Source of the DNA: Nitrospirota bacterium
GTDB taxonomy: Bacteria; Nitrospirota; Thermodesulfovibrionia; Thermodesulfovibrionales; Dissulfurispiraceae
Reading direction: 5' to 3'
Assembly (NCBI GenBank): GCA_004321915.1
Contig: SCQE01000090.1
Coordinates: forward strand, 1-43,786
Length of the DNA: 43,786 bases
Shown: positions 1 to 43,786 of the stretch, piece by piece
How the letters are laid out: each line of letters begins with the position of its first letter
How positions within the stretch are numbered: position 1 is the first letter of the stretch
Position numbers and translations under genes: made by a program
Notes under the pieces: generated by a model
The model's database searches: none
The model's input: only the letters and a program-made list of their open reading frames with translations
What the model was told of the DNA's origin: nothing

Positions 1-28
1 TCTGTCCATAAACTATGTTCTTTTGTCT

Positions 29-105
29 GTCATTCCCGAAGTTCTTAATCGGGAATCCAGTGTTTCCAATATGTTCTGGATCCCCGGGTCAAGCCCGAGG
101 ATGAC
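29..105. repeat. Dispersed double-palindrome repeat, copy 1
   Basis: Two imperfect palindromes lie side by side: one built on GTCATTCCCG/CGGGAATCCA and one on TGGATCCCCGGG/CCCGAGGATGAC. The same element occurs in reverse orientation at 12895-12966, with a closely matching outer sequence and a diverged loop. It looks like a REP- or MITE-like intergenic repeat. No coding function is seen; the reading frame that crosses it is incidental. Confidence 0.8.
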
Positions 106-129
106 GACTGCTTACTTTATGGACAGACT

Positions 130-297
130 CGAAAGAGTAACACGCACCCTGTGTATTAATTTATTTGGTCCGACACTGAAGAACCCCGGCAATATCGCCG
201 GGTATTTGCAAATAGTGGGCCTGCTCCCCTGCAACCTGTTGCCGATTGCACAAACAATAAGTTATGATATAAACCGATTTTTTCTTGGAGGAAAAAC
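130..297 (+). promoter_or_regulatory. thrS leader with two hairpins
   Basis: This non-coding stretch before thrS holds a 6-bp hairpin, CCCGGC/GCCGGG, with arms at 185-190 and 197-202. A second possible stem follows, with TTGCA/TGCAA arms enclosing GGG/CCC, at about 207-236. ThrRS is known in E. coli to repress its own mRNA by binding tRNA-like leader structures, so a similar role is possible here, but only the potential for structure is seen. No T-box motif is present. Promoter elements are not clear. Confidence 0.4.
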
Positions 298-300
298 ATT
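287..300 (+). promoter_or_regulatory. Shine-Dalgarno and AUU start of thrS
   Basis: GGAGG at 287-291 is followed after six bases by ATT at 298-300. An in-frame stop lies at 265-267, and no ATG, GTG or TTG occurs in frame before 514. The peptide read from 298 is a typical ThrRS TGS domain, so this site sets the start. Confidence 0.8.
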
Positions 301-2202
301 AATATAAAATTTGCAGACGGGACCGAAAAAGCTGTTGATTCATCGGAGCTTCAGAAGTTCATAGAGTCATCTTCCGCCCTTGCTTTAAGAGTAAACGGCG
401 AACTAAAAGAGTTAATCGGTTTATCCGCACTTGCGGACGATTCGACTGTCGAGCTTATTACCTTCGGGTCCCCGGAAGGCAAGGACATCTTCCGCCACAG
501 CGCTTCGCATATAATGGCCCACGCCGTAAAGGAATTATTTCCGGACGCAAAGGCCGCGATAGGCCCGGCAACGGACGAAGGTTTTTACTACGATTTCGAC
601 AGGGCCGCGCCGTTCACCTCCGAAGACCTCGAGAAAATAGAAAAGAAGATGAAAGAGATTATAAAGAAGAACAATCCTTTTGTTAGAAAGGTTTTGTCTA
701 AGGCCGACGCCGTAGAACTTTTCAATAGAATGGGTGAGACTTATAAGGTGGAAATAATAAACGAGATAACCGACGATACGGTCTCGATCTATGAAGAAGG
801 CGGTTTCGTAGATCTCTGCAGGGGGCCCCATCTCTCTAAAACAGGCAGGGTAAAGGCCTTCAAGCTTCTGAGCGTTGCAGGCGCTTACTGGCGCGGCGAC
901 GAAAAGAACAAGATGTTGCAGCGCATCTATGGCACCGCTTATCAGACAAAGGAAGAGTTGAAGGCGTATCTCGATTTTCTTGAAGAGGTCAAAAAACGGG
1001 ACCACCGCAAACTAGGAAAAGAATTGGAACTCTTCAGCGTAAGCGATGATATAGGCCCGGGCCTTATACTTTGGCACCCTAACGGTTCTGTCATCAGAAG
1101 GACCATCGAGGATTTCTGGAGAAACGAGCATGTGAAGTCGGATTACCAGATCCTTTATTCCCCGCATATCGCAAGGCTCCATATGTGGGAAAAGAGCGGC
1201 CATTGGGACTTTTACAGGGACAATATGTATTCGCCCATGGAAATCGACGAGATAGCCTACGAGCTTAAACCTATGAACTGCCCTTTCCATATAGACGTGT
1301 ATAAGAGCCGGCTGCGAAGCTATCGTGAGCTGCCGGTAAGATATGCCGAACTCGGCACGGTCTATCGCTACGAGCGTTCCGGAGTTTTGCATGGACTTAT
1401 GAGGGTCAGGGGCTTTACTCAGGACGACGCCCATATATTCTGCAGGGAAGACCAGATAGAGGCCGAAGTGCAAAACATATTGGACTTTACGGTATTTATT
1501 CTAAAGACTTTCGGTTTCGATTCTTACGATATTTATCTTTCGACCCGGCCCGAAAAATATGTAGGCTCCGACGAGAACTGGGAAAGGGCCACAAACGCCT
1601 TGAGGACCGCGCTCGAAAGAAATGGGCTTGCATATCAGGTTGACCCGGGCGAAGGTGTTTTTTACGGCCCTAAAATAGATATAAAAATAAAAGATTCCCT
1701 GAACAGGTCTTGGCAGTGCAGCACCATACAGGTTGACTTCAATCTGCCCGAAAGGTTCGATGCCACTTACAGAGGAAGCGACGGCAAAGAACACAGGCCC
1801 ATTATGGTACACAGGGCGCTGATGGGGTCTCTCGAAAGGTTTTTCGGCGTCTTGATAGAACATTACTCCGGCATCTTCCCGCTGTGGCTTGCGCCTGTGC
1901 AGGTTGCGTTTTTGACCATCTCGGAAAAACACGAAGAGTACGCGCGTAAGATATACCTCGATTTCAAAAAATACGGCATACGCGCCAAGTTGAATACAGA
2001 GAACGAAAAGATAGGATACAAGATACGCGAGGCCACAATGAGAAAAATACCGTATCTTGTTATAATAGGCGACAAAGAAGTTTCAGAGGACAAAATTACC
2101 GTCAGGAAGAGAAACGGCGAAAACATCGGTCCCTTTGGCGTCGGTGAATTCATGGAAATATTGAAAGAAGAGATAGACTCGAAACGGCAGGCTTCACAGT
2201 GA
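298..2202 (+). CDS. thrS: Threonyl-tRNA synthetase, AUU start
   Basis: The enzyme charges tRNA-Thr with threonine in the cytosol. The product is about 634 residues, the usual bacterial length. It has an N-terminal TGS domain (about 1-60), an editing domain with the zinc-type motif HSASHIMAHAV (about 67-77), then the class II catalytic core with RVRGFTQDDAHIF (motif 2) and MVHRALMGSLERF (motif 3), and a C-terminal anticodon-binding domain. The first ATG, at 514, would delete the whole TGS domain and the first part of the editing domain. The open frame before it has no ATG, GTG or TTG, so ATT at 298 with a well-placed GGAGG is the only sensible start. It is first in a translation cluster and lies 40 bases before infC. 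Identity is certain; the AUU start is a strong inference. Confidence 0.97.
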   Translation: MNIKFADGTEKAVDSSELQKFIESSSALALRVNGELKELIGLSALADDSTVELITFGSPEGKDIFRHSASHIMAHAVKELFPDAKAAIGPATDEGFYYDFDRAAPFTSEDLEKIEKKMKEIIKKNNPFVRKVLSKADAVELFNRMGETYKVEIINEITDDTVSIYEEGGFVDLCRGPHLSKTGRVKAFKLLSVAGAYWRGDEKNKMLQRIYGTAYQTKEELKAYLDFLEEVKKRDHRKLGKELELFSVSDDIGPGLILWHPNGSVIRRTIEDFWRNEHVKSDYQILYSPHIARLHMWEKSGHWDFYRDNMYSPMEIDEIAYELKPMNCPFHIDVYKSRLRSYRELPVRYAELGTVYRYERSGVLHGLMRVRGFTQDDAHIFCREDQIEAEVQNILDFTVFILKTFGFDSYDIYLSTRPEKYVGSDENWERATNALRTALERNGLAYQVDPGEGVFYGPKIDIKIKDSLNRSWQCSTIQVDFNLPERFDATYRGSDGKEHRPIMVHRALMGSLERFFGVLIEHYSGIFPLWLAPVQVAFLTISEKHEEYARKIYLDFKKYGIRAKLNTENEKIGYKIREATMRKIPYLVIIGDKEVSEDKITVRKRNGENIGPFGVGEFMEILKEEIDSKRQASQ

Positions 2203-2230
2203 TAGCTGTCGTAAAGTCTAACTCAAGCAC

Positions 2231-2245
2231 GGGGGTGCTAAAATA
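2231..2245 (+). promoter_or_regulatory. Shine-Dalgarno and AUA start of infC
   Basis: GGGGGTG at 2231-2237 sits five bases before ATA at 2243-2245. An in-frame stop occurs at 2219-2221, and no standard start codon precedes residues that are conserved in IF3. The GTG at 2235 is out of frame. Confidence 0.72.
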
Positions 2246-2743
2246 AGTAAAGACATTAGGGTCAACGAAGGCATCAGAAGCAGGGAAGTCAGGCTTATAG
2301 GCGATGAGGGCGAGCAGTTGGGAGTGGTCCCTACTCAAGAGGCGTTACAGATGGCAAGGGACAGGGGCTCGGATCTTGTTGAAGTGTCTTCGAACAGCGC
2401 TCCGCCTGTTTGCAAGATAATGGATTTCGGCAAGTACAAGTATCAGTTGAGCAAAAAACATTCCGCCCGAAAGACTGTGGACGTAAAAGAGGTAAAAATA
2501 AGACCGCAGATCACGGACCATGACCTTCAGCTCAAAGTAAGGAATATCAGAAGATTTCTCGACGAAGGCGACAAGGCAAAGGTTACGATGTTCTTCAGAG
2601 GCAGGGAGATTGTGAGACCCGAGATAGGAATGAAGGTGTTCGACAGAATCAATGAACTGCTTACCGGCAAGTTTACGATAGAGCAAAAGCCAAAACTCGA
2701 GGGCAACCACATAACTATGGTCATAGCCCCGAGCAGCAAATAG
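2243..2743 (+). CDS. infC: Translation initiation factor IF-3, AUA start
   Basis: IF3 binds the 30S subunit and rejects non-standard start codons and wrong initiator tRNAs. From ATA the product is about 166 residues, close to the usual 170-180, beginning with the conserved N-terminal block [15 protein letters not shown]. The linker and C-terminal domain follow ([26 protein letters not shown]). The first ATG, at 2318, falls inside the N-terminal domain and is not plausible. E. coli infC starts with AUU and is repressed by its own product through that codon; AUA belongs to the same discriminated class. It lies between thrS and rpmI as in many bacteria. Confidence 0.96.
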
Positions 2744-2766
2744 AACAAACACAGAGAGGAGGAAAA

Positions 2767-2964
2767 ATGCCTAAATTAAAAACACACAGAGGGGCTGCCA
2801 AGCGCTTTAAGATAACCGGCAGCGGGAAGATAAAGAGGAGTAAGGCAAACACAAGCCATATTCTCACGCACAAATCCGCCAAAAGGATGAGAAGACTGAG
2901 AAAAAGCGCACTCGTGCCTGAAGTACAGGTAGACAACATCAAAAAGCTTCTTCCTTACATGTAG
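2767..2964 (+). CDS. rpmI: Ribosomal protein L35 (bL35)
   Basis: This is a small basic protein of the 50S subunit, 65 residues as expected. It starts [15 protein letters not shown], the diagnostic bL35 N-terminus, and has the later HILTHKS block. GGAGG sits a few bases before ATG. It follows infC by 23 bases. A strong hairpin and a candidate promoter separate it from rplT. Confidence 0.97.
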
Positions 2965-2988
2965 CGCTCTTTTCCGGAAGACAATAAC

Positions 2989-3028
2989 GGGCGTCAAGCT
3001 AAAAACCGCTTGACGCCCAAGCAGTTTT
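2989..3028 (+). terminator. Strong hairpin between rpmI and rplT
   Basis: A perfect 11-bp inverted repeat (GGGCGTCAAGC, 2989-2999, and GCTTGACGCCC, 3008-3018) has an 8-base loop, followed after five bases by T5 at 3024-3028. It could be a terminator or attenuator within the operon. L20 is known in other bacteria to regulate this operon through mRNA structure, so a role in that is possible but not shown. Confidence 0.55.
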
Positions 3029-3039
3029 TCTATTAGAAT
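3010..3039 (+). promoter_or_regulatory. Candidate promoter for rplT-pheST
   Basis: TTGACG at 3010-3015 and TAGAAT at 3034-3039 are 18 bases apart, each matching the sigma-70 consensus at five of six positions. The -35 box lies in the 3' arm of the preceding hairpin. A perfect TATAAT also occurs at 3081-3086 but lacks a well-spaced -35. Confidence 0.45.
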
Positions 3040-3113
3040 ATAGTTCTTTATTTATGACAGGACTTGGTTTGCCTGTGACTTATAATCGAGGATAACATTG
3101 AAGGAGGATCAAG

Positions 3114-3458
3114 ATGCCGAGGGCAAAAGGCGGTTTTAAGACAAAAAGATATCATAAAAAGGTGCTGAAAAAGGCGAGCGGCTATTACGGATCCGGCAGC
3201 CGTCTTTATAAATCGGCGGCTCAGGCTCTGGATAAGGCAGGGGTGGCCGCTTACAAAGACAGAAGACTGAAAAAGAGGGAGTTCAGGGCCCTATGGATAG
3301 CCAGAATAAACGCCGCAGTCAGGGCCATGGGCATGTCCTACAGCCACTTCATGAACGGGCTGAAAAAGGCAAACATAACACTGAACAGAAAAGCCCTTGC
3401 GGATTTGGCGTACCACGACCCCAAGACCTTCAGTTCCCTTGCGGAAAAGATAAAGTAA
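3114..3458 (+). CDS. rplT: Ribosomal protein L20 (bL20)
   Basis: L20 is an early 50S assembly protein and, in several bacteria, the autogenous repressor of this operon. It is 114 residues long, as expected. Family motifs include the N-terminal [20 protein letters not shown] region, the basic stretch around [16 protein letters not shown], and the C-terminal [10 protein letters not shown] block. AAGGAGGATC gives a strong ribosome-binding site before ATG. It is separated from rpmI by 149 bases that hold a hairpin and candidate promoters. Confidence 0.97.
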
Positions 3459-3465
3459 CTCTCTA

Positions 3466-3488
3466 GCCGGCGGCTTTTAGCCGCCGGC
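3466..3488 (+). terminator. GC hairpin after rplT
   Basis: A perfect 9-bp stem, GCCGGCGGC/GCCGCCGGC, with loop TTTTA begins seven bases after the rplT stop. There is no T-run after it, so it may be a pause, processing or attenuation element between rplT and pheS rather than a full terminator. Confidence 0.45.
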
Positions 3489-3505
3489 ATTGCATCTCCA
3501 ACCTT

Positions 3506-4510
3506 ATGACCGCAATAAAAGATTCATTTTTCTCGGACATCAAATCGGTTAACAGCCTGAACGACCTTTCCGGACTGAAGGTCAAGTACTTAGGCAAAAA
3601 AGGCGTGCTGACTTCAGAGATGAAATCTCTCTCATCATTGCCGGCCGATGAAAGGCCGTCTTACGGGAAAAAAATAAACGACTTAAAGACATTGATAGAA
3701 GCCGAAATAGACCGCCTTGAATCCGGCCTGAAAAACAGCGAGATGAAGCAGCAGCTTCTTTCGGAATCTTTAGATATAACGCTCCCCGGCAAATACACGC
3801 CTTTCGGAGCGGAGCATCCCATAAACAGGACGCTTACAGAGATCGTAGATATATTCGTAAAAATGGGGTTCAGTATCGAAGAAGGCCCTGAAGTCGAACT
3901 CGATTACTATAATTTCGAAGCGCTTAATTTCCCGAAAAACCACCCTGCTCGCGATATGCAGGACACTTTTTTTGTCGGAGACAATACGGTGCTGCGGACC
4001 CATACCTCGCCTGTTCAGGTCAGAGGCATGGAAAAAAGAAGACCTCCGGTCAGGTTTATAGCGCCCGGCAAGGTCTACCGCTGCGATGCGGACATGACCC
4101 ACACACCTCTTTTCCATCAGGTCGAAGGGTTGATGGTAGACCGTCACGTGACCTTCAGCAATCTTAAAGGCATACTCGTTACCTTCCTGCACCAAATGTT
4201 CGGCCCCGAAACCCCGGTCAGGTTCAGGCCGAGCTTTTTCCCTTTTACCGAACCTTCGGCAGAAGTGGATATAGGCTGCATATTCTGCAAAGGCGCTGGC
4301 TGCAGGGTCTGCAAGGGTTCCGGCTGGCTCGAAATTTTAGGCGCAGGCATGGTGAATCCCAGAGTGTTCGAATATGTCGAATACGATACCGAAGAGTTCG
4401 CAGGTTTCGCCTTTGGCATGGGGGTCGAGAGAATTGCCATGCTTAAATATTCTATAGACGACATACGTCTCTTCTTTGAAAACGATATACGCTTCTTGAG
4501 GCAATTTTAG
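3506..4510 (+). CDS. pheS: Phenylalanyl-tRNA synthetase alpha subunit
   Basis: This is the catalytic alpha subunit of the cytosolic alpha2-beta2 enzyme that charges tRNA-Phe. The 334 residues are normal. A short N-terminal coiled region comes first, then the class II core: GPEVELDYYNFEALN, HPARDMQDTF, RTHTSPVQVR, and the C-terminal FGMGVERIAMLKY motif 3. A four-Cys cluster (C-x2-C near residue 252 and C-x2-C near 260) suggests a small metal knuckle. The start at 3506 has only a weak ribosome-binding site. Its stop codon is directly followed by the pheT ATG, so the two subunits are translationally linked. Confidence 0.96.
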   Translation: MTAIKDSFFSDIKSVNSLNDLSGLKVKYLGKKGVLTSEMKSLSSLPADERPSYGKKINDLKTLIEAEIDRLESGLKNSEMKQQLLSESLDITLPGKYTPFGAEHPINRTLTEIVDIFVKMGFSIEEGPEVELDYYNFEALNFPKNHPARDMQDTFFVGDNTVLRTHTSPVQVRGMEKRRPPVRFIAPGKVYRCDADMTHTPLFHQVEGLMVDRHVTFSNLKGILVTFLHQMFGPETPVRFRPSFFPFTEPSAEVDIGCIFCKGAGCRVCKGSGWLEILGAGMVNPRVFEYVEYDTEEFAGFAFGMGVERIAMLKYSIDDIRLFFENDIRFLRQF

Positions 4511-6607
4511 ATGAGAGTCCCTTTTGAATGGCTTAATGAAATAGCGCCTGTCACACAGACGCCTGAAGAGGTTGCGCACAACCTGACAATGATAGGGTTC
4601 GAGGTGGAAGCCATAGACAGGACCGGCGATGATGCAGTATTCGAAGTGAACGTCACGCCGAACCGCCCGGATTGCCTGAGCGTTATAGGGCTTGCGCGTG
4701 AAATTTCGGCATTTTACGGCATTCCTGTCGAGTTTCCCGAACATGATGTTCTTGCCGAAATCGGGGGCCTCGATTTCAACGTAGATATTCTCGATAAAAA
4801 CCTCTGCAACAGATACGCAGGAAGAATCGTAAGAGACGTCAAAATCGGCGAGTCGCCGGAATGGATGAAAAAACGTCTCGAAAAATGCGGCATCCGCTCC
4901 ATAAACAATGTCGTGGATGTGACCAACTATGTGCTTCTTGAGTTCGGACATCCCCTGCATGCCTTCGACCTTTCTACACTCAAAGGCAATCGGATACGCA
5001 TCGCTACACCCGCAAACCTGAAGACCTCCGGCGTAAGATTCAAGACGCTCGATGGCGTCGAACACGCAATAGAAAACGATATGCTTTTGATCTGGGACGA
5101 AGAAAAGCCGGTGGCCGTGGCCGGAATTATGGGCGGCATGGATACCGAAGTAAAAAACTCGACAACCGATATATTTATAGAGAGCGCGTATTTCGATCCT
5201 GTTTCGGTGAGAAAAACATCTAAACAGTTGGGGATAAAAACCGAATCTTCGTACAGATTCGAAAGAGGCACCGACATAAAGATACTAAAAAAAGCTCTCG
5301 ACAGGGCGGCCTATCTTATGAAAGAGGTCGCAGGCGGATCTATTTACGGAAAAATAGATATCTATCCCAAAAGGTATGTCGCGCCCAAAATATCGCTGAC
5401 ATTCGAAAGAATAAACAAAATACTCGGTTTAAGACTGGCCAAGAAGGACATCCTCGACTGCCTGAACAGACTCGGGCTTGAAATTAAAGAAGCTGGAAAC
5501 GGTTTTACGGTCAAGCCGCCGACCTACAGGCGGGACGTTCAGAATGAGTGCGACATAATAGAGGAAGTCGCGCGTATTTACGGTTACGACCGGATACCGG
5601 CCCAGCTGCCGGAAGCGGTTGTCGGCAGCGCGCCACATAATATCCCGGAAAAATCCAAGACCCCTCAGACAAGAAAAACAGTAAAGGACGCCCTTCTTAA
5701 ATTCGGCTTCTCGGAAGCTATAAATTACAGTTTTATGAGCGCTCAGGATCTGGACACCCTTTCGATAGGCAGCGACGACATACGGAGAAATACGATCGCC
5801 ATACTGAACCCGATCAGGACCGAAGATTCCGATATGCGCACAACGCTCATCCCTGCCATGCTGAAAAACCTTATGTCAAACTTGGCATTCGGCAGCAAGG
5901 AACTTAGGCTATTCGAGATATCCAAAACATTTATACGGGTCCCCGATGCCTCCCTGCCGGAGGAAAAGGAACATGCCGCAGGAGTGCTCTATCAAGAAAG
6001 GTCCAAAACCCTCTATACCGACGAGACCCATGTTTTTTACTCGGTGAAAGGTTTTATAGAGGCCGTGCTCAGGGAAATGAGGATCAAGAATTATTCTTTC
6101 ATAAGGTCCGCAGAGCCTTTCCTTCATCCGGGACAGTCTGCCGATATTATAATAGGTTCCGGGGCTGCGGCCGTGAATGCAGGATTTATAGGCGCGGCCC
6201 ATCCCGCGCTTGTACGCAACTTAGGCATAAAAGCCAACAAGCCGTCACTCGTTCTCTTTGAACTGAACGTAGATGCGTTGTCAGCCGCTTCGGAGGGCGA
6301 TTTAACTTACAGGCCGCTGCCTAAATTCCCGTTTATCGAAAGGGACACTGCGGTGGTCGTCGACAACGATTTAGAGGCGTCCGCTTTGGCTTCTATGCTG
6401 AAAGAATTCAAATCCGACTTGATAGAGGATGTTTCCATCTTCGATGTCTACACAGGGACCAATATACCTGAAGGCAAAAAGAGCATTGCGTTCAATGTCC
6501 GTTATCGGGCGGCTGATAGAACGCTTAAGGACGAGGAAGCGGACACACTTCACAACTCTCTTGTCGAGCATATCCTCAAAAAAACCAAGGGACAGTTAAG
6601 ACAGTAA
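4511..6607 (+). CDS. pheT: Phenylalanyl-tRNA synthetase beta subunit, short form
   Basis: This is the beta subunit of PheRS, which holds the editing site and helps bind tRNA. It is 698 residues long; most bacterial PheT are near 800. The first block (VPFEWLNEI, LTMIGFEVEAI) runs straight into EVNVTPNRPDCLSVIG at about residue 45, so the N-terminal OB-fold tRNA-binding insert (about 100 residues in usual forms) is absent. The B3/B4 editing domain (SINNVVDVTNYV, FGHPLHAFD), B5 domain, catalytic-like core and C-terminal anticodon-binding FDX-ACB domain (about 600-698) remain. There is no sign of a frameshift or of the missing domain encoded elsewhere in the window, so this looks like a natural short variant. 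Confidence 0.95.
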   Translation: MRVPFEWLNEIAPVTQTPEEVAHNLTMIGFEVEAIDRTGDDAVFEVNVTPNRPDCLSVIGLAREISAFYGIPVEFPEHDVLAEIGGLDFNVDILDKNLCNRYAGRIVRDVKIGESPEWMKKRLEKCGIRSINNVVDVTNYVLLEFGHPLHAFDLSTLKGNRIRIATPANLKTSGVRFKTLDGVEHAIENDMLLIWDEEKPVAVAGIMGGMDTEVKNSTTDIFIESAYFDPVSVRKTSKQLGIKTESSYRFERGTDIKILKKALDRAAYLMKEVAGGSIYGKIDIYPKRYVAPKISLTFERINKILGLRLAKKDILDCLNRLGLEIKEAGNGFTVKPPTYRRDVQNECDIIEEVARIYGYDRIPAQLPEAVVGSAPHNIPEKSKTPQTRKTVKDALLKFGFSEAINYSFMSAQDLDTLSIGSDDIRRNTIAILNPIRTEDSDMRTTLIPAMLKNLMSNLAFGSKELRLFEISKTFIRVPDASLPEEKEHAAGVLYQERSKTLYTDETHVFYSVKGFIEAVLREMRIKNYSFIRSAEPFLHPGQSADIIIGSGAAAVNAGFIGAAHPALVRNLGIKANKPSLVLFELNVDALSAASEGDLTYRPLPKFPFIERDTAVVVDNDLEASALASMLKEFKSDLIEDVSIFDVYTGTNIPEGKKSIAFNVRYRAADRTLKDEEADTLHNSLVEHILKKTKGQLRQ

Positions 6608-6622
6608 GGCGGACAACCCGAC

Positions 6623-6826
6623 TCACAAAGAGGTCTTGTACCCCGCCTTATCTATTGCGGCAACGATATCTTCTTTTTTGACCTTGGTTTCATCATACTG
6701 AACGACTGCGCTCCCTACATTAACTTCGGATTTCAAGACCCCTGCAAGCGCGTCAACGGCCTTCTTGACCCTCATAACACAATGCCCGCAGCTCATGCCT
6801 CCGATATCCAGCCTGATCTCATTCAT
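6623..6826 (-). CDS. copZ: Heavy-metal-associated domain protein, CopZ-like
   Basis: This is a 67-residue single HMA-domain protein, probably a cytosolic copper(I) chaperone. The metal site GMSCGHC lies at residues 9-15, and the rest fits the beta-alpha-beta-beta-alpha-beta fold of CopZ/Atx1. It starts 30 bases after the stop of the hybrid kinase gene on the same strand and has a GAGAGG ribosome-binding site, so the two are probably co-transcribed. No P-type ATPase is present in the window, so its partner is unknown. It is convergent with pheT. Confidence 0.85.
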   Translation of the reverse strand: MNEIRLDIGGMSCGHCVMRVKKAVDALAGVLKSEVNVGSAVVQYDETKVKKEDIVAAIDKAGYKTSL

Positions 6827-6856
6827 ATGCCGACCTCTCGATATTATCGCGGACCG

Positions 6857-9559
6857 TCACAGGTCCGCTTTTGTCTTGGACAGCGCCTGCCGTATGGCAT
6901 GCGCTATAGCGTTCCTAGTAAACGGTTTCTGTATAAAACCCGATGCCCCGCCTTTTATAAGATTGTCTATGCCTGCAAAACCGTCATGACTGAAACCGGA
7001 ACATATCATGACATTCACGTCGTGTTTAATGTTTTTTAGGGCCTGAAAAACCTCGCTGCCGCCCATCTTGGGCATGACCATATCGAGCACGACCAGTGAT
7101 ATTTCGTCTTTCATCAGCCTGTATATATTGATGCCCTCATAACCGCTGCCTGCAAGCAGCACCTTGTAACCTAAAGGCTCTATCATGTCCCGGCAGAGTT
7201 CCCGGATGTCCGGCTCATCGTCAATAAAGAGCACGGTCTCGGTCCCGCTCAGTTCGAGCAGTTCCAGCGTATCTTCGGTACGCTCGCCGGAGGTTACCGG
7301 CAGGTAGATATTGAAACGGGTCCCCTTGTCGGGCTCGCTGTAGAGGTTGATATAGCCGCCGTGATTGTTTATTATCGAATGGACCATGTAAAGACCTAGG
7401 CCTGTCCCCTTTCCCGACTCTTTGGTCGTAAAGAACGGGTCGAAGATCTTCCTCTGTGTCTCTTTATCGATACCGGACCCGTTGTCCGAGATCGAAAGCC
7501 TTAAAAGCCTGCCCTCAAGCGCCCTTATTTCGTTTGCAGCGCCGTTTTCTGCGCCTACGATACCTGTTTCTATCGAGAGCCTGCCGCCATTAGGCATGGC
7601 ATCGCGCGCGTTCACGGCAAGGTTGATCACCACCTGCTGCATCTGTGTCGGGTCTGCCATAATATTCGGCAGATCGCCTTTCAGATGTGTCGATATTTCG
7701 ATGTTCTTGGGCATGCTCCTTTCGAGCAACTCCATGCAGTTATGCACGATTTCATTTATATTCACAGGTTTGGTCTCGAGTTTTTCCTTGTGTGTGACCA
7801 TAAGTATCTTACGGGCCAGTTCAGCGCCTTTTTCTGCAGCGTTGTTTATTATATTGACAGGCTTGTAAAAAGGGTCACCCTCTTTGATTTTGGTCATCAT
7901 GATCTCGGAATATCCCAATATGGCCGTAAGCAGGTTGTTGAAGTCATGTGCAATGCCCCCTGCCAGAGTGCCTATCGACTCCATTTTCTGTGCCCGCAAA
8001 AGCTGCTCGTAAAGCCTTTTTTCCTGTGTTATGTCCCGCTGGATGGAAACGAAATTAAAGCCCTCTTCGGTGTGTATGGGCGAGATTATTGCAGACGTGT
8101 AATAAACGTCCCCGGTCTTCTTCTTGTTGACGAATTCCCCCTTCCATATCCTGCCAGCCTTGATCGTGTTCCACATATTTTTATAAAACTGTTCGTCATG
8201 GTAACCGCTCTTTAAAATATTAGGCTTTTTGCCTATCGCTTCACTCTGATCGAAACCCGTAATTTCGGAAAAGGCATGATTCACATAAAGTATCCTGCCT
8301 TCAGAATCGGTAATCAGGATAACGTCGAAGGCAGAGTCTATTATTTCCTTGAACCTTTTCAGTCTGGTAAGGTTGTCAGCCTTATTCAGGGCAACCATCA
8401 CATCCGCGGACACCGCTCCCAGCAGCATCTGGTCTTCTTCGGTAAAACCTTCGGACTTGTTCCCGAAATATATGGCGCCGAGCGCCCTGCCCTCGTCAGA
8501 GAGTATAGGATATGAAAGCAGATTATATATTTCAGGGTGTCCGGGCGGAAAATGCCCTGTAAAAGAGGGGTGTTTCCTAACGTTTTCGATATGTACGGGC
8601 CCCTTGGACTCATAAAGATATTTCAATACACCTAGGCCTTCAGGCAGGGCGTCTTGGGTTTTTATGGTGGCCCCGTGAGTCACGAGTTTCTTAAATCCAC
8701 CGTGCTCGTCATATATGGCTATGGCTGCAAGATCGGCCTTTATCAACCTTCCAACCTTGTCCAAAACCTGATTCAGCAGCTCTTCGGTAGTCATATCACC
8801 GTGCAGGGCGATAGCGAGACTGTGCAATATCTGGAACTGGTCAGTCTTTTTAATGAGCTTGTTGAAACCCTCGTTAAATGCCGCGCCTATATTATCGAGC
8901 TCGATAATGCCGGTGCTGTTAATCAAGGTCCCGTTCTTTATGTCCTTGAGCATTCCATTCATAGGGCGCTGAAAATTGTGCTTAAAAAGATATATCGAAA
9001 TACCGAACATCATGAAGAAGGCCGAAGCCACCATCGGGAAGAGGAAATATAGATTATTTCTGAATAAAAGCGGCACCGTGGCCTTGGATATGGAAACGAG
9101 TTTCCAATTCCACGGATTAAAAGCGTCGACATAGCCGTACTTTTCCACACGATCTTTCTTCAGAACAAAGGTGCCCTTTGAGTCCAGAAAACGCATCACA
9201 TCTTTCTGCTGGGGGTCCTCTAGGGTCGTGTAAATGACGCGGCCTTCCTTATTCAGTATCAACCCGTCGATATCGTGATCGTACCAGTAATTTGCTATCT
9301 CTGTTATCGCGGCCTTTTGGCGTACGGACATGGCCTTTCTGTCCTGTGCCGGTTTTTGTTCGACCAAGCTTAAAGCGGCCCGGTCCATAATGGACTCGAC
9401 CTCTCTGGAATGCGTTGATATGAAAAACTTCTGATAGTCGTCGGCGATATCTTCGGAAACCTTATAGATCACCCCGCTAAGGACTAACGTTATGAGAAAA
9501 ATAAAGAAGATGATCGGAAATATGATCTTAAATTTGATGCTGTTCTTTTCGATGTTCAT
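6857..9559 (-). CDS. Membrane hybrid sensor histidine kinase (GAF, PAS, HisKA, HATPase, receiver)
   Basis: This is a 900-residue phosphorelay sensor. It has a membrane segment at about residues 10-32, a periplasmic sensor region at about 33-165, a second membrane segment at about 170-192, a GAF domain (about 240-395), a PAS domain (about 400-515), a HisKA domain with phospho-acceptor His in [11 protein letters not shown] (about 539), a HATPase domain with SDNGSGID and GKGTGLGLY, and a C-terminal receiver with phospho-acceptor Asp in [12 protein letters not shown]. No output DNA-binding domain is attached. copZ follows 30 bases downstream, so a metal-related signal is possible but unproven. 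TATAAT on this strand (9571-9576) lies only 11 bases before ATG and no Shine-Dalgarno is seen, so the leader may be very short. Confidence 0.93.
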
Positions 9560-9703
9560 TGATTGTAGTAATTATATCGAACGGAGATGCCTTTTCTTTA
9601 AGGATAGCCGAATTTTTTTATATTTTGCAAATTCCTGTTATAGATAGCTGTCAAGATATGCTAAGATAGATGTCATAAATAATCAGGGGCATTAAGACGG
9701 AGG

Positions 9704-10048
9704 ATGGGCCGGTTGAAAGAGCTTGATACGGACTGCGGGAACACATTAAATATCCTGCGTACTGTCGTCTTTTTAGTATCTTTGATTGCAGGCTCATCGG
9801 CTGTTTACTACTATTACATCGTAGAAACCAACAGCATAGAGGAACAATGGGGTGTTCATTGCAGCAAATACAGCGATCCTTCGGAACGGTCAAACTGCAT
9901 GATACTTTCGGTAAAACTGATATCCGAATTCAAGGATCTGCTCAGGATAAATATCCTGATAGCATTCGCCGTCCCCATCTTATTTTTCGGAGGGCTGTTC
10001 GTCTATAAAAGGCTTGCAAATAAAAGCAAGGACTGCTGCCGAACATGA
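9704..10048 (+). CDS. Small two-helix membrane protein, unknown function
   Basis: I do not recognise this protein. It is up to 114 residues, with hydrophobic segments at about 18-38 and 83-102, an intervening soluble loop with two Cys (about 46 and 65), and a short Cys-containing basic tail. GGAGG directly abuts the ATG at 9704, whereas the TTG at 9713 (fourth codon) has ideal spacing, so translation may start at TTG. The stop overlaps the next ORF by four bases (ATGA), so the two products are probably made together. It is divergent from the hybrid kinase gene. Confidence 0.7.
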   Translation: MGRLKELDTDCGNTLNILRTVVFLVSLIAGSSAVYYYYIVETNSIEEQWGVHCSKYSDPSERSNCMILSVKLISEFKDLLRINILIAFAVPILFFGGLFVYKRLANKSKDCCRT

Positions 10049-10503
10049 TAAAAAAAACGCTTATATATCTTATTGCCTCTTGCGCCATGATTTTTACGGC
10101 GCTCGATGCCGGGGCAGACGAGCTTCAGGGATGGAGACCTTTCGGCCAAAGCGAGACCAACTACTGGTATTACAGGACCAAAGACATCGAATTCAAGACC
10201 GACGGCGTAGTCCGCATCTGGAGCAAGGCCGCAGCAAAAGGCAAGATAGGCATAGACGACAAAATAAAACTGCTCCAGAAATTCGGTGGCAACACGAAAG
10301 GCTACGAGCAATTCTCTCACTCGGTTAGCCTCTTCGAGATCAACTGCAACCAGAGAAAAAGCAGGGTCGTCTCTGTTACCGATTACGACAAGAACGGCAA
10401 ATCCCTTGAATCAGTGACCGTTCCCGACTTTCCATGGGATTCTATAGGCAAGGGAACCATTATGGACAATCTTTCCAATATTGTCTGCCGTCCGAACAAA
10501 TAG
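10045..10503 (+). CDS. Exported protein resembling surface-adhesin E domain
   Basis: This is a 152-residue protein with a signal peptide (about 1-23, cleavage near ADA/GAD). The mature part has an early Trp/Tyr-rich strand pattern and two Cys near the middle and end, like small exported proteins of the surface-adhesin E-like type (family assignment from pattern only). A similar small protein with the same layout lies at 32445-32885. It overlaps the preceding membrane protein gene by four bases, so both probably act at the envelope. No specific function can be given. Confidence 0.7.
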   Translation: MIKKTLIYLIASCAMIFTALDAGADELQGWRPFGQSETNYWYYRTKDIEFKTDGVVRIWSKAAAKGKIGIDDKIKLLQKFGGNTKGYEQFSHSVSLFEINCNQRKSRVVSVTDYDKNGKSLESVTVPDFPWDSIGKGTIMDNLSNIVCRPNK

Positions 10504-10553
10504 ACATTTCCGGCGGATAAAATTATCTTTACCGTTCAATTTTAGGAGGAGTT

Positions 10554-11765
10554 ATGTCTTATAAGATCAAAGTGAAGAACCCTATAGTCGAGATGGACGG
10601 CGACGAAATGACGCGTATCATGTGGCAGATGATAAAAGAAAAACTTGTCCTGCCTTTCCTCGATATAGACCTGAAATATTACGACCTCGGCATAAAACAC
10701 AGGGACGAGACCAACGATATGGTAACTGTCGAGGCTGCTAGCGCCATAATCGAACATGAAGTCGGCGTTAAATGCGCCACCATAACACCCAATGCCGCCC
10801 GCGTAAAAGAGTACGGCCTTAAGCAGCAATGGAAAAGCCCGAACGGGACCATCCGCTCCATACTCGACGGCACCGTCTTCAGAAAGCCTATCATCATTAA
10901 AAACATACCGCCTGCGGTAAAGATGTGGAAAAAGCCCATAATAATAGGACGCCACGCTTACGGCGACATATACAAAAATATCGAATGCCTCATCGACAGG
11001 CCCGGCACGGCAGAGATAGTTTTTACGCCTGCCGACGGCAGCGCTAAAACGGTCCTAAAGATACATGATTTCAAAAATCCGGGCGTTGTTATGGGAATGC
11101 ACAATACCGAAAAATCCATACGAAGCTTTGCAAAGTCCTGCATAAACTACGCGCTGAGCGAAAAAGTCGATCTCTGGTTCGGCGCCAAAGATACAATCTC
11201 CAAACAGTACCACGGCTTTTTCAGGGACATTTTTGCCGAAGAGATAGAAAAGGTCAAAGACGCGCTTGCAGCTTCGGGAATCCGGTACCGCTTCATGCTC
11301 ATAGACGACGCTGTCGCGCAGCTTATGAAATCTGACGGAGGCATGCTCTGGGCCTGCATGAACTATGACGGCGATGTGATGTCGGACATGGTGGCGAGCG
11401 GGTTCGGCAGCTTGGGCCTGATGACCTCTGTGCTCGTCTCTCCGAACGGCAAATATGAATTCGAAGCTGCCCACGGCACGGTCGTAAGGCACTACTATGA
11501 ACATCTCAAAGGCAATCCGACATCTACAAACTCGATAGCTTCGATCTTTGCTTGGACCGGCGCTATTGCAAAAAGAGGCGAGATCGACAATACCCCTGTA
11601 GTAGTAAAATTCGCAAAGACGGTAGAAGATGCGGTGATAAAAACCGTTGAAGACGGAGTTATGACCAAAGACCTGATGCTGATTGCAAACCCAACCGTAT
11701 CAAAGTATGCGCTTACAGAAGAGTTCATCGATACGGTTGCCGAGAGTTTAAAACGGGCGGTCTGA
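10554..11765 (+). CDS. icd: Isocitrate dehydrogenase (NADP+), type II homodimeric
   Basis: The enzyme oxidises isocitrate to 2-oxoglutarate with NADP+ in the TCA cycle. The 403 residues match the type II family that includes eukaryotic IDH1/IDH2, not the E. coli type. Substrate-binding motif [16 protein letters not shown] lies near residues 95-110, the metal-binding Asp residues are in [10 protein letters not shown], and the cofactor loop is [10 protein letters not shown] (about 308-317). AGGAGG precedes ATG. It ends eight bases from a convergent gene. Identity is clear; cofactor preference is from family knowledge. Confidence 0.95.
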
Positions 11766-11772
11766 GAAAAGA

Positions 11773-12018
11773 CTATTCTTTGTTCGCTTCGATTTTTTCG
11801 AGCAGCTCTTTCTTTCTGATCCTGCCGTGAAGGGCCGAACCGTCCTTGAACTCGAACACGGGGATGTCGAAACGGTAAAGCTCGTAAAGCTCGTCGCTTG
11901 AAGTAATATCAACCTTCTTTACCATGATGTCGTATTTCTCTATAAGGCCGTTCAGCATGTCCTCTGCAGTGTCGCAAAGCCAGCAGCCGCCTTTATAATA
12001 AAAAGTCAGCCTGACCAT
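11773..12018 (-). CDS. Glutaredoxin/thioredoxin-fold protein (DUF836-like)
   Basis: This is an 81-residue protein with a CxxC active site in FYYKGGCWLCDTAE (Cys at about 11 and 14) and a cis-Pro segment FDIPVFEF, typical of small glutaredoxin-like proteins. The best start is ATG at 12018, which shares one base with the stop of the upstream HD gene (TAATG) and has AAGGAG before it; a longer frame begins inside that gene. It is probably a thiol-disulfide oxidoreductase in the cytosol. Its partner is unknown. Confidence 0.8.
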   Translation of the reverse strand: MVRLTFYYKGGCWLCDTAEDMLNGLIEKYDIMVKKVDITSSDELYELYRFDIPVFEFKDGSALHGRIRKKELLEKIEANKE

Positions 12019-12596
12019 TACTCCTTGTCCCTGCCGTGCACCCACCAGTCTGACTTGTCCTCGAACCACCAGAGAGACGAGTCCGTTTCAAGGATATTCT
12101 CGGCCAGTTTCCGCGCTATATCGGTCTTCAGGCGTCTCAGCGAAAATGTGAGCCACTCGTCAGCATATTTATTGCCCAAGTCTTTGTACTCTTTAAGGCA
12201 AAGGATAAGCTCAAGCTGGTCGGCGTCGTGCGCTAATTGGGCCTCGATACTTTCTGACTTCATGAACTCGCCAATCAGTCCTTTTATATCACCTCCGAAC
12301 GGAAGCCCCTCCGCAAGGTCGTTTACCGCCTTTTCCTCGTCAGGCTTCACATACTTCTTGTTCACATAGTTAAGGTCTCCGGTCCTCGCCTCGGGCAGGT
12401 CATGGAACAGACACATCTTGATAATCTTATCAGTGTCCGCATCCTGCGCCATGTTGCCGAGCGCGTAGCCTATGTAAACCGTCCTGAATATATGCTCTGC
12501 AACAGACTCCGAGCCTGACCCCAAGAATTGAAAACCTGTGCGCGGCGTGCGCTTTAGCATCCCTGCTTCAAAAAGAAAATTTGCGATCCGTTTCAT
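12018..12596 (-). CDS. HD-domain phosphohydrolase (YfbR/HDDC2-like)
   Basis: This is a 192-residue soluble protein. Metal-binding HD motifs are seen: His in SVAEHIFRT (about 34), His-Asp in CLFHDLPEA (about 65-66) and a later Asp in AHDADQLEL (about 123). This pattern and the length fit the HDDC2/YfbR family, whose members hydrolyse 5'-deoxyribonucleoside monophosphates. It is translationally coupled by a one-base overlap to the thioredoxin-fold gene downstream. Family is likely; substrate is inferred. Confidence 0.85.
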   Translation of the reverse strand: MKRIANFLFEAGMLKRTPRTGFQFLGSGSESVAEHIFRTVYIGYALGNMAQDADTDKIIKMCLFHDLPEARTGDLNYVNKKYVKPDEEKAVNDLAEGLPFGGDIKGLIGEFMKSESIEAQLAHDADQLELILCLKEYKDLGNKYADEWLTFSLRRLKTDIARKLAENILETDSSLWWFEDKSDWWVHGRDKE

Positions 12597-12612
12597 TTAT
12601 TCTCCATTAAGA

Positions 12613-12640
12613 TTGATTTTGCGACATGTTGTATTATAAA
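12613..12640 (+). promoter_or_regulatory. Candidate promoter of the Cys-rich small gene
   Basis: TTGATT at 12613-12618 and TATAAA at 12635-12640 are 16 bases apart. The expected transcription start falls at or next to the ATG at 12648, and no Shine-Dalgarno is present, so the mRNA may be leaderless. Confidence 0.45.
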
Positions 12641-12647
12641 AATAACT

Positions 12648-12809
12648 ATGAATTTCTGCGACCTCGATTGTAAATATGCCAAGTTCCCTAAGGACGATGC
12701 GGTTGACGGATCAAGAAGCTGCCGGACTTTCGTGGCCCTTTTTTGCAAACTCAAAAAAAAGCTCGTGCATAAAAACCTGCCTTGCAAAGAGAAGGTAGAG
12801 AAGCGATAG
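12648..12809 (+). CDS. Small Cys-rich protein of 53 residues
   Basis: ATG at 12648 to TAG at 12807 encodes 53 residues with five Cys (about residues 4, 8, 25, 33 and 46) and a basic C-terminal third. The central block with AVDGSRSC and the Cys spacing look like a conserved small, possibly metal-binding protein, and I have an impression of similar proteins in Nitrospirota and deltaproteobacterial genomes, which I cannot check here. There is no signal peptide and no Shine-Dalgarno. It is divergent from the HD gene and stands alone. Function is unknown. Confidence 0.65.
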   Translation: MNFCDLDCKYAKFPKDDAVDGSRSCRTFVALFCKLKKKLVHKNLPCKEKVEKR

Positions 12810-12894
12810 CGGTGACTGCTCTATACCCGGTAGCTCAAATCAACTTCGGGATCGCACAGCTACTAAGAACTAACATGACAAAGCCTCATATCTC

Positions 12895-12966
12895 TCATCC
12901 TCGGGCTTGACCCGGGGATCCAGTATTTCCAAGATATTTCTGGATTCCCGCCTTCGCGGGAATGAC
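12895..12966. repeat. Dispersed double-palindrome repeat, copy 2 (inverted)
   Basis: This is the same element as at 29-105 in opposite orientation. It has the TCATCCTCGGGCTTGACCC half, then a diverged centre, then CTGGATTCCCG/CGGGAATGAC. It marks the left edge of the accessory island. The bases from 12810 to 12894 between it and the Cys-rich gene show no gene. Confidence 0.8.
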
Positions 12967-12994
12967 AAATCATGTGGCATTGTAAATGTATTCC

Positions 12995-13402
12995 TTAGTA
13001 TGTCCCATAGTTCTCCAAAAACTGTTGCGGTGATAATATCTTTATCCCCATGTATTCTTCTACGGCAAGGATTTTGGCATCGCCTGTTATAACTGCATCC
13101 GCCTTCAAGGCGGCAGCGCATTCTATAAGCTTGTCATCATCAGGATCATCCCTGACGATCTTTATCTTGGGCGTTTTAGTGGTAAACAGAATATTGATCC
13201 CCCTTGAGAAAAGGGACAACAGTTCGTCAAGCTCACTCTCATCTTTCATGCCGATCCTGCGAAGCACATCAATGTACTCATCAAGAACAGCGCTCGAAAG
13301 GCAGAGTGTTATTTCACCTGTCTTCCACAGGTCTATGATCTTTCTTGGTTTCCCTCCGAAAAAAGATGAAACAAAGATATTTGTATCAATTACAACCTTC
13401 AT
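12995..13402 (-). CDS. PIN-domain toxin
   Basis: This is a 135-residue protein of the PIN nuclease fold (COG1569-type putative toxins). The acidic metal-binding residues are visible: VIDTNIFVSSF at the N-terminus, Glu in LDEYIDVL, the DDPDDDKLIE block (about 86-95) and VITGDAKIL (about 105-113). Its start overlaps the stop of the ribbon-helix-helix gene by four bases (ATGA), the usual antitoxin-toxin order. PIN toxins are RNases in known cases; here that is family inference. Confidence 0.9.
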   Translation of the reverse strand: MKVVIDTNIFVSSFFGGKPRKIIDLWKTGEITLCLSSAVLDEYIDVLRRIGMKDESELDELLSLFSRGINILFTTKTPKIKIVRDDPDDDKLIECAAALKADAVITGDAKILAVEEYMGIKILSPQQFLENYGTY

Positions 13403-13647
13403 CCCTGTTTTTTGCGCGACTCTTTTATAGCTTTCGCTATGGTTCTATTGGTTACGCCTTTTGTCTTCAGTTTCTTGCCGGTCCTGTCCCACAAGCCATC
13501 TATGTATGCGCCAATGTCGCGCTCCTTAATATAATCTTCTATAAGCCCCCTTATCAGGTCACTCGTGGTCCTGCCTTCGGTTCTGGCAAGCTTATTCAGC
13601 CTGTTCTTGGCCTCATCATCCATCCTTATGATCATTTGGGTTGACAC
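13399..13647 (-). CDS. Ribbon-helix-helix antitoxin
   Basis: This is an 82-residue protein. Its N-terminal half is a ribbon-helix-helix DNA-binding domain (strand TQMIIRMDDE, then helices through DLIRGLIEDYI), and its C-terminal half is basic and helical and probably wraps the toxin. GGAGGTGG precedes the start. A near-consensus promoter overlapped by a palindrome lies upstream (13667-13704), which fits autorepression by this protein or its complex with the PIN toxin. Confidence 0.9.
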   Translation of the reverse strand: MSTQMIIRMDDEAKNRLNKLARTEGRTTSDLIRGLIEDYIKERDIGAYIDGLWDRTGKKLKTKGVTNRTIAKAIKESRKKQG

Positions 13648-13666
13648 ATTCCACCTCCAAAATATA

Positions 13667-13704
13667 TTCGTATATACATTATATCACATATATACAAATG
13701 TCAA
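13667..13704 (-). promoter_or_regulatory. Promoter and operator of the PIN/RHH module
   Basis: On the minus strand, TTGACA (13699-13704) and TATAAT (13678-13683) match consensus exactly with a short 15-base spacer. Arms TTCGTATATA (13667-13676) and TATATACAAA (13689-13698) form a 10-bp inverted repeat with one mismatch, centred near the -10. This is a good operator candidate for the antitoxin. Confidence 0.7.
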
Positions 13705-13728
13705 TTTTTGCCGTACGATATCTTTTGC

Positions 13729-13827
13729 GCTGTCGGACACTATAAACATGACCTTACCCTGCGCATGGGCGCTATTGTGGCCGCCGGTGTTGCGGCTATC
13801 GCCGCCATAATCAAACTCATCAAGTAA
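13729..13827 (+). pseudogene. 3' remnant of a small C-terminally anchored membrane protein gene
   Basis: One frame ends at TAA 13825-13827 and encodes KHDLTLRMGAIV followed by an Ala/Ile-rich helix and IKLIK. This looks like the C-terminal membrane tail of small coiled-coil proteins of the DUF1640-like kind. The frame upstream runs into the TA promoter without a start or a coiled coil, so the gene seems cut at this point. The ATG at 13765 would give only 20 residues. It may be debris from insertion of the island. Confidence 0.35.
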
Positions 13828-13840
13828 TTTCTCTCTCATA

Positions 13841-14893
13841 TTAAGAAATCTTCATACTCCACAATATTTTTATTCTCAAGCCATACGTATCAGCATGTTT
13901 TGCATGGCCAAGCCAGCTTTGCACAGATGCGTTCATTTTAGCAAAAGTGATGACCCGCTGACCGAAAAGCCGCCGCAGGTTTCTAAGCCGTCCGGCAAAC
14001 CTTAGGCTGGTGTCTTTCCGCAATCTCCTGTGCGTCTGGAATATCCTATACCCGAGGTGGTCAACTCCGGCTGATGCAGGTATGACAACAGTTTTCTTCG
14101 GGTGCAGCTTTAGCCTGTCCTTTATCAAAAACTTCTCTATGCCAGCTTTTATTTCCCACAGCCGTTTTTTATCGTTACCAAAAACAGTTATGTCATCCAC
14201 ATATCTTATGTAGCATCTGCAACCCAACACCTCTTTTATAAAATGGTCTAACGCATTGAGATAGATATTCGCAAACAACTGGCTTGTCAAATTGCCGATG
14301 GGTATGCCTTTTCTTCTATCCACCGGTTCAAAAAGACTGTCCCCTTCAAAATAGTCGTTCACAGGCTCCTGTCTGTTACTGTTGTCTATGATCAGCTTCA
14401 CGAGCCAAAGAGTGTCTCTGCATTTTATCTTCTTCGCTATCTTCTCAAACAATATTTCGTGGTCAATGCTCGCAAAATATTTTCTGATATCGGTCTTTAA
14501 GACATATTTATTTTTCCTGCAAAACGCCGTGAACCTGTCAAGCGCGCTGTGCGTTCCCTTGCCCTTGCGGCAGGCATATGATTCGGAAATAAAGGTCTTA
14601 TCAAAAATCGGCTCTATGATATTGCAAAGGGCGTGATGCACAACCCTGTCTCTGTAAGGGGCTGCGCTTATCTTTCGGGGCTTTCTCTCATAAATGGTGA
14701 ACTCATTGTAAGTGCCCGGCCTGTATCTGCCTGCAATCAATTCTTCCTTAAGCCTGAAGAGTTCGACCTCAATGTTTTTCTCAAAGGCCATTACGCTGTC
14801 TTTAAGACGCTTGCCTTTGCGCGCCTTTCTGCTTGCAGCATAAAGGGTTTCAAAAGAAGCTATTTTGGAGAAAAGGTTTCCGTGGCGTTTCAG
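13841..14893 (-). CDS. DGR reverse transcriptase
   Basis: This RT copies the template-repeat RNA into adenine-mutated cDNA. Motifs include TDIRKYFASIDHEI (first catalytic Asp), IPIGNLTSQLFANIYLN (the SQ-containing motif characteristic of DGR RTs), the catalytic YVDD in YIRYVDDITVF, and VDHLGYRIF. Also DGR-like are SAAPYRDRVVHHALCN near the N-terminus and QSWLGHAKHADTY at the end. The first ATG (14791) would remove a conserved N-terminal block, KRHGNLFSKIASFE, which is in frame upstream. The start is therefore non-ATG: CTG at 14893 with GGGGG five bases before it, or ATT at 14908. Both lie at the edge of a palindromic repeat, which may have replaced the original start. About 350 residues. There is no maturase or retron-type context. 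Confidence 0.93.
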   Translation of the reverse strand: MKRHGNLFSKIASFETLYAASRKARKGKRLKDSVMAFEKNIEVELFRLKEELIAGRYRPGTYNEFTIYERKPRKISAAPYRDRVVHHALCNIIEPIFDKTFISESYACRKGKGTHSALDRFTAFCRKNKYVLKTDIRKYFASIDHEILFEKIAKKIKCRDTLWLVKLIIDNSNRQEPVNDYFEGDSLFEPVDRRKGIPIGNLTSQLFANIYLNALDHFIKEVLGCRCYIRYVDDITVFGNDKKRLWEIKAGIEKFLIKDRLKLHPKKTVVIPASAGVDHLGYRIFQTHRRLRKDTSLRFAGRLRNLRRLFGQRVITFAKMNASVQSWLGHAKHADTYGLRIKILWSMKIS

Positions 14894-14894
14894 A

Positions 14895-14990
14895 TTAACC
14901 CCCTCAATCCCTAACCCCTCCTCTCCTCCCCTTAAATTAAGGGGAGGAACTATTTCCCCCTCTTAGTTTAAGAGGGGGACAGGGGGAGTT
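14895..14990. repeat. Palindromic repeat element at the RT 5' end
   Basis: Two perfect palindromes occur: CCTCCCCTTAA/TTAAGGGGAGG with a 1-base centre (14925-14947) and CCCCCTCTTA/TAAGAGGGGG with a 3-base loop (14956-14978). Flanking runs of C and G complete an element with GGGGTTAGGG-like ends. It resembles small dispersed palindromic elements found in many genomes. It lies between the terminator of the TR RNA and the RT coding region, and its right-hand G-rich strand supplies the RT ribosome-binding site. Confidence 0.75.
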
Positions 14991-14999
14991 AAAAAAAGT

Positions 15000-15043
15000 G
15001 GCCGGATGAATCCTTCGCATTGCGCTACCAGACTCACCCGGCC
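15000..15043. terminator. Bidirectional Rho-independent terminator in the DGR
   Basis: GGCCGG (15000-15005) pairs with CCGGCC (15038-15043). An inner helix (TGAATC/GACTCA, one mismatch) and CGC/GCG extend the stem. It is followed by T6 on the plus strand (15044-15049) and T7 on the minus strand (14997-14991). On the minus strand it would end the TR transcript before RT. Confidence 0.7.
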
Positions 15044-15107
15044 TTTTTTGTATTCGTCCGGATTGCTCCGGCGCAGGACATCGGCCTATAGACTATCATT
15101 GCACTAT

Positions 15108-15129
15108 CCGCGCTTCCGTAAAAGCGCGG
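15108..15129 (-). other. Hairpin just downstream of TR
   Basis: A perfect 8-bp stem, CCGCGCTT/AAGCGCGG, with a 6-base loop lies 26 bases beyond the 3' end of TR in transcript orientation. It is part of the spacer likely to be needed by the RT. Confidence 0.6.
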
Positions 15130-15155
15130 CATTTAGGCATTAGCATGACAGTATT

Positions 15156-15269
15156 GGAGGGGAGGACGACGCGAAAGCCGTTATTGTCGTTTCGTTTCAC
15201 CGGTTCGTCATCTCCGCGTTGTGATGCGCGTATGTTCTGTGGCCTATTGTTCCAAGAACCGCCGCGTTT
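15156..15269 (-). repeat. DGR template repeat (TR)
   Basis: This 114-bp segment on the minus strand is matched by VR at 15704-15817. I count 15 mismatches, and every one is an A in the TR sense strand. About 34 adenines are present, so roughly 44% are altered in VR. The last 25 bases are free of A and GC-rich, as expected for the initiation-of-mutagenic-homing end. Read in the VR frame it is rich in AAC/AAT codons, which cannot mutate to stops by A changes. Confidence 0.97.
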
Positions 15270-15287
15270 CACCTTCGGCCATGCCCT

Positions 15288-15623
15288 TTACTGCAACTTT
15301 TTGAGCCAGCCCCCAAGAAGCCGCCCTATTCCTACTATCTCTTTTGAAGAGAATTCATACTGGTTCAGGCTTATGATGTTCAAATCCTTGCAGAGCCTCA
15401 TATAGTGCTTCAGCCGCTCAAGCTCAAAGCTGGCCTGATTCAAAACCGCTTTTTTGTCTTTATCCTCTTTTACGGCCAGAAGCAGGAGGTCGTGAAAATT
15501 GAGCGCGGCCTCTTCAACACGCTTGGCCATGACAAACCGCTGGCTCTTGGGGAACTTGATCGTATGCTCAAGCAGCCATTTGGTGTAGTCGTATGTCTTT
15601 ACAAAAATCGGAGATTCTTTCAT
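15288..15623 (-). CDS. avd: DGR accessory variability determinant (Avd)
   Basis: This is a 111-residue, basic, all-helical protein of the four-helix-bundle family. Avd forms a pentameric barrel in characterised DGRs, binds RT and template RNA, and is needed for cDNA synthesis. Four amphipathic helices are visible, with motifs such as KSQRFVMAKRVEEAALN, LERLKHYMRLCKDLN and GRLLGGWLKKLQ at the end. It lies between VR and TR, the classic position, and ends 18 bases before TR. It starts at ATG 15623, 75 bases after the variable-protein stop, with a strong hairpin in the gap. No clear Shine-Dalgarno is seen. Confidence 0.93.
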   Translation of the reverse strand: MKESPIFVKTYDYTKWLLEHTIKFPKSQRFVMAKRVEEAALNFHDLLLLAVKEDKDKKAVLNQASFELERLKHYMRLCKDLNIISLNQYEFSSKEIVGIGRLLGGWLKKLQ

Positions 15624-15636
15624 ATTTTAAAATCGC

Positions 15637-15659
15637 GGGCAGACGCTCTGCGTCTGCCC
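15637..15659 (-). other. Hairpin/cruciform downstream of VR
   Basis: A perfect 10-bp inverted repeat, GGGCAGACGC/GCGTCTGCCC, with a 3-base loop lies 44 bases past the 3' end of VR in coding orientation. In the Bordetella phage DGR a GC-rich cruciform after VR is required for target recognition, and this is a candidate counterpart. A short T-run follows it on the minus strand, so it may also attenuate transcription before avd. Confidence 0.6.
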
Positions 15660-15697
15660 TGAAACCAGAAAATAGAAATCCAGAACCCAGAAAATAA

Positions 15698-16633
15698 CTA
15701 CCGGGAGGGGAGGACGACGCGAAAGCCGTCATTGGCGTCTCGTAGCACCGGTTCGTCATCTCCGCGATGCGATGCGCGTAGGTACAGTGGCCTAGCGATC
15801 CAAGAACCGCCGCGTGCTATGCGCTTCTCGCCGGATGTCGGGCCGGTAGGGTTCCATTTAGGACTATTCGAATAATAGTCTTTGTTAAACCAGTCCTCGC
15901 ACCACTCCCATACATTGCCCATCATGTCGTACAGGCCAAAATCATTAGGCCTGAACTGCCCCACAGGCGCTACAAAGGCATAGCCGTCTTTGCAGTCGTG
16001 TGCTTCTTTCCATGTGCGTCCACCTTCAAATGAGGTGAGATCGCGCACATTGGCATACCGACACGCATCATCCTTGCTGTTGCCCCAATAGTTCCTCGTC
16101 TGTGTTCCGGCTCTGGCAGCATATTCCCATTCTGCCTCGGTTGGCAGGCGGTAGCCCTTGCCTGTCTTGCTGCTCAGCCATTTTGTAAAGGCCTTTGCAT
16201 CGTTCCAGCTTATGCAGCTGACTGGATGGTCGTTCCTGTTGCTCTGATACTTATTCGGGTTCTTCCAGTTTGCCCATCCACGCCAGTCCCATTTGTTATC
16301 ATCAAAATCGATTGTCATGCACCCGCTATACCCACCAGCATCCTTTTCAGCATCAGTCCTGTATCCGGTGTCGTTTACGAATTTTCTGAACTCGGCAACC
16401 GTAACCTCGTATTTGCCCATGTAAACATCGTCAACGCAGACCTCATGCACAGGCACTTCGTCTTTGTCCTCTTCCGGCCTCCGGTCGCCATAAGTGTCGC
16501 CCATCTTAAAACAGCCGCCCTTTACCAGCACAAACTCCATGCCGGTTACTGAATCGGTGTAGTTTTTTTCAGCGGCATAGGCGTATGGTGCAGCGATACA
16601 CAACACAAGCAGAAACATCAGCGTTTTCCTCAT
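15698..16633 (-). CDS. DGR variable protein: exported FGE-sulfatase/C-type lectin domain
   Basis: This is the target protein diversified by the DGR. Its 311 residues begin with a signal peptide (about 1-20, AYA/AEK), so it acts in the periplasm or on the surface. The body is a formylglycine-generating-enzyme-like domain with a C-type lectin fold: FVLVKGGCFKMGD, EVTVAEFRKFV, HPVSCISWNDAKAFTKWL, RLPTEAEWEYAARAG, and MGNVWEWCEDW. Residues about 273-310 are encoded by VR, ending in GFRVVLPSR, where DGR lectin folds place their ligand-binding site. GGAGGAG gives a strong ribosome-binding site. It lies 24 bases after the 119-residue gene and upstream of avd. It is probably a binding protein, not an enzyme. 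Confidence 0.95.
   Translation of the reverse strand: MRKTLMFLLVLCIAAPYAYAAEKNYTDSVTGMEFVLVKGGCFKMGDTYGDRRPEEDKDEVPVHEVCVDDVYMGKYEVTVAEFRKFVNDTGYRTDAEKDAGGYSGCMTIDFDDNKWDWRGWANWKNPNKYQSNRNDHPVSCISWNDAKAFTKWLSSKTGKGYRLPTEAEWEYAARAGTQTRNYWGNSKDDACRYANVRDLTSFEGGRTWKEAHDCKDGYAFVAPVGQFRPNDFGLYDMMGNVWEWCEDWFNKDYYSNSPKWNPTGPTSGEKRIARGGSWIARPLYLRASHRGDDEPVLRDANDGFRVVLPSR
15704..15817 (-). repeat. DGR variable repeat (VR)
   Basis: These are the last 114 bp of the variable-protein gene before its final codons. Compared with TR it has 15 substitutions, all at template A positions, changing 12 codons (one silently). Changes include N to I, N to A, Q to L, N to Y, I to L, Q to H, K to L, N to D and D to A. 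The segment encoding RGDDEP keeps all its adenine positions. The VR ends four codons from the gene end with a shared A-free GC tract. Confidence 0.97.
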
Positions 16634-16656
16634 AAGCTCCTCCCTATTTTCGAATG

Positions 16657-17016
16657 TTATTTTTTGATAATTCCTGCTATATTGTTGGTAGGAACATAAA
16701 TCTCTGGGATAACAACCGACGATCTCTCGAAATCGATCCAGTCTGTGTGTTGGGTTGTAAATACCCTGTGAGGCGTTATCTTAGCTATCTTTTTATTTTC
16801 GAAGTTATCAAGGTCTATTTCAGCCTCTTTTGACCATATTCTCAATATCTCAAGCTGGTAGACCGGAGATGCGACCATCAGTTTGAGCGGCTCTTTAAGA
16901 ACTATCTCCACCTCTATGTGGTTAACTTTGGGAGGATTTTCCCCTGCAACTGCATCGTTATTGTTTGCATCGTTTCTTTTTCCTTCTTTACCTTGCACTT
17001 CTTTTGGTTCTGTCAT
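16657..17016 (-). CDS. Unknown 119-residue protein in the DGR operon
   Basis: I do not recognise this protein. The start at 17016 overlaps the stop of the HD gene by four bases (ATGA). A longer frame starting inside that gene is less likely. The N-terminal 30 residues are polar, with Lys, Glu and Asn runs. The rest is beta-rich and carries two segments, VEIVLKEPLKLMVASPVY and DWIDFERSSVVIPEIYVP, with no membrane helix. It lies between the HD gene and the variable protein, so it is probably expressed with them. Confidence 0.75.
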   Translation of the reverse strand: MTEPKEVQGKEGKRNDANNNDAVAGENPPKVNHIEVEIVLKEPLKLMVASPVYQLEILRIWSKEAEIDLDNFENKKIAKITPHRVFTTQHTDWIDFERSSVVIPEIYVPTNNIAGIIKK

Positions 17017-18935
17017 TCGATATCCCCCTTTTTTTTTATTGGCTGCAGCTCTTTGTTCACCCGATAGCATTTAAGCGCTGGGTCGTATTCGGCTGTAAAG
17101 AAGACCCTTACGCTCTCTTCGTCATATCCGTGGAAAATACATATGGACGGACCGTTTGAGAGGTTCTTATAAAACAGTTTATCGAGCGCCTTCCAGAAAG
17201 ACATCACCCTGTCGCCCGAATCTCCGCGCTTCTTTTCATCGCCACCCACATACGCAAGCGTTATCACGTCCTCTGCGAGGATAAGGCAGAGCGCGTCCAG
17301 AATATTTCTCACTGTCGCGTCAACCGTTTGCAGAGCGATAAACTTCTCTATGGAGCGCTTGAGTTTAAAGCTGTCCGTTTTCTCTTTATAGATTATCGCC
17401 TTTATGGACGGCACAAGCCTTTTTAATTCGTTCTCCTGCTTGATGGTCAGAGCGGTAACCTTGGTTTTGAGGTGATGAAAAAACGAGTGGTCATCCTCGT
17501 CAAATAGTTTTTCAGGATTCCCTGATATGGTTTTAAGCACCTCAAACCCGTACACTGCCTTAAAGACTTCGGGTTTGCTCCTCCAGTCGCTTTGCCTGTC
17601 CCACTCATGCAGGTCGTCGCAGAGCATAAGGATAAAGGTTATGGGGTGAGTGCGAAAATCTATGGTAAGCCCCTCGAAGGCATTTATGCGGATATTGTGT
17701 ATGGAGATCGCAAAGGCTCCGACAACTATATCCTCAAGAAGGTCGTTCCTCATCCTGCGGTATTTCTTATGGCGCTCATTTGATTCTTTTTTGCCGATGC
17801 CTTCATACATAGTGAATTCATGTATGTCTATCTTCAGCGAAAGAAGCAAAAAGAGGGCGCTCATTATGCCGTGGTCCATGTCTTTAAACCTGTCTGTAAA
17901 GAGGGCATTGGCTGCGCCGTACATGAGGCGGTCAGGGTACCTTCTCCTGTATTTTTCGACCTGCCCGAAATTGAAAGAAAACTCGTCCTCATCGAGAACA
18001 AAGGACAAAAGCGTCAGGAAGTCGTTGATTTCATCCTTCAGATAGTCGGATTCATTGAGCTTAAGTTCGGAGAGATCGAACCCCGGAATCTTGAAGAAGA
18101 ACTGGTCCTGCAATTTCTTGCGAAACTCGCTCAAGGCCTCGGCAGCATAACCTATGTCATGGAACAGCGAGGCCGCAAGCCACGACCTCATGAGCCTTAC
18201 GCGGAATTCGTCTATGGGCATCGGGTTGTCTGTGTAATACTCCAAATTTTTATGTATTCTGTCGGTAAAACTGCAGAGCAATTTGCAGCCCATGAAAAAG
18301 TCATATATGAGATGTAAAAAATGGTCGCGGTAATAGGATTTTGAGAGATACACGAATTCTTCGTAAGTCCTCCATGCCTCAAGCAACTCCGTTGCAAGTC
18401 CCTCCACATAAAAAAGCCGTATAAGCAGTCTGCCGAGTTCGAGGGCCTTTTCGTTTACGTCGTATTCCTCGCCATCGCAGTCCCAGCCCACTGCCGTATG
18501 TATCGAATAAAACTCTGCGAACTTCCTGTCAACCTCTTCCCTGACATGGTCCACCCTCGGGTCTTCAAAGCCCTTTTCGTAGCCCTCGGTTTTATACAGG
18601 GAGTTGAGAGCGTTGTATATAAAACGCTGCTTCGGGTCTTCCCAGTCTCGGTAGTAAGCTTTTTCCGTGAAATACTTGCGGGGCCACGCAGAGGGAGACG
18701 GCAGAATGTCGTATTCTGTGAGTTCTACAAGAAATTTGCGGATATCCGCATGAAGCTTTTTAGAGAGTTTCTGAGGCTTGTTTATCTCTTCGAGGGTCTC
18801 TTCCAAGAGCCGGGTAAAGCCCTTCTCCGTATATCCTGCCGCTACAACTTCCGCGTGGCTTACAGGATGGCGAAAGGCCTTGAGTCGGGCCCGCACTTTT
18901 TCGATCTTGTTCTTTAAAGCCTCGCCGCTGTTCAC
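17013..18935 (-). CDS. Large HD-domain protein in the DGR operon
   Basis: This is a 640-residue soluble protein without membrane segments. An HD phosphohydrolase signature is present: SLFHDIGYAAEA (about 263-274), preceding His in DHFLHLIYDF, a downstream His in DHGIMSALFLL, and CDDLHEWDR (about 447-455). The N-terminal 150 residues are helical and charged; the C-terminal 100 are beta-rich. The HD core could hydrolyse nucleotides or act as a signalling phosphodiesterase; no substrate can be assigned. It begins the operon that leads into the DGR variable protein, coupled by a 4-base overlap to the next gene. Whether it belongs functionally to the DGR is open. Confidence 0.8.
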   Translation of the reverse strand: MNSGEALKNKIEKVRARLKAFRHPVSHAEVVAAGYTEKGFTRLLEETLEEINKPQKLSKKLHADIRKFLVELTEYDILPSPSAWPRKYFTEKAYYRDWEDPKQRFIYNALNSLYKTEGYEKGFEDPRVDHVREEVDRKFAEFYSIHTAVGWDCDGEEYDVNEKALELGRLLIRLFYVEGLATELLEAWRTYEEFVYLSKSYYRDHFLHLIYDFFMGCKLLCSFTDRIHKNLEYYTDNPMPIDEFRVRLMRSWLAASLFHDIGYAAEALSEFRKKLQDQFFFKIPGFDLSELKLNESDYLKDEINDFLTLLSFVLDEDEFSFNFGQVEKYRRRYPDRLMYGAANALFTDRFKDMDHGIMSALFLLLSLKIDIHEFTMYEGIGKKESNERHKKYRRMRNDLLEDIVVGAFAISIHNIRINAFEGLTIDFRTHPITFILMLCDDLHEWDRQSDWRSKPEVFKAVYGFEVLKTISGNPEKLFDEDDHSFFHHLKTKVTALTIKQENELKRLVPSIKAIIYKEKTDSFKLKRSIEKFIALQTVDATVRNILDALCLILAEDVITLAYVGGDEKKRGDSGDRVMSFWKALDKLFYKNLSNGPSICIFHGYDEESVRVFFTAEYDPALKCYRVNKELQPIKKKGDIE

Positions 18936-18969
18936 CAGAAAACGTCCCCCGTTTTAAAGCATTGCCGCT

Positions 18970-19000
18970 ACTATAACAGAGCATTTTTTTTTTTTTTCAA
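18970..19000 (-). promoter_or_regulatory. Weak candidate promoter of the DGR operon
   Basis: On the minus strand, TTGAAA (18995-19000) and TATAGT (18970-18975) flank a 19-base spacer that is mostly an A tract (T14 on the plus strand, 18984-18997). Spacing is long, so this is tentative. Confidence 0.3.
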
Positions 19001-19053
19001 TAGGTTAGTTAAAGTTAAAGCGGTTGGTGAGGGATGAGGAAAACTTGAACTGC

Positions 19054-19082
19054 TTGACTGTTCGTAACCCTATGGGTTACAT
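19054..19082 (+). promoter_or_regulatory. higBA promoter with perfect palindromic operator
   Basis: TTGACT (19054-19059) and a weak TTACAT (19077-19082) are 17 bases apart. Between them lies a perfect palindrome, GTAACCC-TAT-GGGTTAC, at 19064-19080, a good HigA operator because binding there would block RNA polymerase. Confidence 0.65.
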
Positions 19083-19089
19083 TTAATCA

Positions 19090-19368
19090 ATGATCAAATC
19101 ATTTGCGCACAAAGGGCTTGAGAAGTTTTACCGCACCGGAAGCATATCCGGAATTCAAGCCGTTCACGCTGATAAATTAAGGTTGATACTCACTATTATT
19201 GATGCAGCCGTTTCTGTTGAGGGCATGAGGCTTCCTGCCTTAAAGCTGCATAGGCTTAAAGGTGACAAACGAGAAATATGGGCGGTAACAGTTCAGGCAA
19301 ATTGGCGGGTGACTTTCCGTTTTGAAAACGGGAATGCCTATATTGTTAACTATGAAGATTATCATTAA
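19090..19368 (+). CDS. higB: HigB toxin, RelE superfamily
   Basis: This is a 92-residue ribosome-dependent mRNA interferase candidate. Family pattern: SFAHKGLEKFYRTG at the start, LPALKLHRLKGDKREIWAV in the middle, and WRVTFRFENGNAYIVNYEDYH at the end, which hold the usual basic and aromatic residues of the RelE fold. It precedes its antitoxin by 12 bases, the reversed order typical of HigBA. No clear Shine-Dalgarno is seen, and the start is about eight bases after the weak -10. It lies at the right edge of the DGR island. Confidence 0.9.
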   Translation: MIKSFAHKGLEKFYRTGSISGIQAVHADKLRLILTIIDAAVSVEGMRLPALKLHRLKGDKREIWAVTVQANWRVTFRFENGNAYIVNYEDYH

Positions 19369-19380
19369 GGAGGAATGAAT

Positions 19381-19689
19381 ATGTCAGCTATGCATAACCC
19401 TGCGCATCCGGGAGAGGTGCTGAAGAGGCTTTGTCTTGAACCCGTTAACTTGTCGGTTACCGAAGCGGCAGAACGGCTTGGAGTAAGCCGCAAGACTATT
19501 TCAAAAATCATTAACGGTCATGGTTCCATAACACCTGAAATGGCGGTGAGGCTTGAGCTTGTCTTCGGTTCAACCGCTCAAACATGGATGAATATGCAGA
19601 CAGCTTATGACCTGTGGCGCATTGCAGGTCTGCGAAAGACCCTAAAGAAAACGCTCGGACACACTGCAATCCCACATCCTGTATTTTAG
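19381..19689 (+). CDS. higA: HigA antitoxin, Xre-type helix-turn-helix
   Basis: This is a roughly 102-residue DNA-binding antitoxin. The N-terminus [13 protein letters not shown] and the helix-turn-helix [20 protein letters not shown] (about 28-47) are typical HigA. AAGGAGG at 19367-19373 is well spaced from ATG at 19381, whereas the ATG at 19375 is too close, so 19381 is chosen. It neutralises HigB and probably represses the operon at the palindrome upstream of higB. Confidence 0.9.
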
Positions 19690-19698
19690 CTGTCCTCC

Positions 19699-21870
19699 TC
19701 AATGTTCAACCGCAACCAATGCCTTACGCCCGGCGAGCCTGCCGATTCCAATCTTTGAGGCATTTCCGCTGCTGCCCTTGAAGAACACGGTCATCGGCGA
19801 TTCGTTAATAGTCCAGCGTCCCTTTGCCTTATTAACCGCTTCTTTGCCCTCAAAAGCAAGGTAGCTGTATTTGTGATAATGGGGAAGCTTTCTCGCTAAG
19901 GCAGGCAATGCTTCTGCTCCTTCAGACGCGATAAACATGACCGCCGTATCTTTATTTTCGGGATTCTTCAGCGCAAAAGCTATCGAATGATTCTTAAGCG
20001 ATATGACCGTTTTACCGAAACGGACATTCCCTCCTTCAATAGCCGACCCGGCTTCAGGCAATGACGGAAGTATCTTTTCAGCAAAGATATTCTCCCATCC
20101 AAAAACCGCCACCGAACCCTCGACAGGAAGGCTTTGTATCTCGTTATCTAATTTCAGATCAACCTCGTCAGGCCCTGAATTTGCAAGCGTCTCGACAAAC
20201 CTGCGGTATGCCTGAAGCAAGATTTTCTCCGCCTTTGACGGAAGCAGCGCAAGCATCTTCTTTGCGCCCAAGGCCTGTGAAAAAGCAGCGGGTATTTCAT
20301 CCCTGTTCATCCTGCGGAACACATCAAATTCAGGATCGACATCCAGTCTCAACGGTCGCGCAGGCAGCCTTATAGTAAATTCGGCATATTTATCGTTCAT
20401 TTCAAATTTCGCCTGAAAAGCTTCAGGCCTGCCTTCGAGCGTTACCGCAACAGGCACGCTCAGGGAATAAGCGTCTCCTGCCTGTATCTGGCTTATCCCT
20501 AACTTCAACAAAAAGCCGTCTCCGTCGTTCAAAACGGTCGCATTTTCTATCTTCAATTCCGGCGCGCCGGTGCGCGTCAGCCACTGCCGGAAAAAACCTC
20601 CGAGGTCTTTAGCGGAGGCCTTTTCAAAACTCTTTCTAATATCGTCAAAAGACGCGAACCTGAATTTATTGGTCTTGTAAAAATCCTGAAGTCCGGCAGC
20701 AAAGGCTTTATCCCCCATGTCCATACGCAGCATATGAAACAGCATGGATGATTTGCCGTAGCCGACAGCCTCGGACGGAGAACTGTGGCGAGACCTGAAT
20801 TCGGATATCGGAAAATCCCTCCCGGCCAGCACATAATCAGCATATTTCTGAAGTACGGTATGCCGATATTCGGCTCCGCCGCCCTGCTGCTCTTTTATCA
20901 GATGGTCGGACAGATAAGCGGTGATCCCTTCTGTCCAGTTGCCCTTTGAGAATTCAGGAAATACGCTGTTCCCCCACCAGTTGTGCAGTATCTCATGCGG
21001 ATATGAAGAATTGATTATGAAAGGGAAACGAATTATCTTAGGGCCGAGCAAAGTAAACGACGGCATTCCGTAGCCGGTCTCCCAGAAGTTTTCTACAAGC
21101 GCGAACTTCGCATAGGGATATGTACCGATGAGACTTTCGTACATCCGGATATAATTAATAGTAGCATCGAGATATTTATCGGCAATAGCCTTGTCAGGTG
21201 TTATCAGAAAGGCCATCGCCGCAACCCGGCCCTGCTGTTTTATATACTCTGTAAACCTGTTCGCTATAAGCAATATCTCGTCCTGCGGCTCTTGGGATTC
21301 CCACTGCGCAAGCGCGCCATCCTTATGCTTGCGCTTCCCCTGACTCACCGCCCCCCAGCCTTCCGGCAGTCCAACGCTTAGATCGAAGCTTATAAGTGCA
21401 AACGATAAAGCCCCTTCAAATTGCGGATACCATGCTGAATTGCCGGAAAGATACACCCCATCATCCGAGATAATTCCGGGCGTCCGCATATCGCCGCGCG
21501 CCTGCTCCTTGCCGTATGAAGTGAGCGGATGATTGATCTTTCCGCCGTATTTAAGGGTGAAGGTCTTTGTGCCTGATAACAACTTGGTCTTGAACGATTC
21601 AAGCGGCGCAGCCCCGGCTTTTGCACCTGCCGGTATCAGCCCCAATCCTGCCCCAGTCAGAACAGGAGAAAGCCCCGCATGAAGATCAAAAAATATTTCA
21701 CCGGCTGATGGTTCGGGAAGGGTTATCGTGTCCTCAACCTCGATCCTGTTTTCAGCAGGATGCAGGACCGCCTTGAGACTGTGATGTATGGTCTTAATGC
21801 CCGCAAAGGCCGTATCCGCGCAAAATATTGAACAAATAACAGATAATATTGCGATTAAATAATTTTTCAC
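19699..21870 (-). CDS. Exported M1-like zinc metallopeptidase
   Basis: This is a 723-residue protein with a signal peptide (about 1-23) and a gluzincin zinc site HEILH (about 292-296), followed 17 residues later by the Glu of NWTEG, the pattern of M1-type aminopeptidases. An upstream GYGMPSF block replaces the usual GAMEN exopeptidase motif. The N-terminal 200 residues are beta-rich as in M1; the C-terminal half is less conserved. It probably trims peptides in the periplasm. Translation starts at GTG, overlapping the stop of the DUF2156 gene by four bases (GTGA), so it is the last gene of a three-gene operon. Confidence 0.85.
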   Translation of the reverse strand: MKNYLIAILSVICSIFCADTAFAGIKTIHHSLKAVLHPAENRIEVEDTITLPEPSAGEIFFDLHAGLSPVLTGAGLGLIPAGAKAGAAPLESFKTKLLSGTKTFTLKYGGKINHPLTSYGKEQARGDMRTPGIISDDGVYLSGNSAWYPQFEGALSFALISFDLSVGLPEGWGAVSQGKRKHKDGALAQWESQEPQDEILLIANRFTEYIKQQGRVAAMAFLITPDKAIADKYLDATINYIRMYESLIGTYPYAKFALVENFWETGYGMPSFTLLGPKIIRFPFIINSSYPHEILHNWWGNSVFPEFSKGNWTEGITAYLSDHLIKEQQGGGAEYRHTVLQKYADYVLAGRDFPISEFRSRHSSPSEAVGYGKSSMLFHMLRMDMGDKAFAAGLQDFYKTNKFRFASFDDIRKSFEKASAKDLGGFFRQWLTRTGAPELKIENATVLNDGDGFLLKLGISQIQAGDAYSLSVPVAVTLEGRPEAFQAKFEMNDKYAEFTIRLPARPLRLDVDPEFDVFRRMNRDEIPAAFSQALGAKKMLALLPSKAEKILLQAYRRFVETLANSGPDEVDLKLDNEIQSLPVEGSVAVFGWENIFAEKILPSLPEAGSAIEGGNVRFGKTVISLKNHSIAFALKNPENKDTAVMFIASEGAEALPALARKLPHYHKYSYLAFEGKEAVNKAKGRWTINESPMTVFFKGSSGNASKIGIGRLAGRKALVAVEH

Positions 21871-22718
21871 TTCAGCCTGACCCGCACCTTTTTCAGCATG
21901 ACGTCCGGCAGATACGACGATTTAGCTATTCTCAACGGGGCCCTGTCCAAATCCTGTTCGAAGTTCAGGTAACGGTATTTTGGGGGCAATATCTTAGCGA
22001 ACTGGTTGTACATGTATTGGTATATGCCCTTGAACTTTTTACGCGCCTTCGCAAAGTGGAGCACAAACGTTTCTTCGTTCAACTCCTCACCTAAAATAAA
22101 ACCGGCAGGCCCGCCATCCGCGTAATAAATGCCTCCGCAAAGGACAAGCTCCTCATAAAGCTTTAAGGCTTCAAGACAGGGATAATAGTCCGCCTCGGCG
22201 GCATCCATACCGGATTCCCTATGCCATTCGTTAAGCACAAACATCGCATCGCCTAAAAGATCTTTTGTCAGAGGTCTTGCATCGTGCGAATAACCTGCTA
22301 TGAACTGTTTAAGAAGGTTCCTTTTCTTATGCAGATTTCTACCCGGATACGCCCCCATCTTGGCAACGGTGTAAACATAATCCATGTCTCCGGGCCTTGA
22401 ACTCATCGAGAAATCTTCTTCATCCAATACCTTGAGCCATTCCTCGGGGATCGGAAAGAGAAAATCGGCCTGACGCATAATATTCCTCAGATAATCAGCT
22501 CCAATTCTATCTAATGAGACCGTAGGCATGAGGTATGTATGTCCGTCATAAGTCCTTCCCCGGATAAAAAGTTCCTCCCCGAACATCACCTTATAATCGT
22601 GCGCCTTTCTGAAGAGGTAAAGATTGGCAAAACTGTACTCCGAAACCTGAGTGTCGATCGACCTCATCTTTTCATAAAGAAGGTCCTTGTGTTCGAGCGA
22701 AAGTTTCTCTATCTTCAA
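21867..22718 (-). CDS. DUF2156-family protein (phosphatidylglycerol lysyltransferase C-terminal-like)
   Basis: This is a 283-residue soluble protein. It begins with SLEHKDLLYEKM and SEYSFANLYLFR, ends with YRYLNFEQDLDRAPLRIAKSSY, and shows the doubled GNAT-like fold of DUF2156 proteins, which are related to the aminoacyl-transfer domain of MprF. It has no membrane domain, so it is not a full MprF. Family is clear from motif; substrate is not known. It overlaps its neighbours by four bases on both sides. Confidence 0.85.
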   Translation of the reverse strand: MKIEKLSLEHKDLLYEKMRSIDTQVSEYSFANLYLFRKAHDYKVMFGEELFIRGRTYDGHTYLMPTVSLDRIGADYLRNIMRQADFLFPIPEEWLKVLDEEDFSMSSRPGDMDYVYTVAKMGAYPGRNLHKKRNLLKQFIAGYSHDARPLTKDLLGDAMFVLNEWHRESGMDAAEADYYPCLEALKLYEELVLCGGIYYADGGPAGFILGEELNEETFVLHFAKARKKFKGIYQYMYNQFAKILPPKYRYLNFEQDLDRAPLRIAKSSYLPDVMLKKVRVRLK

Positions 22719-24343
22719 CCGACAACCTCCGTTTGTAATGATAAGGCCTCATCATACTCCTGCCAGAGCCGCTTTTTATCTGTGCCCGCTTCGATAAAAT
22801 CCCAAGGAAGATGCTCCTCAAAAGACCTTGGTCTCGACACATAAAAATCAACATCAATTGCGGCAGACCTGCACGCGGCAGCATAGTCGTCCGTCTCTGC
22901 CATGGCCTGAAGCACACGTACAAGCCTCCTGTCCCCTCTTGAAAAAAGCCCCTGCATCCGCGCATGCTTCGGCACATCATGAAAGACTTTAACGCCTTTG
23001 ACGTTGACGAGCGATTTTTTTATGCGGCTTATCTTGGATTTGACAGGACCGGTATCTTCCATCGGATGCCACTGAAACGGCGTAAACGGCTTGGGGACAA
23101 ACGGGCTTACGCTCAACACGATGTTCCCGCGCGCGGAACATCCCCTTATTTTTTTCACAAGCTTTATAATGCCCTCGATGTCGTCGGACGTTTCGGTGGG
23201 CAGGCCGACCATGAAATAAAGCCTCAGAGTTTCTATGCCTGTCGCAAATATCATTTCTGCCGCAGATAAAATGTCATCTTCCGTAATCCTTTTATTTACG
23301 ACGCGTCTCATACGCTCTGTCCCTGCTTCGGGTGCTATCGAAACGCTCCGGTTGCCTTTCAAAAGGGCAATAAGCTCTCCGCTTGCCGCGCCCGCCCTCA
23401 GAGATGTTATCGAAAAACTTACGCCCGGGACCGCCAGCGCTTCTTTTATCGAAGGATAGTCGGACAAGGACGGCCCGATAAGACCTACAGAATTTCTTTC
23501 GCCGCACGATTCTATCTCAGCTTTCAATACGCCGAAATCTTTCTTTCTCGGAGGATTGTAAATGTGGCCCACAAGACAGAACCTGCAGCTCCAAGGACAT
23601 CCGCGCATGACCTCTATCAGCCTCATACCCGAAAATTCGGACTCAGGCGTTGTTATTGCCGTCCGGATGGAAAAATCGCGCACATGAGTGACTTTGATCT
23701 TTTCAGGCGCATTGTTCAAACAAACCCTCTTGCCGATAGTCCCGTCCTGCTTGTATTCGACGGAATAAAAAGACGGCACATACACGCCCTCGATATTGGC
23801 CGCAGACGCTTTAATGTCATCGCTGCTTTGCACGGCATCCATAAACCAGCTCAAAGTCCCTTCAGCCTCTCCAGTAAATATCACATCGAATATTTCGGCC
23901 ACAGGTTCAGGATTAAAAAAACAGCACACCCCTCCGGCTATCAGCAGCGGATAACGGCCGCTCCTTCCGGAAGACAAAATCGGAATGCCTGAGAGATCGA
24001 GTATTCGGACTATGTTAGGGTAATCGTTTTCGAAAGAGAGGGAAAACGCAACGATGTCGAAATCGGTCAGCCGCCGTTTCGATTCGAGCGAGAATATTTT
24101 CGCACCCGACCTGCGGTGTATCGATAAATCGTCATCGTCAGGCAAAAAGGCCCTTTCGCATACGACATCGCTGCGGCTGTTCAATAAACCGTAGATGCCC
24201 TGAAATCCGAGGTTGGACATGCCTATCCTGTATGTGTTCGGATACACAAGACAGACCGATACCTTGCCTCCGGGGTCTTTGTATATCGTGCCTGTTTCCT
24301 TTGACAGGAGCCGGTCTATTTTATCAAGCAGCTTTTTGCTCAT
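22715..24343 (-). CDS. B12-binding-type radical SAM protein
   Basis: This is a 542-residue protein. An N-terminal cobalamin-binding-like Rossmann domain (YPNTYRIGMSNLGFQG at about 33-48 and AGGVCCFFNPEP) is followed by a radical SAM core with cluster motif C-x3-C-x2-C in RGCPWSCRFCLVGH (about 252-265), SAM-binding motifs SIAPEAGTERMRRVVNK and LYFMVGLPTET. It resembles the uncharacterised TIGR03960-like radical SAM group but lacks the extra domains. It starts the three-gene operon with DUF2156 and the M1-like peptidase. The reaction is unknown. Confidence 0.87.
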   Translation of the reverse strand: MSKKLLDKIDRLLSKETGTIYKDPGGKVSVCLVYPNTYRIGMSNLGFQGIYGLLNSRSDVVCERAFLPDDDDLSIHRRSGAKIFSLESKRRLTDFDIVAFSLSFENDYPNIVRILDLSGIPILSSGRSGRYPLLIAGGVCCFFNPEPVAEIFDVIFTGEAEGTLSWFMDAVQSSDDIKASAANIEGVYVPSFYSVEYKQDGTIGKRVCLNNAPEKIKVTHVRDFSIRTAITTPESEFSGMRLIEVMRGCPWSCRFCLVGHIYNPPRKKDFGVLKAEIESCGERNSVGLIGPSLSDYPSIKEALAVPGVSFSITSLRAGAASGELIALLKGNRSVSIAPEAGTERMRRVVNKRITEDDILSAAEMIFATGIETLRLYFMVGLPTETSDDIEGIIKLVKKIRGCSARGNIVLSVSPFVPKPFTPFQWHPMEDTGPVKSKISRIKKSLVNVKGVKVFHDVPKHARMQGLFSRGDRRLVRVLQAMAETDDYAAACRSAAIDVDFYVSRPRSFEEHLPWDFIEAGTDKKRLWQEYDEALSLQTEVVG

Positions 24344-24415
24344 GGCGGTCTGGACTTTAATTTTAGCAGAAACTATTTCTCTTTAAATACCGACAATCCG
24401 AAAAAAGCTCAATAA

Positions 24416-24445
24416 TTGACATCGTAATTCGGTTTGAATTAAAGT
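24416..24445 (+). promoter_or_regulatory. Candidate promoter of the TolC-like gene
   Basis: TTGACA at 24416-24421 is a perfect -35. TAAAGT at 24440-24445 is a four-of-six -10 after 18 bases. Confidence 0.5.
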
Positions 24446-24491
24446 AAGCATGCACTTACATTCGATTCTTTTAATTAGCCTTAGGACCAAT

Positions 24492-25805
24492 ATGATCAGA
24501 AAAACTACAATATATCCCGCATGTTTTTTTGCCTTAATGCTTTTTTTGTCGCACACGGCATGCGAAGCGCAGGAATACACGCTCGACCGCCTTTATCCCA
24601 TCGCGTTGGAGTACGCTGAAAAAATCAAACTTTCTGAAGAAGACCTGATTATATCCGAAGCAAACCGGGACAAATCGCTCTCGTCCTTGCTTCCTAAAGT
24701 ATCTACCTATGCAGGCCTTACAAAATATACAGACGATAAATATACGGCCACAGGCCTCCTGCTGCAATACAAAGAGACCTCAAACTGGGGTGTCCGGCTC
24801 GACCAGTCCATATCGCTCGGCGGCAGAGAAATAAAGGCCCTTAACATGTCACGTGAGAACATACAGAAAAGCCGTTTCGATCTCGCCTCGATGCGCGAAG
24901 AATATCTCTATACGGTTTCATCAGCTTTTTTTGATGTGCTCAGGGCAGGCAAGAGTGTAGATATAGCCAAGTCGAATCTCGAAAGATTAGGCAAGCACAA
25001 ATCGGCAGCCGAAACGAAACTGCGTGTCGGAGAGGTCACCAAAACAGCACTGCTCAGGGCACAGGCAGAATTTTCTGCAGCCAAGTCCGAGCTTGTGAAG
25101 GCCGAAAACGGATTGAAATTATCCAAAGCCATACTTTCGAGGCTCACAGGCATCGAAAATGGTTTCAATCTAAAAGAACCTGATGAAGATTACAAAAACA
25201 AATACGTTTTTGCGGAACAGGGACTTGAACCGCTGAAGCAGAAGGCGTTGAACGAGAGGACCGAAATAAAATCGGCAATGGCCCAGAAAAAAATAGCGGA
25301 GGAACAGCTTTCCTTTGCAAAAGGCGGACATTGGCCGTCCCTTGGAGTTGAAGGCGTTTATTCCAAGATGAATGCGAAGCCGGATTCGGTGACACTGAAT
25401 AAATCGAGCGTTTACGGGGGGCTGAAACTTACCCTGCCTATTTTTGAAGGCGGCCTGAGGGTGGCGGAAGTCAAGGAAGCGGAATCAAAACAAAGACAGG
25501 CATCATTAAATTTTAATGACCTTAAGAAAAGTATCAATATCGAGGTTGAACGGGCATATCTCGACTTCTCAACACAGAAAGGTATGATGAACTCGAATCA
25601 GGAACAGGTTGTATTCGCAAAAGACAACTACAACGCTGTGTCCAAACAGTTTGAGTTCGGCCTTGCCAACAGCCTCGACGTCATGGACGCAAACAACCTG
25701 CTCGTCTCTTCAGAAAAACAGCTTGCGGAAACACGGTATAATCTCGACCTCTCCATTTTGAAAATAAAAAGGTCTGTCGGCATTCCGCTGTATTCGGGCA
25801 AATAA
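24492..25805 (+). CDS. TolC-family outer-membrane efflux protein
   Basis: This is an outer-membrane channel component of an export or efflux system, about 437 residues from ATG 24492. The signal peptide covers residues 1-25 or so (CEA/QEY). Two OEP repeats are visible, each with a long coiled coil (SNLERLGKHKSAAETKLRVGEV and the later ASLNFNDLKKSINIEVERAYL region) and a strand pair. An upstream ATG at 24450 would add 14 residues before the signal peptide and is less likely. No membrane-fusion protein or transporter gene is adjacent, so its partner pump is elsewhere. Confidence 0.88.
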   Translation: MIRKTTIYPACFFALMLFLSHTACEAQEYTLDRLYPIALEYAEKIKLSEEDLIISEANRDKSLSSLLPKVSTYAGLTKYTDDKYTATGLLLQYKETSNWGVRLDQSISLGGREIKALNMSRENIQKSRFDLASMREEYLYTVSSAFFDVLRAGKSVDIAKSNLERLGKHKSAAETKLRVGEVTKTALLRAQAEFSAAKSELVKAENGLKLSKAILSRLTGIENGFNLKEPDEDYKNKYVFAEQGLEPLKQKALNERTEIKSAMAQKKIAEEQLSFAKGGHWPSLGVEGVYSKMNAKPDSVTLNKSSVYGGLKLTLPIFEGGLRVAEVKEAESKQRQASLNFNDLKKSINIEVERAYLDFSTQKGMMNSNQEQVVFAKDNYNAVSKQFEFGLANSLDVMDANNLLVSSEKQLAETRYNLDLSILKIKRSVGIPLYSGK

Positions 25806-25876
25806 GAAAAACAATACAATAAAAAGCTAAAGCGTAGCCGCAATTCGGTGTTTTTCAAATGCAGGCAGTTGCGCTG

Positions 25877-26311
25877 TCAGTCATCCGGTCGTTCCCTTTT
25901 CTTATTTCTCATAAATAGAAGCAGCAATAAAAGAATCAACAGCGGCATTGTCATCAAAGCGGCCCAAATCAGACCATAGTCGGGCTGTTCGACATGCTGC
26001 GTAATCCGGGGCGGAGGGATTGTTTTATTGCCGTTTTTTACAGGCGGCAGGGTCGCGGCGGAAGGGCTTGCAGCTTCGGTTTCAGGCCGTTCTGTCTGAG
26101 GGTGGATTATCAGCGGCTGTCCGTCTTTGTCGAGTCTTACCGGGTTCCAGTTTTTATCGTGAAGATGGTATTCGCCGGTTTCGAGCCCGCGTTCGGCGCA
26201 GTTCTTCCGGCATTTGTGTCCTCCCCTCAAGTCCACCTTGCCGGGATGCGGCCACGCATAAGACGAAAAGAGCGTGAATATGAGCGTAAAAATGAGTATT
26301 TGCATAAGCAA
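25877..26311 (-). CDS. Small exported YHYH-like protein with C-terminal membrane anchor
   Basis: This is a 144-residue protein. An N-terminal signal sequence (about 1-19) is followed by HPGKVDLRGGHKCRKNC and GEYHLHD, the pattern of small YHYH/GGH-type domains that probably bind metal through His and Cys. A Pro-rich linker and a single hydrophobic helix (about 112-133) with a basic tail follow. It lies 29 bases upstream of the uvrA 3' end on the same side and is probably independent. Function is unknown. Confidence 0.7.
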   Translation of the reverse strand: MLMQILIFTLIFTLFSSYAWPHPGKVDLRGGHKCRKNCAERGLETGEYHLHDKNWNPVRLDKDGQPLIIHPQTERPETEAASPSAATLPPVKNGNKTIPPPRITQHVEQPDYGLIWAALMTMPLLILLLLLLFMRNKKRERPDD

Positions 26312-26340
26312 TATTTCTATGATAACAGCATATGGACTTT

Positions 26341-28863
26341 TTACGAAGCCGTCAGACGCTTCTTCAAAAATTGTCCGGTATAAGATTCAGCGCATAAAGC
26401 AACTTCTTCAGGCGTCCCTTTTGCAACAACCCTGCCACCGTTATCTCCGCCCTCGGGGCCCAAGTCGATCATATAATCCGCGGATTTTATGATATCGAGA
26501 TCATGCTCTATCACAATAACCGTATTCCCCATATCGACAAGCCTGTTTATCACCGCAAGCAGTCTTTGTATATCCACAAAATGAAGCCCAGTCGTAGGCT
26601 CATCGAGTATGTACAGAGTATTGCCGGTAGACTTCTTGCTAAGTTCTCTCGAAAGCCTCAGACGCTGGGCCTCGCCGCCGGAAAGAGTCGTTGCCGATTG
26701 GCCAAGCCTTAAATATCCCAACCCAACCTCGTCGAGCATATCGAGACGGCGCTTTATATGAGGAACAGCTTCAAAAAAATCGATCGCCTCGGATACGGTC
26801 ATATCAAGAACCTGCGATATATTTTTGTTTTTATAAAACACTTCAAGAGTCTCACGGTTATAGCGCCTTCCCTTGCAGTCATCGCACATAACATAAACCG
26901 AAGGCATAAAATGCATCTCGATCTTTTTAAGACCGCCCCCTTCGCACGCCTCGCATCTTCCTGAAGCCACATTAAAACTGAAACGGGAGATATTATACCC
27001 CCTGACCCGCGACTCAGGGAGCTGCGCGAACAACTCACGGATAAAATTTAAGATACCGGTATATGTTGCCGGATTCGATCTCGGCGTCCTGCCGAGCGGG
27101 GACTGGTCCACACAGATTACCCTGTCGATCTTATCGGTGCCTTCTATCCTTTTATGTTTGCCGGGCGCTATATCGCTTTTATTGATGCGCTGCAATAGGG
27201 TCTTGTACAACACTTCGTGGATCAATGTGCTTTTGCCGGAGCCGGAAACTCCCGTAACACAAACAAAAAGGCCGAGCGGCAGCGATACATCGATCCGTTT
27301 TAGATTGAACTCCTCGGCCCCTACTATCTCTATAAAATCATTGACCGCCCTTCTGTTCTTAGGCGCAGGTATCGTCGATTCACCGCAAAGATAACGTCCG
27401 GTCACTGATGAGGGATTGGCCTCTATGCTTTGCGGAGTTCCCTCGGCAATCACCCATCCCCCGTTTTTGCCTGCGCCCGGCCCCATATCTACTACATGGT
27501 CGGCAGACCTGATGGTGTCTTCGTCATGCTCCACTATTACGACCGTATTGCCTGCGTCCCTTATTTCATAAAGACTGTTCAAAAGACTTCTGCAATCTCT
27601 CGGATGCAGTCCGATGCTCGGCTCATCCAGAATATAAAGCACCCCGGTGAGCGATGATCCGAGCTGGGTAGCAAGCCTTATCCTCTGGGCCTCGCCCCCG
27701 GAAAGGGTCAATGAATGCCTGTTGAGGGTGAGATAGCCGAGCCCTACCCTATCCAAGAAAGAGAGCCTGTCAGAGACCTCTTTCAGCACCTTTTTGGCAA
27801 TAGACTGCTCGCGTTCGGTCAGATCAAGGCCTTCTACGAAACTTCTTGCCGCATATATATTCATGGCCGAAAACTCTCCGATGCTTTTGCCGTGAAACTT
27901 TACGCTCAATGCCTCAGGCCTCAGCCGCATACCCCCGCACTCCCGGCAGTCCGAAAAATGAGAGTTCTCCGGATCTAAGGGGCCCTCATCAAAAAAATCA
28001 TTGGACATGCCTTCAATACCAAGGCCTTTGCAGCGGCTGCAAGCCCCGTACTTACTGTTGAACGAGAACAGCATCGGCTCTATTTCAGGGTAACTTATGC
28101 CGCACTTAGGACAGGCAAGGCTTCTGCTGAAAGGGATATCACGGTCCTCGTCAACCAGATTCAGGATAACGGTATCGGCATATTTCAGCGCCGTATCGAT
28201 GGCATGTTTTATCTGTTTTTCTATCGAGCTCTTGATAATAAACCTGTCGATAACTATTTCTATCGTATGGCGCTGCTGCTTTTTAAGCGCAACGTCACCG
28301 GTAAGCTCCACCATCTTTCCGTCTATGCGCGCCCTCACAAAACCGTCCATACGCATCCTGTAAAGCTCTTTCTTGTATTCGCCCTTGCGCTCCCTCACTA
28401 TGGGCGCAAGCACCTGCACCCTGGTTCCGGCAGGAAAGGAGATCACCGACCTGATGATATTGTGCAGGTCCTGAGTTGATATAAGAGAGCCGCAGCCATA
28501 GCAGTAAGGCACGCCTATGCGGGTGTAAAGCACCCTCATATAATCGTAGATCTCGGTTATAGTGCCGACGGTAGAGCGCGGACTGCGCGTGACTGTTTTT
28601 TGGTCTATCGCAATCGCTGGAGAAAGCCCTTCGATATAATCCACATCAGGCTTCTGCATCTGCTCTAAAAACTGTCTCGCATAGGCCGACAGGCTTTCCA
28701 CATATCTGCGCTGGCCTTCGGCGTAGATCGTGTCCATCGCAAGCGATGATTTGCCGGACCCAGATGGGCCGGTGATTACGGTAATCTTATCACGAGGTAT
28801 CTTGACTGTAATGTTTTTGAGGTTATGCTCTCTCGCGCCTTTTACGGTTATGAATTCTTGCAT
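26341..28863 (-). CDS. uvrA: Excinuclease ABC subunit A, short form
   Basis: This is the damage-recognition ATPase of nucleotide excision repair. It has two ABC cassettes: Walker [12 protein letters not shown] near residue 32 and [11 protein letters not shown] near 536; signature motifs [16 protein letters not shown] and [15 protein letters not shown]; Walker [13 protein letters not shown] and [11 protein letters not shown]. Three Cys-pair modules are seen, including the essential CEACEGGG...CDDCKG zinc finger. The 840 residues are about 100 fewer than usual: the stretch between the CSRCKGLG zinc knuckle and the DCRECGG block is much shortened. Motifs are intact, so it is probably functional. 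It is 18 bases from the upstream gene on the same strand. Confidence 0.96.
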
Positions 28864-28881
28864 TTAGAGGTCAGCTTATAT

Positions 28882-29460
28882 TTATTCGGGCTCTACGAGC
28901 AGGGAAGAGTATTTTATAGTATCGAAGGCGAACAGGATCCTCTTCTCCCTCTCTGCTTTTTGCGCTGGAAACGGCATAAATTCGGTCTTACCGAAAAGCT
29001 CTATGGCCTCGTCTTTGGAGGGGATGCTTTCAAGGCCTTCGGATATAGGCCTGCCTCTCACCGCATCCAGTAATTTCGCGTCTTCGCCGTCAGTCACTAC
29101 CGCGTAAGGTATCTGATAAACGTCCGCCACCCGGCAAAAAGCTACCGAATACCTTTCCCACGAAGCAGGAGAGTTGACTGCGCATTTGACCAGAATGAAA
29201 CGCCTGCCGTTCAGAGTGATTACTATGTCGGCCAAAGCATCGAAGCTTGCATCAGGAAGTTCTATCTTGAAAAGTACCTTCTCCTGCAGGTCGATCTTGC
29301 AATAACCTTTTTGAAACATAAGAAAATCGAGCGTCCGGCTTTGAACACGCGCAAGTTCGTCATTCTCCAGAGATTCGTCCCTGCACACCTTTTCTCCGAT
29401 AAGTTTTTTACGTTCTTCAGGGCTTGCCGGGTTCTTGCCTAACGGTATATATGTCGACAT
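28882..29460 (-). CDS. HsdR N-terminal-like (type I restriction R_N_2) domain protein
   Basis: This is a 192-residue soluble protein. The middle (DALADIVITLNGRRFILVKCA) looks like the nuclease-fold strand pair of the HSDR_N_2/PD-(D/E)XK family, but the usual Glu before Xaa-Lys is replaced (LVK), so it may not cut DNA. No methylase or specificity gene is nearby. It is directly upstream of uvrA by 18 bases, so the two may be co-transcribed. Family is likely; role unknown. Confidence 0.65.
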   Translation of the reverse strand: MSTYIPLGKNPASPEERKKLIGEKVCRDESLENDELARVQSRTLDFLMFQKGYCKIDLQEKVLFKIELPDASFDALADIVITLNGRRFILVKCAVNSPASWERYSVAFCRVADVYQIPYAVVTDGEDAKLLDAVRGRPISEGLESIPSKDEAIELFGKTEFMPFPAQKAEREKRILFAFDTIKYSSLLVEPE

Positions 29461-29632
29461 TGTACTCTCCGTTCAGTTTTAGATCTGAATAAAAAACCTG
29501 AATTTTAATTATCACATAATACGACAGGTCGATTCAAACCGATTGACGCGGATTTTCTATTCTAAAAACCCCTTAAATGCGATATGGTTTAGAAAATCTA
29601 GGGAGATGGGACAGTTTGTATAGAAATAATAA

Positions 29633-29725
29633 TGGCGGAGAGGCAGGGATTCGAACCCTGGGTAGGGTGTTACCCCTACAACCGCTTAGCAGGCGGCTGC
29701 CTTCGACCGGCTCGGCCACCTCTCC
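29633..29725 (-). tRNA. tRNA-Ser (GCU anticodon), CCA encoded
   Basis: On the minus strand the acceptor stem GGAGAGG/CCTCTCC, long variable arm, TTCGAATC T-loop and anticodon loop CTGCTAA all fit tRNA-Ser reading AGC/AGU codons. Discriminator G and CCA are present at the 3' end. Total 93 bases, class II. A promoter lies just upstream. Confidence 0.97.
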
Positions 29726-29735
29726 ATGAACGTTA

Positions 29736-29765
29736 ATAATATCAATTGCTGTGATAAATTGTAAA
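29736..29765 (-). promoter_or_regulatory. Promoter of tRNA-Ser
   Basis: On the minus strand TTTACA (29760-29765) and TATTAT (29736-29741) are 18 bases apart, each five of six to consensus. The expected transcript start is just before the tRNA 5' end at 29725. Confidence 0.6.
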
Positions 29766-29868
29766 CCTTCGTATATAAACAATCAACGATAGGGACAGGT
29801 TTCTGTAGTGAATGCGGAGTTGATGAGGTGTGAAGCGCAATGCAGCATAAGAACTTTTAACTAAGCCG

Positions 29869-30966
29869 TCACACATTGAACCTGAAGTTTATGATGTCCC
29901 CGTCTTTGACCTCGTAAGTCTTACCTTCAAGCCGCAACAACCCTTTATCCCTTGCGCCTGACATGGAACCGCAGGCGATAAAATCTTCGTAACCGACCAG
30001 TTCCGCGCGAATAAAGCCTCTTTCGATATCGGAATGTATCTTGCCTGCCGCGTTCTGCGCATTGGTCCCACGCCTGATAGTCCACGCCCTTACCTCGTCT
30101 TCTCCGGCGGTGAGGAACGAGATAAGGCCCAGCAGGTCATAGCTCAAATGAATCAACCTGTTCAACGCAGGCTCCTCTATGCCTAGGTCCTCGAGAAAAA
30201 CCTTCGCCTCTTCAGCCGAAAGCTGCGCTATCTCCATCTCGATCTTGCCGCAGAGCGCCACTACCTTTGTGGTCTCAGCTATTCCTTTGTCCTGCACATA
30301 CTTCTCGATATCGGCCTGTAAAGCCTTTACATTGCCGCTCTGGAGGTCATTTTCTTCGGCATTGACCACGATAACCTCGGGCTTTGTGGAGACGAACTGG
30401 AGGGGTTTCATCAACTTCTGTTCCTCGTCGTCGAACTGCACATTTCTGAGCGGTATCTCTTTTTCGAGCGCGTCTTTGCATTTCGTCAGAAGTTTTCTTT
30501 CGGTCTCGCTCTGTTTTTTACCTTTCTTTGCAGCCTCGTCCATTCTAGAAAGCCTTTTTTCGACAAATTCGAGGTCCCCGAAAACAAACTCCAGCTCTAA
30601 GGTCTCGACATCACGCATAGGGTTCACTTCGTTCATCGGATGTGAGACGGAATCGTCGTGAAAGGCCCTGACCACATGCACTATCGCATCTGCATCCTTT
30701 ATCAGGTCAAAAACCTTTCGGTTCTGTACCATATCTCCTTTGGTAAGGCCGATATAGTCTATGTACTCAACGGTTGCATAAGTTATCTTCTTAGGTTTAT
30801 AAATTTCTGATAGACTGTTAATTCTTGAATCCGGAACTTTCACTACCCCGTAATTCGGTTCGCCGCTCAAGGTCGGATAGCTTGTGGTTTCGAGGTTCTG
30901 GCCTGTGAGGGCGTTAAATACGGTAGTTTTGCCTGAATTGGAAAGTCCTATTATCGCTAATTTCAA
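29869..30966 (-). CDS. ychF: Redox-regulated ATPase/GTPase YchF (Obg-like)
   Basis: This is a universally conserved P-loop ATPase of the Obg/OLA1 family, associated with ribosomes and stress. The 365 residues are normal. P-loop GLSNSGKTTVFN (about 6-17), the YIDYIGLTKG region, a coiled-coil insert (about 130-200), and the C-terminal TGS domain (DLLGLISFLTAG, GKTYEVKDGDIINFRFNV) are visible. It is the last gene of a tatB-tatC-unknown-ychF run and starts 15 bases after the upstream unknown gene. Confidence 0.95.
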   Translation of the reverse strand: MKLAIIGLSNSGKTTVFNALTGQNLETTSYPTLSGEPNYGVVKVPDSRINSLSEIYKPKKITYATVEYIDYIGLTKGDMVQNRKVFDLIKDADAIVHVVRAFHDDSVSHPMNEVNPMRDVETLELEFVFGDLEFVEKRLSRMDEAAKKGKKQSETERKLLTKCKDALEKEIPLRNVQFDDEEQKLMKPLQFVSTKPEVIVVNAEENDLQSGNVKALQADIEKYVQDKGIAETTKVVALCGKIEMEIAQLSAEEAKVFLEDLGIEEPALNRLIHLSYDLLGLISFLTAGEDEVRAWTIRRGTNAQNAAGKIHSDIERGFIRAELVGYEDFIACGSMSGARDKGLLRLEGKTYEVKDGDIINFRFNV

Positions 30967-30981
30967 ATCGCCTCCGGTTTT

Positions 30982-31299
30982 TTAAAAATATGCTATTTTC
31001 TTCTTTAACGGGTGTTTCTTTTCGACGAGAGAAAATCTCTTTTCTCTGGCATAGTTCTTTAGAATCGTTAAGGACGTATAAAGCCTCTGAAGCTTCATGT
31101 TCCTGTTTCTTATGGCAGCCACATCATTGGGGGGGAGCGGGTCCTTTCTTACCTCGGCCTGCCTCCGCTCTATCGCCTCATTCAGACGTTTGAGCGAGTC
31201 TTCGTCAAACCCCTTGAGGTATAGGGGGTTTATCACAACAAAGCCTTCGGCTATATCCGACACTATCGCCTTATAGTTTCTGGTCGGACGTTCAGCCAT
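30982..31299 (-). CDS. Conserved-looking small protein between tatC and ychF
   Basis: I do not recognise this 105-residue protein. From ATG 31299 it overlaps tatC by eight bases; an earlier ATG adds only basic residues from within tatC. The central part is helical and charged (LKRLNEAIERRQAEVRKDP), and the C-terminal part is basic. No signal peptide or membrane helix is present. Close packing between tatC and ychF suggests co-translation. Confidence 0.7.
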   Translation of the reverse strand: MAERPTRNYKAIVSDIAEGFVVINPLYLKGFDEDSLKRLNEAIERRQAEVRKDPLPPNDVAAIRNRNMKLQRLYTSLTILKNYAREKRFSLVEKKHPLKKKIAYF

Positions 31300-32077
31300 C
31301 CTGTTCCTTCTTCTTCGCAAATAACGGTGAAACCCATATCCCGATCTCGTACAGCACTATCATCGGCACAGCCATCAGGGTCTGATTGAATGCGTCCGGG
31401 GTGGGCGTGAGCGCCGCAGCTATTATGAACGATATGAGCACAGCGTAGCTCCTGTGTCTTGCCAAGGTCTTTGGCGTAACTATGCCGAGCCTGACAAGAA
31501 ATATTATTACGATCGGCAATTCGAAAATAGCGCCGAAAGCGAGTATGAACTTAAGGCAAAAATCCACATAATGGCCGACCGAAAGCATAGGCATCAAAAC
31601 ATCGCCGACCTTGTATGTGAGCAAAAAACCCATTGCGAACGGCAGCACTATGAAAAAGCAGAAGGCAGCCCCTATCAGAAATAAAATCGTAGAAGAAAAG
31701 ACAAACGGCGCCACGTACTTCTTTTCATTCTTATGCAGTCCGGGAGAGATGAACTTCCACAACTGATGAAACACGAGCGGAAGCGCCAACAGGAGACCTG
31801 CGACAAATGCTACTTTTAGGTTCATCCAAAAGGCCTCGGCAGGCGCTAGAAAAACCAGCTTGGTCGTCTGGAGCTTGTCCTTCTGGATAAAATGGGCATA
31901 CATGTCCCTGACCGAAAAATCCAGCTCGTACCTCAACGGAAACATTATGAGCCTGAAAATATCTTCGGAATAGTTGAAAGAAATCATGAACGCGGCCAGC
32001 AAACCGCCGAGGGCGATCAGAACTCTTTTCCTGAGTTCCGTAAGGTGCTCGGTAAGAGGCATCTTTTCATCATCCAT
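31292..32077 (-). CDS. tatC: Sec-independent translocase subunit TatC
   Basis: This is the six-helix membrane receptor for twin-arginine signal peptides. The 261 residues have the cytoplasmic N-terminal motif MPLTEHLTELRKR, the periplasmic FLAPAEAFWMNLKVAF block, the FHQLWKFISPGLHKNE motif, and VGHYVDFCLKFILAFG, with hydrophobic helices spread through the length. It starts five bases after tatB. Together they form the Tat translocon; no separate tatA is in the window. Confidence 0.95.
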   Translation of the reverse strand: MDDEKMPLTEHLTELRKRVLIALGGLLAAFMISFNYSEDIFRLIMFPLRYELDFSVRDMYAHFIQKDKLQTTKLVFLAPAEAFWMNLKVAFVAGLLLALPLVFHQLWKFISPGLHKNEKKYVAPFVFSSTILFLIGAAFCFFIVLPFAMGFLLTYKVGDVLMPMLSVGHYVDFCLKFILAFGAIFELPIVIIFLVRLGIVTPKTLARHRSYAVLISFIIAAALTPTPDAFNQTLMAVPMIVLYEIGIWVSPLFAKKKEQDG

Positions 32078-32082
32078 GCCTT

Positions 32083-32406
32083 TTACCCTTTCTCCTCTTG
32101 CTTGACCGGATTTACGCCCGAGGCCCCGTCTTTCCCGATCGTATCTTTTGCGTCAGCGGTCAGGTCTGAAGACTCACCGTCCGGCTGTTTTTCATCGTTT
32201 CCATACAGATGGTTTTTCAGGTCGATCGGGTCTTTTATGTCGTGCATCTCGCTATGTACCTGTGCCTTTACCCCGTCCATGGCCTTTTTCAACTCCCAAA
32301 AACTCTTGCCTATGGTCTTGCCGATTTCCGGAAGCCTTTTGGGTCCGAAAACTATCAGGGCCACGACAAATATCACGATAAGTTCCTGAAGGCCTATATC
32401 AAACAT
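32083..32406 (-). CDS. tatB: Sec-independent translocase subunit TatB (TatA/B family)
   Basis: The 107-residue protein has one N-terminal transmembrane helix (about 3-20) starting MFDIGLQELIVIF, the FGPKRLPEIGKTIGKS hinge with amphipathic helix, and a long polar tail. The Glu at position 8 and MFDIG start favour TatB over TatA. It is the first gene of the tat operon and lies five bases before tatC. Confidence 0.9.
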   Translation of the reverse strand: MFDIGLQELIVIFVVALIVFGPKRLPEIGKTIGKSFWELKKAMDGVKAQVHSEMHDIKDPIDLKNHLYGNDEKQPDGESSDLTADAKDTIGKDGASGVNPVKQEEKG

Positions 32407-32444
32407 AGTTTAGAATTATAGCATACCGGGCACGTCGGGCTCAG

Positions 32445-32885
32445 GTGAAAAATAACACCGGTTTTATGTATCTTATCAGGATGCGTTTAATCCTAATAAT
32501 ATTTCCGGCGCTGCTAATATTGTCCGTCGGACTTTGCCCGGCAGCCGAAGATGAAAATTGGTCGTACATAGACAAAACACAGAACGGCGACATGATGTTC
32601 CATGATGAGACCACGATCACTTATCCGACCGAGGCAAATGTTCGGCTAAAGATGAAAATAGTATATAAGTCTCATCCTGAGATGCGTGAAATAATCATTT
32701 TGGGAGAGCATTACTGCAGCGAAAAAAAATTTCGGACAATCGAAATCAAGACTACTTTTCTGGACGGACGTACAACCGTCAACGACAAACCAGCGTCTTA
32801 TCCGCGCTATGTCTTACCGGATTCCATAATCGAAACATCGCACGAAAGCGTCTGCAAAGACAGACCCAATTCAGGCAAGAAATAA
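32445..32885 (+). CDS. Exported small protein, surface-adhesin E-like
   Basis: This is a protein of up to 146 residues. The frame opens at GTG 32445; ATG at 32466 and 32481 are also in frame, and the signal peptide (hydrophobic run then CPAAEDENW) suits the start at 32481 or 32466 best. The mature part has NWSYIDK at its start, two later Cys and a beta-strand pattern like the protein at 10045-10503, so I place both in the same loose exported family. It is convergent with the response-regulator operon and divergent from tatB. Confidence 0.6.
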   Translation: MKNNTGFMYLIRMRLILIIFPALLILSVGLCPAAEDENWSYIDKTQNGDMMFHDETTITYPTEANVRLKMKIVYKSHPEMREIIILGEHYCSEKKFRTIEIKTTFLDGRTTVNDKPASYPRYVLPDSIIETSHESVCKDRPNSGKK

Positions 32886-32890
32886 GTCTT

Positions 32891-33256
32891 CTATCCTTTG
32901 AGGCATTTTATTATCTTGTCCTCGACGACCTTTAGGCTTTCGAACGGTTTCAATATATAGTCGTTAGCCCCGATCTTGTGGCTTTCCAAGACCCTGTCCA
33001 AAGTTGAATACGCGGTTATCATGATAACTTTCATGTCAGGGTGTTTGCCCTTGATCTTTTCGAGCGCATCAAGACCGTCCATCTCGGGCATCATTATGTC
33101 GAGCAGGACAACATCGGGCTTGTCGCGGTCAAGCGCATTCAGCGCCGTTACAGGATTGTTATAAGTAGACACCTGCAATTCCTTGTTTCTTGTAAGGGCC
33201 TTCTGGAGCATGGCCGTTATCTGAGGCTCATCGTCAATTATTGCTATCTTTGGCAT
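32891..33256 (-). CDS. CheY-like response regulator
   Basis: This is a 121-residue single receiver domain. The acidic pocket DDEPQ (about 7-11), phospho-acceptor Asp in [13 protein letters not shown] (about 53), Thr in MITAYST and Lys in DYILKPF (about 103) are all present. No output domain is attached, so it probably acts by binding a partner such as a kinase or motor component. It overlaps the chemoreceptor gene by 23 bases and has GGAGG upstream. Confidence 0.92.
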
Positions 33257-34568
33257 ATTTCCTCCCTTCGCTGAACAGCTCGCTTATGGCCAGCTTCATT
33301 AGTTCGCCGGTCTTCTCCTCCACCATCTTATCGAGACATTTTGCGACCTCTACACTCGCATTCTCTATCTTTAAAATGCTTTCCTCTATATCTTTTAAAC
33401 TGCATGTCTTTTCTCCGCCTTTGCCGCACTTGGATATAAGCATGTTGGCTTCGGTGTGAAAAACCGAGTGCGGTCTTTCAAGAAGGGCATAAGAAGGCAT
33501 ATTGCCGAAAGTCCTCTTGCCAACCCCTTCGTAATACCACTTGCCCAGCCTGCATTGATGGAAATCTATGCTCTTGACCGCCTCGCTCTGCCCGAAAACA
33601 AACCCGTATAGATTGTTCTTGTAGTTTACGTGGTCTATCTTTGCCAGAGAAACGAAAATCCGGTTGCTGATATCGAGTATCTCAAAGACCGCCCTTGCAG
33701 AGTTCTTCTGGAAAAGCGTCAGCTTTTCGCCGAACCCGGACAGGCCTGCCTTCGTGGCTGCGGTTATCTCGTTGAGGTCTTCGATATTACGCCTTGAACC
33801 GTTAATCTCCTGCTGCATATTCTGGACCACCGAAGTTATGTCCTTCGTTGCGTTCTGCGTCTTCTCGGACAGTTTCTTTACCTCTCCTGCGACCACCGCA
33901 AACCCCCTTCCCTGCTCGCCCGCCCGGGCAGCTTCTATCGAAGCGTTCAAAGCCAGCAGGTTGGTCTGTTCGGCTATGTCCTTTATAAGCATTATAACGC
34001 TGGATATCTCCTGACTCCTTCCGACCAGCGACTCCATCATCGTGGCCGCGCTTTTCATAAGCTCGAATATCCTTTCAACGCCTGAGGTGATATCACCCGA
34101 AATCGCAAGCCCTTCGGACGCATTTTCTGCGGTCTCCCTCGATTCGGATATCATCTCCTCGAATTTGCCGAGCAGGCCGCCAAAAACCTGCTGCGTATTC
34201 GTAAGGGCTGACCTGAGACTTTCCTGATGCATGCTTATGAGCGCTGAATCTTCAGCAGCATTGCTCTCCGAGAGCAGATAAACAACGGTATCGTTATTGA
34301 GCCTTTTCGAATGGACGCTGTATCTGTGCTCGTCGATCACGACCTCTTGCAGTTTGTCCAATAAACTTTTCCTTACCCCGTCTATGTCCTTTATCTTGGA
34401 AGCGCTTTCGTCCTTGAATACGATATTGCCGGTTTTGTCCAGAACAATGCGGCACTCTTTGATCGAAAAACTCGCAGTCTCTCTGTAAAACTCGATCTCT
34501 TGCCTGAGCCCGGCAAGCTCGCCCTCATAATCCCGCTGAGGCAACACAGGCTTTTTCTTCAAAAACAT
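33234..34568 (-). CDS. Cytosolic chemoreceptor with C-terminal CZB domain
   Basis: This is a 444-residue methyl-accepting-type protein without transmembrane helices. A short N-terminal sensor region (about 1-110) and a coiled-coil signalling domain with the hairpin tip [28 protein letters not shown] (quoted in part: [15 protein letters not shown]) precede a chemoreceptor zinc-binding (CZB) domain, where the pattern [21 protein letters not shown], and [10 protein letters not shown] supplies His-Cys-His-His ligands. CZB domains bind zinc and sense its level or oxidants such as HOCl in studied cases. Operon with the kinase upstream and CheY-like regulator downstream. Confidence 0.92.
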
Positions 34569-34605
34569 TCCGTCCCCCTTGCCAATTTCAATTTGTTATA
34601 TAAAA

Positions 34606-35832
34606 CTATACCGGTTGTCCTTTTACAGAAGCCTCGCCGTCCAAGAAAACGACCGGCAATACGACTTCAAAGACAGCCCCCGAACCCTCATTGTAGGCCT
34701 TTATATCTCCCCAGTGGTCTTCGATTATTGTCTTCGCTATATTCAGCCCTATACCCATCCCGTATTCAGGCTTGCCGCTCATAAACAAATCAAAGATCCC
34801 ATCCATTATGTCCGGCCTTATCCCGCCTGCATTGTCCTTGAAAACCACCTTTATAACGCGGCCGTCCGCAAATATATCTATCTTTATGTACCTGTCTTTA
34901 AATGGTATATCTACCTTCTGCAGCTCGTCAAGCGAATTATTTATTATGATCATCCAGACCTGTTCCATGCTCTGCGGAGAGATAACGGTTTCGAAGACAT
35001 TGCGTTCCGTTTTCATGTCCATGCCGAAGGGTTCGCCGTTTATATAGACTTTTGTAATATGCCTCGCCCTGTTATTGGTTATTCTCAAGGCATAAATCAG
35101 GGTGGAAAACACGTTCGAAAGGACCTTCTTTTTGTTCGAAAATCCTGTAATCTGCTTCATGGACCCGATGATATTCTCAATCCTGTTTATGCCGTCTTTT
35201 ATCGCTTCGAACATCTCGTTGATACCACGCTGATTTGCGTCGTCCGGTCCGATTAAATCGAGGTCACTCTTCAACATTTCCAGATTCCCCTTGACATATG
35301 TAAGCGGAGTGTTTATTTCGTGCGTAATGCTTGCGGCAAGCTTTCCGAGCGCAGCAAGGTTGGACTGCTGCCTCAGCATGCGGTCTTTCTGTAAATTCAT
35401 CGCTATCTCTTTCGAGACTATCTCATGAAGGCAGCGATTGGCTTCGCTGAGCTGTTTTTGATAGCGGCGCAGGGAAAGCAAATTCTTTATGCGCGATACG
35501 AACTCGGTGTAGTCGAACGGTTTGAGCACAAAATCGTTCACGCCTATTTCGAGCGCCGTGTACCTTACATCCCGGTCCTCGTCGCCTGTAATCATAACGG
35601 TAGGCACTTCGGACCGGTCCTTGAGCAGCTTTAAGCTTTTGATGAATTCCATGCCGTTGGGGCTAGGCATCTGATAATCCACAACGACTATGTCGGGTTC
35701 ATTGTCTTCGCACCAAGCAAGGGCCGCTGAAGATGAGGAGAAAGAGACAGGCAGGCAGTCTTCTATGGTTTTGACGTATTCTTCGAGCACCATGATAATG
35801 TGCGGATCATTATCGACAATCAGCACCTTCAT
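34606..35832 (-). CDS. Response regulator-histidine kinase fusion
   Basis: About 408 residues from ATG 35832; an upstream ATG at 35877 lacks support. The protein opens with a receiver domain (VDNDPH, phospho-acceptor Asp in VVVDYQMPSPNG, about 52), then a coiled coil, then a HisKA domain with His in ASITHEINTPL (about 168) and a HATPase domain (NNSLDEL, DNAGGI, GMGIGLNIAK). No sensor or membrane segment, so it is soluble and takes its input through its receiver. GGGGGG lies upstream. It is the first gene of a three-gene signalling operon and is divergent from flaF. Confidence 0.92.
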   Translation of the reverse strand: MKVLIVDNDPHIIMVLEEYVKTIEDCLPVSFSSSSAALAWCEDNEPDIVVVDYQMPSPNGMEFIKSLKLLKDRSEVPTVMITGDEDRDVRYTALEIGVNDFVLKPFDYTEFVSRIKNLLSLRRYQKQLSEANRCLHEIVSKEIAMNLQKDRMLRQQSNLAALGKLAASITHEINTPLTYVKGNLEMLKSDLDLIGPDDANQRGINEMFEAIKDGINRIENIIGSMKQITGFSNKKKVLSNVFSTLIYALRITNNRARHITKVYINGEPFGMDMKTERNVFETVISPQSMEQVWMIIINNSLDELQKVDIPFKDRYIKIDIFADGRVIKVVFKDNAGGIRPDIMDGIFDLFMSGKPEYGMGIGLNIAKTIIEDHWGDIKAYNEGSGAVFEVVLPVVFLDGEASVKGQPV

Positions 35833-35938
35833 TACTTGTCCCCCCAAAAAAAGATACCGCTTCCACCTGCCACACAAAAAATGACGGTGTTATAATATAG
35901 CTCTTTTGCTCCCGATTTGCTATAACATAAACAAAAAG

Positions 35939-35965
35939 TAAAATTGAACAAAATAATCCCGATAA
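35939..35965 (+). promoter_or_regulatory. Sigma-28 promoter of the flaF-glycosyltransferase set
   Basis: TAAA (35939-35942), 15 bases, then CCCGATAA (35958-35965). This fits the flagellar sigma-28 (FliA) consensus TAAA-N15-GCCGATAA with one mismatch. The same -10 lies before flagellin. flaF starts 78 bases downstream. Confidence 0.85.
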
Positions 35966-36042
35966 CTTAATATAGAGTAAGTAAGATACTCCGGTCTTTT
36001 TCTCCATACAAAATAAATATTAGCGGGGAGGATTTTCAGTTT

Positions 36043-36438
36043 ATGGCCGCAAACCCTTTGGATGCTTATAAACAGGTGGACAAAACCACCCAGACCGGGC
36101 GCGAACTCGAAGCCTCGGTATTGGTAAAGGCAGCTATGGCGATGAAAGAATGTCAGGACAACTGGGACGCTGCCAATCGTGATGAAATGCTGCAGCTCGC
36201 AATTAAATACAATCAGATGATCTGGAGCATATTCCAGACAGAGCTGGTCCAAGGCACCAACCCTCTGCCACAGAAACTCCGCGAGGACCTTCTGAGCCTC
36301 AGTTCTTTTATCGACAAACAATCGCTTAAAGCGCTGGCATTCCCGTCTCCTCAGGTGCTGACGGTTTTAATAAACATCAATATGAACATAGCTGCGGGCT
36401 TGAGGCTATCAGGCGGAGAAGCCCCCCAAAACCCATAA
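36043..36438 (+). CDS. flaF: Flagellar biosynthesis regulator FlaF
   Basis: This is a 131-residue soluble protein of the FlaF family (PF07309-like), which in Caulobacter and relatives acts with flagellin secretion and translation. The family pattern is seen in AANPLDAYKQVDKTTQTGRELEA near the start (quoted in part), WDAANRDEMLQLAIKYNQMIWSIFQTEL (in part: NQMIWSIFQTEL), and SLSSFIDKQSLKAL. GGGGAGG lies 11 bases before ATG. It heads a gene set with glycosyltransferases; no flbT is seen. Confidence 0.85.
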   Translation: MAANPLDAYKQVDKTTQTGRELEASVLVKAAMAMKECQDNWDAANRDEMLQLAIKYNQMIWSIFQTELVQGTNPLPQKLREDLLSLSSFIDKQSLKALAFPSPQVLTVLININMNIAAGLRLSGGEAPQNP

Positions 36439-36472
36439 GGCGACTGATATTCTCAGGTCTAAAAGTCCATTA

Positions 36473-38146
36473 ATGGACATAACGAATGGGATAAGCCGCG
36501 CCGTCAAAGAACAGGAATCCGGCAACCTTTCAGCAGCAGAGGGCATTTATTCGGCAATACTGTTAAATGACCCGGATAATCCCGCAGTCCTTAATAATCT
36601 AGGCAACCTGTTAAGGGCAAAGGGAGACCCAAACAAGGCGATAGAATGCTTCCGGAAAGCGCTTCTATCTTCTCCCTCATCTCCGGAACTACATTATAAT
36701 CTCGCCAACATACTGCATGAAACAGGAAACGCAGAAGAGGCCATCGCCCATTATCGCTTTGCAATCACGCTCGCCCCGGATTTAATGGAGGCTTACAATA
36801 ATATTGCCGGGGCCTTGAACGAAGCGGGCAGATTTGACGAGGCGCTCGATTATATCGAAAAGGTATTAACAGCCAACCCCTTATATGCCGGTGCATATAT
36901 CACCAAAGGTAATATATGCGCAGCTCTGGAGCAATGGGACAAAGCATTGAACTCTTACCGTAAGGCGCTCGAAATAACCCCCCGGAACCACGATATTTTT
37001 TACAATATGGCCAACATTAAAAAGATAACTGGCAATATTTCCGAAGCGCTGACACTTTACCGGGAAACGCTGAAGCTAAAACCGGATTATCCGGATGCAT
37101 GGAACAATTTAGGGGCGGCATTAAAAAGAACAGGTAATATTTCCGAAGCCGTCGAATGCTATCGAAAAGCTATAGACCTGTCACCGTACAATGAGGACGC
37201 CCACCTGAATTATGCGATAGCCCTTTTGCTTTCAGGAAGATTCGAGGAAGGCTGGAAAGAATACGAATGGCGTTTAAAAACAAGGAATGTCTATCGCCGT
37301 GAAAACCAAAGGGAGTGGAACGGGGCAAAACTCAACGGAGAAACCGTACTGCTTTACGCGGACCAAGGTTACGGAGATACGATCCAATGCGCCAGATATA
37401 TACCTATGGTGAAGGCTATGGGGGCCGGGAAGATAATATTGGAATGCCAACCCGAACTTATCTCCCTGATGGAAAAGATAAGCTGTATCGATTCCATATC
37501 GCCTAGAAAAACTGAATTGGTCGCCTTCGATCTTTGTTGCGCCCTCTTTTCATTGCCGCTGATATTCGATACGGACCTAGAAAACATTCCTGCATCCGTC
37601 CCGTACTTGCAAGCCCCTGAAAGGATAGTAAGCAAGTGGAAGAACAGACTGAAGCTCCATGAAGATATGCTCAATGTCGGGCTTGTATGGGCAGGCAGTC
37701 CCTCGTATCAGGAGGACAAATCGCGCTCCCTCGATCTAAAAATGTTTCTGCCTATGCTTAAGCTTAAAGAGGACAACATAGCCTTCTTCAGCCTCCAAAA
37801 GGGTTTGGCGGCAAAAGAAATACTGTCCGTCCCGGAAGATCTAAGACCTACGGACCTGTCCGGAGAGATTGACGATTTTTCGGACACCGCCGCGATCATG
37901 GAACAATTGTCACTGATCATCACCGTCGATACCGCTTCGGCGCACCTTGCCGGGGCCCTCGGCAAACCCGTATGGACATTGGTCCCCGAAGATCCTGACT
38001 GGCGCTGGTTGTTGGAAAGAGAAGACAGCCCTTGGTATCCTACTATGAAGCTTTTTCGCAGAACTGCAGAGGCCGATTGGCATAAATTAGTTCTGAGCAT
38101 ATGCTTGGAGCTCAAAAAACACAAAAAGGAACAACTGCAAAGATGA
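36473..38146 (+). CDS. TPR-glycosyltransferase 1 (GT-B fold, flagellin modification candidate)
   Basis: This is a 557-residue cytosolic protein. Six or so TPR repeats (about 5-245) are followed by a linker with GRFEEGWKEYEWRLK, and a C-terminal GT-B-like domain: LLYADQGYGDTIQCARYIP (about 290-308), GLVWAGSP, VDTASAHLAGALGKPVW, and DWRWLLEREDSPWYP. TPRs probably bind the protein acceptor and the C-terminal domain the sugar nucleotide, as in GT41/GT9-like enzymes. First of three paralogues (with 39304-40809 and 40806-42374). Its stop overlaps the next gene by four bases (ATGA). Confidence 0.9.
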   Translation: MDITNGISRAVKEQESGNLSAAEGIYSAILLNDPDNPAVLNNLGNLLRAKGDPNKAIECFRKALLSSPSSPELHYNLANILHETGNAEEAIAHYRFAITLAPDLMEAYNNIAGALNEAGRFDEALDYIEKVLTANPLYAGAYITKGNICAALEQWDKALNSYRKALEITPRNHDIFYNMANIKKITGNISEALTLYRETLKLKPDYPDAWNNLGAALKRTGNISEAVECYRKAIDLSPYNEDAHLNYAIALLLSGRFEEGWKEYEWRLKTRNVYRRENQREWNGAKLNGETVLLYADQGYGDTIQCARYIPMVKAMGAGKIILECQPELISLMEKISCIDSISPRKTELVAFDLCCALFSLPLIFDTDLENIPASVPYLQAPERIVSKWKNRLKLHEDMLNVGLVWAGSPSYQEDKSRSLDLKMFLPMLKLKEDNIAFFSLQKGLAAKEILSVPEDLRPTDLSGEIDDFSDTAAIMEQLSLIITVDTASAHLAGALGKPVWTLVPEDPDWRWLLEREDSPWYPTMKLFRRTAEADWHKLVLSICLELKKHKKEQLQR

Positions 38147-39297
38147 TATATATCACATTGCCGGTCGGAAGCTATCACGGATGGGGTGTATGCGGCAAAT
38201 ACCTAGTAAAGGAACTGTCACAGATAACGGAGGTCCTGCTCATCACAGAACATATAGATCCGGCTTCCATAGGGGACGACACGGCCTATAAACTGCTTAA
38301 AGAAAAGGCTGTGTCTGTTGAGGAATACCAACGCATTAAAAACATATCCGAACATCGTCTCGACGGCCCCGCTCTCCATGCGATAATCGGCAATACGATG
38401 AAATCCAATCTCCCCAATATTCGAGGCACTAAAAACATAGGGTACACGTTTTTTGAAGAAAGCATTATCCCGGCCTCCTACATCGAGAACGGGAGGAGAT
38501 TTTTCGACATAATAGTGACCGGCTCGTCATGGTGCGAAGAGGTCCTTCGCGGCTACGGCATAAACAATGTGGCTACCATAATACAGGGTATCGATCCGGA
38601 CCTTTTCAATCCCGCCTCCCCGGCAAAAGAACATTTCACGGACCGCTTCGTTATATTCTCGGGAGGCAAGTTCGAACTGAGAAAGGGGCAGGACATCGTA
38701 ATCAAAGCGTTCAAGCACATGCAGGACAAATATCCGGATGTCATACTGGTCAACAGCTGGTTCAACCACTGGAACGAAAGCCTCTTGACTATGAAGGCGT
38801 CTCCGCACATAGAGTTCGATATCTACTCAAACGACTACACCTCGCTTATAAACGAAACCCTAGTCAAAAACGGCATAGATATGCAACGGGTAATAGTCTT
38901 GCCCCCCTACCCTAATATCTTGATGGCAGAGGCTTATCGCAACAGCGATATAGGGCTGTTCCCCAACAGATGCGAAGGCGGCACCAACCTGGTTTTGATG
39001 GAATATATGGCCTGCGGCAAGCCTGTTCTCGCTTCCTTCAACACAGGACATAAAGACGTGCTGAACAAAAAAAACTCCATACTCATCGAAGATATGGAAC
39101 CCATAAGCATCTATGACGACGACAAGGAAATAGCCTCTTGGTTTGAGCCTAGCCTCGACGAAACCATCGCCAAACTCGAATGGGCGTATCAAAACAGAAG
39201 CATACTACCGCAAATAGGCAACATTGCAGGGCAGGACATGGCAAAAGCAACATGGCGCAAAACAGCTCAGGATTTTTATCATGTCCTCGTTTCTTGA
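38143..39297 (+). CDS. Glycosyltransferase family 4
   Basis: This is a retaining GT-B glycosyltransferase of 384 residues from ATG 38143, which overlaps the previous stop (ATGA). The family features are the N-terminal YHGWGVCGKYLVKEL, FSGGKFELRKGQDIVIKAF (about 180-198), and the C-terminal nucleotide-sugar site with NRCEGGTNLVLMEYMACGKPV (quoted in part: EGGTNLVLMEYMACGKPV). It sits between two TPR transferases, so it probably adds a sugar in the same glycan or extends it. Confidence 0.9.
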   Translation: MIYITLPVGSYHGWGVCGKYLVKELSQITEVLLITEHIDPASIGDDTAYKLLKEKAVSVEEYQRIKNISEHRLDGPALHAIIGNTMKSNLPNIRGTKNIGYTFFEESIIPASYIENGRRFFDIIVTGSSWCEEVLRGYGINNVATIIQGIDPDLFNPASPAKEHFTDRFVIFSGGKFELRKGQDIVIKAFKHMQDKYPDVILVNSWFNHWNESLLTMKASPHIEFDIYSNDYTSLINETLVKNGIDMQRVIVLPPYPNILMAEAYRNSDIGLFPNRCEGGTNLVLMEYMACGKPVLASFNTGHKDVLNKKNSILIEDMEPISIYDDDKEIASWFEPSLDETIAKLEWAYQNRSILPQIGNIAGQDMAKATWRKTAQDFYHVLVS

Positions 39298-39303
39298 CAC
39301 ACG

Positions 39304-40809
39304 ATGAACCCGCCCGACGATATAGACCCCAAAATAAGATTTTACACTGTCCGGGCAAACGCGGAGCCTGAAAACCCCGAAGCCTTCATCGGACTCGGCA
39401 ACGCATTACACGACGCCGGCAGCTACGAACAGGCTGTAAGATGTTTTAAAAAAGCCCTCGCATTAGATCCGGGAAAAGCTTCGGCCTATACAGGACTGGG
39501 CAACGCCCTTCTCGAAATAAAGAACAACGATGACGCGGTAATCGCCTATAAAAACGCATTGAGTATATGTCCGGACATGGTCGAGGCGCATACCAATCTC
39601 GGTCTTGCCTTGTCCGCTAAAAATGAAAATCAAAAAGCGATAGAATCATTCGATAGGGCCCTAAAACTCGCGCCTTCAAATACCCGGATACACATAAATC
39701 TGGGCAACACATATATGTACATGGACCTGCTCGATAAAGCTGTAGAATGTTATAAAAATGCGGTCTCCATTGACCCCTACAACCTCGAAGCATGCAATAA
39801 CTTGGCAACCGCCCTGAAAGAGCAAAAACTGCCGAATGAAGCACTTACGTGGCATGACAGAAGCATTGAAGTTTCTCCCGGTTATCCTGAAGCGCATTTC
39901 AACAGGGCCTTGACGCTATTGTTGCTGGGGGATTTCAAAGAAGGCTGGAAAGAGCACGAATGGAGATGGAGCAAGAAAGACTACCTGATACACCGCAGGG
40001 ACTTCAGCAGACCGCAGTGGGACGGCTCCGATGTTCACGGCAAGACCATTCTGCTTCATGCGGAACAGGGTTACGGCGATACCATACAGTTCATACGGTA
40101 CGCCCCTTTGGTTGCGCGGATGGGGGCCAAGGTCATAGTGGAGTGTCAACCTGCGCTGGCGCAGCTCCTGAAGAATACGGAAGGCGTGAGTTCGGTATTG
40201 CAGAAAGGGGAACGCATACCTGATTTCGACATGCACTGCCCCATTCTAAGCCTGCCCTTTGCGTTTAAGACCGACCTTTCGACCATACCTGTGAATATTC
40301 CCTACGTAAAGGCCCCGGAAGAGACAATAAGCAGATGGGGGAAAATAATCGGCGCCGGCAAAAACAGGTTAAAGGTAGGGATAAGCTGGGCAGGCAATCC
40401 CGACCACAGGAACGACAGGAACAGGTCCTGCGGATTCGGGGCGATAAGTCGCCTGATGGAGATGCAGGGCATGGATTTTTACAGTCTTCAGGTGTTAAAT
40501 AAAGGGGGCGGTATTCATCCCAAGCTTATAGACCGCACGGAAGAGATAAATAATTTTGAAGACACGGCCGGATTGATAAACAACCTCGACCTTGTAGTGA
40601 CCGTGGACACGGCAATCGCCCATCTTGCGGGCGCCATGAACAAAGAGGTGTGGCTGATGCTGCCCTATGTGCCTGACTGGAGGTGGCTGCTTGCGAGGGA
40701 GGACAGTCCATGGTATCCGTCCATGCGCATATTCAGGCAGGCTAAACCTAAAGACTGGGGTACTGTCGTAGAAAGGGTCGGGCACAGTCTTTCGAGCATA
40801 AAAAAATGA
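39304..40809 (+). CDS. TPR-glycosyltransferase 2
   Basis: 501 residues. TPR repeats (about 20-225) with AFIGLGNALHDAGSYEQAV-like units, then GDFKEGWKEHEWRW, and the GT domain with LLHAEQGYGDTIQFIRYAP, VGISWAGNPDHR, VDTAIAHLAGAMNKEVW and DWRWLLAREDSPWYP. Shares all core motifs with the 36473 and 40806 paralogues but has a shorter TPR part. It begins six bases after the GT4 stop and overlaps the next gene by four bases (ATGA). Confidence 0.9.
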   Translation: MNPPDDIDPKIRFYTVRANAEPENPEAFIGLGNALHDAGSYEQAVRCFKKALALDPGKASAYTGLGNALLEIKNNDDAVIAYKNALSICPDMVEAHTNLGLALSAKNENQKAIESFDRALKLAPSNTRIHINLGNTYMYMDLLDKAVECYKNAVSIDPYNLEACNNLATALKEQKLPNEALTWHDRSIEVSPGYPEAHFNRALTLLLLGDFKEGWKEHEWRWSKKDYLIHRRDFSRPQWDGSDVHGKTILLHAEQGYGDTIQFIRYAPLVARMGAKVIVECQPALAQLLKNTEGVSSVLQKGERIPDFDMHCPILSLPFAFKTDLSTIPVNIPYVKAPEETISRWGKIIGAGKNRLKVGISWAGNPDHRNDRNRSCGFGAISRLMEMQGMDFYSLQVLNKGGGIHPKLIDRTEEINNFEDTAGLINNLDLVVTVDTAIAHLAGAMNKEVWLMLPYVPDWRWLLAREDSPWYPSMRIFRQAKPKDWGTVVERVGHSLSSIKK

Positions 40810-42374
40810 CGACGAAAAAAGAACTTATCGAGGCGGTACTGAAACAGCGCGAAAACGGAATGCTGAAAGAGTCTGCCGCTTTATGCGCTGCTGCGATCGA
40901 GAGTTTCCCGGATGATGCAGATATACTCCATCTTTGCGGGGTCATTGAATCCGAAAATAAAGAGTATCAAAACGCGATAACCAGCATAAAAAAAGCCCTT
41001 ATTATAAATCCGAATATGCCTTCCGCCTACAACAATCTCGGCGTGGCCCTCTCGGAAAGCGGCCAACTCGATGAGGCCATAGAGGCTTACAGCAAGGCGG
41101 TCTCCCTAATGGGCGAGTACGCGCCGGCTTACGACAACCTAGGACTTGCGCTCAAACGCAACGGAAAACTGAGTCAAGCGATAGAATGCTTTAAAAAGGC
41201 CATAGCCATAGACGCTTCATACTCGAAAGCGTGGTACCATTTAGGCAATTCGCTATATGAAATAGGCGATATGGACGGCGCTGAAAAATATTTGATAAGG
41301 ACCACCGAAATCGCCCCTCGCTTTGCCGATGCCTACGGGAATTTAGGTTCTGTTTATAACGAAAGAAAAGAACCATCAAAAGCCGTAGAATGTTTTCGGG
41401 CAGCCATCCGTATCAACCCTGACCACATAAACGCCCATTGGAACCTATCGTTGGCGCTCCTGCTTTCAGGAGAGTTCGAAGAGGGGTGGAAAGAGTATGA
41501 GTGGCGTTTTGCGCTGAAGGATTCCGAAAAAAGAACTTTCAACAAACCCAAGTGGGATGGATATTCTCCGATTACGGGAAAAACTTTGCTACTTTATGCA
41601 GAACAAGGTTTCGGCGACTCTATACAATTCATCCGGTTTGCGCCAATAATAAAAAAAACCTGCGCAAAAGTAATTGTAGAATGCCAGAAAGAACTGACAC
41701 GGATGTTCGGCAGGATTGAAGGGGTCGATGCCGTCATCACGCAGGGCGAACAGGCGCCCGGATTCGATCTGCATTACCCACTGCTGAGCCTCCCTTTGGC
41801 GCTAGGCATAAACCCGGAGAATATTCCAGATTCCCCATATATTACGCCGGATGAGAACGAGGTCGAAAAATGGAGCGGATTGCTTGGCGACAGTCGACAG
41901 GATTTAAAGGTCGGGCTGGTTTGGGCAGGGAAACAAAACCATTTCAGAGACAGGCTCAGGTCTGTTCCTGCAGCCATCTTTGCGCCCCTGTTGGAAATTG
42001 CCGGGACAAAATTTTACAGCCTTCAGAAGAGAAACCAAGAAGGCGCCGGAAATGAAGCAATAGAAAGTTTGGGGATTATAGACCTTACAGACAAGCTTCA
42101 CGACTTTAGCGACACAGCCGCTCTTATAGCGAACCTCGACCTCGTAGTGACCGTTGACAGCGCTGTGGCGCATCTTGCCGGAGCAATGGGCAAGCCGGTC
42201 CGGGTAATGATACCTTTTGTCCCTGACTGGCGTTGGCTGAAGGAAGGAGCAAGCAGCAAGTGGTATCCGGGCATGAGACTCTTCAGACAAAAAGTACCGC
42301 GCGACTGGGCTTCTGTGGTAATGTCCATAAAAGAAGATCTGGCTGAAATGGTACGATCAAAGAATATAAGTTAA
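40806..42374 (+). CDS. TPR-glycosyltransferase 3
   Basis: 522 residues. TPR repeats (about 30-235), then GEFEEGWKEYEWRF, and the GT domain LLYAEQGFGDSIQFIRFAP, VGLVWAGKQNHF, VDSAVAHLAGAMGKPVR and DWRWLKEGASSKWYP. It starts at ATG 40806 within the stop of gene 2. The tail motif differs slightly (EGASSKWYP for EDSPWYP), so donor or acceptor may differ. Ends at a Rho-independent terminator. Confidence 0.9.
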   Translation: MTTKKELIEAVLKQRENGMLKESAALCAAAIESFPDDADILHLCGVIESENKEYQNAITSIKKALIINPNMPSAYNNLGVALSESGQLDEAIEAYSKAVSLMGEYAPAYDNLGLALKRNGKLSQAIECFKKAIAIDASYSKAWYHLGNSLYEIGDMDGAEKYLIRTTEIAPRFADAYGNLGSVYNERKEPSKAVECFRAAIRINPDHINAHWNLSLALLLSGEFEEGWKEYEWRFALKDSEKRTFNKPKWDGYSPITGKTLLLYAEQGFGDSIQFIRFAPIIKKTCAKVIVECQKELTRMFGRIEGVDAVITQGEQAPGFDLHYPLLSLPLALGINPENIPDSPYITPDENEVEKWSGLLGDSRQDLKVGLVWAGKQNHFRDRLRSVPAAIFAPLLEIAGTKFYSLQKRNQEGAGNEAIESLGIIDLTDKLHDFSDTAALIANLDLVVTVDSAVAHLAGAMGKPVRVMIPFVPDWRWLKEGASSKWYPGMRLFRQKVPRDWASVVMSIKEDLAEMVRSKNIS

Positions 42375-42397
42375 GCGGCAAAACCGCTATTTTTTTT
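42374..42397 (+). terminator. Rho-independent terminator of the glycosyltransferase operon
   Basis: A 5-bp stem AGCGG/CCGCT with loop CAAAA (42374-42388) is followed by A and T8 at 42390-42397. It begins at the last base of the third TPR transferase. Confidence 0.8.
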
Positions 42398-42826
42398 CTA
42401 TCACACGCAGGCTCATAAATGAGAAAACTTCGGCATACGCTTTTGTCGTGTTCATTGGTAGAATCTGGTGCGTTGGCGGTTTAAACGAGGGTGTCAAATT
42501 TTTTGTGTAAATGCCTTTTGGGGTAGTTTTCATGCCAAGACAACAATAGGAATCTTCAAATCCGTCGAATAATGCGCCTATAAGGATAACATGCCCTAGA
42601 AATACCCAAGGCTTTTATAAAAGATTCGGTTGCACCAGAAAAATCACCTGTTTTTTCAAGCACTTTACCCAAATTCATAAAAATCTCAGGGTTTGAATTA
42701 TTGCAGAAGATAGCTTTACGATAAGAACCAACGGCCAAATCAAGCATGCCAAAACCACATAATATATTCCCTTGGTTGTTATATAACAATGAGGCGTTTG
42801 ATTTCGTCGGAATTATTCAAATTCAT
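42398..42826 (-). pseudogene. Frameshifted TPR-protein gene remnant
   Basis: On the minus strand three pieces in different frames join into one protein: an ATG at 42826 with AGAAGG before it gives MNLNNSDEIKRL; a frame from about 42795 gives a TPR block (LYNNQGNILCGFG, LGKVLEKTGDFSGATESF); and after about 42600 a third frame gives LFDGFEDSYCCLGMKTTPKG to TAG at 42398. Two single-base shifts would join about 140 residues. The TPR part resembles the three transferases upstream. It is likely a decayed gene, or two base errors in an intact small gene. Convergent with the glycosyltransferase operon. Confidence 0.6.
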
Positions 42827-42909
42827 ATCAAAACCTTCTGTTTATACTATAATTCTTTGGCATGGAAAGTATACTTGTCCCTTACGGCTGCCCTACGTCC
42901 GAAATTCAT

Positions 42910-42936
42910 TAAACTTTTGAACATATTCCCCGATAA
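42910..42936 (+). promoter_or_regulatory. Sigma-28 promoter of flagellin
   Basis: TAAACTTT, 11 bases, CCCGATAA. This is a near-perfect sigma-28 (FliA) site with only two differences from TAAAGTTT-N11-GCCGATAA. The transcript would begin near 42943 and carry about 180 bases before the flagellin ATG. It lies inside an 80-residue frame that is therefore not a gene. Confidence 0.92.
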
Positions 42937-42984
42937 AAAAAATGTAAAAGAAATAGGACAAGAGCTTAACAATTTGGAGCTGTT

Positions 42985-43124
42985 ATGATATACTTTTTAC
43001 AAGTCCTAAAAGGAGGTGAAAACCAAAGAAGGGACTCAAACATATTTAGGCGCTGAGATGCTCGGCAGGAAATAATAACCCTTCAGCAAGAATGCTGAAA
43101 TAAAATCCCAGAAAAGGAGAAAAA
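42985..43124 (+). promoter_or_regulatory. Flagellin mRNA leader with mini-ORF and hairpin
   Basis: The leader holds a full anti-SD complement AAGGAGGTGA (43010-43019) that serves no obvious gene. A 23-codon ORF (42985-43056) spans it, and a GTG-started 19-codon frame (43016-43075) also fits. A 7-bp hairpin TTCAGCA/TGCTGAA with loop AGAA lies at 43081-43098, followed by AAAGGAG before the flagellin start. Leader-based control is plausible because FlaF-containing systems regulate flagellin translation through the 5' leader. Confidence 0.5.
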
Positions 43125-43125
43125 G

Positions 43126-43786
43126 ATGAACGAAATATCATTAACCTCATCAATGAGACAAAACCTCATCAATCTGCAGGGAACAGCAAACAGCTTATCA
43201 CAAGTACAAAACAGACTGGCATCAGGCAAAAAGGTCAACACCGCGCTTGACGATCCGGTGAACTTCTTTGCGGCCCAGACACACATGACAAGGGCTGCCG
43301 ACCTTTCGCTCCGCAAGGACGCTATGGGTGAGGCCATCCAGACGGCAAAGGCAGCTGATTCGGCAATCACCGCTATTTCATCGCTGCTCGATCAGGCAAA
43401 GTCCATTGCTACGTCTGCGCTGTCGACCACAGACACTAACAGCCGCGCAAGCTATGCGACACAGTTCAACACCGTCATGAGCCAGATACTTACCGTAGCA
43501 GCGGATGCCAGCTATAAGGGCACCAACTTCCTTAAGAATGCGACCTTGAGCGTCAAGTTCAATGAAGACGGTTCCTCCGCTCTCGCTATGACAGGCTTTC
43601 AGGGCGACACCTTGGCAAACCTTACTCTCGGTATCGTAGGTTCAAACTCCACCAGCACATACTCCACCGGAGACATTGCCATATGGTCCAACAGCGGCAC
43701 AACAACGGGTATTGACAACGCTCTTGCAGCTATCAACACCGCAACCACAAACCTTAGAAACCAAGCTAAGGCCATTGCAACAAACC
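43126..43786 (+). CDS. Flagellin, N-terminal part (runs off window)
   Basis: The frame is open to the last base, giving 220 codons of the filament protein. The conserved N-terminal helix region is seen: RQNLINLQGTANSLSQVQNR, LASGKKVNTALDDP and NFFAAQ, followed by an Ala/Ser/Thr-rich D1 region (SSLLDQAKSIATSALSTT) and FLKNATLSVKFNEDG. AAGGAG lies before ATG 43126. It is expressed from sigma-28, and the nearby transferases are probable modifiers because Ser/Thr residues are frequent after residue 95. The C-terminal part lies outside. Confidence 0.92.
   Translation, partial: MNEISLTSSMRQNLINLQGTANSLSQVQNRLASGKKVNTALDDPVNFFAAQTHMTRAADLSLRKDAMGEAIQTAKAADSAITAISSLLDQAKSIATSALSTTDTNSRASYATQFNTVMSQILTVAADASYKGTNFLKNATLSVKFNEDGSSALAMTGFQGDTLANLTLGIVGSNSTSTYSTGDIAIWSNSGTTTGIDNALAAINTATTNLRNQAKAIATN

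Follow-up and report, generated by a model that had tools for sequence, protein, structure and literature searches.

A stretch of Nitrospirota DNA 43,786 nucleotides long (hereafter the window) almost certainly carries a chromosomal diversity-generating retroelement (DGR) at positions 13841–16633, as a first-pass annotation had proposed. It qualified as a DGR in all the sequence tests that could be applied; it is real and complete, and seems to have been used recently. DGRs are numerous, and this one is a further example of a well-known kind, whose chief contribution is a template RNA that matches RT-14, an RNA family catalogued so far without explanation. The core parts that the annotation had named, and their recognised order on the minus strand, were each found as it had described them: the gene for an FGE-type protein with the variable repeat (VR) at its 3′ end, a hairpin, avd, the template repeat (TR), a structured spacer, and the reverse transcriptase (RT) gene. 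Part order and strand are the same as in the mtd-avd-TR-brt cassette of the Bordetella phage BPP-1, and the two elements also have in common Avd, an adenine-specific VR, a spacer RNA between TR and RT, pairing between this spacer and the segment just before TR, and a hairpin after VR. Compared to BPP-1, the window DGR lies in a chromosome instead of a phage, its target is of the FGE type and is probably exported, and its RT starts with CTG.

The TR (15156–15267) and VR (15704–15815), both on the minus strand and 112 nt long, are 88% identical. Of the 112 positions, 13 differ; each of these is an adenine in TR, which has 32 adenines in all, and no difference lies elsewhere (hypergeometric p = 1.0e-8). 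In the VR, 5 of these adenines have become T, 4 have become G, and 4 have become C, and the differences alter 10 amino acids of the variable protein. Because TR and VR show no non-A difference at all, the pair fits recent homing. The GC-rich 25-nt tail at the 3′ end of VR (15704–15728, minus strand) is identical to TR 15156–15180; the corresponding tail of a sister cassette in the same genome has one difference. By analogy with BPP-1, this invariant tail may act as the IMH. No further copies of TR or VR were found in the window or genome, and no additional VR for this TR was found genome-wide. FGE paralogues on contigs C6, C114, C121, and C54 were considered as remote VRs of the genome's three TRs and rejected, as none gave an A-restricted match.

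Adenine-specific TR/VR differences recur in sister cassettes, both within this genome and in a related one, contrary to the annotation's refuting condition that VR variation at TR adenines be missing from every relative. The source population is represented by one genome, which holds a second complete DGR (C98), a truncated DGR (C74), and an RT-less TR/VR pair (C128) in addition to the window element. TR/VR differences lie at A in 20 of 20 cases in the aligned core of C98 and in 13 of 13 cases in a groundwater MAG (L034), and in the RT-less C128 pair, which has drifted, 12 differences lie at A and 9 at other bases. The RTs of C98 and L034 are 75% and 69% identical, respectively, to the window RT, and both cassettes have the layout, the RT-14 RNA described below, and the A-only TR/VR pattern in common with the window cassette. 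Their TRs differ from the window TR, however, their RTs start with ATG, and a gene intervenes between VR and avd in each, encoding a DUF559 nuclease in C98 and an IS200-like transposase in L034, unlike in the window. More distantly, a DGR on a plasmid of the cyanobacterium Fischerella sp. NIES-4106 has an RT 52% identical to the window RT and TR/VR differences at A in 14 of 14 cases, but gave no RT-14 match. Searches of viral contigs for VR variants of the same population returned no match to the exact TR stretch and, among RT relatives, only distant elements of ~30% identity. A host-borne rather than phage-borne DGR, accompanied in one genome by a sister and decayed copies, provides a natural series from active to truncated to RT-less.

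The RT gene (13841–14893, minus strand) encodes 350 amino acids matching Pfam RVT_1 (PF00078, 1.9e-26). Both of the motifs claimed for it, the DGR-type SQ motif and YVDD, could be read directly in the translation (GIPIGNLTSQ and YVDD), the GxxxSQ motif standing in place of the SP-type motif of group II RTs. The best PDB match was the BPP-1 RT, bRT (8ub7, E = 3e-61); the closest group II enzyme reached E = 3e-22. In a tree whose comparison set held one RT-Cas1 besides the RTs of group II introns, and no DRT enzymes, the RT fell inside the DGR clade with support of 100/100, rather than outside it as the annotation had named as a possible refutation. The neighboring avd gene (15288–15623, minus strand, 111 amino acids), likewise claimed beforehand, was confirmed by profiles: its product scored 93.3 bits against NF033474 (cut-off 80), also exceeded the cut-off for Pfam bAvd (PF22296), and matched the Avd family phrog_3206. 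These results, together with the TR/VR pattern, bear on the possibility that a chance repeat merely lies next to an RT of another kind, either a defence or otherwise domesticated enzyme (DRT/UG) or one from a group II intron. PADLOC DRT models did score up to 138 bits, and the group II model TIGR04416 scored 149 bits, which is below its cut-off of 300; every NCBIfam RT model was far under cut-off, and no maturase domain was found. The tree (lacking DRT enzymes) and the A-only TR/VR differences (p ~1e-8), with the best structure match to bRT and the presence of Avd, rule this reading out, and we give it a negligible probability.

The RT start is the CTG at 14891–14893, as read from alignment with the ATG of the C98 and L034 RTs. 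The ATG at 14791 was rejected as a start, as it would cut off the conserved N-terminus. CTG is a permitted but rare start codon, and its occurrence where relatives have ATG suggests that RT expression may be low. The same substitution could be taken to mean that the DGR was active until recently and is now silenced, with a mutated RT start and a frozen VR. Decay does occur in this lineage, as the truncated C74 DGR and the RT-less C128 pair from the same genome indicate. A purine-rich stretch precedes the CTG, however, and the RT frame contains no stop or frameshift, TR and VR lack non-A drift, and the functional C98 sister RT might act in trans. We therefore consider silencing unlikely, although far from negligible, and favor a DGR in apparently recent use.

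The structured spacer that had been claimed between TR and RT is borne out by three lines of evidence. Minus-strand positions 15000–15153 match the Rfam family RT-14 (RF02921) at 51.9 bits over the whole model length (gathering score 48.1), the RNA has a folding z-score of −4.39, and comparison with the sister cassettes reveals compensatory changes at paired positions. In eight DGRs that were examined, RT-14 adjoins the 3′ end of TR and pairs with a segment immediately ahead of TR. In the window, the pre-TR segment AGGGCATGGCC (15277–15287, minus strand) pairs with the spacer segment GGCCGATGTCCT (15075–15086, minus strand). Using fixed windows across these 8 DGRs, cognate pre-TR/spacer pairing was matched in 0 of 20000 permutations, and RNAalifold likewise predicts this pairing; we relied on the fixed windows and permutations and not on hand-picked helix segments, which are subject to selection bias. 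Global duplex energies across long segments were uninformative. The pre-TR segment of BPP-1 also pairs with its spacer, as in the RT-14 DGRs, but the spacer families differ, being Phage_DGR (RF03022) in BPP-1 and RT-14 in the window. In other phage DGRs, it is RT-2, RT-4, and RT-18 that sit immediately ahead of the RT. It is very likely that several Rfam RT-n families, as demonstrated for RT-14 and seen also for RT-2, RT-4, and RT-18, are 3′ modules of DGR template RNAs and that, in RT-14 DGRs, a helix between the avd end and the RT-14 core clamps TR in a loop. With this tie between the template RNAs of DGRs and catalogued families of RT-associated RNA, cassettes and template boundaries would be easier to find from an RNA model by itself, and the ribonucleoprotein picture drawn from BPP-1 reaches further lineages.

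The RT-n RNA families were reportedly described in a 2017 paper. A literature search that did not cover this description found no paper tying RT-14 to DGRs. The Rfam entry itself is called only "RT-14 RNA"; the name carries no DGR role and the model omits the partner strand upstream of TR.

A hairpin or cruciform after VR had also been noted, and we find it at 15637–15659 (minus strand), 44 nt past the VR end, as a 10-bp stem of the form GGGCAGACGC-AGA-GCGTCTGCCC. When 100-nt stretches of the window are drawn at random, about 0.15% hold a stem of this kind, and the sister cassettes have a hairpin at the same position with changed sequence and loops of GAA and TTT. The hairpin is present only at the two DGR targets, so we rejected the idea that it is a dispersed genome repeat. 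Phage-type DGR hairpins have a 4-nt GRNA loop and lie 4–34 nt from VR (PMC3240598). The window hairpin, with its 3-nt AGA loop and its greater distance, does not fit this consensus, and it differs in this way from the BPP-1 hairpin, which needs the 4-nt GRNA loop. The GRNA-loop hairpin is a consensus of phage DGRs and does not define all DGRs. The 3-nt loop and the CTG start, as departures from BPP-1, offer concrete points to test. Between VR and hairpin lies a T-rich tract of TTCTG repeats (15660–15700, minus strand), which is weak here (a run of 2) and stronger in related DGRs.

If the window element works as these parts suggest, a transcript spanning the avd end, TR, and the RT-14 spacer would hold TR in a loop by pre-TR/spacer pairing, and the RT–Avd complex would make cDNA from TR, misincorporating opposite adenines. 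The mutated cDNA would then take the place of VR through the common invariant 3′ tail, assisted by the downstream hairpin, leaving TR unchanged. Such mutagenic retrohoming in this host could rewrite as many as ~20 codons at the tip of the FGE-fold target, which is probably exported, for a theoretical repertoire of ~2e13 sequences.

The variable protein (15698–16633, minus strand, 311 amino acids) combines an N-terminus resembling a signal peptide with an FGE-sulfatase/C-type-lectin domain whose C-terminus is encoded by VR. It matches Pfam FGE-sulfatase (PF03781, E = 1.5e-66) and the structures of FGE (6muj, E = 2e-43) and Treponema denticola TvpA (2y3c, E = 1.7e-16), in keeping with the FGE/C-type-lectin target first suggested. 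The fold assignment relies on these sequence matches because an AlphaFold model built from 10 sequences was poor (pLDDT 50) and unusable for fold searches. The N-terminal sequence, judged by eye, suggests export, and because no lipobox was seen, a soluble or periplasmic protein is more probable than a lipoprotein. The catalytic copper-binding cysteine pair of active FGE is absent; the aligned positions, A280 and L285, lie within VR and are both encoded by TR-adenine codons. As the diversified codons include both catalytic-cysteine positions, the former active site is most likely now a variable face, presumably one that binds a ligand. FGE-type variable proteins are already known from T. denticola (TvpA, 2y3c), Thermus aquaticus, and a Faecalibacterium phage. 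TvpA and the T. aquaticus protein are FGE-like C-type-lectin DGR targets with a C-terminal VR, as in the window protein, but occur in other hosts with other neighbors.

The setting of the cassette bears on whether it is a prophage remnant whose DGR, like that of BPP-1, acts on the protein with which a phage binds its receptor. Among the compared elements, G124 and the RT-related element G029 are located among phage tail genes (the G124 and G113 DGRs have the same part order as the window DGR, with RT-14), and PHROG includes RT and Avd families. Nonetheless, no phage structural gene was found among those genes of the window near the cassette that were examined, the target appears to be exported via a signal peptide, toxin–antitoxin genes bound the surrounding island, and the C98 sister cassette likewise lies among chromosomal genes. 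A phage origin of this sort is thus quite improbable, and we favor a host-borne DGR. Upstream of the variable-protein gene are two island genes of unknown family encoding 137 and 640 amino acids (16657–18935, minus strand, profile searches); neither matched Pfam, NCBIfam, PADLOC, or PHROG, and an AlphaFold model of the 640-residue cargo protein alone (pLDDT 37) was too poor for a fold search. As the first-pass annotation had stated, the island is flanked by toxin–antitoxin pairs, with genes for a PIN-type toxin and RHH antitoxin at one end (12995–13647, minus strand; TIGR00305, PIN_3, RHH_1) and for a HigB-like toxin and HTH antitoxin at the other (19090–19689, plus strand; PF05015, HTH_3). 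The island spans ~6.9 kb (12809–19698) and is missing from a congener, which has an empty site: window positions 602–12809 and 19768–24390 are collinear with contig C61 of that genome (G001) at 82% identity, and the two segments lie 70 bp apart there.

The DGR cassette runs from 16633 to 13841 on the minus strand, and every part named by the first-pass annotation, which had described a complete element in a recognised order, was located: an FGE-type target gene encoding 311 aa (15698–16633) with the variable repeat (VR, 15704–15815) within its 3′ end, a GC-rich hairpin (15637–15659), avd (15288–15623), the template repeat (TR, 15156–15267), a structured spacer (15000–15153), and the RT gene. 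A model-free repeat search of the window detected the TR/VR pair, which differed at 13 of 112 nt; all 13 differences fell at the 32 TR adenines and none at the other 80 positions (hypergeometric chance 1.0e-8), with adenine replaced by T, G, and C in VR at roughly equal rates. These differences alter ten amino acids in the target reading frame, only one TR codon can turn into a stop, and the theoretical repertoire of the TR adenine codons is ~2e13 protein sequences. On another contig of the source genome (C128, locus L069, 1–1300), an FGE target gene and a TR flank a GIY-YIG gene, and TR and VR differ at 12 A and 9 non-A positions, with no RT found nearby; this pair is either a remnant or an element supplied in trans. 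Compared with the C128 pair, the lack of non-A differences in the window fits recent homing.

The RT matched RVT_1 in profile searches, and its closest solved structure was the BPP-1 DGR enzyme (8ub7, E = 3e-61); among group II enzymes the top match had E = 3e-22. A maximum-likelihood tree was built from 34 RTs: 27 from DGRs, five from group II introns, a further congener RT, and the source genome's RT-Cas1. A branch supported at 100/100 split the 27 DGR enzymes from all the others, bearing out the proposal that the window RT is of DGR type. It clustered with the RTs of the second DGR of the source genome (contig C98) and of a groundwater MAG cassette (L034) at 100/99, and this group was joined next, at 99/99, by a truncated RT on contig C74 and a Fischerella plasmid RT. 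A start at ATG 14791 was ruled out, as the frame is open further upstream and a conserved N-terminus, KRHGNLF, directly follows CTG 14891–14893. This CTG aligns with the ATG starts of the C98 and L034 enzymes, and on this alignment evidence the window RT is assigned a CTG start and a length of 350 aa. A rare CTG start could lower RT expression, and silencing of the window DGR by this route is therefore retained as a possible alternative to an active element. Palindromic CCCCCTT-n-AAGGGGG elements, probably dispersed small repeats, lie directly before the RT start (14894–14990) and at 5878 and 6971 of the C98 locus. The RT-Cas1 fusion, on contig C116 (L006/L013), has 1170 aa with RVT_1 plus Cas_Cas1. 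DGR RTs with open frames of 524–616 aa occurred at L078–L080, L082, and L083 (genomes G078, G073, and G126); one of those scanned carries MutS domain I (PF01624) at its C-terminus, and several have TR-like coding in frame directly upstream of RT.

Avd, also named in the first-pass annotation, scored above the curated thresholds of both NF033474 and PF22296 in profile searches. The target protein matched FGE-sulfatase (1.5e-66) and, among sequences in the structure database, solved FGEs (2e-43) and TvpA, a variable protein of T. denticola (1.7e-16). Its residues A280 and L285, both TR-adenine codons, align with two cysteines of a solved FGE that we take to be the catalytic pair; a working FGE is thus very unlikely, and by this alignment the diversified patch would sit at the former FGE active site. 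The N-terminus (MRKTLMFLLVLCIAAPYAYA-AEKN) resembles a signal peptide by eye, and we infer export.

The stem of the hairpin that follows VR is 10 bp long; such a stem occurs in ~0.15% of random 100-nt window stretches, and the hairpin motif is present in the source genome only at the two DGR targets. Within the equivalent interval, L034 carries a hairpin of different sequence, so what is conserved is structure and not sequence. Hairpin loops in the window and sister cassettes have three bases (AGA, GAA, and TTT), whereas the phage consensus is a four-base GRNA loop (PMC3240598), seen in most phage DGRs scanned here. Immediately 3′ of VR, ahead of the hairpin, many loci carry short direct repeats with a period of ~8 nt (TAATCTGAAATCTGATAATCTG type), among them L097, L091, L090, L084, L107, L110, L112, and window 15660–15700; such repeats follow VR in 11 of the 23 targets that shaped the motif and in 2 of the 6 phage targets kept out of that step (local background <1%).

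The spacer matched the Rfam RNA family RT-14 (RF02921) over the full length of the model at 51.9 bits (gathering score 48.1); its fold beat 200 of 200 shuffles (z = −4.4), and its stems carry compensatory changes relative to sister cassettes. RT-14 also directly follows TR in C98, L034, two same-order DGRs, and phages BalMu-1, ACA1, and VP58.5, part of these matches being below the gathering cut-off, and in each of these DGRs the match begins no more than a few bases from where TR ends. Under stricter filters, 396 genomes of the phylum were searched; the three hits were all DGR spacers. The positive control, the BPP-1 spacer, was recovered as Phage_DGR (RF03022). In other phage DGRs the interval from TR to RT gave matches to the RNA families RT-2 and RT-4, and RT-18 lies just upstream of RT in phage LBR48, where a TR/VR pair was sought and not found. 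A twister-P1 match below cut-off was present in Roseburia phage Shimadzu.

A pre-TR segment just after the avd stop (15277–15287, minus strand) pairs with spacer 15075–15086. When windows were fixed rather than hand-picked, cognate pre-TR/spacer pairs of eight DGRs including BPP-1 gave −22.1 kcal/mol versus −15.4 kcal/mol for permuted pairs, and 0 of 20000 permutations were as good; this pairing therefore appears to be general. In BPP-1, the spacer is reported to recruit RT-Avd and to prime cDNA synthesis, and a motif at the avd end to stop it (PMC12875486). DGRs are already known and the window element is a further instance, but assigning RT-14 to DGR template RNAs, together with a partner strand upstream of TR, may be new; RT-2, RT-4, and RT-18 are probably DGR template RNAs as well, likewise a possibly new assignment.

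The DGR scheme of transcription, folding, error-prone copying at adenines, VR replacement, and variant selection is established. In this cassette, transcription would run across the avd end, TR, and spacer; the transcript would fold; RT-Avd would copy the folded TR RNA with errors at adenines; and the product would replace VR, with the protein variant then selected. What the sequence shows here is the set of parts, the mutation pattern, the RNA family with its pairing, and the conserved hairpin; we infer that cDNA is made and homes in this host and that the target binds a ligand.

The second complete DGR, on C98 (L009, C98:35000–50000, at 4422–8060), has 20 of 20 TR/VR mismatches at A in a 96-nt aligned core, plus a single G/A difference outside it, in the 3′ tail. 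Its RT is 75% identical to the window RT, its spacer is RT-14, its FGE target, of 440 aa, carries an additional domain at the N-terminus, and a DUF559 nuclease gene lies between VR and avd. The C74 DGR (L010, 1–1200) is decayed, with a truncated avd, an RT lacking its N-terminal 145 residues, and TR downstream of RT. Small, differing genes occupy the VR–avd or VR–TR gap in L009 (5975–6334), L034 (1095–1580), L069 (615–1010), and L007 (2837–3655), several being nuclease- or transposase-type genes (DUF559, Y1 transposase, GIY-YIG, and HRDC); unlike these, the window cassette has no gene in its VR–avd gap. Caspase-domain (Peptidase_C14) genes with CARDB domains (L011, 10542–12284; L071, 249–1949) adjoin the variable FGE protein in the DGR of the congener, as well as two FGE paralogues on contig C6.

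Flanking sequence on either side of window 12810–19767 is collinear with the congener genome at 82% identity; the congener has only 70 bp in place of this stretch, which puts the cassette in a putative island of ~6.9 kb. The suggestion of a toxin-antitoxin-flanked island held: a PIN/RHH pair lies at one end and HigB/HTH at the other, and two unknown-family genes lie upstream of the target gene. The island showed no integrase, and its base composition does not stand out. The two genes (16657–18935), which overlap and lie ahead of the variable protein gene, encode proteins of 137 and 640 aa without a family match, the latter with an HD-like FHDIGY motif by eye.
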